Shown here: positions 1 through 41,217 of the stretch, piece by piece
How positions within the stretch are numbered: the first letter of the stretch is position 1
Layout of the letters: each line of letters begins with the position of its first letter
NCBI GenBank assembly: GCA_016283175.1
Contig: JAEEMK010000056.1
Span: 1-41,217 of the forward strand
DNA length: 41,217 bases
Reading direction: 5' to 3'
Source of the DNA: Bacteroidales bacterium
Lineage (GTDB): Bacteria; Bacteroidota; Bacteroidia; Bacteroidales; P3
Program-made: the position numbers and the translations under genes
Notes under the pieces: model-generated
The model's database searches: none
The model's input: the letters and a program-made list of their open reading frames with translations, nothing else
What the model was told of the DNA's origin: nothing

Positions 1-522
1 CATCCGGCCGAGTTCACCAAGATTGGCGACAAGATTGACGTCATCGTTCTCGAAGTCGATGCCGAAAACCGCCGCCTCAGCCTCGGCCACAAGCAGCTCG
101 AGGAGAACCCGTGGGATGTCTATGAAAGCATCTTCACCGTCGGTTCAGTACACCAGGGCACCATCAGCCAGATAAACGACAAGGGCGCCACCGTTACGCT
201 GCCCTACGGCGTTGAAGGCTTCGCCCCGATGCGTCACCTTGAGAAAGCCGACAAGAGCAAAGCCAAGAACGGCGAAACCCTCGACTTCAAGGTCATCGAA
301 TTCTCGAAAGAGAACAAGAAAATCATCGTTTCGCACACCCGCGTCAACCAGGACGGTGTCGAAGAGACCCGCACCGACGACAGCGAGGCCAAGAAAGAGC
401 GCGCCACCAAGAAGACTGTCAAGAAAATCAACGACACTCTTGAGAAGACCACTCTCGGCGACCTCGATGTGCTCGCCAACCTGAAAGAGGAACTGGAGAA
501 AGCCGACGAAGGCGACAAATAA
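1..522 (+). CDS. rpsA: 30S ribosomal protein S1, C-terminal part (5' truncated by window edge)
   Basis: Reading frame 1 is open from the first base to TAA at 520-522. The translation starts HPAEFTKIGDKIDVIVLEVD and contains two S1/OB-fold repeats: the end of one (with RRLSLGHKQLEENPW) and a complete one starting near VGSVHQGTISQINDKGATV and running to KKIIVSHTR. This is the RNA-binding repeat pattern of ribosomal protein S1, which helps the 30S subunit bind mRNA. The tail is acidic and lysine-rich, as in Bacteroidales S1. The start lies outside the window, so total length and number of repeats are unknown. A strong intrinsic terminator follows directly. Confidence 0.93.
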   Translation, partial: HPAEFTKIGDKIDVIVLEVDAENRRLSLGHKQLEENPWDVYESIFTVGSVHQGTISQINDKGATVTLPYGVEGFAPMRHLEKADKSKAKNGETLDFKVIEFSKENKKIIVSHTRVNQDGVEETRTDDSEAKKERATKKTVKKINDTLEKTTLGDLDVLANLKEELEKADEGDK

Positions 523-548
523 CAATCCCCAACCTCCAAACGGAAAGA

Positions 549-582
549 GAGAGGACTGCCAATTGGCAGTCCTCTTTTTTTT
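549..582 (+). terminator. Rho-independent terminator of rpsA
   Basis: GAGGACTGCC-AATT-GGCAGTCCTC (551-574) forms a perfect 10-bp stem with a 4-nt loop. It is followed by a run of eight T. It lies 28 nt after the rpsA stop codon. Confidence 0.93.
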
Positions 583-589
583 GCGCGCG

Positions 590-648
590 GCCGCCCGGTT
601 AAAACGACACCTACCCCCGTTTTTCCCTGTCATATGTACAGTATTTGT
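590..648 (+). repeat. Direct repeat, copy 1, ending in a truncated palindrome arm
   Basis: The 59 bp from GCCGCCCGGTT to GTATTTGT recur at 688-746 with two differences (A/G both times). The right end, CATATGTACAGTATTTGT, is the outer third of the left arm of the palindrome at 725-827. In this copy the arm then breaks off into unrelated sequence (CACAAGCTCC). It looks like a tandem duplication in which this copy lost the rest of the palindrome. Confidence 0.85.
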
Positions 649-687
649 CACAAGCTCCGGTGGAGCGCGTGGAGAAGCCTGCGCGCC

Positions 688-746
688 GCCGCCCGGTTAA
701 GACGACGCCTACCCCCGTTTTTCCCTGTCATATGTACAGTATTTGT
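688..746 (+). repeat. Direct repeat, copy 2, leading into the intact palindrome
   Basis: Second copy of the 59-bp repeat at 590-648, offset by 98 bp. Here the sequence continues into the full palindromic element. Confidence 0.85.
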
Positions 747-827
747 ACAGTATATGTACAGTATATGTACGCTTCAGAAGCGTACAAATACTGTACATAT
801 ACTGTACAAATACTGTACATATGACAG
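725..827. repeat. Palindromic element 1 (about 100-bp inverted repeat with 11-bp internal repeats)
   Basis: Left arm 725-774 and right arm 778-827 are reverse complements over 50 bp with a single mismatch, around a 3-nt centre (CAG). Each arm starts at CATATGTACAG and holds three consecutive 11-bp units of the type TGTACAGTATN, then TGTACGCTT. The same design occurs at 12708-12806 and 41123-41217. It does not end in a T-run and is not placed like a terminator, because rpsA already has one at 549-582. Function is unknown. It could be a REP/MITE-type dispersed repeat, a protein-binding array or a structured RNA. Confidence 0.92.
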
Positions 828-1103
828 AGAATGTATATCGAAAGAACAATTAAACAAGCCTGTAATAACAGTTGAGACAAAATGAAAAACAAACGTGTGC
901 CAAGTGCTGTTTTTCAGGAAAAAGAAAAAAAATTTCACTATTTTTACAGCAAAATGGGCTTTTTTTGTGACTATATATAATGAACGGCTACATTTCGCGT
1001 TATCTGTTCCGGTACGGATAATAGCAACAACCATCGACAGCGAACTTAAAAACCGTTCACCGACAAAAACAATATCAGAAAAAAAACAATAAAACAGTAC
1101 GAT
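828..1103. other. AT-rich leader region upstream of the first T9SS cargo gene
   Basis: This stretch has no supported gene. A weak Bacteroidota-type promoter candidate is TTTG at 964-967 with TACATTTC at 989-996. The spacer is 21 nt and the -7 box has one mismatch. It would give a leader of roughly 100 nt. Nothing else recognisable was seen. Confidence 0.35.
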
Positions 1104-3914
1104 ATGAAAACAATAAGATTATTAGCAGCAGTCGCAATGTTGGCAATACTGTGCAACGTAGGCAACGCGCAAACCAGACCTACCTACCCGCAGAATGAGA
1201 ACTGTCCGGGACTGAAGAACCCCTCTAATTTCACCTTCGGCGGAGGTTGGACAGGATATACAGGCGGTTCGGGCACCAAGCAAAGCAATCTCAGCACCTG
1301 CACAACACCAGGTTACAGTGCACTCACACAGGTACCGAGCGCCAGCCAGCTGGAAAGCCAGGCCACCTCGTCGTCGTGCTCGGGCAACAGTTCCAGCTCG
1401 CAAAACATTGACGGTCAGGCTGACTGCTCAAAGCGTTTCGTTATCAAAGGCGGAAACAACACTTCGCAGCTCGGCGACCCCGCCAACGGCGGCCAGCTGA
1501 CCTATCTGCCTCCCGACACATCGTACCACACCTCAATACGCCTGGGTAACTACTGCACAGGCGCCGAAGTGGAGCAGCTTACATACCAGATGACCATCAA
1601 CCCCAACAACGCTATGGTTGTTATATGGTACGCTATGTCACTTCAATATGCAGGCCACCCGACAGGCCAGAACCCCGAATTCTCGATTATCGTCGAGAAA
1701 CAGCAAAAGAATGCCCAAGGCAATCCTGTCTATGATGCCAACGGCAACCCCGTATGGGAACTTGCCGGCCAGTCGATGTGCTACATCAAAGAGGCACCGA
1801 CATCATCGCAGCTGAACAACCTGCCAGCCGGAATGCACAACTACAACAGCCAAAACATCTGGAAAGAGTGGAACAAGGTTATGGTCAACCTCTACGACCT
1901 GATGTATCAGAATGTGCAAATCAAAATCACCGCCGGCGACTGCTCACAGCACGGCCACTACGCAGCCTGCTACTTTGCCGGTGAGTGCCAGCCTATGAAG
2001 CTGAGCGCCAACGGCTGTGCAGCAGGCGAGTCGAACGCTGTGGCTCTCATAAAGGCTCCCAAGGGTGCCGTCAGCTATGCCTGGTATCGCAGCAAGACCG
2101 GCAAACTGACCGGCGACGACCGAAGCAACGACAACAGCTATGTGCTGATTCAAGGTGAAACGAACGACAGCCTGGGCTGCATCGTCGACCACTTCATCCG
2201 CACTGACAACCTCGACACGGTGACACAGAGCACATTTATGTGCAAGATGACCACCGTGATGAACGAATCCTACCCGATTGTTTCGAGCATCTTCACCGAC
2301 GTGGGAAACACCAAGCCGACCATCCACATCGACAGCGCCCTCGACTGCAACGCCGGCATCACACTGACCGAGCTGAGCTACACTCCCTATGCTCCCGACG
2401 ACACCAACCAGGTTGACCCCACAGCAACCATATGGAGATACTACACAACCAACCCGCCAACCGACCAGAGCCTGTTCCACACTGACACCGGTGCCGTTTC
2501 GAGCTGCACCTTCAACAGCGCCAGCAACAACTACAGCGTGAAAGTGCGCACCAGTGCTGTCGACCGCACCTGCTGGAACGAGAAAACCATACCTATACGT
2601 ACCGTCAAAAGCCCCATACCACGCGTAATGATTGACCGCAACAACCGTTGCAAGGGCGACACCGTGACTCTCACCGACCTGACACCGCAATCGGGCTACC
2701 ACCGCTGGACGTTTGCATCGCCCGATACAAGCTACGAGACACAGATGCCCGTGACGCAGATGATCGTGGACACCACCACCACCGTAACGCTCCGCACCCG
2801 CAGCAAGGACTACTATATGGCCGACACCACAGGCGACGGTATTGTGGAACGTGTGTACTGCTATTCCGACACAACATTCACCATCTTTGTGCAGGATTAT
2901 CCCAAGCTGACTGTTTCGGGCGACACAATAGTCTGCAACGGCGACCAGTCGAACGTGACGGTGACGAGCGAAAACGTCAACAACTGCACCTACAACTGGT
3001 ATCAGGTGATGAACGGCACAACCCCGGTTGTGGAGAACAATGACCATCTGGTGACCAGCATCTCGGCCGACCGCCGCTACTATGTCAAGGTCACCAGCCC
3101 ATTCGGCTGCATCAGTTGGGACAGCATAAACCTCTATCTTGTCAACCCCGACTTGAGGATTCTGGGCGAAAAGGATAAGATATGCACCGGCGACTCAACG
3201 ACACTGATTGCCGGCCGCGCAGCCACCTTCACCTGGACTTCCAACCCGCCCGACCCCGTTCTGAACAACGCCGTCAACGATTCGGTCATCACCGTCTCGC
3301 CCGACGTCACCACCATCTACACCGTCGTGGGACACGGCACCAACAACTGCAGCACCACACCGCTGTCGAAGAAAATCACAGTCTATCCCTATCCAATTAT
3401 GCAAGTAGGCCTTACACCCGACTATATTGACTCGGAGAACCCGTCGGTGCAGTTTGCCGACCTGTCGGAAAACGGCACCAGCTCGCTGTGGAACTTTGGC
3501 AACGGCAACACCTCGACAACACGCACCGTTGTGTTCACCTTCACCGACCTGAGCCAGGATTCCATCCTCATCAGCCTTGTCACCGCCAACGCCATAGGAT
3601 GTACCAACGACACCTCGTTCTACATCCCCGTGGGCATCTTTGCAGTGTGGTTCCCCAACGCCTTCACGCCCAAGCTGGAGACCAACAATACATTCAAACC
3701 ATTCACGGCCAACAACCTCGAAGACTACGAGCTTTACATCTTCGACCGCGGCGGCAATATGGTCTTCTCAACCACCGACATTGAAGAGGGCTGGGACGGC
3801 ACCTACAAAGGCAACGACTGCAAGCAGGGCAGCTACGTCTACATTGCCAAATACCGCCGTCAGGGCATAGAGCGCCTGATGTCGCAGAAAGGCACACTGA
3901 CACTGATACGATAA
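1104..3914 (+). CDS. Secreted T9SS cargo protein with type B sorting domain, paralogue 1
   Basis: A 936-residue exported protein. Residues 1-23 are a Sec signal peptide (MKTIRLLAAVAMLAILCNVGNAQ). Residues about 24-400 form a Cys-, Asn- and Ser-rich region I do not recognise. The middle and later parts look like Ig/PKD-type beta-sandwich repeats, for example the segment containing SENGTSSLWNFGNGNTST before the C-terminus. The last 85 residues are a gliding-motility-associated C-terminal domain (T9SS type B sorting signal, TIGR04131-like): VWFPNAFTPKLETNNTFKPF, then LYIFDRGGNM, then EEGWDGTYKGNDC and GSYVYIAKYRR. It is therefore probably exported through the outer membrane by T9SS and acts at the cell surface or outside. 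A near-twin follows 24 nt downstream. The ligand or function of the N-terminal region is unknown. Confidence 0.88.
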   Translation: MKTIRLLAAVAMLAILCNVGNAQTRPTYPQNENCPGLKNPSNFTFGGGWTGYTGGSGTKQSNLSTCTTPGYSALTQVPSASQLESQATSSSCSGNSSSSQNIDGQADCSKRFVIKGGNNTSQLGDPANGGQLTYLPPDTSYHTSIRLGNYCTGAEVEQLTYQMTINPNNAMVVIWYAMSLQYAGHPTGQNPEFSIIVEKQQKNAQGNPVYDANGNPVWELAGQSMCYIKEAPTSSQLNNLPAGMHNYNSQNIWKEWNKVMVNLYDLMYQNVQIKITAGDCSQHGHYAACYFAGECQPMKLSANGCAAGESNAVALIKAPKGAVSYAWYRSKTGKLTGDDRSNDNSYVLIQGETNDSLGCIVDHFIRTDNLDTVTQSTFMCKMTTVMNESYPIVSSIFTDVGNTKPTIHIDSALDCNAGITLTELSYTPYAPDDTNQVDPTATIWRYYTTNPPTDQSLFHTDTGAVSSCTFNSASNNYSVKVRTSAVDRTCWNEKTIPIRTVKSPIPRVMIDRNNRCKGDTVTLTDLTPQSGYHRWTFASPDTSYETQMPVTQMIVDTTTTVTLRTRSKDYYMADTTGDGIVERVYCYSDTTFTIFVQDYPKLTVSGDTIVCNGDQSNVTVTSENVNNCTYNWYQVMNGTTPVVENNDHLVTSISADRRYYVKVTSPFGCISWDSINLYLVNPDLRILGEKDKICTGDSTTLIAGRAATFTWTSNPPDPVLNNAVNDSVITVSPDVTTIYTVVGHGTNNCSTTPLSKKITVYPYPIMQVGLTPDYIDSENPSVQFADLSENGTSSLWNFGNGNTSTTRTVVFTFTDLSQDSILISLVTANAIGCTNDTSFYIPVGIFAVWFPNAFTPKLETNNTFKPFTANNLEDYELYIFDRGGNMVFSTTDIEEGWDGTYKGNDCKQGSYVYIAKYRRQGIERLMSQKGTLTLIR

Positions 3915-3938
3915 ACCAACTTTGAAAGGGAAAAAGCT

Positions 3939-6749
3939 ATGAGAAAAACATTCTTTCTTATAATCGCACTGGTGTACCTGTGCTGTGCAGGCAACGCGCA
4001 AACCAGACCCACCTACCCGCAGAATGAGAACTGTCCGGGACTGAAGAACCCTTCGAATTTCACCTTCGGCGGAGCCTGGTCAGGATATACAGGCGGTTCG
4101 GGCACCAAGCAAGGCAATCTCAGCACCTGCACAACACCTGGATACAGTGCACTCACACAGGTACCGAACGCCAGCCAGCTGGAAAGCCAGGCCACCTCGT
4201 CGACGTGCTACGGCAATAGCTCCGGTTCGCAAAATATTGACGGTCAGGCCGACTGCTCAAAACGTTTCGTTATCAAAGGCGGAAACAACACTTCGCAGCT
4301 CGGAGACCCCGCCAACGGCGGCCAGCTGACCTATCTGCCTCCCGACACATCGTACCACACCTCAATACGCCTGGGCAACTACTGCACAGGTGGCGAAGTG
4401 GAGCAGCTTACATACCAGATGACCATCAACCCCAACAACGCTATGGTTGTTATATGGTACGCAATGTCACTTGAATATGCAGGCCACCCGGCAGGCCAGA
4501 ACCCCGAATTCTCGATTATCGTCGAGAAACAGCAAAAGAATTCACAAGGCAATCCTGTCTTTGATGCCAACGGCAACCCCGTATGGGAACTTGCCGGCCA
4601 GTCGATGTGCTACATCAAAGAGGCACCGACACAATCGCAGTTGAGCAACCTGCCAGCCGGAATGCACAACTACAACAGCCAAAACATCTGGAAAGAGTGG
4701 AACAAGGTTATGGTCAACCTCTACGACCTGATGTATCAGAATGTGCGAATCAAAATCACAACCGGTGACTGTTCTCCACAGGGTCACTATGCAGCCTGCT
4801 ACTTTGCCGGCGAGTGCCAGCCTATGAAGCTGAGCGCCAACGGCTGTGCAGCAGGCGAGTCGAATGCCGTGGCTCTCATAAAGGCTCCCAAGGGTGCCGT
4901 CAGCTATGCCTGGTATCGCAGCAAGACCGGCAAACTGACCGGCGACGACCGAAGCAACGACAACAGCTATGTGCTGATTCAAGGTGAGACGGACGACAGC
5001 CTGGGCTGCATCGTCGAACACTTCATCCGCACCGACAACCTCGACACCGTGACACAGAGCACCTTTATGTGCAAGATGACCACCGTGATGAACGAATCAT
5101 ACCCGATTGTTTCGAGCATCTTCACCGACGTGGGAAACACCAAGCCGGCAATCCATATCGACAGCGCTTTGAACTGTCAAGCAGGCATCACTCTGATGGA
5201 CAACAGTTTTACTCCATACGCTCCCGACGACACCAACAAGGTGGACCACGATGCAACAGTGTGGAGATTCTATTCGAGCAACCCGCCTACCGACCAAACC
5301 CTTGTCGGAACCTACACCGGCGACACCGTTTCACATTTCTACACCAACGGTGGCAACAACTACAGCGTAAAGGTCCGCGTTCGCGCCATTGACAGCACCT
5401 GCTGGAACGAGAAAACCATCCCCATACGCACCATCAAGCCGCCAGTACCACAGATAACCCTGCAGCGCGACAGCCTGTGCGAAGGCGACACCATAGTGGT
5501 ATACAACAGCACACTTGGCGCTGCATATACCGAATGGACCATCCTCGGCAGGGAAGGCGACACCACTCACACCATCACTCCGACCACGGTGGGAAGCTTC
5601 CGTTTCGATACCACCTCGCTGGTTCAACTTCACACACGCAACAACATTCACTACCAAGCCGACACCAACACTGACGGTATTCTTGACAATGTATACTGCT
5701 ATGTCGACACCAACATAACCGTCCACGTCGATGAATACCCCGTACTTGAGGTCACTGGCGACACTATCGTCTGCAACGGTACACAGGCCATAATAAACGT
5801 AAACTCACAGAACCCACAGACCAGATACGACTGGTTTACCTCTATGAGCAGCAACAACCCGCTGCAAAGCAATACCGCTACATTGACCACTATGCCGACA
5901 CACGACGAACGATACTATGTCAAAGCACGCAGCCCATTCAACTGCATCAGCTGGGACAGTATCAACATATATGTTGTCGACCCGCAGCTATCGGTACCCA
6001 TAACGAAAATGTGCGAGAACGACCAAGTGAAACTGTACGCCTCTAACGCATACAGCTACACCTGGACCTCGATGCCCGACGACCCGTCAATGGCAGGCCA
6101 GACCAGCAACGACACACTGACTGTCTCGCCACAAACCACCACAACATACACACTGGTAGGACACGGAATGAACAACTGCTCGGCCGACCCGCTGACAGCC
6201 ACCATCACAGTGTTCCATCATCCCGTACCAACATTCGAGATGAGTCCCTACTTCATCGACTCGGAGGAGCCTGTGGTGACATTCCGCGACGTATCACCGG
6301 GTTCGACATACACATTCTGGGACTTTGGATCGGGCAACACCTCCAACGAGGTTCAGGTACGCCATACCTTTACCGACCTGAGTGAAGATTCCGTTCTCAT
6401 AAAAATGACAACCGGCACCGGTGGCGAATTGCAATGCAACAGAGACACTTCGTTCTATGTTCCCATTGAACTGTTCGCCGTATGGTTCCCAAACGCATTC
6501 ACTCCAGAAGAGAGTACTAACAACACCTTCTCGCTCTTCACCCACAACAATCTTGAATTCTTCAGCATACACATCTATGACCGTCACGGCAACCAAATAC
6601 TATACTCCAACGACCAGAACTTTGTTTGGGACGGTACCTACAACGGCCACCAATGCCCTCTGGGTGTGTATATCTACACCTGCACCTACCGTCGACCCGG
6701 CACAACAGACATCGTGACGCAACGCGGTACGGTGACGCTGCTGCGTTAA
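3939..6749 (+). CDS. Secreted T9SS cargo protein with type B sorting domain, paralogue 2
   Basis: This protein is also 936 residues long. Its signal peptide is different (MRKTFFLIIALVYLCCAGNAQ). From GNAQTRPTYPQNENCPGLKN on, the next roughly 390 residues are almost identical to paralogue 1, in DNA as well as protein. After about residue 405 the two diverge to ordinary paralogue similarity. The C-terminus again carries a type B sorting domain (VWFPNAFTPEESTNNTFSLF, then IHIYDRHGNQ, VWDGTYNGHQCP, GVYIYTCTYRR). An AAAGGGA purine stretch precedes the ATG. The gene lies 24 nt after paralogue 1, so the two are probably co-transcribed. The conserved N-terminal half suggests a shared binding or structural role, while the diverging C-terminal half may be under different selection. 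Confidence 0.88.
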   Translation: MRKTFFLIIALVYLCCAGNAQTRPTYPQNENCPGLKNPSNFTFGGAWSGYTGGSGTKQGNLSTCTTPGYSALTQVPNASQLESQATSSTCYGNSSGSQNIDGQADCSKRFVIKGGNNTSQLGDPANGGQLTYLPPDTSYHTSIRLGNYCTGGEVEQLTYQMTINPNNAMVVIWYAMSLEYAGHPAGQNPEFSIIVEKQQKNSQGNPVFDANGNPVWELAGQSMCYIKEAPTQSQLSNLPAGMHNYNSQNIWKEWNKVMVNLYDLMYQNVRIKITTGDCSPQGHYAACYFAGECQPMKLSANGCAAGESNAVALIKAPKGAVSYAWYRSKTGKLTGDDRSNDNSYVLIQGETDDSLGCIVEHFIRTDNLDTVTQSTFMCKMTTVMNESYPIVSSIFTDVGNTKPAIHIDSALNCQAGITLMDNSFTPYAPDDTNKVDHDATVWRFYSSNPPTDQTLVGTYTGDTVSHFYTNGGNNYSVKVRVRAIDSTCWNEKTIPIRTIKPPVPQITLQRDSLCEGDTIVVYNSTLGAAYTEWTILGREGDTTHTITPTTVGSFRFDTTSLVQLHTRNNIHYQADTNTDGILDNVYCYVDTNITVHVDEYPVLEVTGDTIVCNGTQAIINVNSQNPQTRYDWFTSMSSNNPLQSNTATLTTMPTHDERYYVKARSPFNCISWDSINIYVVDPQLSVPITKMCENDQVKLYASNAYSYTWTSMPDDPSMAGQTSNDTLTVSPQTTTTYTLVGHGMNNCSADPLTATITVFHHPVPTFEMSPYFIDSEEPVVTFRDVSPGSTYTFWDFGSGNTSNEVQVRHTFTDLSEDSVLIKMTTGTGGELQCNRDTSFYVPIELFAVWFPNAFTPEESTNNTFSLFTHNNLEFFSIHIYDRHGNQILYSNDQNFVWDGTYNGHQCPLGVYIYTCTYRRPGTTDIVTQRGTVTLLR

Positions 6750-6754
6750 CCAGA

Positions 6755-8650
6755 ATGACTCCACAGGAGATACTGACCAAATATTGGCACTACGACCGTT
6801 TCCGGCCACTGCAGGAGGAGATTATCGACTCCGTGCTGGCCGGAAACGACACGTTAGCATTGATGCCAACCGGTGGTGGCAAGTCTTTGTGCTACCAGAT
6901 TCCCGCGCTCGCAATGGAAGGAATCACCATCGTGGTTTCGCCACTCATCGCGCTGATGAAAGACCAGGTGCAGCAGCTCAAGGAGAAACACATCAACGCA
7001 AAATACATTGTCTCGGGAATGCCAAAACGCGAAGTAGAGGCAATACTCAACAACTGCATCCACAACAATGTCAAACTGCTCTATGTATCTCCAGAGCGAT
7101 TGCTTAGCCGAACTTTCATCGACCATCTGCGCCAGATGCAGGTATGCCTTATCGCCGTCGACGAGGCACACTGCATCTCACAATGGGGTTTCGACTTTCG
7201 ACCGCCCTACTGCGAAATTGCCCGCATACGTCAATACCACCCTTCGGCACCCGTCATAGCACTTACAGCCACTGCAACACAGGCCGTGGTCAACGACATC
7301 AAGGAAAAACTGGAATTCCACAAAGGACACTTTTTCAAGAACAGTTTTCTGCGCCCCCGACTCTCATACAGCGTCTTCGAAGAAGAAGACAAACAGGGTA
7401 AACTTCTGCGCATAGCCCGTAGCGTTGGTGGCAGCGGCATAGTCTACGTTCGCAACCGCAGACGCACCATCGAAATTGCCAACCTCTTAAATGACAACGG
7501 CATACCCGCCGCAGCATACCACGCAGGCATACCCCTTAAAGACAGAGACCAACGACAGAAGGAATGGCAAGCTTCCAGCCGTGGAGTAATGGTAGCCACA
7601 AACGCCTTCGGTATGGGCATTGACAAGCCCGATGTGCGCTATGTAGTGCACCTCGACCTGCCCGACTCGCCAGAAGCCTACTTTCAAGAGGCCGGACGCG
7701 CCGGTCGCGACGGACATCAAGCATACGCCGTGCAACTATACCAAAAGGACGACATCGAGCGACTGTATGAAGGTTTGGAACGCGACTTCCCGACACTTGA
7801 CTATATCCGGAACGTCTACCGTGCCATCTGCAACTTTTACCAAATCCCCATAGGTGCAGGACAAGACAGCCGGTTCGATTTCGAATTGGAACAGATTTGC
7901 AAGAACTACGGTCTTGATGTCTACAAATTTTTCAGTGCTCTTAAATTTCTCGAACGCGAAGGACTTGTCAACCTGCCAGAACACAGCGAGCTCCAATCGC
8001 GCCTGTTCATCACCATCAACAAAGAAGAGCTCTACCGATTCCAAGTTTCCGACCGCGAAGCTGGTGATATGCTGACATCGATACTGCGACTGTACGGCGG
8101 ATTGTTCACCGATTTCACGCCCATAAGCGAAAACCTCATTGCACAACGCTGCGGCAAAACAGAGACCCAGGTCTGCAATATGCTCAAAAATCTGCATCGT
8201 CTGCAGATTGCAGAATACATACCAAAGACCGTCAAGCCGCAGATTGTCTTCACAACACCGCGCATTGACATAAAAGACCTTTACGTCAGCGACCGCAACT
8301 ACAAAATGCTGAAAGAGTCCGCACGGCATCGCCGCGAAGCTATGGTGGCATACGTCACCAACACCAGCGAATGCCGCAGCCGTCAGCTATTGCATTATTT
8401 CGGCGAGGACGACAGTCCTGAATGCGGTGTATGCGACGTATGTCTTGCCCGCAAAAAAGAGCAGCGACTATCGCCAGAAGAGTCCATCAAAAACGAACTG
8501 GGAAAAGAAACAATGACCATCAAGCAGTTGGCCGAACGACTTCCACAGATAGACAAAGAAACACTTGTAGAAACAGTGCGACATTTGCTCGACCGAGGCG
8601 AACTAAAGGTCGATCAAGATTTCGCCATTAGCTGTTGTAGCTCTGTATAA
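6755..8650 (+). CDS. recQ: RecQ-family ATP-dependent DNA helicase
   Basis: A 631-residue 3'-5' DNA helicase of the RecQ family, involved in recombination and fork repair. Visible motifs, in order: Walker A LMPTGGGKSLCYQIPAL, Walker B/DEAH box VDEAHCISQWGFDFRP, motif VI EAGRAGRDGH, and a zinc-binding cysteine set (one Cys in SECRSRQLLHYF, then CGVCDVC). A winged-helix region follows. No HRDC domain is visible at the C-terminus, consistent with the shorter Bacteroidota RecQ type. The ATG at 6755 is chosen because MTPQEILTKYWHYDRFRPLQ is the normal RecQ N-terminus. An upstream in-frame ATG at 6626 would lie inside the preceding gene. The start is 5 nt after that gene's stop, and the 3' end overlaps maf by 37 bp. 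Confidence 0.95.
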   Translation: MTPQEILTKYWHYDRFRPLQEEIIDSVLAGNDTLALMPTGGGKSLCYQIPALAMEGITIVVSPLIALMKDQVQQLKEKHINAKYIVSGMPKREVEAILNNCIHNNVKLLYVSPERLLSRTFIDHLRQMQVCLIAVDEAHCISQWGFDFRPPYCEIARIRQYHPSAPVIALTATATQAVVNDIKEKLEFHKGHFFKNSFLRPRLSYSVFEEEDKQGKLLRIARSVGGSGIVYVRNRRRTIEIANLLNDNGIPAAAYHAGIPLKDRDQRQKEWQASSRGVMVATNAFGMGIDKPDVRYVVHLDLPDSPEAYFQEAGRAGRDGHQAYAVQLYQKDDIERLYEGLERDFPTLDYIRNVYRAICNFYQIPIGAGQDSRFDFELEQICKNYGLDVYKFFSALKFLEREGLVNLPEHSELQSRLFITINKEELYRFQVSDREAGDMLTSILRLYGGLFTDFTPISENLIAQRCGKTETQVCNMLKNLHRLQIAEYIPKTVKPQIVFTTPRIDIKDLYVSDRNYKMLKESARHRREAMVAYVTNTSECRSRQLLHYFGEDDSPECGVCDVCLARKKEQRLSPEESIKNELGKETMTIKQLAERLPQIDKETLVETVRHLLDRGELKVDQDFAISCCSSV

Positions 8651-9183
8651 AGACGCGATAGTGGCAAACCCATTACATTGTAGTAGCATCCCTCGATGCG
8701 TTCCACGCCGACCATCCCTATCCACTCCTGAATGCCATATGCTCCAGCCTTGTCATAGCAGCTGCCTTGGTCAACATATTGAAGGATTGTAATGTCGCTG
8801 AGATTGCGGAAAACGACATCGGTTTTCTCGGTGAAAACCGTTTGACGACGCACACTCTTCAAACAAACACCAGTATACACAGTATGCCGATCGCCCGACA
8901 ACGAGCGCAGCATCTCAATCGCCTGCTGACGGTCGTGAGGTTTGCCCAGCACATCACCTCTATGGGCAACGATGGTATCAGCTGTGACAAGTATTTCGTC
9001 GTCAGCAAGCGGTGCAGTATAACCCTTGGCTTTGAGCAGAGCCAACGACGCAGCAATATAATCGACTGAGGTATCTGGTTCGACAACCTCGTCGACGTCA
9101 ATATCCACAAAAGAGACCGGAAATCCCAACTGCGAGAGCAACTGGCGACGACGTGGCGATTTTGAGGCAAGAAGTAATTTCAT
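8614..9183 (-). CDS. maf: Maf family nucleoside triphosphate pyrophosphatase
   Basis: A 189-residue Maf/HAM1-fold protein. The N-terminal signature ASKSPRRRQLL, the catalytic-site stretch VTADTIVAHRGDVLGKP and the YDKAGAYGIQ motif are all present. Members of the YhdE branch hydrolyse dTTP/UTP and modified nucleotides to monophosphates and are thought to clean the nucleotide pool. Length is normal for the family. The gene is last in a leftward run, 26 nt after the YwqK-type gene, and its 3' end overlaps the 3' end of recQ by 37 bp. Confidence 0.93.
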   Translation of the reverse strand: MKLLLASKSPRRRQLLSQLGFPVSFVDIDVDEVVEPDTSVDYIAASLALLKAKGYTAPLADDEILVTADTIVAHRGDVLGKPHDRQQAIEMLRSLSGDRHTVYTGVCLKSVRRQTVFTEKTDVVFRNLSDITILQYVDQGSCYDKAGAYGIQEWIGMVGVERIEGCYYNVMGLPLSRLYTELQQLMAKS

Positions 9184-9209
9184 TCTGAGGAATCAGCAAG
9201 TCGTCATAA

Positions 9210-10400
9210 TCAAAAATCACCCACACGGCTGTTGCCAGCAGGCTTTTGGTCCTGTCCTTGCTGCTTGCCGGCCTTGAAAGTCATTTCCATTGCCACCTTG
9301 CCCTTCTCGTCGTACATCACCCAGCGGCCGTCCTTTTCACCGTTGACGAACGAGCCAGTCTCTTCGGGTTTTCCTGCACTGTTGTAGCGTTCATACTTGC
9401 CGTGCCACTGGCCATTCTTATAAGCGGCACGTGATTCAATCTTGCCGTTGGGGAAATAGCGAACTTCCTCACCATCCTTTTCGTCGGAGGCATAGTGCAT
9501 CACGTAGCGTGGTCGTCCATCGTCGTAGTATGCTTTCCATTCGCCGTCCTTCATACCCTTACGGAACGAACCCGTATAGTCTATATGACCATCCTCATAC
9601 CAGGCAGTCCACACTCCCTCCTCCTTGTTCATAACATAGTTGCCCTCGTGCAGTTTTCGGCCCGACTCATACCAAGTGGTCCATTTACCACTCTTGTTGC
9701 CATTCACATACGCACCTTCGCGCCATTTTTCACCAGTCTCGTAATAATATGTCCAGACTCCAGTTTCGACCCCCTTGTCATAGTTGCCACGTATGCCAAG
9801 TTTGCCGTTGGTGCGCCAATAAAAGAGCCATTCGCCTTGCTGGTCACCATTTTCCAGACGACCTTTCATATCAGTCTTGCCAGTCTCAGTATACCACTCC
9901 GCAGGACCGTTAAGCTCATTGTCCTTATAAGTACCCTTGAATTTCAGCTTGCCATTCTCGTGCCACTCGCTTGTGGTACCTTGTTTCACACCGTTTTCAA
10001 AGTGTATTTCGTCTTTCTGCTGCCCATTGGCATACCACGACTTGTAAACGCCGTGCTTGTGGCCATTGACAACATTCACCTCGCTCTTGAGCTTGCCGTC
10101 GGCATACCACTCTTTCGAAGTGCCGTTGTCGAAACACTCCTCTGCACATTTTGCGCCATTGTCATAGAACACCTTCCACAAGCCCGTCTTGACACCGCGG
10201 TCATTGTATTGCCCTTGCTGATATACACGGCCGTTCTGATGCCACCACGTCCAGTCGCCAGTGCGCACACTGTCGTCGGTCATCATACCCTCGACAGCAG
10301 GCTGTTTGCGGCCTTCATCATAAAACTTCTGGTAACGTATTTGAGCCTGCATAGGAACGATACTGCAGAGGACAAGAACAAGGACAAAGATTTTTTTCAT
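9210..10400 (-). CDS. Exported MORN_2/YwqK-type repeat protein
   Basis: A 396-residue protein with a signal peptide (MKKIFVLVLVLCSIVPMQAQ). After it come about fourteen repeats of roughly 23 residues of the form G.W..WY.NGK...EG.Y..G...G, for example SGKWTTWYESGRKLHEGNYV. This is the MORN-variant (MORN_2) repeat often labelled YwqK antitoxin; no toxin partner is visible here, so I would not use that name as a function. The ATG at 10400 is preferred over an upstream one at 10463 because it starts the signal peptide directly. It probably acts in the periplasm or at the cell surface. It sits between DUF4270 and maf genes in a leftward run. Confidence 0.85.
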   Translation of the reverse strand: MKKIFVLVLVLCSIVPMQAQIRYQKFYDEGRKQPAVEGMMTDDSVRTGDWTWWHQNGRVYQQGQYNDRGVKTGLWKVFYDNGAKCAEECFDNGTSKEWYADGKLKSEVNVVNGHKHGVYKSWYANGQQKDEIHFENGVKQGTTSEWHENGKLKFKGTYKDNELNGPAEWYTETGKTDMKGRLENGDQQGEWLFYWRTNGKLGIRGNYDKGVETGVWTYYYETGEKWREGAYVNGNKSGKWTTWYESGRKLHEGNYVMNKEEGVWTAWYEDGHIDYTGSFRKGMKDGEWKAYYDDGRPRYVMHYASDEKDGEEVRYFPNGKIESRAAYKNGQWHGKYERYNSAGKPEETGSFVNGEKDGRWVMYDEKGKVAMEMTFKAGKQQGQDQKPAGNSRVGDF

Positions 10401-10490
10401 ACCAAACAACTTTTTATTATTTGTGAATAAAACCATTAAATACAAAATCTTGAAATAATGCAACTTCGGGGTCTTTCAACAGAGAAGTGC

Positions 10491-11771
10491 TCATTCGCTG
10501 TAAACAAACTGAATGCGGATGGGGTTGCCGGCTGTAAGCGCGGCATCACAGCCATTTATCACAGTGTGCATTGCCGACGAGCGGCGTCCATTGAGCACAA
10601 GCAAAGTACCAAGGTCCATACCACTTTTCATCGTCTTTTGGAAATGCTGCGTGATGCGAAGACGGTAGCAGTTGCTTTCATCGCTGTAGTGTCCGTCATA
10701 GCCAGACGCCGTGAAAGCGTCAAACATATCAGGTATGCTCGAAACAGCACCGTCGTTGTAACACTTGAAAGCAGCAATAAGATCAGGTTTCGAATCCGGG
10801 GCGATATCAGCCACCGGAAGCAGTAACTCGGCATAGTGTATCACTGCATAAGGGTGCTGTTGGCGGAACTGTTGGACGAAGCTATTGAAATTGACCTTGA
10901 TGTTTGTGCCACCCATAGGACTGAGATACAGGTAACGGCTGCCGTCGAGCGAATCGGAAACATTGCTGTTGAAAGCTGAAAGGACACCCGCATAGTTGTT
11001 CTTGAACTGGTTGAAATGCGGTGCTGCCTGCGAAATCACGAAATCATAAGTGCGTGCTATGGTATCGCCACTGTTGACGTACTTATAGTATGTTGTCAGT
11101 TTTGTGGCCACAGCAGCCAAATTGACCGTCACCATCACCGGTGTGCCGTCGTTGACAAGGCGGATACGCACACCCTTCATCACCTCTTCAAAAGCCGTCG
11201 ACGACTCGTAACGGTGATTGCTCAGCATATTGACAAAAGCATCGCTCATACGCATCGAAACAACCATACTGTCGCTCTGTGCCAAACGCACTACATCGTC
11301 AAAAAAACAAACACTGGTGACAGGCAGTTCATCGAAAGCATAGTAGGCACTGTCGCGCAATACAGGCTCTGATAGTTGGTATACCTCAAAATGAAGGTCG
11401 CGGTATGATTTGGAATTAATTTCGGGGAAAATACTTGACACTGTCATCGTCAACACCGCCGAGTCTATGATGGAGTTCTGGTCGAACTCGACACCGCCGT
11501 CGTTGGCAGTGGTTATTTTTGAGAAAAACACAGCCTCCGAGGTGCCGAAAAGATTGTCGCTGTAGCACCCAATCAAAACACTGGCCTGGCCAGAAGTCAG
11601 CAGTGAGTCGTCGTAGACAGTGTATGCCGTGCCATAAGCCGTGTCGCAAATGCCATTGTAAAGTGTTGCAGGGTCCTGCAGGTTCACACCCAAATCCGAC
11701 TCCTTCTCGTCGCAGGCGACAAAAAGCATTACACCAATCAAAGCCGTAAAAAACAGAAATCTATTTCGCAT
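10491..11771 (-). CDS. DUF4270 family lipoprotein
   Basis: A 426-residue protein with a lipoprotein signal (MRNRFLFFTALIGVMLFVAC, with the Cys as the lipidated residue) followed by DEKESDLGVNLQDP. This start and the remaining beta-rich sequence match the DUF4270 family of Bacteroidota lipoproteins. The function of the family is not known; some members lie near polysaccharide or T9SS-related genes. It follows the GT5 synthase gene by 23 nt, an association common in Bacteroidales. It is probably anchored to the outer membrane. Confidence 0.85.
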   Translation of the reverse strand: MRNRFLFFTALIGVMLFVACDEKESDLGVNLQDPATLYNGICDTAYGTAYTVYDDSLLTSGQASVLIGCYSDNLFGTSEAVFFSKITTANDGGVEFDQNSIIDSAVLTMTVSSIFPEINSKSYRDLHFEVYQLSEPVLRDSAYYAFDELPVTSVCFFDDVVRLAQSDSMVVSMRMSDAFVNMLSNHRYESSTAFEEVMKGVRIRLVNDGTPVMVTVNLAAVATKLTTYYKYVNSGDTIARTYDFVISQAAPHFNQFKNNYAGVLSAFNSNVSDSLDGSRYLYLSPMGGTNIKVNFNSFVQQFRQQHPYAVIHYAELLLPVADIAPDSKPDLIAAFKCYNDGAVSSIPDMFDAFTASGYDGHYSDESNCYRLRITQHFQKTMKSGMDLGTLLVLNGRRSSAMHTVINGCDAALTAGNPIRIQFVYSE

Positions 11772-11794
11772 TTATCCTAAAAGATATGTTTTTT

Positions 11795-12619
11795 TTAATT
11801 ATTTATGTTACTACCGATTATCGTGTCGTAGAGTTTGTTGATTTGCTCAAAAAACACTGTTTTATCGGGATTGTACTCAACAATGTGACGTTTGTTCTCG
11901 CGAGCGAAAGCCACCAACTCCGGATCTGCATTCGGCGAAGCGATGACAATGCCGTGGGCATATGTTATTGCCGCCTTAGTCAAGGTCATATAATCCAGAT
12001 TTTCAAACAGTCGCAAATCCTTTGCCGTAGCGCCGTCGGCTTTGAGTTTGCGTTCCATATCGGGACCGAAATCACCTTTAAAAGCATCATTGGTGATCGA
12101 AAAAACAGTCTTGGTACCCGAAAAGAAAGCATTTTCCTTGTTGATGCGACGCAAATAGAATGGAATCATACAAGAAAACCAGCCTGTAAAATGAATCAGG
12201 TGCGGCTGCCAGGCAAGTTTGCGCACTGCCTCAAGTGTGCCACGGCCGTAGAACAGAATTCGCTCGTCGTTGTCTGCAAAGAACTTGCCATTCTCGTCAA
12301 AGAAACCTTTATGACGCGTAAAATACTCTTCATTGTCAATGAAGTACACCTGTATGCGAGCAGCAGGAATAGAGCCTACTTTAATGATGAGCTGATGGTC
12401 GGCATTGTTGACGATAAGGTTCATTCCCGAAAGACGTATGACCTCGTGCAACTGGTTCTTACGCTCGTTTATATTGTTGAAACGAGGCATAAAAACCCTT
12501 ATTTCGCGGCCCTTTTCCTGTGCAAAAGCAGGCAGATAGCGGCCTAAATATGAATTTTCAGACTCAGGCACAAAAGGCATAATCTCCTGATTGACAAAAA
12601 GTATTCTTCCCTTACCCAT
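11795..12619 (-). CDS. Short glycogen/starch synthase-like protein (GT5 catalytic domain only)
   Basis: A 274-residue protein resembling the N-terminal Rossmann domain of GT5 glycogen/starch synthases: an N-terminal LFVNQEIMPFVPES stretch, a VFMPRF motif, and LIHFTGWFSCMIPFYLR in place of the usual DWH-type segment. Full-length GlgA is about 480 residues, so the C-terminal nucleotide-sugar half is missing. This short form is recurrent in Bacteroidota and is often annotated as glycogen/starch synthase. Whether it has synthase activity is unclear. It is the first gene of a leftward run with DUF4270. A Bacteroidota -7 box lies 25 nt upstream. Confidence 0.8.
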   Translation of the reverse strand: MGKGRILFVNQEIMPFVPESENSYLGRYLPAFAQEKGREIRVFMPRFNNINERKNQLHEVIRLSGMNLIVNNADHQLIIKVGSIPAARIQVYFIDNEEYFTRHKGFFDENGKFFADNDERILFYGRGTLEAVRKLAWQPHLIHFTGWFSCMIPFYLRRINKENAFFSGTKTVFSITNDAFKGDFGPDMERKLKADGATAKDLRLFENLDYMTLTKAAITYAHGIVIASPNADPELVAFARENKRHIVEYNPDKTVFFEQINKLYDTIIGSNINN

Positions 12620-12644
12620 TTTTTTTATATTATAGTTCCATTTG

Positions 12645-12652
12645 CAAAGTTA
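12645..12652 (-). promoter_or_regulatory. -7 box of the GT5-DUF4270 unit
   Basis: On the minus strand this reads TAACTTTG, an exact TAnnTTTG box. It lies 25 nt upstream of the GT5 start codon. A TTTG 22 nt further upstream (12675-12678) is a possible -33 element with a spacer longer than the usual 19. Confidence 0.6.
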
Positions 12653-12707
12653 CGAATTTTTTTTTGAATACAGGCAAACAAATACATATTATTTCGCTAT
12701 TTTCCCT

Positions 12708-12806
12708 GGCATATGTACAGTATTTGTACAGTATATGTACAGTATATGTACGCTTTGAAAGCGTACATATACTGTACATATACTGTACAAATACTGTACA
12801 TATGCC
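12708..12806. repeat. Palindromic element 2 (perfect 49-bp inverted repeat)
   Basis: Arms 12708-12756 and 12758-12806 are exact reverse complements over 49 bp with a single central G. Each arm reads GGCATATGTACAG, then 11-bp TGTACAGTATN units, then GTACGCTTT. It is almost identical to the elements at 725-827 and 41123-41217. The flank TTTTCCCTG just outside is shared with element 1. It lies between the divergent GT5 and recX genes, 88 bp upstream of the GT5 start codon. Confidence 0.93.
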
Positions 12807-13052
12807 TTAGAAGGTTTCTTTAAAGCATCATTTTCAACAAGTTAAGTAATTGAAAAGCGTACATATAGACTTATAGCTTTGACATACAAATATTTACAAA
12901 GGCTATTTTTAGCTTGTTTTCCTTTGGAATTCGCACATAAAAACCTGATTGGTTTAACTTTGACTATCCAAATACAATGCAACAGCTTTGATGTGGTGCA
13001 TTTTTTATCTCCGACTGTTTTGCAAAAAAAATAATTGCGAAAAAACCGAAGA
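12807..13052. other. Intergenic region with a degenerate palindrome fragment
   Basis: This region holds no supported gene. At 12851-12867 the string TGAAAAGCGTACATATA matches the centre and inner right arm of the palindromic elements with one extra A, so it looks like a remnant of another copy. TAACTTTG at 12955-12962 is an isolated match to a -7 box without a well-spaced -33 element. Confidence 0.5.
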
Positions 13053-13084
13053 GTTGTGTATAATCGAATTTTTTTGTATTTTTG
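13053..13084 (+). promoter_or_regulatory. Probable promoter of recX
   Basis: GTTG (13053-13056), a 20-nt spacer and TATTTTTG (13077-13084) match the Bacteroidota TTTG-N19-TAnnTTTG consensus closely. Transcription would start near 13090, giving a leader of about 80 nt. Confidence 0.6.
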
Positions 13085-13169
13085 CCGTGTAAAATTACTT
13101 CCTTGTCACTGCGCAACATTAAGCATATCAGCGCATTATAATAGTATTAACATTTTCGAAACAACCCTA

Positions 13170-13658
13170 ATGTCCGACAAATACAAATTCACCGATGCAG
13201 ACAAAGCTTTCGTATCGAAGGCTGAACAATATTGCGCCGCTTCCGAGCAATGCCGCACATCGGTAAAGGAAAAATTGCTGGCGTGGGGTGCCGACAGGGA
13301 ACTGGCAGGACGCATTGTAGAATATCTTGTCGCAAACGAATATATTGACGAGGCACGCTATTGCCGCATCTATTGCGAGTCGAAACTGCACCTGCAAAAG
13401 TGGGGACGCATAAAAATCAACTATATGTTACGCAACAAGCGCATTGACAATCGCATCATCGCCAACGCTCTGCAGGAAATTGACTCAACGCAGTACACCG
13501 AGACACTACGTTCGCTGGCAGAAAGCAAAATGCGCACTCTTCACGACAGCGACCCTGTGAAACTACGTTCAAAACTATCGTCATTCCTAGCATCGCACGG
13601 TTTTGAGATGTCGGAAATACAGACAGTGGTGCAGAATATCGGAATTAACAACGACTAA
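13170..13658 (+). CDS. recX: Regulatory protein RecX
   Basis: A 162-residue, mainly helical protein of the RecX family, which binds RecA filaments and modulates recombination. Typical signature stretches are present: REYL-type AGRIVEYLVANEYIDEARYC, then LQKWGRIKINYMLRNKRID, and a repeat of the three-helix unit towards the C-terminus. I chose ATG 13170 because MSDKYKFTDADKAF begins the family homology and the preceding in-frame 45 codons overlap the promoter region. recA is not in the window. The next gene follows 18 nt later, so the two may be co-transcribed. Confidence 0.85.
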   Translation: MSDKYKFTDADKAFVSKAEQYCAASEQCRTSVKEKLLAWGADRELAGRIVEYLVANEYIDEARYCRIYCESKLHLQKWGRIKINYMLRNKRIDNRIIANALQEIDSTQYTETLRSLAESKMRTLHDSDPVKLRSKLSSFLASHGFEMSEIQTVVQNIGINND

Positions 13659-13676
13659 CAATAAACATCATACGTT

Positions 13677-14768
13677 ATGACAAAAAAAATACTTCTACTC
13701 ACTGCGCTGGCACTGCTTGCCGCGCCTGTTGTCAAAGCCGCCCCAGACGGCGAAGAACCCACCGATGCACCGAAAGGCAGCTGGGCAACATCGACCACAC
13801 CAGCACTGAAAATTGGTGAATTCATCTACCACAACTGGTCAGCCACCGGCAACTCGCAAATCGACATAACAGGTACATTCTTCGGCAACTACAAATACAC
13901 ACATCCCAGCTATGTGTGGGACAACATTGTCGACCTGGCCTACGGCTTTGCCTGGCAAGACCTCGACAACTCGGCCGAAGACAGCGTGGGCGGACGCTTT
14001 GAGACACGCCGCAAGAGCAACGACAAGATAGACCTCACCTCGGCACTGTCGTGGAAGGCCTACAAGGACTGGGGTGCCAGCTTCACGGCCAACTTCAAGT
14101 CGCAGTTCGGCAAGGGCTACACCTATGAAGGCATCGGCTACAACGCCATCGCCACGGAGGTGTCGAGCTTTATGGCTCCCGGCTATCTGACCACGGCACT
14201 GGCATTCGAGCTCAAGAAGGAAAACTGGTCGGTATCGCTCTCATTCCTGACCGGCAAAACAACGTTCGTCTACAATGACTCCCTGATTGCCAATGAGTTG
14301 ACATATGGTGTTATTCAGGACGATCCGAACTACGACATCACCGACCCGTCGACATACACCCACGCCTACTTTGCACTCGGTTCGTATGTTAAAGGTATGT
14401 ACCTCAAGAAGGACATTCTTCCCAACCTTGACCTCTACGCCCGCGCCGAACTATTCTACGACTACAAGAAACCCAAGAATATGGGCTGGGGCGACAATAT
14501 GGCCACCGACTCGAAATACACCCTTGCAGAAGGCGAACAGTGGACTGACCTGCAGGATTTCAATTGGATGAAGAAACGCGTTTTTGAGAGCGACCTCGAC
14601 TTCGAACTGAAACTTGACTACCGCTTCTCGAAACACATCTCGGCCAACTTCGCCCTTAACCTTAAATGGGACACCGACTTCAGCGGTATGGGCAACTGGG
14701 GTCACTGGCAAATTTATCAGATGGCTGGCGTGCAAATCTTCTTTAACTGGAAGACGCCCAAGAGCTGA
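13677..14768 (+). CDS. DUF3078 family outer-membrane beta-barrel-like protein
   Basis: A 363-residue exported protein with signal peptide MTKKILLLTALALLAAPVVKA. It is rich in alternating aromatic strands (WDNIVDLAYGFAWQ, WGASFTANFKSQFGKGYTYE, HISANFALNLKWDTDFSGMG) and ends in a strand with a near-terminal aromatic (VQIFFNWKTPKS). The pattern, length and the KSNDKIDLTSALSWKA region fit DUF3078, a Bacteroidota family predicted to form outer-membrane barrels. Substrate unknown. It follows recX by 18 nt and is closed by a clear terminator. Confidence 0.83.
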   Translation: MTKKILLLTALALLAAPVVKAAPDGEEPTDAPKGSWATSTTPALKIGEFIYHNWSATGNSQIDITGTFFGNYKYTHPSYVWDNIVDLAYGFAWQDLDNSAEDSVGGRFETRRKSNDKIDLTSALSWKAYKDWGASFTANFKSQFGKGYTYEGIGYNAIATEVSSFMAPGYLTTALAFELKKENWSVSLSFLTGKTTFVYNDSLIANELTYGVIQDDPNYDITDPSTYTHAYFALGSYVKGMYLKKDILPNLDLYARAELFYDYKKPKNMGWGDNMATDSKYTLAEGEQWTDLQDFNWMKKRVFESDLDFELKLDYRFSKHISANFALNLKWDTDFSGMGNWGHWQIYQMAGVQIFFNWKTPKS

Positions 14769-14803
14769 TTCTTGAGAAAAGTCAAACAACGACAATACAA
14801 GTC

Positions 14804-14848
14804 AAGGGACAAATCTTCTTTTATGGAATGATTTGTCCCTTTCCTTTT
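14804..14848 (+). terminator. Terminator after the DUF3078 gene
   Basis: AAGGGACAAATC (14804-14815) pairs with GATTTGTCCCTT (14830-14841) in a perfect 12-bp stem. A T-rich tail follows. It lies between convergent genes and may serve both. Confidence 0.85.
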
Positions 14849-14896
14849 ATTCTATTGCGCCTTACCCATTACAGGCACGACGACATTCAACAACTT

Positions 14897-15721
14897 TCAT
14901 TCAAAAAGAAAATGGCATCGCGAGGCATAGCCAAGACCTATAAGTTGTGCTGCAGAACCTTTGTTGATGGCTATCTGCAGCTGGCCAGTGACAGAGACCG
15001 TCAGCAGGATTCCACCCATACGCACGTCGCTATAGTGACGACGGACGCTTGTGATGTCTTCATATCGGTCACTGCTGCCTGTGCGCCATTCTATTTTCAC
15101 TTTGAAACGGCGTCCGGCACGCAAGGTTTCAAAGTCCTCATAAGTGATGTTGAGATTGGCATTGCCGTAACTGTCAATTCCAGCGACCATCGCCACAAGT
15201 TCGTTGCCATCCAACTGTGCCTGCGGCATAATACGTCGGCGCAAAGGTTCGCATTGTAAACCCAGCGAAACTAGCGATTCTCCACACAACAGTTTTTTTG
15301 CCACATCGCAATAAAGGTCGTACGCCAAAAAAGTATACGAATGCAGTTCTTCAGGCAAATTCAATTCGACAATCTCGTCATAGCCCGTAGTTAGCGACTG
15401 CTCGAGAATGCGCCGATCGCTGCAGATTATGAATTGGTCGCGAAACTTTGCAAGCAGAGGGACGACAAAGCCAGGTGCCGGGTGACCATCAACGTGACGT
15501 TCACAAGAGACATCGACAATATGCACCGTACCCTTTGGAAACGATGGACATCCATAACGAATGATGCCAATGGTTGAGGCCAAATCCTTCCACTGCTGGC
15601 TGTGACTCAAGTCAACAACCCTCACATCCGGAATCAGCGAACAGAGCCTTCCTTTGACCATAGCCACGAAGAAATCGCGACTTCCCCAGTCCGTTGTAAG
15701 AGTAACAATAGGTGCTTCCAT
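14897..15721 (-). CDS. SAM hydroxide adenosyltransferase family protein (DUF62)
   Basis: A 274-residue member of the S-adenosyl-L-methionine hydroxide adenosyltransferase family, which hydrolyses SAM to adenosine and methionine and is related to fluorinase and chlorinase. Diagnostic stretches: N-terminal IVTLTTDWGSRDFFVAMVKG with the conserved Asp in TTDWG, then VVDLSH, then IDSYGNANLNI near the second domain. The ATG at 15721 places the family N-terminus directly at the start; an in-frame ATG at 15754 would add 11 residues and cannot be excluded. It is transcribed divergently from sufC. The physiological role is not settled. Confidence 0.88.
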   Translation of the reverse strand: MEAPIVTLTTDWGSRDFFVAMVKGRLCSLIPDVRVVDLSHSQQWKDLASTIGIIRYGCPSFPKGTVHIVDVSCERHVDGHPAPGFVVPLLAKFRDQFIICSDRRILEQSLTTGYDEIVELNLPEELHSYTFLAYDLYCDVAKKLLCGESLVSLGLQCEPLRRRIMPQAQLDGNELVAMVAGIDSYGNANLNITYEDFETLRAGRRFKVKIEWRTGSSDRYEDITSVRRHYSDVRMGGILLTVSVTGQLQIAINKGSAAQLIGLGYASRCHFLFE

Positions 15722-15791
15722 ATCACAAGACGTATTTATATGCTTATATTTCAACGGATAAACGAGTCAAAAAGACACCATATCCATTTTG

Positions 15792-15820
15792 CAAATTTAC
15801 AAAAAATATTTCAACACAAA
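15792..15820 (-). promoter_or_regulatory. Promoter candidate for the SAM hydrolase gene
   Basis: On the minus strand TAAATTTG (15792-15799) is an exact TAnnTTTG box. TTTG at 15817-15820 is a possible -33 element with a 17-nt spacer. Confidence 0.55.
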
Positions 15821-15932
15821 TGGAAAAACACAATTTAAATAGGGAAAACACGCCAATAGATGTCCCGGGGCCGTTTTTGTCAATCATTTAATGCAAACAA
15901 AAGTTTATCCCATACAATATTAAAAAAATACG

Positions 15933-15940
15933 TATTTTTG
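15933..15940 (+). promoter_or_regulatory. -7 box of the suf operon promoter
   Basis: TATTTTTG is an exact TAnnTTTG box 63 nt upstream of the sufC start. No good TTTG is seen at the -33 position, which could indicate that an activator is needed or that the assignment is wrong. Confidence 0.5.
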
Positions 15941-16003
15941 TAAATCGGTGTGTCAATCGGCACTGATAAGTTATTTATTGTCTAACAAATAATTATACGA
16001 TAT

Positions 16004-16768
16004 ATGTCATTACTCTCAATACGCAATTTGCACGCTTCGATAGGCGACCGCGAAATACTGAAGGGTGTTAATCTTGAAATCAACAAAGGAGAAGTCCACT
16101 CCATAATGGGACCTAACGGCAACGGCAAGAGTACCTTGGCAGGCATCATCGCCGGCAACCCAAAATACACAGTCACCGAAGGCGAGGTTATATACAACGG
16201 TAAAAACATCCTTGATCTGCCTGTCGACGTGCGTGCCAATGAAGGCATATTTCTCGGTTTCCAATACCCTGTCGAAATTCCCGGTGTGACAATCACCAAC
16301 TTTATGCGTACAGCCATCAACGAGCAACGCAAATATCGCGGTCTCGATCCGCTTAACGGTGCCGAATTCCTCAAGTTGATGGAAGAGAAGAAGAAGGTTG
16401 TCGAAATGACCACAAATCTGGCAAACCGTTCGGTAAACGAAGGCTTTAGCGGCGGCGAAAAGAAAAAGAACGAAATTTTCCAGATGGCAATGCTCAACCC
16501 CACCCTTGCCATACTGGACGAGACCGATTCAGGCCTCGACATCGACGCTCTTCGCATTGTTGCCAACGGCGTCAACCAGCTGCGTAGCCCCGAAAACGCC
16601 ACAGTGGTCATTACCCACTACCAGCGCCTGCTCGACTACATTGTTCCCGACTTTGTCCACGTGCTCTATGAAGGACGCATAGTCAAGACGGGACCCAAGG
16701 AACTGGCTTTGGAACTGGAACAGAAAGGCTACGAATGGATTAAAGAGGAGCTTGAAAAGAAAGGATGA
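16004..16768 (+). CDS. sufC: Fe-S cluster assembly ATPase SufC
   Basis: A 254-residue ABC-type ATPase. Walker A is GPNGNGKSTLAGIIAG, the signature is FSGGEKKKNEIFQ, which is diagnostic for SufC, and Walker B is LAILDETDSGLDID, followed by the switch His in VITHYQRLLDYI. SufC drives conformational change in the SufBCD scaffold on which Fe-S clusters are built in the cytosol. It is the first gene of a rightward unit; sufD follows after 3 nt. No sufB lies upstream, although Bacteroidales operons usually begin sufB-sufC-sufD. Confidence 0.97.
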   Translation: MSLLSIRNLHASIGDREILKGVNLEINKGEVHSIMGPNGNGKSTLAGIIAGNPKYTVTEGEVIYNGKNILDLPVDVRANEGIFLGFQYPVEIPGVTITNFMRTAINEQRKYRGLDPLNGAEFLKLMEEKKKVVEMTTNLANRSVNEGFSGGEKKKNEIFQMAMLNPTLAILDETDSGLDIDALRIVANGVNQLRSPENATVVITHYQRLLDYIVPDFVHVLYEGRIVKTGPKELALELEQKGYEWIKEELEKKG

Positions 16769-16771
16769 CCT

Positions 16772-17704
16772 ATGATTAGGAAAGATCAACTGCCAAATAT
16801 ATGGGGCGACGAATGGCGTTGCACAGCCCCCGAGCAGCGACTCACGATAGACCGCGACAAAGAGGTGGAAATTGTTCTTTGCAACGACAAGGATGCTCCG
16901 TTATTTATGCTTCGTGAAGGCGATGGATACCAGATTATGCCCGATGTTGAGAACCTTGGCATCATCGTTGAACCTGGCGCTTTCTTGCGTCTTTACCGCC
17001 TGCAGGGAATGAACACACCTGCACAACACATTACCCAGGCCAACATAATAATGCAGGAAGAATCGCGACTTGACCTTTGCACCGTCACCCTTGGTGGCGG
17101 CCACGTGCGCAACAACATTGTGGTGCGTATGCAAGGCGAAGGCTGCAACTGCAATGTCAACGGTCTTTACCTTATCGACCGTGAACAGCGTTGCGACAAC
17201 TATGTCTTTGTCGAGCACGCCAAGCCCCACTGTCACAGCAACGAACTGTACAAAGGCATTATGGACGACGCTGCAAACGCCCGCTTCAACGGTCACGTGT
17301 TGGTTCAAGACGGAGCGGCAAAGACAGAAGCATATATGACCAACCGCAATATACTGCTCACCGACAAAGCCCACGTCGACACACGCCCATTTCTGGAGAT
17401 TTACAACGACGACGTAAAATGTTCGCACGGAAGCACTATCGGACAACTTGACGAGCAGGCCAAATTCTACCTTATGACACGCGGCATCAGCGAGCGCACG
17501 GCAATAACAATGCTCAGCTATGCTTTCTGCGACGAAGTGATACGAGGCATCGGCTTTGACGAGCGTAAGCGCGACGCTGTGGGCGATATGGTCAAAAAAC
17601 GTCTGCACGGCGAGCTGACATCGTGTGCCGACTGCGCCATAGCCTGCAGCAATCCCTGCAACGGCCCCGACGCCCATTTCGAGATCGACCCTTCTAAACT
17701 CTGA
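16772..17704 (+). CDS. sufD: Fe-S cluster assembly protein SufD (short form)
   Basis: A 310-residue SufBD-fold beta-helix protein. The C-terminal core contains HGSTIGQLDEQAKFYLMTRG, the conserved SufD segment with its functional His, and ends in a Cys-rich stretch (SCADCAIACSNPC). SufD pairs with SufB and SufC in the scaffold complex. Canonical SufD is about 420-450 residues, so the N-terminal helical part is shortened. The gene follows sufC by 3 nt and precedes the PorE-like gene by 4 nt, so it is clearly co-transcribed. sufS is absent from the usual downstream place. Confidence 0.93.
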   Translation: MIRKDQLPNIWGDEWRCTAPEQRLTIDRDKEVEIVLCNDKDAPLFMLREGDGYQIMPDVENLGIIVEPGAFLRLYRLQGMNTPAQHITQANIIMQEESRLDLCTVTLGGGHVRNNIVVRMQGEGCNCNVNGLYLIDREQRCDNYVFVEHAKPHCHSNELYKGIMDDAANARFNGHVLVQDGAAKTEAYMTNRNILLTDKAHVDTRPFLEIYNDDVKCSHGSTIGQLDEQAKFYLMTRGISERTAITMLSYAFCDEVIRGIGFDERKRDAVGDMVKKRLHGELTSCADCAIACSNPCNGPDAHFEIDPSKL

Positions 17705-17708
17705 CATA

Positions 17709-19595
17709 ATGTTGAAACGCCTGTTGATGACGCTGTTGCTTGCTGCGCTTCCACTGATGACGGTAGCGCAAAACGACGACTGCCATCCTCATTTTACAGG
17801 CAGCGACAAGAGCGACTTCGACAAAGGAATAGAGGCATACAACAACAAGCATTACCAGCAGTGCCTGACGCTGATGCGCAAAGTGTCGCAACGCAACCAC
17901 ACCGCCGCCGATCCCTATTTCTATATGGGTGTAAGCGCCGTAAAATGCGGTGAACGGCCAGCGGCCATCAAAAACCATTTCACAAAGCTGTTCAAATACT
18001 GTCCAGAATATCCAAACGCGCTGGCATATTTTTATATGGGTGTGGTTGAATACAGCTACAAACGCTACGACGAAGCCACGATGCAACTGAACCGATATTT
18101 CGACATCGCCAACCAACAGCCAAACCCCGCCTACGATGTGGTCTATGAGGAAGCGTCCACCTACCTCTACTGGTCTGAATTCCTGTTAAACGCACAGCAA
18201 AATCAAGCACCATTTTACCCCACCATCGTCCGTGGTGCCTCGTCACGCTATGATGAATACCGGCCCTACATCACACCCGACGGCAGGGAAATATACTATT
18301 TGAGGCAAGTTCCGGCTTCGAAGCAGAAGACATTTTATAACAAAGAGTCTGATGAAATGGTTTTGCACCTATTCGTCAGCCGATGGAAAGACACCGTATA
18401 CACCTCTGGAGATGTAATGTCACCACCTTTCAACACAGACGGTGAGATTAGCAGCGTCACTACCACCGCCGACGGCAATCTTATGTATCTCTCCTTTATG
18501 CATAACGAGAAAGGGTATCCCAACTGCGACATCTACTTCAGCCAGCGCGACAAAGGCAAATGGGGTCCGCTGCAAAACGCAGGACGCAACATCAACGGTG
18601 AACGAACGTGGGAGTCGCAACCCAGCATCACTCCTAATGGACAGTATCTCTATTTTGTTTCAAACCGCAGTGGAGGCTATGGCGGCGACGACATCTGGGT
18701 ATGCCGACGGCTGGCCAATGGCGACTGGAGCCGCGCTGAAAACCTCGGTCCTGCCGTCAACACAGCAGGTAACGAAAGGCTCCCATTCATCCACGCTGAC
18801 GGCAAAACACTCTATTTCGCCTCCAACGGATGGCAAGGATTCGGTGGGTACGATATGTATTTCATCAACCTTACCGACACATACCTGCAACGACCTACTA
18901 ATCTCGGTCTGCCTATCAACAGCGAAGATGACGACATCAACTTCAATGTCACCACCGACGGCAAACACGGTTATTTTGCAGGCAAGTCAACAGAATGGAC
19001 CGGCATTGGCGGCAACGATATATTCTCCTTTGAACTCTATCCTGCCGCACAACCCGAAGAGATGAGCATAGTATCAGGAAAAGCCATTATGGGCAGCGAC
19101 AATGTACACCTGTCTGGCACAATTGACGTATTAAGAGACAAAGCCGACGCCGACCGATATTATTTTGGCGGAAACAACGACAACTACGCCATAGCTCTTT
19201 CTACCAAAGGCAACAACATCGTCATTGTCAACGCCGACCACTATCTGCCTCGTGTCGTATGCGGTAAAGCAGCACAAGTGCAACGTGACCTTGGTGCTGC
19301 CGACTTTGCTATGCTGCCTGCCGAGCTGCTGGCACGCTACCCACTGCCGTTGCCGAAAGCTCCAGGCCACAAGGGTATTCTGCCTCTCAGCACCGACGCC
19401 ACCGCCATCCTCGACGCCTATGCCGACTATCTGTTGCAGCATCCACGTATGCACATACGCATTGAAGCTACAAATATGGATGAAGCAAAGGCAATCCACG
19501 ACTACCTGCTGTCGCGACAACTCCGTGCCGAACGCCTTGAATACAAACCCAATTCAGCGCTTGCCAAGCCGCAGCTAGTAATAACACAAATGTAA
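17709..19595 (+). CDS. PorE-like exported TPR/beta-propeller protein
   Basis: A 628-residue exported protein with signal peptide MLKRLLMTLLLAALPLMTVAQ. Residues about 35-160 form TPR-like helices (FDKGIEAYNNKHYQQCLTLM, YFYMGVVEYSYKRYDEATMQ). Residues about 170-450 are PD40/WD40-type propeller repeats (RPYITPDGREIYYLR, QPSITPNGQYLYFVSNRSGG, LPFIHADGKTLYFASNGWQG). Residues about 455-530 could be a carboxypeptidase-regulatory-like domain, and the last 70 residues resemble a diverged OmpA C-domain. The order TPR - propeller - CRD - OmpA-like is that of PorE, a T9SS component in Porphyromonas gingivalis. Two T9SS cargoes in the same window fit this. The OmpA part lacks an obvious peptidoglycan-binding motif, so the assignment is tentative. 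Confidence 0.7.
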   Translation: MLKRLLMTLLLAALPLMTVAQNDDCHPHFTGSDKSDFDKGIEAYNNKHYQQCLTLMRKVSQRNHTAADPYFYMGVSAVKCGERPAAIKNHFTKLFKYCPEYPNALAYFYMGVVEYSYKRYDEATMQLNRYFDIANQQPNPAYDVVYEEASTYLYWSEFLLNAQQNQAPFYPTIVRGASSRYDEYRPYITPDGREIYYLRQVPASKQKTFYNKESDEMVLHLFVSRWKDTVYTSGDVMSPPFNTDGEISSVTTTADGNLMYLSFMHNEKGYPNCDIYFSQRDKGKWGPLQNAGRNINGERTWESQPSITPNGQYLYFVSNRSGGYGGDDIWVCRRLANGDWSRAENLGPAVNTAGNERLPFIHADGKTLYFASNGWQGFGGYDMYFINLTDTYLQRPTNLGLPINSEDDDINFNVTTDGKHGYFAGKSTEWTGIGGNDIFSFELYPAAQPEEMSIVSGKAIMGSDNVHLSGTIDVLRDKADADRYYFGGNNDNYAIALSTKGNNIVIVNADHYLPRVVCGKAAQVQRDLGAADFAMLPAELLARYPLPLPKAPGHKGILPLSTDATAILDAYADYLLQHPRMHIRIEATNMDEAKAIHDYLLSRQLRAERLEYKPNSALAKPQLVITQM

Positions 19596-19607
19596 CCAGT
19601 CCAACCT

Positions 19608-21479
19608 ATGCGCACAACAGAGCACAGACATAGCAAACTCCGCAACTCGCCAATCTTCCGCGTGTTCCGCTATTTGCGCTTCTATCCCAAGGAAATCGGA
19701 CTCAACATCGTGTTCAATCTCCTCTCCGTTCTATTCAACCTGTTCTCGTTTGTGCTTATAGTTCCTGTCATTGAACTCTTTTTCGGACTTAGCGAGCCTC
19801 CAGCCATTGAACCCGATTTTGCCTTCAACCAAAGTGCAATGACCGAATGGGCAACATACCATCTCTACCTTTTCCGCTCCAATGCAGGCTTCTGGCCCAG
19901 CCTGCTGACATTTGCAGGAGCCTATCTTTTCTGTGTGCTTCTCTACGATCTTACACGCTACCTGGGACTTTACTTCCTTAGCCCCATTCGCAATGATGTT
20001 TTGCAAAGGCTTCGCAACGACATTTACCATAAAATCACCATCCTGCCAATATCGTTTTTCGCCGGGCGACGAAAAGGCGACCTCATCAGCCGTATGTCCG
20101 CCGACCTTGCCGACATTGAGTGGAGCATCGTAAGTACCTTGCAGGCTCTTGTCAAAGACCCAATCAATGTGCTCCTTTTCGCTGCCACACTGGTATTCAT
20201 CAGCCCACGTCTTTTCCTGCTTTTCCTCGTCATTTTGCCGCCAGCGGTATTTCTCATCGGCAAGATCGGCAAAAGTCTGAAAAGCAACTCCGTCAAAGGG
20301 CAGCAGAAAATGGGCGAAATGATGTCTGCCTACAAAGAGACCCTCGACAACTTGGAAGTAGTCAAAGCTTATGGACGCGAGAACCATCGCCAAAAAGTCT
20401 TCGAGCGAGTCAATGCCGACTACAGTCGACGAATGATGCGCGTGGCACGCCGTCGCGAGGCCGGAAGCCCACTGTCCGAAGTGCTCGGCACTCTCGGGCT
20501 TGGCTTCATACTTGTTCTTGGCGGCAATGCTGTACTCGGTGGTGACCTGCAGCCATCGGTGTTCATCCTCTTCGTCATCATTTTCGCACGTCTCATACCT
20601 CCTGTACAGGCAATCGTCAAAGCCTACAGCAGCTTGCAGAAAGGCAGTGCTTCGGCCGCACGCATCTTCGAAATCCTTGATGCCGACGAACGCATCATCG
20701 AAAAACCCGATGCAGTGACAATGACCGACATCAATGAAACGATAGAATTCCGCAACGTCAGCTTTGCCTACGACGGCGACGGCGGCAAGCCCGTCTACGT
20801 ACTCGACAAAGTAAACCTCACCATTGCAAAAGGTCTAAAAATAGCCATCGTAGGTCCTTCCGGAGCAGGCAAAACAACACTTGTCGACCTGCTACCGCGT
20901 TTTTACGACCCAACAGAGGGAGAGATAGTCATCGACGGCATACCAATCAAAGAAATGAACATCAATTCGTTGCGTAGCAATATCGGCGTAGTGTCGCAAA
21001 ACTGCATCCTTTTCAACGACACCATTGCCAACAACATCACCTTCGGACTTGAGGGGATACCCTCCGAACGCATACGCGAAGCTGCCCGCATCGCTAATGC
21101 CAACAAGTTCATCGAGCAGCTGCCACAAGGCTACGACACGCCCGTCGGCGACCACGGCAGCGCCCTCAGCGGCGGACAGCGGCAACGCATCAGCATTGCG
21201 CGAGCTATACTTCGCAATCCACCAATACTCATCCTCGACGAAGCCACATCGGCACTCGACGCCGAATCGCAGCAAGCCGTGCAGACAGCCCTTGACAGCC
21301 TTATGCAAGGACGCACCTCTATAGTGATAGCCCACCGCTTGTCAACCATCGAAAATGCCGACCTCATTGTCGTGATGCAGCAGGGAAAAATCGTCGAAAC
21401 AGGCACCCATTCCGAACTTTTGCAACGTGGTGGGACATACAAAACCTTGGTGGAAATGCAAAATTTTAGCAAAAAATAA
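19608..21479 (+). CDS. ABC exporter, MsbA-like half-transporter
   Basis: A 623-residue fused permease-ATPase. The N-terminal 340 residues hold the membrane segments of an ABC type 1 exporter, with coupling-helix motif RRKGDLISRMSADLADIEW. The C-terminal ATPase has Walker A GPSGAGKTT, the signature SGGQRQRISIARAI, Walker B ILILDEATSALD and the switch His in VIAHRLSTIENAD. It would act as a homodimer in the inner membrane. Similarity to MsbA suggests export of lipid A core or another lipid-linked molecule, but substrate cannot be read from sequence. It lies 12 nt after the PorE-like gene. Confidence 0.92.
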   Translation: MRTTEHRHSKLRNSPIFRVFRYLRFYPKEIGLNIVFNLLSVLFNLFSFVLIVPVIELFFGLSEPPAIEPDFAFNQSAMTEWATYHLYLFRSNAGFWPSLLTFAGAYLFCVLLYDLTRYLGLYFLSPIRNDVLQRLRNDIYHKITILPISFFAGRRKGDLISRMSADLADIEWSIVSTLQALVKDPINVLLFAATLVFISPRLFLLFLVILPPAVFLIGKIGKSLKSNSVKGQQKMGEMMSAYKETLDNLEVVKAYGRENHRQKVFERVNADYSRRMMRVARRREAGSPLSEVLGTLGLGFILVLGGNAVLGGDLQPSVFILFVIIFARLIPPVQAIVKAYSSLQKGSASAARIFEILDADERIIEKPDAVTMTDINETIEFRNVSFAYDGDGGKPVYVLDKVNLTIAKGLKIAIVGPSGAGKTTLVDLLPRFYDPTEGEIVIDGIPIKEMNINSLRSNIGVVSQNCILFNDTIANNITFGLEGIPSERIREAARIANANKFIEQLPQGYDTPVGDHGSALSGGQRQRISIARAILRNPPILILDEATSALDAESQQAVQTALDSLMQGRTSIVIAHRLSTIENADLIVVMQQGKIVETGTHSELLQRGGTYKTLVEMQNFSKK

Positions 21480-21544
21480 TGCCATTTACACCATTGTTTT
21501 TCAAAACAATACGCTCATTGTTAAAAGTCAGCGGCAATAAAAAT

Positions 21545-21575
21545 TTTGTCATATCGCAAAAAGTTAGTACTTTTG
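21545..21575 (+). promoter_or_regulatory. Promoter of tRNA-Val
   Basis: TTTG (21545-21548), exactly 19 nt, then TACTTTTG (21568-21575): a perfect Bacteroidota TTTG-N19-TAnnTTTG promoter. It lies 13 nt before the tRNA. Confidence 0.85.
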
Positions 21576-21588
21576 CATCCTCTTTCAC

Positions 21589-21663
21589 GGGAGTTTAGCT
21601 CAGCTGGTTCAGAGCACTTGCCTTACAAGCAAGGGGTCATTGGTTCGAATCCAATAACTCCCA
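21589..21663 (+). tRNA. tRNA-Val (anticodon TAC)
   Basis: A 75-nt cloverleaf. The acceptor stem is GGGAGTT/AACTCCC, the D arm contains GCTCAGCTGGTTCAGAGC, the anticodon arm is CTTGC-CTTACAA-GCAAG with anticodon TAC, and the T arm is ATTGG-TTCGAAT-CCAAT. The discriminator base is A. The 3' CCA is not encoded. It has its own promoter upstream and a terminator downstream. Confidence 0.97.
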
Positions 21664-21664
21664 C

Positions 21665-21701
21665 AAAAAAAGCGGAGATCACATCGGTCTCCGCTTTTTA
21701 T
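21665..21701 (+). terminator. Terminator of tRNA-Val
   Basis: AAAAAGCGGAGA pairs with TCTCCGCTTTTT around the loop TCACATCGG, followed by a T-run. It starts two bases after the tRNA. Confidence 0.93.
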
Positions 21702-21732
21702 TTTGCCAATTGATACAAAAAACGTAACTTTG
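21702..21732 (+). promoter_or_regulatory. Promoter of the DUF4296 gene, giving a nearly leaderless transcript
   Basis: TTTG (21702-21705), a 19-nt spacer and TAACTTTG (21725-21732) match the consensus perfectly. The start codon at 21739 lies only 6 nt after the -7 box, so the mRNA would have almost no 5' leader. The -33 element directly abuts the tRNA terminator. Confidence 0.8.
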
Positions 21733-21738
21733 CAAATT

Positions 21739-22248
21739 ATGAAGAACAACATCACCAAACATACTTTACTGACTGTCTGTTTATTGCTTGCATTTTCAGG
21801 ATGCCGCGACAAAGCCGTGCCCAACGGCGTTGTCGACACCGCCACACTGGCACGTTTCCTTACCGAGGCACATATCATCGACAGTTACGACTACACCGTC
21901 GCGTCTAAAAACCGCGACTCGCTGCAGCACGATGTCAATGCTGCCTACGATTCGCTTTATTCCAAATACGGTATCACCAAGGCCGACTACGACACCACTA
22001 TAGACTACTATCTGCAGCACCCCAAGATGCTTGAGGATGTTTATGCACGCGTGGTGATCAACTTAAAAGAATACACCAACGAGAAAATGCACGAGCGCTA
22101 TATCGCCGACAGCATAGCCGGGGTCAACAACCCCGACTCCTCAGACACTGACACACCAGCCGGCAGCAAACTGGAAAACACACGCAAACCTGCAAACCCA
22201 TTTGTCAAAACCGACCTCTCCAAAGCCATAAAAAACCGTCAGCATTAA
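21739..22248 (+). CDS. DUF4296 family lipoprotein
   Basis: A 169-residue lipoprotein. The signal is MKNNITKHTLLTVCLLLAFS, with lipobox FSGC and Cys 22 as the lipidation site. The body (LARFLTEAHIIDSYDYTV, YDSLYSKYGITKADYDTTID, YYLQHPKMLEDVYARVV) fits the DUF4296 family, which is common in Bacteroidota and has no known function. The ATG at 21739 starts the signal peptide directly and fits the promoter; an in-frame ATG at 21703 would lie inside the terminator/promoter. It precedes comM by 27 nt and probably shares its transcript. Confidence 0.85.
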   Translation: MKNNITKHTLLTVCLLLAFSGCRDKAVPNGVVDTATLARFLTEAHIIDSYDYTVASKNRDSLQHDVNAAYDSLYSKYGITKADYDTTIDYYLQHPKMLEDVYARVVINLKEYTNEKMHERYIADSIAGVNNPDSSDTDTPAGSKLENTRKPANPFVKTDLSKAIKNRQH

Positions 22249-22275
22249 CGTTCCACCAAATAACACGACGAAAAT

Positions 22276-23814
22276 ATGTTAGTCAAGACCTACGGAAGCG
22301 CCATCTACGGCGTCAGCGCCATCACCATAACCATCGAAGTGAGCGTGGAAAAGGGTGTCAACTTCACGCTTGTTGGACTGCCTGACAGCGCCGTCAAGGA
22401 AAGTCAGCAACGTATCCAATCGGCACTGATGCAATGCGAGCACCACATACCGCAGCGCCACGTCGTCATAAATATGGCACCTGCCGACATACGCAAGGAA
22501 GGCGCCGCTTACGATTTGCCACTGGCAATAGGCATCGTTGCCGCCGACGGACAAATCAATGCAACGGAGCTTGACAAATACGTCATAATGGGCGAACTCT
22601 CACTCGACGGCAGCCTACGTCCCATCAAGGGAGCACTGCCTATGGCCATCGAGGCTCGCAAACGCAAATTCAAAGGCATCATCCTTCCGCTCGACAACGC
22701 ACGCGAGGCTGCCATTGTCAACAATCTGGAAGTATACGGTGCCGAAACCATCAGCCAGGTCATCGATCACCTCAACGGCACCACACTTATAGAGCCCACC
22801 GTTGTCGACACACGTGCCGAATTTGCACGCAGCCTCGACCAATACGAATTCGACTTCGCCGACGTGAAAGGGCAAGAAGAAATAAAACGAGCCCTCGAAA
22901 TTGCCGCAGCTGGCGGCCACAACGTGATTCTCATTGGTCCTCCGGGAAGTGGCAAGACAATGCTTGCCAAACGCTTGCCATCGATTCTGCCCCCACTGAG
23001 CCTTGAAGAATCGCTGGAAACGACACAGATCCACAGCGTGGCTGGCAAGATGCGGAAAGAAGACTCCCTGATTGCCGTGCGCCCATTCCGGGCACCGCAT
23101 CACACCGTATCGGACGTTGCCCTTGTCGGTGGCGGTGCCAACCCACAGCCCGGCGAGATAAGTCTGGCGCACAACGGAGTACTTTTTCTCGACGAATTGC
23201 CCGAGTTCAAACGCGCAGTGCTTGAAGTTTTAAGACAGCCGATGGAAGAGCGACGCGTCACCATCAGCCGCGCCAAAATGAGCACCGAATACCCTGCTGC
23301 CTTTATGCTTGTAGCGGCAATGAACCCCTGCCCCTGCGGATACTACAACCATCCCACCATCGAATGCACCTGCAGCCCAGGCGCCGTCAACAAATACCTG
23401 AACAAAATCAGCGGCCCCCTGCTCGACCGCATAGACCTTCATATCGAGGTCACGCCACTGTCACACGCCGCCTTGGCCGAGAAAAAACTTGGCGAGCCCA
23501 GTGCTGTCATACGTCAGCGTGTCATCGCCGCCCGTAAGATACAAGAGGAGCGCTACAAAGCCTACAAAGGCATCCACTGCAACGCCCAGATGAACCAAAA
23601 GCTCTTCCGCCAATGGTGCGACATCGATGCCGACTGCCAGCAGCTGATGAAGAACGCAATGGACCGCCTCGGTCTCAGCGCCCGCGCCTACGACCGAATC
23701 CTCAAAGTGGCCCGCACCATCGCCGACCTCGCCGGCGACGAACGCATCAACACAACCCACCTTAGCGAAGCCATCAACTACCGTTCACTCGACCGCGATA
23801 GCTGGGGAAGATAA
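22276..23814 (+). CDS. comM: ComM/YifB family Mg-chelatase-like AAA+ ATPase
   Basis: A 512-residue protein. The N-terminal domain of about 200 residues is Lon-protease-like ([20 protein letters not shown]). The central AAA+ domain has Walker [21 protein letters not shown], Walker [12 protein letters not shown] and a zinc-type Cys cluster ([17 protein letters not shown]). The C-terminal Mg_chelatase_C domain ends in YRSLDR. ComM is a hexameric helicase that helps branch migration during natural transformation. The last 92 bp are repeated at 29032-29123 on the other side of the modification genes, so the 3' end of this gene is probably chimeric or was the integration point. Confidence 0.95.
23723..23814 (+). 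repeat. Left copy of the 92-bp comM 3'-end direct repeat
   Basis: The final 92 bp of comM, including its TAA, match 29032-29123 at 88 of 92 positions. The four differences are all at third codon positions (GAA/GAG, ACA/ACC, CTT/CTC, GAT/GAC) and change no amino acid. In each case this left copy has A or T where the right copy has G or C. Confidence 0.93.
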
Positions 23815-23921
23815 AATGAAACAATAAATCGCAGCACAAAACTTACTTAAAACATAAAAACTTCTTTCCAACTCACGATATTCGACTCTAAAGCATAGTA
23901 TTACAATCATTGACTACAAAG

Positions 23922-25361
23922 ATGAATTTAGGACAGGTATATACCAAACGAATTGTGGCAGACTATATGGTTGGTCTGTTTACACTGAAAGGTAAGGCCA
24001 AAATGCTTGACCCTTGTTTTGGACATGGCGTCTTTATCAATAGTGTGCTTGAAAACACAGAGTTCCTTATTGATGGTGTTGAAATTGACGAAAAGTCATT
24101 CTCCCTATTCGAGAATCCTAATACACGACGTTGCTCGTTAAAGAATTGTGATTTCTTTGACATCGAGGATATGTATGACGGCATTATTATGAATCCTCCA
24201 TACGTTCGTCAAGAGGAGCTGAATGCCTTGCAGCCGCTTGGGGTGAGCAAGCAAAAATTGCAAACGTCTTGCGGTCTTATGACTATATCGAGCAAGGCTA
24301 ACCTCTATATGTATTTTTTCTTGAGATCTATTCTCTTGCTTCGTGATGGAGGTGAGTTGATCGCAATTTTCCCAAATTCCTGGACGAACACTCCTGTTGG
24401 CAAACAATTCTATGAGCAGATTTGCCATTATGGATGTATCACCGATTTCATAAATATTGAAGGCGAAGCTTTTGAGGGTTCGCCTATGGTGGATGTCTGT
24501 ATCTTGAAATTCGTAAGGGGAGAATCTGGCAACACCAAATATAAACAAATGACAATATGCCCTACAGGTGTATTGTCTATCGCATCATTAAACAAGCCGG
24601 GAGAAAATAAAACAACAGGTCTTGTCGAACTCCAAACGGTAGCAAAAGTCAGGCGTGGAATAACAACAGGATTTAACAAGCTCTTTGTAAATCCGACGCT
24701 TTTCACGCGAGACCACCTCGTAGAAATACTCTCATCCCCCAAAAACATAAAGGGATACTCAACGAATCATTGTAAATTAGACACGATGCTTGCAATTAAA
24801 GACGGTGACGTACTTAATGAAGATGAGACCAACTATTTGGAGAACTGCTCCAGTGTCATTCTGAAAGAGGGTAAACCTCAGACGCTGAAGTCTATGATTG
24901 AAAAGGGGCAACCTTGGTATTATATCACTCTTCCAGAGACGGCTCAGATTATCTTCTCATATATAGTCAGAAGCAATCTAAAATTTGTGCTGAATGAAGG
25001 ACGATGTAACGTTAGAGATAATTTCTATATGATAAGTTCTTCACACAATCAATACCTGCTTCTTGCATTATTGAACAATTATCATGTATTTAGGCAATTG
25101 GAACTTTGTGGAAAGAGCTATGGGAAAGGAGTTTTGAAGTTGCAGACATACGATATTTCCGATATAAAGATACCTCATCCTACAGCATTGTCAAAAGAGG
25201 ATACAGACAGGCTTATCAAACTGTCTGAAGATTTGGTGGCAACTTCAAATGAGGGCAAAATCGAAGCGATTAGTGACATTCTGAATACATATTATGGCGT
25301 AGAAGACGCCAAAGATAAATTTTTAGAACTGAAATCAAAAAGACTCACAAAATATGAATAA
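23922..25361 (+). CDS. N6-adenine DNA methyltransferase, TaqI/Eco57I-like
   Basis: A 479-residue class gamma N6-adenine methyltransferase. The N-terminal motif X is GQVYTKRIVADYM, the SAM-binding motif I is LDPCFGHGVF (residues 29-38), an acidic motif II follows in VEIDE, and the catalytic motif IV is NPPY (91-94). The C-terminal half, ending near residue 430, would be the target-recognition domain. ATG 23922 is chosen because motif X needs the N-terminus there; a TTG four codons upstream is unlikely. The enzyme transfers methyl groups to adenine in a specific DNA sequence. It overlaps the next gene by 8 bp, so the two are translationally coupled. It could be the modification partner of the large downstream protein. 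Confidence 0.88.
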   Translation: MNLGQVYTKRIVADYMVGLFTLKGKAKMLDPCFGHGVFINSVLENTEFLIDGVEIDEKSFSLFENPNTRRCSLKNCDFFDIEDMYDGIIMNPPYVRQEELNALQPLGVSKQKLQTSCGLMTISSKANLYMYFFLRSILLLRDGGELIAIFPNSWTNTPVGKQFYEQICHYGCITDFINIEGEAFEGSPMVDVCILKFVRGESGNTKYKQMTICPTGVLSIASLNKPGENKTTGLVELQTVAKVRRGITTGFNKLFVNPTLFTRDHLVEILSSPKNIKGYSTNHCKLDTMLAIKDGDVLNEDETNYLENCSSVILKEGKPQTLKSMIEKGQPWYYITLPETAQIIFSYIVRSNLKFVLNEGRCNVRDNFYMISSSHNQYLLLALLNNYHVFRQLELCGKSYGKGVLKLQTYDISDIKIPHPTALSKEDTDRLIKLSEDLVATSNEGKIEAISDILNTYYGVEDAKDKFLELKSKRLTKYE

Positions 25362-26376
25362 TACAACAGTCAGCCTGTTTTCAGGCGGTGGAGGTCTCGA
25401 CTTGGGATTCAAGCAAGCAGGCTTCAATATAGTCTGGGCAATAGACAATAATGAAGATGCCGTCAATACCTACAAACGTAATGTTGGTAGCGAGATTCTT
25501 TGTGGAGACATAACAGCCATCGATATAGAAAAGATACCTCAGGCAGACATTGTTATAGGTGGACCTCCATGCCAGTCTTTTTCTTTGGCAGGAAATCGTC
25601 ATTGTGATGATGAGCGAGGCAGACTTGTATGGCGTTATCTTGACATCATCAAGCGAGTTTCACCCAAAGCGTTTCTGTTTGAAAATGTCATCGGGTTAAT
25701 TTCTGCAAAAGACAAGCAGGGTAACAAGATACTCGACAACTTGCTAAAAACCTTTTCAGAGATTGGCTATCATATTACTTGGCATTTAGTTAATGCTGCC
25801 GACTATGGTGTGCCACAAGTAAGGAAGCGTGTAATTATCGTTGGTCTTAAAGAAGGAACATTTGAATTTCCACAAACAACACATAACAAACTCGGAACTG
25901 ACGGCAAGAAGAAATATGTCAGTGTAGAAGAAGCCATAGGTAATCTGCCTGAGGCAGGAAAAGCTAAGGGTATCTCAGAGCACGATTACCCTACGATGAG
26001 CAAACTCGATCAATATATTTGTGCTCATGTCAAGCCTGGCGGTAACTATATGGATATTCCTGACGATGTTCCTTCAGTAAGAATAAAACGACTCAAACGT
26101 GATGGTGGGCATACGACGTGTTATGGTAGGATGCTTCCAAAGAATCCCTCTTACACCATCAACACATATTTCAACCGTCCTAATGTGGGCTGCAATATCC
26201 ACTACAAGTACGACAGAATTATTACGCTTAGGGAGGCTATGCGTTTGCAGACTTTTCCCGATAGCTATGAATTCGTGTCAAAATCCAAGCAAGGGAAAAA
26301 CCTGATTGTGGGGAATGCTGTACCTCCACTTTTGGCATACGTGCTTGCCACTAAACTAAAAGATTACCTCAATTAA
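25354..26376 (+). CDS. DNA (cytosine-5) methyltransferase
   Basis: A 340-residue C5-cytosine methyltransferase. The expected motifs are all present in order: I FSGGGGLDLGF (9-19), IV GGPPCQSFSLAG with catalytic Cys 73, VI ENV (110-112), VIII QVRKR near 155, and X GNAVPP near the C-terminus. The target-recognition region lies between VIII and X. No Vsr-type repair endonuclease gene is adjacent. It overlaps the upstream adenine methyltransferase by 8 bp and precedes the type IIG-like gene by 10 nt. The combination of m5C and m6A enzymes in one operon may protect the two strands of one asymmetric site, or may represent stacked systems. Confidence 0.95.
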   Translation: MNNTTVSLFSGGGGLDLGFKQAGFNIVWAIDNNEDAVNTYKRNVGSEILCGDITAIDIEKIPQADIVIGGPPCQSFSLAGNRHCDDERGRLVWRYLDIIKRVSPKAFLFENVIGLISAKDKQGNKILDNLLKTFSEIGYHITWHLVNAADYGVPQVRKRVIIVGLKEGTFEFPQTTHNKLGTDGKKKYVSVEEAIGNLPEAGKAKGISEHDYPTMSKLDQYICAHVKPGGNYMDIPDDVPSVRIKRLKRDGGHTTCYGRMLPKNPSYTINTYFNRPNVGCNIHYKYDRIITLREAMRLQTFPDSYEFVSKSKQGKNLIVGNAVPPLLAYVLATKLKDYLN

Positions 26377-26386
26377 AATTACTCCT

Positions 26387-28954
26387 ATGTGGCTTAAAAA
26401 CTCAGATAAAGAAGTCGAGTGCTTTCACCCAGTTTGCAAAGAGGCTTTTGAAGCAGCTTTAAAACAACTGAACCTTGATGACACATACGAGGTGCAACAC
26501 CATCGCTATGTTGGTTCCATTGAAATGGACTTGGTTATCGCTAATAAGACAACAAATAAAATATTGTGTGTCATAGAGGTAAAACGAACTATGGCAGCAG
26601 TAAATAGTACGCGATATCAGTACCAAGCAATGAGTTATGTTCAGTCATTGCGTGAAGCAGAACTGGAAAGTCGATATTATATTCTGACTAATCTTGAAAG
26701 CTCTTGTCTGTTCAAATTTGACAGGAACCGCCCAGATGTTTATGAGCAGATTATTGAACCTGGCATTTCTGTAAACCACCGTTTTTCAGATGTGGGTAAG
26801 GAACAGTTTATGGCTGACTTGATTCAGCAGTATGTAGGCTACATAGACATTATACTGCATAACAGCGGCAAATACCTGCTATCATTCAAACAGTTTGCTG
26901 ACGAGATACAAGACAAACTCGATTCAGACATTGAATGGAAGTCAGCTTTGGTCGCGCTTTTCTATGAATATATACGTGGCTCTTTCACAAAAGTTGACAG
27001 GGGTAATCTTAGGACTATAGCCCAGCTTTCAAACAAATTAGACTTGATTTGTCGAGAGGGTTTGAAAATCAATTTCAAAGACATCTTTACTCTTCCAGAA
27101 TTGAGGTCTAGCGAGAGGGATGTTAAGACGAACAAGTCATTACTTCAGCAACTCTTTGAATTAGGGAAGACATACGTAGATGCTGATGAATTGGCCAGTG
27201 TGATGCACAAGGTTGTTTCAGAGGAACACAAACATGAGGGTGAGGTTCCAACAGACACAGAATTGGCCACATTAATGCTTTGCCTTGTAAAGTATGTAAC
27301 AGGAGATTTGAGTGACCTCGACAAAATAATGGATCCCGCTGCTGGTAGTGGAAGTCTATTGTGTGCTGCAATAAGCATTTATGACCATCTTCAACCTTCG
27401 CAGTTGGTGGCCAATGATATCAATAAGAAATTGCTGCAACTTCTCTCTCTGCGTCTTGGTTTGAAATTCGCCACAACAATCGAAAAGAATAATACTGCCA
27501 AGATTACAGCCAAGAGCATTTCAGAATTATCCGTTAGTGATTTTGACAATGTCAAGGTCATCATAATGAATCCACCTTATCTTGCCGCTACTGGCGTGAA
27601 ATGCTCTGAAAGAAAAGCAGAACTTTACAAGAGAATACGCCAGCTGAAAGGTACTGAGCCTACAACAATAAATGGGCAAATGCCTCTTGAAGGTCCTTTC
27701 GTAGAACTTGTTTCCACCTTGGCAAAAGATGGTACTGTTATTGCCATTATTCTTCCCAATACCCACTTTACAACCAAGGGTGAAGCAAGTAAGGCTATAA
27801 GAAATATGCTATTAAACGACTTTGGCCTGCAAATGATATTCAACTACCCTCAGGAAAAACTATTTGAGGAAGTGGCTCAGAACACGTCGATCGTTATTGG
27901 TGTGAAAGGCTCACACGCCGAGAATATCCGCTACCTTTATAGTAATGAGGTTGTATCGCAAATTGACACAAGTAGCATTGGAACCGTCTTGTCTTCTGAG
28001 TTTAGTCTGGATGGACTTGCTAACATTGACAACCAGTTTGAGGGATGTCTTATGACCAGAGAAGAACTTGTGCGGATGGTCGATTTAGGTTGGCAGATTG
28101 GTAATATGGCGAGACGCGATGCACAGAACTTTATTCAGGCAAATATTACTTCTTCAAATCGGTTAATTACTTTGTCTGACAGTGAATACAACAATTATAG
28201 ACGTGGTAAGATAGGTAATGATGGGTGTACAGATTTGCTCTATCTGAATCATAAGAACCCATTCTTAATAGAAGCTCGCAAGCAATTAAGGACTCATCTC
28301 GCTGCTGGTCTTAACAATGCCAGATTCGAGAATCTGCTCATAGGTAAAGGCGAATCATTGTTCTTCAACGTAGATGGTATGACGGATCGTCAGATACGAA
28401 AGGTGGTGGATATGTTCCTTGCGTCAGAATCAGGGAAAGTCAAGAAACAACGAAAAGACAAGAAAACACCTAAAGATTACATTGATGTTTTGAAAAAAGA
28501 ATCCAGAAACGTTTCACCAGCGTATAGCGTTATGCTCCCACGTATGATTAGGAGCAAAGGACGTGTATTTATTAGTACCCAACCCACCTTTGTCTCAACG
28601 AACTTCTTTGTTATTCAAGCAGACGAGGAGCGATCGAAAATTCTTGCATCCTGGTTCTCTACTATTTTCTATCAGTTGGAATGCGAAGCTTACGGTAATA
28701 ACAGAAGAGGTCTGCGAAAACTGGAGAAAGAAGATTACGAACCGCTGCACGTTCCCATCACAACGGAACTGACGGAAGATGAAAAACAGCGTATCATTTC
28801 TACACCAATATCGGAATTTGTAAATCTGCGTTCACCACAAGCACGTGAAGTTGATAGAGTCTGGGCAGAAATATTGTTTGGTGAAAGTGCTGACGAATTA
28901 ATTGAAGAAGCGATAACTCTTATCCCTATCTTGGTTGCGGACAGAGAAAAATAA
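26387..28954 (+). CDS. Type IIG-like restriction-modification protein (PD-(D/E)XK nuclease plus N6-adenine methyltransferase)
   Basis: An 855-residue multidomain protein. Residues about 35-110 contain a PD-(D/E)XK-like core: Asp 48 in EMDLVI and Glu 64-X-Lys 66 in VIEVKR. A helical segment follows. The methyltransferase has motif I MDPAAGSGSLL (315-324) and catalytic NPPY (395-398), of the HsdM/N6_Mtase type. The C-terminal 300 residues would be the target-recognition part. Nuclease, methylase and specificity in one chain is the type IIG (Eco57I-like) arrangement. No helicase domain is present, so type I or type III is unlikely. It is the last gene of the modification operon. Nuclease activity is inferred from few residues and is less certain than the methyltransferase. 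Confidence 0.78.
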   Translation: MWLKNSDKEVECFHPVCKEAFEAALKQLNLDDTYEVQHHRYVGSIEMDLVIANKTTNKILCVIEVKRTMAAVNSTRYQYQAMSYVQSLREAELESRYYILTNLESSCLFKFDRNRPDVYEQIIEPGISVNHRFSDVGKEQFMADLIQQYVGYIDIILHNSGKYLLSFKQFADEIQDKLDSDIEWKSALVALFYEYIRGSFTKVDRGNLRTIAQLSNKLDLICREGLKINFKDIFTLPELRSSERDVKTNKSLLQQLFELGKTYVDADELASVMHKVVSEEHKHEGEVPTDTELATLMLCLVKYVTGDLSDLDKIMDPAAGSGSLLCAAISIYDHLQPSQLVANDINKKLLQLLSLRLGLKFATTIEKNNTAKITAKSISELSVSDFDNVKVIIMNPPYLAATGVKCSERKAELYKRIRQLKGTEPTTINGQMPLEGPFVELVSTLAKDGTVIAIILPNTHFTTKGEASKAIRNMLLNDFGLQMIFNYPQEKLFEEVAQNTSIVIGVKGSHAENIRYLYSNEVVSQIDTSSIGTVLSSEFSLDGLANIDNQFEGCLMTREELVRMVDLGWQIGNMARRDAQNFIQANITSSNRLITLSDSEYNNYRRGKIGNDGCTDLLYLNHKNPFLIEARKQLRTHLAAGLNNARFENLLIGKGESLFFNVDGMTDRQIRKVVDMFLASESGKVKKQRKDKKTPKDYIDVLKKESRNVSPAYSVMLPRMIRSKGRVFISTQPTFVSTNFFVIQADEERSKILASWFSTIFYQLECEAYGNNRRGLRKLEKEDYEPLHVPITTELTEDEKQRIISTPISEFVNLRSPQAREVDRVWAEILFGESADELIEEAITLIPILVADREK

Positions 28955-29031
28955 TATACTCTATTGTCAAACAAATACGCTAAACACAAATTTATACAAC
29001 TACACAAGACAGTTCCTTATGTTATACCCAT

Positions 29032-29123
29032 CCGACCTCGCCGGCGACGAGCGCATCAACACCACCCACCTCAGCGAAGCCATCAACTACCGTTCACTCG
29101 ACCGCGACAGCTGGGGAAGATAA
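29032..29123 (+). pseudogene. 3'-terminal fragment of comM (right repeat copy)
   Basis: The last 92 bp of a comM gene, coding for [20 protein letters not shown] and then SLDRDSWGR plus TAA, stand alone after the island. The protein sequence is identical to the end of the intact comM upstream. Sequence before position 29032 is unrelated to comM. It has no start of its own and is probably not translated usefully. It marks the right border of the inserted block. Confidence 0.92.
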
Positions 29124-29159
29124 ACAACAGAAAAAACAAAATTTTAAAATATTCATACA

Positions 29160-29618
29160 ATGACCAGAGACAATGAGAATCTGAAATCGCTGGGCCACAA
29201 GACCAGTTACAGCAAGGACTACGACCCAGACGTTCTTGAAACCTTCGAAAACCTGCATCCCGACAACGACTACTGGGTTGAATTGCTCTGCCCCGAATTC
29301 ACCACGCTGTGCCCCATCACCGGCCAGCCCGACTTTGCCGAAATACGCATCTCCTACATCCCCGACAAGCGTATGGTGGAGAGCAAAAGCCTGAAACTCT
29401 ACCTCTTCTCGTTCCGCAACCACGGCGACTTCCACGAGGACTGCGTAAACATCATTATGAAAGACCTCGTCCGCCTGATGGACCCGCGCTACATCGAAGT
29501 CCTCGGCAACTTTGTGCCCCGAGGCGGCATAGCCATCCATCCCTACGCCAACTACGGCCGTCCCGGCACCAAGTACGAGCGTATGGCCGAAGAACGACTG
29601 TTCAAAAGAGGATTGTAG
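29160..29618 (+). CDS. queF: NADPH-dependent preQ0 reductase QueF
   Basis: A 152-residue protein of the short, single-domain QueF (YkvM) type. It reduces 7-cyano-7-deazaguanine (preQ0) to preQ1 in queuosine synthesis for tRNA. The catalytic Cys 51 lies in [10 protein letters not shown] with the supporting Asp 58, and the QueF motif ESKSLKLY is at residues 74-81. Length is normal. It lies 36 nt after the comM 3' fragment, so before the island arrived it was probably transcribed with comM. A strong hairpin terminator follows 27 nt after the stop codon. Confidence 0.96.
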
Positions 29619-29645
29619 CCAGCAGCGACAATAAGAAAAGACAAC

Positions 29646-29690
29646 AAAAGACACGGATTAACGATTTTACATCGTTAATCCGTGTCTTTT
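29646..29690. terminator. Strong terminator after queF
   Basis: A perfect 20-bp stem (AAAAGACACGGATTAACGAT with its exact complement) encloses the loop TTTAC. The right arm ends in TTTT and the left arm begins AAAA, so it could work in both directions. Confidence 0.88.
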
Positions 29691-29899
29691 ATGCATTTGG
29701 CGGCCAAGAAACAAATCATCGTCCAAACAGCCTCTTTTTCACAGTACCGTCGCCCGTTTAACTCCCTGATGCCCACGTATCATCTACCTATCAAAGTTTA
29801 CTCAAAGTTTTATTTAACTTTTACTAAATTTTGAATTAGTAGACAATAATAAAGCTTTTGTAGCGTTATGATAGAAATTTAAATCGGAGGCATTACGTT
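29691..29899. promoter_or_regulatory. AT-rich leader with a strong ribosome binding site for the DUF6266 gene
   Basis: GGAGG at 29886-29890 lies 9 nt before the ATG at 29900. This is a good Shine-Dalgarno match, which is unusual in this phylum. The region before it is very AT-rich. TAACTTTT near 29815 is a one-mismatch -7 box. Nothing else was recognised. Confidence 0.5.
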
Positions 29900-30688
29900 A
29901 TGGCATCGTTAAAAGGAGCATTTTCAGGCGGTTTCAATGGCCGCGTAGGCAATTTGGTCGGCTACCAGTGGCGCGGCAAGTGGTGCGTGCGCTCGGTGCC
30001 GTCGCAGTATCGCGACGCGAAGACGGAGTATCAGCTGGCGCAGCGCGCCCTCTTCAAGGCCACGGTGGGTTTTGCCGCCAAGGCCCGCCGTGTGCTGCGA
30101 CTGGGGTTGCACACGGCAAGCCTCAACGCCAATATGACTGAAAACAACTATTTTATGCGTATCAACAAGGGCTGCTTCGCCATCGCCGACGGCCAGCTGG
30201 CGGTCGACTACGAGTCGCTGCTGCTGAGCGAAGGACCGGTGGCACCGGTGGCTTTCGGCGCAGCGAGGCTGCTCGACGATACGACGGTAAGCGTTGATTT
30301 CGAGCAGAATCCGCTGCGACGCGCCGTCAAGAGCGGCGACGAGGTCTACCTTGTGGCCTATTGTCCCGATCTGCAGACGTTCGACGTCTCGGCGCCGTCG
30401 CAGCGCTACCGCAGCAATGTGGAACTGCAGATGCGCTCGTATTGGGCTGGGAAAGAGGTGCATCTATGGGGTTTTGTGGTCGACAAAGCCGGCCGTGCAT
30501 CTACAAGCCAGTATATCGGCAACGGTGTGCTTTCGATGGAGGAATGGGTGGTGGAAGAAATTCAGGATGAGGATGATACCGCTTTACAATGCGACACACC
30601 ACGCCCTTCGGGCACTCCACAACAAGAGAGTATGGAGCGGAAGCCGTCGGAGGAGTCTCCAAATACATATAATTCAGGCTATCAGTAG
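29900..30688 (+). CDS. DUF6266 family protein
   Basis: A 262-residue protein. The N-terminus MASLKGAFSGGFNGRVGNLV followed by GYQWRGKWCVRSVPSQYRDA is typical of DUF6266, a Bacteroidota family of unknown function. There is no signal peptide. Residues about 90-215 form a beta-rich domain (VSVDFEQNPLRRAVKSGDEV, VHLWGFVVDKAGRASTSQY), and the last 45 residues are Pro/Ser/Glu-rich and probably disordered. The ATG is supported by a GGAGG site 9 nt upstream. It appears to be a single-gene unit between the queF terminator and convergent genes. Confidence 0.75.
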   Translation: MASLKGAFSGGFNGRVGNLVGYQWRGKWCVRSVPSQYRDAKTEYQLAQRALFKATVGFAAKARRVLRLGLHTASLNANMTENNYFMRINKGCFAIADGQLAVDYESLLLSEGPVAPVAFGAARLLDDTTVSVDFEQNPLRRAVKSGDEVYLVAYCPDLQTFDVSAPSQRYRSNVELQMRSYWAGKEVHLWGFVVDKAGRASTSQYIGNGVLSMEEWVVEEIQDEDDTALQCDTPRPSGTPQQESMERKPSEESPNTYNSGYQ

Positions 30689-30773
30689 GCTGCACAGACA
30701 TTCCATCTCGAAGATGTGAAAAGAATCTGCTTTAACCTCAATTGCAAAAGCGGAGGACAAAAAAACCAGGATG

Positions 30774-30806
30774 GAGAGCGTGGTGTCGGAGACCACTTCT
30801 CTTTTC
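30774..30806 (+). terminator. Weak terminator candidate between convergent genes
   Basis: GAG-rich and CGTGGT pair imperfectly with ACCACTTCTCT around GTCGGAG, followed by TTTT. It is placed between the DUF6266 stop and the convergent DUF456 gene. Confidence 0.35.
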
Positions 30807-30834
30807 CACGGGAAAGGATGCTTGCGTAGCGGCG

Positions 30835-31326
30835 TCAGAAAAGTTCCTTGACCACAAAGATTATTGCAAAGATGGCGTAGGCGAGCTTTAGACCTGTGCC
30901 GGTGAGGAAGCCGAGGAAGGCGCCCCAGGCAGCCTTGAGGGCTTCGCGGCTCTGCTTGCCGCTGATGAGTTCGCCGACGAAGGCACCGGCAAAAGGCCAG
31001 AATATCACGCCTATAAGGCCGGTAGGGCCGAAAGGAAGACCTACAATGGAGATGACAAGGCCTATGTTGCATCCCGTGACGCCGGCTTTGCTGCCGCCGT
31101 GGCGCTTGGTGCTCCACGAGGGAACGATGTAGTCGAGTATGGTGATTATGACGGCAATAGCAGCTGTGCCGACGAGGAATGCGGTGCTGAAATCGGCGGC
31201 GCTGCTGAGATGGATGAGCAGGAGACCTGCCCAGCTGAAGGGCGGACCCGCCAAACCCGGCACGACAGAGCCGACGATGCCGACAAGAACGAGGAGAATT
31301 GCGAGAATGATGAGTACGGTGTTCAT
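30835..31326 (-). CDS. DUF456 family membrane protein
   Basis: A 163-residue hydrophobic protein with about four membrane segments. Glycine-rich motifs typical of DUF456 are visible: GSVVPGLAGPPFSWAGLLLI near the N-terminus, and LPFGPTGLIGVIFWPFAGAF. The family is widespread and has no assigned function. It lies 52 nt downstream of the LtaS-like gene and is probably the last gene of that leftward unit. Confidence 0.85.
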   Translation of the reverse strand: MNTVLIILAILLVLVGIVGSVVPGLAGPPFSWAGLLLIHLSSAADFSTAFLVGTAAIAVIITILDYIVPSWSTKRHGGSKAGVTGCNIGLVISIVGLPFGPTGLIGVIFWPFAGAFVGELISGKQSREALKAAWGAFLGFLTGTGLKLAYAIFAIIFVVKELF

Positions 31327-31378
31327 TTACATATAGAGTTAAAAATCAAGATTCATTTCTGAGAAAGGGGAAGTATTC

Positions 31379-33352
31379 TTATTCTTTGGGGGGTTGTCCG
31401 ACGGTCAGTTTGTCGCCTACCATACGCTGCATATACTGCTGTATGATGGCTTGCAGCTTTTGCAGATGGTGCGACGGCGGTGTCTTGAGCGGCTTTTTCA
31501 TCAGAGGGTCGCGCACGATGTTGTATGTGCCGGTGACGTTGTTGCCGTCGAACTGGATGAGCGTGTCGCCCTCGAGGTACTGGTATATTCCGCCACTGTA
31601 GTTTACCGTCCATCCGCTTTCGGCGGTATCCATCAGGTCGCGACCGAAAGCAAGGTATGGCTTGTCGTAGCCAAGTATGCCGAGCAGCGTCGGCATAATG
31701 TCAATCTGCTGTGCCACACCCTTGCGGATGCCGCGCGGCAGCTGTCCCGAGGGGTCGAAGATGAGTATGGGTCCTCGGAAAAGGCCTATGGGCGAGCGGT
31801 AGTAGTCGTGGTTGCTCATATTGGTGTGGTCGCTGGTGAGAACGAAGATAGTGTTGTTATACCACGGCTGGCGGCTGGCGGTTTCGAAGAAACGGCGCAG
31901 GGCGTGGTCGGCATAGCGTATGCATTTGTGCATAACAAGCTCTTCTTCAGGGAATGTCTCTTTGTACTGTTCGGGAATGACAAACGGATGGTGCGACGAG
32001 GCGGTGAAGACGGCTGTGACGAACGGCTCGCGCATCTCGCCCATCTTGGTGGCGAAATACTGCAGGAAAGGTTCGTCCCAGATGGCCCAAGTGCCGTCGA
32101 AATCGGCTTCGCCGCCGAACCGGCTGTCGGCATCATACTCGTTGCGCCCATAGTAGGCCTCGAAGCCCATCGAGCGTGCTGCCGCCTGGAAGCCCATCGA
32201 GCCATTGTCGGCGCCGTGGAAAAAGGCCGACGAATAGCCTATCTTGGACAGTTCGCCGGGTATGCCGCTGACTTTGTTGAGCGAATAGCCAGTAAAGAAA
32301 AAAGGCTCGATGAACATAGGTATTGATGCGAGCACAGCAGGCATTCCGTCGATGCTGGTGCGTCCGTTGGCAAACGTTTCCTGCCAGGTGAGCGACACAC
32401 CCAGCAGCGAGTCGACAAACGGTGTGTAGCCCTTGTAGGTGCCGTCGTCGAGAGTGCGGTTGTAGAAGCCTATGTATTCACGTCCAAAACTTTCGACAAT
32501 CAGCACAACGACATTGCGATGCGTCGGAACGGCGCTGCTGTCGGGCAGATGCACAGGCGTGTAGAGAGCCTGCATTCTGGCGTCGTCGAAATAGTGCGGC
32601 ACCTCGAAGCTGCTTTTGCCGATGGTGCGTATGACCGAGAACGGAGTGTTGAGCACGATTGCAGCCTCGTTGGGTTGGTTGACATACTGGTTGGCATCGG
32701 CCAGGGAGAGAGGACGGTAGGTGTTGATGATGCCGCCACGCATAGCAACGACTGTAAGCGGCAAAGCCAGAGTCAGAGCTAGGGATTGCGTCCAACGGCT
32801 GCGCCGCCGCACATCCTGGCTGCCGGCATTCTCGAGGTCGCCTTGCGGTTTGGTGTAGAGCAGCCAGAGGAGCGCTATCATAGCGGCGCCTGCCAGCACA
32901 AGATACCAATGGTTGAGGAGCTCGGTGGTGAATATTTTGCCGAGATTGTTTTCGTTGCCAAACTCGCTGAAGAAGGTGCTGGTGGTGCGGCGTCCTGTGT
33001 ATTGCGAATAGACAGCATCGCAGAGGTTGACAGCCACTGCCAGCGAATTGACCACGACAAAATACCACTTGCACAATGTCTGCCACCAGCTTTTCTCCTT
33101 AGCAATGACAGGCAGCAGCATCAGTATGACGTAAAGGCAGTTGGTGTAGGCAATGGCGGCTCCATCGTAGCGCAAGCCTCCCCTTACGATGTTCCAAAGG
33201 TTGAGATTGTCCCAGCCCTGTGCAAAGATGGTCCAGTTTTCCCACACATAAGCCACACGGCAGAGCATATAGACAGCGTAGGCAAGCAGTATGTTGAGAG
33301 CCGCGGCAACCAGCGGCGAATGCGGACGATAGTTAAGCTTCATCTTCTTCAA
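31379..33352 (-). CDS. LtaS-like membrane sulfatase/phosphoglycerol transferase family protein
   Basis: A 657-residue protein with about five N-terminal membrane segments (to residue about 210), then an extracytoplasmic alkaline-phosphatase/sulfatase-fold domain. Metal-site residues in the pattern of lipoteichoic acid synthases are visible: Glu 288 in VVVLIVESFGREY, the nucleophile-like Thr 332 in NGRTSIDGMP, and the later SDHTNMSNHD His/Asp cluster. Relatives transfer phosphoglycerol or phosphoethanolamine. This Gram-negative host makes no lipoteichoic acid, so the acceptor is more likely an envelope glycan or lipid. Its start overlaps the RyR-channel gene's stop by 4 nt (ATGA), a strong sign of coupled translation. 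The second in-frame ATG is 9 nt later. Confidence 0.87.
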   Translation of the reverse strand: MKKMKLNYRPHSPLVAAALNILLAYAVYMLCRVAYVWENWTIFAQGWDNLNLWNIVRGGLRYDGAAIAYTNCLYVILMLLPVIAKEKSWWQTLCKWYFVVVNSLAVAVNLCDAVYSQYTGRRTTSTFFSEFGNENNLGKIFTTELLNHWYLVLAGAAMIALLWLLYTKPQGDLENAGSQDVRRRSRWTQSLALTLALPLTVVAMRGGIINTYRPLSLADANQYVNQPNEAAIVLNTPFSVIRTIGKSSFEVPHYFDDARMQALYTPVHLPDSSAVPTHRNVVVLIVESFGREYIGFYNRTLDDGTYKGYTPFVDSLLGVSLTWQETFANGRTSIDGMPAVLASIPMFIEPFFFTGYSLNKVSGIPGELSKIGYSSAFFHGADNGSMGFQAAARSMGFEAYYGRNEYDADSRFGGEADFDGTWAIWDEPFLQYFATKMGEMREPFVTAVFTASSHHPFVIPEQYKETFPEEELVMHKCIRYADHALRRFFETASRQPWYNNTIFVLTSDHTNMSNHDYYRSPIGLFRGPILIFDPSGQLPRGIRKGVAQQIDIMPTLLGILGYDKPYLAFGRDLMDTAESGWTVNYSGGIYQYLEGDTLIQFDGNNVTGTYNIVRDPLMKKPLKTPPSHHLQKLQAIIQQYMQRMVGDKLTVGQPPKE

Positions 33353-35472
33353 TTAGTTTCTTCGTTCTCTCTATGCTCAGTCATTCTAAGAATCCAGGGG
33401 ATATTGCGTGTAATCATACAGTCGTTCACCTGGCTGTCGATTAGTTTGTATGGTTTTATATGGTGATGGATGAAGACATATTTGTTTTGTACGAGCTTTT
33501 CGGAGAATTCTTTGTGCAGATACTTATCCTCGTTCTCGGTCGGCGTGCGGAAACCCATAAGCAGTTTCTCGACATTCCATCGGTTATGTTCAACCACGGC
33601 AAGAGCATCGACCTCTTTGTCAGTAAGCTCCTGACGGTCGGCAGAGAGGTCGGTATGTTCCAACCCCCTCATACGCCGCAGCGTGTCGAGCTTGATATTG
33701 ATGGAGTAAGCACTGTAAAGGCTCGACCAACGGTCGGCGACTTTTCTGTCGACCCACAGCTCCTCGGCTTTTGCCATTATGACTGTATTTGTCAACCCAT
33801 CGTGATTACCGCCGATAGTGTATAGCAAATTGATGAGTTTGGCACGTTGCAGGGAAACATTGTCGCGGCTGAAGCCAGTGTCAATCATACCGAAAGGATA
33901 GATATTGGCAAAGCGTCCCTTACGTTTCACCTCTATGAGTGCGCCATTTTCAACATAACGATATATCTTCTCATTGTAAGAGTCTTGACAGCGAAGGTTG
34001 GTGACGAAATTGTCCGAGCGGTCCTGACGTATGAACAACGGCGTGTCGGTTTGATAGATGGTGTCGGGCATATTCATTCCAAAGGTGAAGTTGTCCTTGG
34101 GATTGCGCATAGCAATGAATATGGTCAGCGATTGGTTTTTGTCAGTAGCATATTTGCACAGTTCATCCTGAACCTTCTTGGAGAAGGCGTCGCCTTTGAT
34201 AAAATGGAACTCCGTGTCAAGGAACCCCTCGTCTCCCAGACGTTTTATGCCGCATCCATTGTCATCGCTCAAGTCCTCATACAGCGGAGGCTCGACATCG
34301 AAGAAGTGTCTGTAGCGAGTGACAAACTGGGCCATTTCCTGGTCGGCATTCTTGTCGATGAAAGTTATGCGCGTCTTGCGCATTTTTTCGTCCTTGCGCA
34401 GCGGGAAATGCAGGACATTGGCAGCCTCGATAGACATCGCCACCGAACAGGTTGTGATACCCACAAAGACCAGATGAGCGTAGCGTTCCTCGTCGCCCTT
34501 TTCGCGCAACATAGCAGGATAACTTATAGGATTGCCGCTATCCTGCTTGTCAATATAATTGCCCTTGACAAAGACCTGCTTGGCCCATCCCGTGTAGAAA
34601 TTGTAAGGCATAAAAGAAATGCCCAGCTGGTTGACCTCATCGAAAATCTCCGTAGTCTTGAAAGCCGTGTAGGTGTCCAAGTCTTCAAAGACACAAGTGA
34701 TGCGCTGCGGAAGCGTTATGCTGTCGCCTTTTTCTTTCTTCAGCTCCGACAAATAGCTGCAGATGCTGTCTACATTCTCGACATTCATCGCATCGTGGGT
34801 CTCAATATTGCGTCGTCCGACGATGAATATCTCCTTGGCAGCCTCGAGATGTATTTTCGGATAGCACTCCTTCATTGTACGGTGACCATAGTTGACGATG
34901 ATGCGTTCCATCAGCTTGCTTGCCACCGACTTGGCGAGCCACTCCCTTATTTTCTCAGCATTTACGGCCGTCAGTATAAGTACATAGGCATCTTTGTCCC
35001 TTTTGAAAATGTCGAAGATGATGGCTGGAACCATATCGTCGTATCCCATAATGACATAATGGCCAGAAAGAAGGTAGAATACACGGCCACCGCGATGATC
35101 GTCGACACGGCGGCTTATACTGTTTGTTATCAAGGAAATAATCATTCCGCTGAAAAGGAAGACTCCGAGTAAATATGTAAATCCACTTACAAACAGCATC
35201 CATCCTTGAACATCAACGTCCTTTCCCGCATCAAAAATATACAGCGTGTTAAGAGCATTGGTATCAATAAGAAGATAGAGCGGCAACGACCATTTGCTCA
35301 TTTTGTTGGCATCGCAAAACTTCTCCCACTCTGCACCCGAGAACGACAGCATTGCATACGACAAGACAAATGCCAGTACCATCATAATCAACAGTACCAG
35401 TCCCTGCTTCCACAAGTTGGAAGAAAGAATCCTGTCAAATGTCAGGATTCCTTTTCTCAGCCTTTTTGTCAT
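33349..35472 (-). CDS. Two-TM Castor/RCK-type channel-like protein with C-terminal RyR domain
   Basis: A 707-residue protein. TM1 spans about residues 24-44 and TM2 about 92-117. TM2 runs into SLITNSISRRVDDHRGG, the junction seen in Castor/Pollux-type channels. A TrkA/RCK-like Rossmann domain starts at GHYVIMGYDDM (about 137), and a second one near HLVFVGITTCSVAMSIEAAN (about 337). Both lack a clean GxGxxG. The last 90 residues are a RyR domain: VEHNRWNVEKLLMGF, then HHIKPYKLID and NIPWIL. Prokaryotic RyR domains are linked to Rossmann and nucleotide-signalling proteins and are suspected ligand sensors. I infer a gated ion channel in the inner membrane. It is coupled by 4-nt overlaps to a small coiled-coil protein gene upstream and an LtaS-like gene downstream. 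Confidence 0.75.
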   Translation of the reverse strand: MTKRLRKGILTFDRILSSNLWKQGLVLLIMMVLAFVLSYAMLSFSGAEWEKFCDANKMSKWSLPLYLLIDTNALNTLYIFDAGKDVDVQGWMLFVSGFTYLLGVFLFSGMIISLITNSISRRVDDHRGGRVFYLLSGHYVIMGYDDMVPAIIFDIFKRDKDAYVLILTAVNAEKIREWLAKSVASKLMERIIVNYGHRTMKECYPKIHLEAAKEIFIVGRRNIETHDAMNVENVDSICSYLSELKKEKGDSITLPQRITCVFEDLDTYTAFKTTEIFDEVNQLGISFMPYNFYTGWAKQVFVKGNYIDKQDSGNPISYPAMLREKGDEERYAHLVFVGITTCSVAMSIEAANVLHFPLRKDEKMRKTRITFIDKNADQEMAQFVTRYRHFFDVEPPLYEDLSDDNGCGIKRLGDEGFLDTEFHFIKGDAFSKKVQDELCKYATDKNQSLTIFIAMRNPKDNFTFGMNMPDTIYQTDTPLFIRQDRSDNFVTNLRCQDSYNEKIYRYVENGALIEVKRKGRFANIYPFGMIDTGFSRDNVSLQRAKLINLLYTIGGNHDGLTNTVIMAKAEELWVDRKVADRWSSLYSAYSINIKLDTLRRMRGLEHTDLSADRQELTDKEVDALAVVEHNRWNVEKLLMGFRTPTENEDKYLHKEFSEKLVQNKYVFIHHHIKPYKLIDSQVNDCMITRNIPWILRMTEHRENEETN

Positions 35473-35765
35473 AGGAGTTTTTGTTTTTTAAGTTCAAACT
35501 CCCGATCCTCAACCAATACCTTACGATTGTATTCCTTGTCGTCACGGTTGCGATCTTTCTCTTTCCACTCACGCTCGCGACAGATATCTTCGACCTCCCA
35601 TTGCCTCCTCTGCTCGCGTTCTTCCTTTTTAGCGTTCAGCTGCTTACATTTGTAGCAATAAAGCAATGACATACCGATAATGGCCAAAATCAAGAACATA
35701 AGGCATACGGCACAGGCCACGCTGCAAGATGCAAAGCAGCAGTTCAATTGTAATACATTCATCAT
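35469..35765 (-). CDS. Small membrane-anchored coiled-coil protein
   Basis: A 98-residue protein that I do not recognise as a known family. Residues about 9-36 are one Cys-rich membrane segment (CLMFLILAIIGMSLLYCYKC). The remaining 60 residues are highly charged and predicted coiled coil (KKEEREQRRQWEVEDICRER, then KDRNRDDKEYNRKV). The stop overlaps the start of the channel-like gene by 4 nt, so it is probably a partner or regulatory subunit of that protein. ATG 35762 directly after the first ATG is an alternative start. A Bacteroidota promoter lies 79 nt upstream. Confidence 0.7.
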   Translation of the reverse strand: MMNVLQLNCCFASCSVACAVCLMFLILAIIGMSLLYCYKCKQLNAKKEEREQRRQWEVEDICREREWKEKDRNRDDKEYNRKVLVEDREFELKKQKLL

Positions 35766-35843
35766 ATCAGCATTGTTTATTTATTACCCAATTGTGTTAT
35801 TTCCAACAATATAGCGTATTCTATAAGACACAGCGCCAATATG

Positions 35844-35872
35844 CAAATATACATATAATTTTTGATTTTCAA
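35844..35872 (-). promoter_or_regulatory. Promoter of the coiled-coil/RyR-channel operon
   Basis: On the minus strand TATATTTG (35844-35851) is an exact TAnnTTTG box. TTG at 35870-35872, 18 nt upstream, fits the -33 element and overlaps the sbcC stop codon. This separates the operon from sbcC. Confidence 0.65.
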
Positions 35873-38800
35873 GGCTCATATACAATTTCCACCTTGCTGC
35901 GCCCCTCGCCCACCTTTTTGAGTTTTATTTTGTTGGGAATGCATCCCAGCAACTCTTCGCGATGTGAAATAATGCCTACACGACGGTCACTTTGGCCGCT
36001 TATCTCACCAAGACGACTCAACGTGTTCATCACGCTGTCGAGGCACTCCTGATCGAGAGTGCCGAAACCTTCGTCGATGAAGAGAATGTTGACATTCATA
36101 TCAGGACGGTTCAAGGATGACAAAGCGAGCGAAAGGGCGAGTGAAATCATAAACTTTTCGCCTCCCGACAGCACCGCCGCGCTGCGCACCTCGTTGCGAT
36201 TGAAACGGTCCAAGACCAATATCGACAGATGCTCGTTCTCGGAATTGCAGGTCAACGTATAGCGATTGGTAATCCTCTTCAAATAATGGTTTGCATTGTT
36301 CAGCAGCGGTGTCAATATGTGTGTCTGCACCAAATTGCGGAACCTATCGCCATTCTCGCCGCCGAAGTACTTGTCCATCAAGTGCCAATGGTCGTTTTCC
36401 TTTTGTGCTTTTTTGTATTCCAGCTCTGCTGCATCAAGTTTTTTCTGATGCATCGCATTGGTTTCAAGTGTGGTTTTGGCCTTCGTATATAGTTCGGTGG
36501 CATCACGTTCACCAGCTTCGGCTTCTGCATACAGCCTTTCAAGCTCCACCTTGTCGGGCACTTCGTCGCCATCTGCAAGACCAAGTGCCTTGCGAGCCTC
36601 AACTATGGCGGCCAAAGCATCACCAAGACTCTTTTCCCACGCTTTGATGTTGCTTTCTATATCTGCGACGTATTTTCTTGCCGACGACACGTCATCACGT
36701 CTGGAAACCAAATCCACAAGATACTTTTCGTCCTTGCCGCTATGCTGACGCCATTGACTCAACACATCCTCGCAAGCAGCAATCGTTTTGCGACATTCTG
36801 CCAATGTGTTGTCGACCACGCTGCACAGCGACGACATTTCATTCCACTCTTTCAACGGATCGCTGCACAATTGCGGCATCACGTCGGCAGCGGTCCAATC
36901 GGAATGCTGCCTTGCGATAGAATCCTTGATGCCGTTAATGCTGTTCAAAAGGTCGCGCTGTCTGGCTTGCATAGCATCCGCCTCCAAGTAACTTTTTTTT
37001 CTTGCAAGATATTCCGACGACTCAGCCTTCAACTGCTCAACCGTTTCGTCGAGGTGTTCCTGCCAGCCGGGAAACCATAGTGCCAATCTCATTTCCAGCT
37101 GTTGGGAGTCCGCTTCCAAGTCCTGCTTAGCTTTCCTGGCTTTTTCCGCCAATTCGCTTATCCTGTCGGCATTGTGCTTTACACTTCCCTTGACCGAGGC
37201 CAGCCGATCCGTGGCAGCATTCAGCTTGTCGTCAAGCGGCTTTTTCCCCTTAAGTTTGGCATCCATTTCCTCCTGCAAATCAGACAGCATTTTGCGTTTC
37301 TTGTCAAGGGAAGCTTCCTGATCAGCCACTTGAAGCAGTTTGTCGGCAATGGCTTTGTCGACATCGCCGGTCTTGTCAATGCCTGCCTTGGCCATACGCG
37401 TGGCAAGAGCATCTCTTCCTCCTTCGACTTCATTGGTCAGTTTCCGCAATTGCTCCTCCTGCGATTTCACACGACTTTCCGCAGAGCCTACGGCACCTGT
37501 GGCTGCATTCAGTTCCGCCTGCACCTTCTCGACCTCTTCCTTTGTATGCCTGCGTTCCTCTTCGTATGGCGTCACCAGCTGGGCAAACTGTTCCTTAGTC
37601 AGAATAGTGTCTGCAATCTTTTGACCGCAGAGCGGACAGATGTCGGTATGCTCGTTGACAATCATCTGGCGAAGTTCGTCAAGTTTCTCGTCCAGACTTG
37701 CGTCGATGGCTGCCAGACGGCGCATAGCTTTCTCATAGGCACGCTGTGCCGTGGCGAAGCGTTCCGAAACCTCGTTGCGATTTTTTTTCTTTGACTCCAA
37801 TTCTTCTTTCAGCTTCGACAAAGCCGACTCCAACTCCTTTTGAGACTCCACCTTGACAATCCAAGTTTCATAATCCGCACGCAGCTTCTCGTAAGCCGCT
37901 TTGAACTGCAGAATGTTTTTTATGTCGGCATCCAGCTTTCGGGGGTCGAGTTCCTCTATTTTCTTCAGCACGCTGTCGACAGCATCCTGCACAGTCTTCA
38001 CATCGGCGGCGGCATCCGCTCTTTCCTTCTCGGCCGATGCCAGTTCTTTCGCGAGAGGCTCGACGCGTTCCTCAGCTCCAGTCTTCTCCCTGTGCAACGC
38101 TTCAAGTGCGGCACTGTTGCGTTGGTACTGCTCCATCTGCGAGCACACCGCGGTGGCTTCCGAATAAAGTCTGTCGCGCTCCTTGCGTTCCTCCAGCCAA
38201 TCCAATTCGACTTTCAGTTTTTCCGATTCGACTAAAAACACCCTCTCTCTTTCCGCCAGATCAGCCATCAGCAGGCCGCAACGGGATTTCAGTTCACCTT
38301 CCCTCTCCAAAGCATCGGCAAGAGCCTTGCGTTTTGCGCTCATCTCGTCCATACTGCGGCGCTCTTTTTCGGTTGCGTCCCAGTCGCGACAAAGGTTCCT
38401 CAACGACACAAACTCTTCGCCAGCCATCTCAGAACGAAGCGTTTCCAGATGCTTTTCCGAAACAGTTTTCCTCTCTATGCCGTCCAATATTTTTGTCACC
38501 AGTTTGATTTGGAAGTCCAATCCCTTCCTTCGCTGCGAAGCCACACTACGCTTTTCGTCCGCCTCTTGCAGCTGGTTTTCATATTGTTGGCGCACGTCGT
38601 CAGGGAAGACAAACCCTTCTGCTGTCCTATACGCCTTCTCGGCAGCAGTCGAAGCACCCTTTTTACGGTCGTAGATAGCGTGGACAGCTTTGCCATAGAC
38701 GGAGAATATTCTCGTATTCGTAAGCCTTTCCAATATGTCGGAACGTTCCTTTCGACCGCCACACAAAAAGTCGGCAAACTGACCCTGTGCAAGCATAGCC

Positions 38801-39318
38801 ATACGGTTGAACTGTTCAAAGTTCATTCCCACGGCGTTCTCGATAGCCTTTCCGCACTGTTCGCCCTCCAGAACATCCTTGTCACCCTCATACAAGAACC
38901 AGCGCCGATAACTGCGCAGCATACCCTTGGACTTCCTATAGCCAAGCTGCATTTTGGCACGATAGGTCACACCGTCGTTGCCCAAGAAGACAACCTCGCT
39001 GTAGCATTCGTCCTTTTCGCTGATTCCAAGGCGCGTATATTGCTCTATACTGGTAATGCTCATCTCGCTTCCAATGGACGTTGTGAAGGTGTTGCGCAGA
39101 CGGTTTTCGACACTTTTCACACGTGGCGTATTGCCATACAAAGCCATAGCTATGCCGTCGAGCAGCACCGACTTGCCAGTGCCTGTGTCGCCGAAAATGA
39201 GGAACTTTTGCGCTGCCTTGCCTGTGTCGGGATCAACAAGACCGGCGTCTTTCTCAAAATTGATGTCAGCCTTCTCAATCGAGGCGATATTTCTCAGGTG
39301 AAGCTCAAGTATTTTCAT
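35869..39318 (-). CDS. sbcC: Exonuclease SbcC (Rad50-like ATPase subunit)
   Basis: A 1149-residue SMC-like ATPase. The N-terminal Walker A is FGDTGTGKSVLLDGIAMALY. Long coiled coils flank a zinc hook (DICPLCGQKI, CPxC) near the middle. The C-terminal lobe has the signature LSGGEKFMISLALSLAL and Walker B ILFIDEGFGTLD. With SbcD it forms the nuclease that cuts DNA hairpins and protein-blocked ends. This is notable because large perfect palindromes occur in the same window. It starts in a 4-nt overlap with the sbcD stop. Confidence 0.96.
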   Translation of the reverse strand: MKILELHLRNIASIEKADINFEKDAGLVDPDTGKAAQKFLIFGDTGTGKSVLLDGIAMALYGNTPRVKSVENRLRNTFTTSIGSEMSITSIEQYTRLGISEKDECYSEVVFLGNDGVTYRAKMQLGYRKSKGMLRSYRRWFLYEGDKDVLEGEQCGKAIENAVGMNFEQFNRMAMLAQGQFADFLCGGRKERSDILERLTNTRIFSVYGKAVHAIYDRKKGASTAAEKAYRTAEGFVFPDDVRQQYENQLQEADEKRSVASQRRKGLDFQIKLVTKILDGIERKTVSEKHLETLRSEMAGEEFVSLRNLCRDWDATEKERRSMDEMSAKRKALADALEREGELKSRCGLLMADLAERERVFLVESEKLKVELDWLEERKERDRLYSEATAVCSQMEQYQRNSAALEALHREKTGAEERVEPLAKELASAEKERADAAADVKTVQDAVDSVLKKIEELDPRKLDADIKNILQFKAAYEKLRADYETWIVKVESQKELESALSKLKEELESKKKNRNEVSERFATAQRAYEKAMRRLAAIDASLDEKLDELRQMIVNEHTDICPLCGQKIADTILTKEQFAQLVTPYEEERRHTKEEVEKVQAELNAATGAVGSAESRVKSQEEQLRKLTNEVEGGRDALATRMAKAGIDKTGDVDKAIADKLLQVADQEASLDKKRKMLSDLQEEMDAKLKGKKPLDDKLNAATDRLASVKGSVKHNADRISELAEKARKAKQDLEADSQQLEMRLALWFPGWQEHLDETVEQLKAESSEYLARKKSYLEADAMQARQRDLLNSINGIKDSIARQHSDWTAADVMPQLCSDPLKEWNEMSSLCSVVDNTLAECRKTIAACEDVLSQWRQHSGKDEKYLVDLVSRRDDVSSARKYVADIESNIKAWEKSLGDALAAIVEARKALGLADGDEVPDKVELERLYAEAEAGERDATELYTKAKTTLETNAMHQKKLDAAELEYKKAQKENDHWHLMDKYFGGENGDRFRNLVQTHILTPLLNNANHYLKRITNRYTLTCNSENEHLSILVLDRFNRNEVRSAAVLSGGEKFMISLALSLALSSLNRPDMNVNILFIDEGFGTLDQECLDSVMNTLSRLGEISGQSDRRVGIISHREELLGCIPNKIKLKKVGEGRSKVEIVYEP

Positions 39319-40550
39319 TTGCCACTGTCTCCTTTCCGCATTTCCTCTTCAATTTCAAGAAAATCTTTTTCTATCTCCTCTATTTTCAATTCCGGGTAAT
39401 TGTCCATCGTTTTCTTAATGAATTCCAGTGGGTTGGACATCTGTTGCAATTCGGCGACCTCAAAAACCGGTTTCTCGCAGGATTCCTCATCCACAGCCTC
39501 ATTCTCGCGGATAATCTGCGGATTGTATCGCACCTCGTTGTCGGTCGACTCTAGTTTTTTATAAATAGTCTGCTGAAAATCAACAGGCAACGCACAGCCA
39601 GCATCGACACGAAGGCGTATATATCCGCGACCGTTCTCGTTGCAGAAACGGTCGACAGAGTCATATAGTTCCTCGGCCGACTGGAATGCCGGCTCGCCTG
39701 TCTGCGGCAAGACATAGAAATGCCTCAATTCGTCGATTCTCAGACGTCTCAATTCTACCGTACCGTTATGGCGGTCTATGTCGACAAGGCTGACCGTGTG
39801 AGGGTATTGCTCATCGCAGCTCACGTGCAGCGCGCTGCCCGCATAACGGGCAATGCCGGCCGCATACGTGCTTTGCTCCCTGCTTTCGTCGCCGATGTCG
39901 AAACCCAACGTCTGCGGACGATGGATATGTCCAAGAGCCAGATAGTCGTAGCCACTGCCCAGCTCATTTATAGCAAAAGCCTTGAGATTGCCGATATCGG
40001 TATGGCCCTCACTGTTGCTGCCCGCCACAGCCTGGTGAGCCATCATCACCACAGGCCGTCCATCGCTGTTGCGCTGCGCCACGCAGTCCAGCAGCGACTG
40101 CAGGATTTCACTGCGCAGGCTCGACATAAAAGGCAACGCAACGATGAAACCCGACGGCAGTTCGACGATGAAACGGTCTTGCCAGCCATCGTCGCTGGCA
40201 GAAACGTCAAAAGCCGGGCCGTGACCTACCAGCTTGACACCGGACAAGCCCCAAACCTCGCGGTCGGCCTGCACACGCGCTGCCGAATCGTGGTTGCCGG
40301 CAGTGACGACAATCTTCACATCCGGGAAACGTCTGTGCAGCGCCACAAACGAACTGTTGAAAAAGTCTCTGACAGCGGCGCTGGGCTGCTGGATGTCAAA
40401 GATGTCGCCGCTCACCAGCAGCGCATCAGGACGGTACATCTCGCACCACTCCTCAATCTGACGGAAAAAATGACGGTGTTCGTCAAACCTCTCGTAGTAC
40501 TGGTACATAATCTGTCCCAGATGCAGGTCGGCAGTATGCAAAATCCTCAT
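39315..40550 (-). CDS. sbcD: Exonuclease SbcD (Mre11-like nuclease subunit)
   Basis: A 411-residue metallophosphoesterase. The metal-binding motifs are MRILHTADLHLGQIMY (Asp 8, His 10), LVSGDIFDIQ, TAGNHDSAA and LALGHIHRPQ. It supplies the Mn-dependent endo/exonuclease activity of the SbcCD complex. The C-terminal 70 residues are charged and probably bind SbcC. The stop overlaps the sbcC start by 4 nt. The start follows the TSCPD gene by 42 nt. Confidence 0.95.
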   Translation of the reverse strand: MRILHTADLHLGQIMYQYYERFDEHRHFFRQIEEWCEMYRPDALLVSGDIFDIQQPSAAVRDFFNSSFVALHRRFPDVKIVVTAGNHDSAARVQADREVWGLSGVKLVGHGPAFDVSASDDGWQDRFIVELPSGFIVALPFMSSLRSEILQSLLDCVAQRNSDGRPVVMMAHQAVAGSNSEGHTDIGNLKAFAINELGSGYDYLALGHIHRPQTLGFDIGDESREQSTYAAGIARYAGSALHVSCDEQYPHTVSLVDIDRHNGTVELRRLRIDELRHFYVLPQTGEPAFQSAEELYDSVDRFCNENGRGYIRLRVDAGCALPVDFQQTIYKKLESTDNEVRYNPQIIRENEAVDEESCEKPVFEVAELQQMSNPLEFIKKTMDNYPELKIEEIEKDFLEIEEEMRKGDSGK

Positions 40551-40592
40551 AGCAAAACCTTTACAAATCCATAAACAATAAAATAAGAGTTA

Positions 40593-40847
40593 TCAGCAGC
40601 CTTCAATTTCGCCCAAAGCACGAGCCAGCTGATCGGGGCAGCTCGTATCCTTGAACCCGCAGCGTATGCCTCCCAGTTTGGCGCGCACCTCCTCGACAGG
40701 CATACCCTCAACCAGGCGGCTTATTCCCTGCAAATTGCCGTTGCAGCCGCCCAAATACTGCACATTGTGCAAACGTCCATCGTCATCCACTTCAAAATCA
40801 ATCTGAAACGAGCAAGTTCCTTCGGTCTGATAAGAATATTTCTTCAT
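40593..40847 (-). CDS. TSCPD domain protein (TIGR03905-type)
   Basis: An 84-residue protein with four conserved cysteines, including GGCNGNLQGISRLVEGM and CGFKDTSCPDQLARAL. The TSCPD motif gives the family its name. The same domain occurs at the C-terminus of some ribonucleotide reductases; the role of the stand-alone protein is unknown. It precedes sbcD by 42 nt in the same direction and may be co-transcribed. Confidence 0.9.
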   Translation of the reverse strand: MKKYSYQTEGTCSFQIDFEVDDDGRLHNVQYLGGCNGNLQGISRLVEGMPVEEVRAKLGGIRCGFKDTSCPDQLARALGEIEGC

Positions 40848-41122
40848 ATATGGCTTATAATGTTTTATAGTTTAAACAATTCGAGATAGTCAATGCTGAA
40901 ATACAACAATCCAACCACCCGCCTCCAACCATTGCAGAGGACAAATAAATAACGTAACAAAAACGCTTTTATTACACAATGTTGAAAAGTTGTCACTCAT
41001 TGGCAAGCGACACTCCACGGTGATAACAAACCCCTACCAAGCTGAAAATAAACCATTTGTATAACCAAGGAGAAATCAACTTTCCAACACACTGTAAACC
41101 AACCACTCACAAGACCTGCATA
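40848..41122. other. Intergenic region before palindromic element 3
   Basis: AT-rich sequence without a supported gene, RNA or clear TAnnTTTG promoter on either strand. I see nothing specific in it. Confidence 0.4.
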
Positions 41123-41217
41123 GGCATATGTACAGTATTTGTACAGTATATGTACAGTATATGTACGCTTTAGAAGCGTACATATACTGTACATATACTG
41201 TACAAATACTGTACATA
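41123..41217. repeat. Palindromic element 3 (right arm cut by window edge)
   Basis: Left arm 41123-41170 starts GGCATATGTACAG and is identical to that of element 2 up to GTACGCTT. The centre is TAG. The right arm from 41174 is an exact reverse complement as far as the window end at 41217. About four more bases would complete it. The left flank does not share the TTTTCCCTG of the other two elements. Confidence 0.9.

Follow-up and report, generated by a model that had tools for sequence, protein, structure and literature searches.

The window analysed here, 41,217 bp long, is the entire contig C72 of an assembly, hereafter G000, that comprises 111 contigs and 2,249,148 bases. Besides a tandem pair of 936-amino-acid paralogues with the type IX secretion CHU_C domain (1104-6749), it carries a restriction-modification island with Eco57I-like, C5 cytosine methylase and BpuSI-like domains (23910-28954) and SbcC/SbcD-like genes (35869-40550, domains SbcC_Walker_B and Metallophos). 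The initial annotation had reported three palindromic elements between genes, and the sequence confirms them at the positions given in Table 1. Element 1 is placed between two same-strand genes (229-522 and 1104-3914), element 2 in a divergent gap (11795-12619 on the minus strand, 13035-13658 on the plus strand), and element 3 adjoins the SbcC/SbcD-like genes; nucleases of the SbcC/SbcD type cut long palindromes. The repeat unit TGTACAGTAT, searched with at most one mismatch, has 24 matches in the window, far over the 1.6 expected by chance, and none of 100 shuffled sequences reached this count. The remnant unit listed in Table 1 sits within the duplicated copy of the left flank and is the leftover of a lost array, and the G-rich module adjoining element 1 is a member of a cluster of 13 ends in G000.

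Table 1. Elements and associated features of the palindromic family in the window.
Feature	Position	Strand	Description
Element 1	725..827	.	Eight-GTAC core 734-818; arms disagree at one linker pair
Element 2	12708..12806	.	Eight-GTAC core 12715-12799; linkers all complementary
Element 3	41123..41217	.	Eight-GTAC core 41130-41214; outer right arm truncated by contig end
Remnant single unit TGTACAGTAT	635..644	+	From pattern search of the window
Duplicated left flank including first unit	583..648	.	Near-identical to 681-746 beside element 1
G-rich flank module adjoining element 1	649..733	.	Recurrent module of the family

The core of all three elements consists of eight GTAC over 85 bp. Its general unit, T-GTAC-NN-TA-NN, is 11 bp long and is repeated four times per arm, the two arms facing each other around a centre of 10-11 bases (11 in G000, 10 or 11 in G121). 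The 11-bp steps described initially were thus recovered, but an arm comprises three full units and a fourth GTAC within TGTACGCTT, hence four GTAC instead of three units; similarly, the perfect palindromy ascribed to the elements holds for the linkers of elements 2 and 3, which match in both arms, and fails at one linker of element 1. Outside the core comes an outer arm of about 16 bp, followed by flank modules of about 35-100 bp that recur beside elements and are not inverted copies of each other, the symmetry being internal to the element. From these modules and from the gap upstream of the tex gene, we estimate the element at roughly 200-350 bp, non-coding and intergenic. A flank profile built from 25 ends of G121 and G133 returned 27 matches, most of them its own seeds, 26 adjoining tabulated elements and one adjoining an untabulated element (L169), and it says little on copies elsewhere. 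Also recurrent beside G000 elements (L174 and others), once in tandem, is a G-rich flank module that encloses the inverted repeat CACAAG...CTTGTG. Among 89 elements of G000, 79 retain eight GTAC in register, eight retain seven, one six and one five; three more places (L053-L055) keep three GTAC only and look as if they were slippage products.

To the three copies of the window, a search of the whole genome added many more. Centres of the form TGTACGCTTNNRAAGCGTACA with up to three mismatches number 95 on each strand of G000, and an exact variant with a middle purine, which counts each element once, gave 90; the reversed-pattern control gave 0 in both cases. A six-GTAC palindrome with any linker was found in 8 of the 120 genomes of the genus (88 in G000, 61 in G121, 47 in G133, 45 in G025, 26 in G071, 23 in G086, 4 in G116 and 1 in G102), these counts being lower bounds since they come from fragmented assemblies. 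A one-arm TGTACA pattern with at most one mismatch occurs in 9 of the 120 genomes and adds G065, where arrays run into N or contig ends, and G100, where the array is of a different, one-sided type. At the level of the order, the strict one-arm pattern is present in 4 of 393 genomes, namely G000 and G121 plus two genomes whose arrays are one-sided. The annotated family of near-identical intergenic elements with phased GTAC cores therefore extends genome-wide, with about 95 copies in G000, and to further species, and is not confined to three copies without counterparts in relatives. At least 81 array stretches come from six MAGs labelled Bacteroidales or Bacteroidetes, four of which name sheep, goat or reindeer; the two remaining ones carry RUG numbers, which we take to denote rumen genomes. 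One of these, RUG12171, is probably G116, to judge from its linkers. Some bearers are gut bacteria of ruminants.

The linkers differ between species. They read AGTATW and some AGTACT in G000, AATAYW and AATAGT in G121 and G133, GGTATW, GCTATW and some AGTATW in G086 and G071, and GATAST and GTTATT in G116, while in G025 the two arms differ, one having AGTAYW or AGTACT and one GCTAYW. Genomes G196, G209 and G100 contain one-sided or tandem arrays, which were set aside on inspection. Those of G100 (TGTACANNCAG, 11-bp steps; L042 3708-3750 and L043 3391-3430) lie beside a CCCCCGGGGG palindrome, and together they are another small repeat of the genus; G209, from another genus of the order, has a long tandem TGTACGATAGA array with no mirror half (C123, L311 from about 1500).

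Bearers do not form a single clade on the tex tree, which is weakly resolved and needs five changes for the eight bearers (12 of 500 shuffles were as low); the non-bearer G033 falls beside G121 and G133 on it. The six highest tex identities all belong to bearers. The sole element of G102 (C9, L044 185-2685) lies in 2,501 bp that are 97.8% identical to G121, while the tex of G102 shares only 80% identity with the G071 query; this element is an import or a contamination, and the status of G102 as an independent bearer is doubtful. An origin from phages or plasmids was rejected, as matches were weak and partial (two plasmid records and one phage record); viral contigs contained no six-GTAC palindrome, and the 30 stretches found there by a TGTACA array scan were by eye unrelated and mostly one-sided. 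GTAC is not specially avoided in the rest of the genome (665 seen for 811 expected in G000, 170 for 214 in non-bearers).

A separate observation concerns the tetranucleotide CATG, which is almost eliminated from the element loci of G000 (6 for 1264 expected, in 326 kb), G121 (1 for 676), G133 (3 for 444), G071 (2 for 450) and G086 (4 for 365). The tex loci (L280-L285, L287) contain 0 in G000, G121, G133, G071, G086, G065 and G093, and those of 23 other genus members 6-23. CATG is normal in G025 (698 for 804 expected) and common in RUG12171, a MAG with arrays (31 and 38 in 8 kb; L050, L051). The loss of CATG nearly, not fully, coincides with bearing elements. In the window, CATG occurs five times (24024, 25083, 25568, 26026 and 27233), always inside the restriction-modification island, as would be expected of a recent arrival.

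The elements sit mostly upstream of genes. By our own crude codon-scored gene calls (a simpler caller pointed the same way), 188 elements from six species comprise 88 in divergent gaps, 58 in tandem gaps and 7 in convergent ones, besides 27 left unclassified and 8 that overlap called frames, whereas the other gaps of at least 100 bp in the same loci comprise 39 divergent, 151 tandem and 30 convergent ones. The adjoining genes present 243 starts, at a median distance of 249 bp, and 75 ends. This is the reverse of the placement of terminators, at 3' ends and in convergent gaps.

The elements also keep apart from one another. The 38 within-contig intervals of G000, which include the three reduced places, are at least 7,577 bp long, and none is below 7.5 kb against 15.1 expected under uniform placement, in a simulation that omitted one contig of unknown length. 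For G121, the shortest of 41 intervals is 8,329 bp, with none below 8 kb against 8.8 expected. A deficit as extreme was reached in none of 2000 simulations for either genome, and again in none of 2000 when placement was restricted to sites spaced about 4 kb apart (14.9 expected in G000, 8.7 in G121). The at least eight intervals of G025 (shortest 8.7 kb) are consistent with this dead zone, and the five of G071 start at 23.7 kb. Once the minimum is subtracted, the coefficient of variation is 1.00 in G121, that is exponential-like, and 0.82 in G000; past the dead zone, the G121 intervals are those expected of random insertion combined with a hard core, and those of G000 peak near 10-14 kb. Most elements lie in contig interiors, at a density of one per 16-35 kb within contigs, and an even coverage of the chromosome is ruled out for G121, where gaps reach 145 kb. 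Copies therefore avoid each other over kilobases, as under target immunity, with one exception in the sampled contigs of G133, where one of three intervals measures 4.9 kb and the others 9.1 kb. Because the G121 counterparts of that close pair (G133:C37, 12883 and 17768, L326) are 12.0 kb apart (L336, L164), a deletion between elements in G133 is a simple and likely account of it.

Many sites are common to several species. The gap upstream of tex holds the palindrome in G071, G086, G000, G121 and G133, and a half-element at a contig end in G065; no palindrome was found in this gap in the remaining 24 of the 30 genomes examined. In ten of 12 listed non-bearers, the neighbour gene has a start-like site 147-311 bp from tex, and in bearers the element itself lies beyond 220 bp. 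The tex element of G025, at a different distance and next to a different neighbour gene, is perhaps independent of the others. Alignment of the flanks of element loci yielded 32 cross-species pairs above the score cut, some of them aligned on a single flank and a few likely to be redundant. When 50 G121 elements were tried against ten sampled contigs of G133, 11 had a flank match longer than 240 bp, and for these a G133 element was in place in eight cases, the match ended at a contig end in one, and no element was near in two (306 and 318 bp). Sites are thus largely common to G121 and G133, which leaves recent movement a conjecture. Between the 50 elements of G121 and the 89 of G000, both flanking genes are common to six and one gene to 12 more, raw counts that may include chance sharing and, for the single genes, some short or weak matches.

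At eight orthologous pairs of different dialect, spread over five sites and including one pair that uses the G102 copy of doubtful status, all 256 GTAC positions are identical, which is partly built in as elements were found by GTAC patterns. The linker TA (96/96) and the T before GTAC (47/48) were not required by the search, and the other linker bases agree at 89 of 192 positions and the centre at 56 of 88. Between closer relatives, the core is kept only moderately better than the flanks, with identities of 0.90 versus 0.70-0.80 for eight G121-G133 pairs and 0.91 versus 0.82-0.90 for eight G071-G086 pairs. The repeats form a genuine family of high copy number, marked by species dialects and a sharp exclusion zone, of the dispersed intergenic palindromic or MITE-like kind.

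We tentatively favour, at somewhat less than an even chance, a MITE-like mobile element with an eight-site docking array as its core, which would have spread with target immunity and then been inherited. A DNA-binding protein would read T-GTAC-NN-TA in the array, and a trans-acting factor would have inserted copies of the element in gaps on the promoter side of genes. Protein sitting on an existing array would have barred new copies from the surrounding 8 kb or so; the sites would then have passed by descent, with arrays homogenised or selected inside each species. It is possible, though rather doubtful, that one dedicated protein of a novel type, docking at the arrays along the whole chromosome, both copies the element and polices its territory of about 8 kb, with a recognition dialect shifting together with the sites in each species.

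The main rival is a host function such as chromosome organisation, in which the arrays, perhaps a domesticated mobile element, would dock a nucleoid, segregation or domain-boundary protein and selection would keep them intact and apart; we regard this as a minority possibility. The recognition positions retained at orthologous sites, the 79 of 89 G000 elements with a full set of GTAC, the placement in divergent gaps and the interval peak of G000 all agree with such a role. The six-GTAC pattern is nevertheless missing from 112 of the 120 genomes of the genus, G121 tolerates gaps of up to 145 kb with a spacing that is otherwise random, G133 tolerates the 4.9-kb pair, and the core exceeds its flanks only moderately in the G121-G133 and G071-G086 pairs.

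A family of REP or REPIN type moved by a Y1 (RAYT) transposase, of the Bacteroidetes kind with atypical secondary structures, is unlikely. The Y1 domain PF01797 is encoded by eight of nine bearers (G100 left aside), one G025 element has a Y1-like frame about 0.9 kb away, and Bacteroidetes RAYTs of subclass 2.6, to which the available part of one source attributes atypical flanking structures (PMC6006769), may be linked to the elements. On the other hand, PF01797 is present in 73 of the 120 genus genomes and is missing from G086 (89% complete), which has 23 elements; no arrays tightly flanking Y1 genes were seen, and the REP tags described in the accessible text are GTAG or CGTC, not GTAC (PMC3733652). 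The REP-type Y1 transposase suggested by the initial annotation consequently appears not to be tied to the elements. The Mu-type domain PF09299 was found in none of the 120 genomes, in a search that is uninformative because its control was likewise silent. Neither the Y1 search nor the comparison of element flanks revealed a cognate transposase, element ends or a target duplication. The family also matched no described class: at the gathering score, Rfam found nothing in the window except one tRNA, plasmid and phage records gave only the weak, partial matches mentioned above, and a search of the openly accessible literature returned no description of this element.

Two further alternatives attribute the palindrome to base pairing between its arms, which we assessed by comparing the variable linker positions with those of arms shuffled between elements (300 shuffles). 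Arm linkers match beyond all 300 shuffles in G000 (78 elements, 0.792 versus 0.681), G071 (20 elements, 0.892 versus 0.671) and G086 (13 elements, 0.923 versus 0.740). Those of G121 (10 elements), which has an asymmetric centre, are slightly above the shuffled value (18/300), and the arms of G025 (19 elements) differ systematically (0.205 versus 0.493) with eight GTAC retained. Matching of the outer 16 bp shows no excess in G000 (82/300) or G071 (136/300) and is hardly above shuffles in G086 (45/300). Perfect cores make up 40 of 78 in G000, 12 of 20 in G071 and 9 of 13 in G086, versus 0 of 10 in G121 and 0 of 19 in G025. Since arm-linker matching varies in this way by species, eight GTAC plus TA are the common denominator of the family and perfect palindromy is not.

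A cruciform that would act as a supercoil sink in divergently transcribed gaps accords with the divergent placement and with a core hairpin predicted at about -40 kcal/mol on average in G000, yet is very unlikely, pairing in G025 being much weaker (-21.9 kcal/mol, 68% paired) despite eight GTAC. A transcribed RNA hairpin or two-way terminator, suggested by the nearly perfect long stem of G000, G071 and G086, was dismissed as the least probable explanation on gene context (7 of 153 classified elements in convergent gaps, with starts far outnumbering ends), on the lost linker pairing of G025 and for want of an Rfam match. The linkers covary in G000, G071 and G086 and do not in G025, and because its arms rarely match while eight GTAC are kept, the long RNA hairpin foreseen by the initial annotation was not borne out as a feature common to the family. 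For the same reason, we favour reading the core as a docking array. Of the functions first proposed, an array for a cooperatively binding protein is the prediction that fits best, GTAC and TA being kept and the bases between them varying by species.

Several known systems resemble parts of this picture. The parC locus of plasmid R1 is a plasmid centromere made of phased 11-bp direct repeats and likewise uses 11-bp repeats as a docking array, but it is present as one site per plasmid, whereas here dozens of mirror-symmetric sites are chromosomal. The DNA uptake sequences of Neisseriaceae, short motifs at about one per kb, provide a genome-wide motif with dialects that shift in concert between species; the present core is 85 bp and occurs once per 16-35 kb. 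MITEs and target-immunity transposons such as Mu and Tn7 share non-coding copies and an exclusion zone, and Mu cis-immunity is, in the sections consulted, a precedent for exclusion around existing copies (PMC7350765); they differ in having what the searches above did not identify here, a transposase, ends and a target duplication. REP, BIME and REPIN elements with their RAYT are palindromic, intergenic, of high copy and species-typed (PMC3733652, PMC6006769, both in part), but are 20-40 bp palindromes with GTAG/CGTC tags (PMC3733652, same extract), in contrast to an 85-bp array of eight GTAC repeats with no apparent Y1 tie. The nearest described repeat in habit is PINSR, also from Bacteroidales, a 188-bp repeat with 177 and 184 intergenic copies in Prevotella intermedia/nigrescens; from what the source gives in its accessible portion, it is known from few related species and about three quarters of its sites are common to two strains (PMC4755523). 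Its authors assign it neither function nor source and report no terminal inverted repeats, and that portion mentions neither a phased GTAC array nor a dead zone (PMC4755523).

The dead zone near 8 kb is recorded by dozens of natural copies per genome and is sharp in the two species whose intervals are numerous enough for a test; the few of G025 agree. If it reflects target immunity, genome sequences suffice to detect such immunity, with no need of a transposition assay. Because the dialect changes while the sites stay in place, comparisons between species can test for protein-DNA co-evolution, or for gene conversion among short repeats. Should the sites serve the host instead, they would offer an entry into the chromosome organisation of Bacteroidales.
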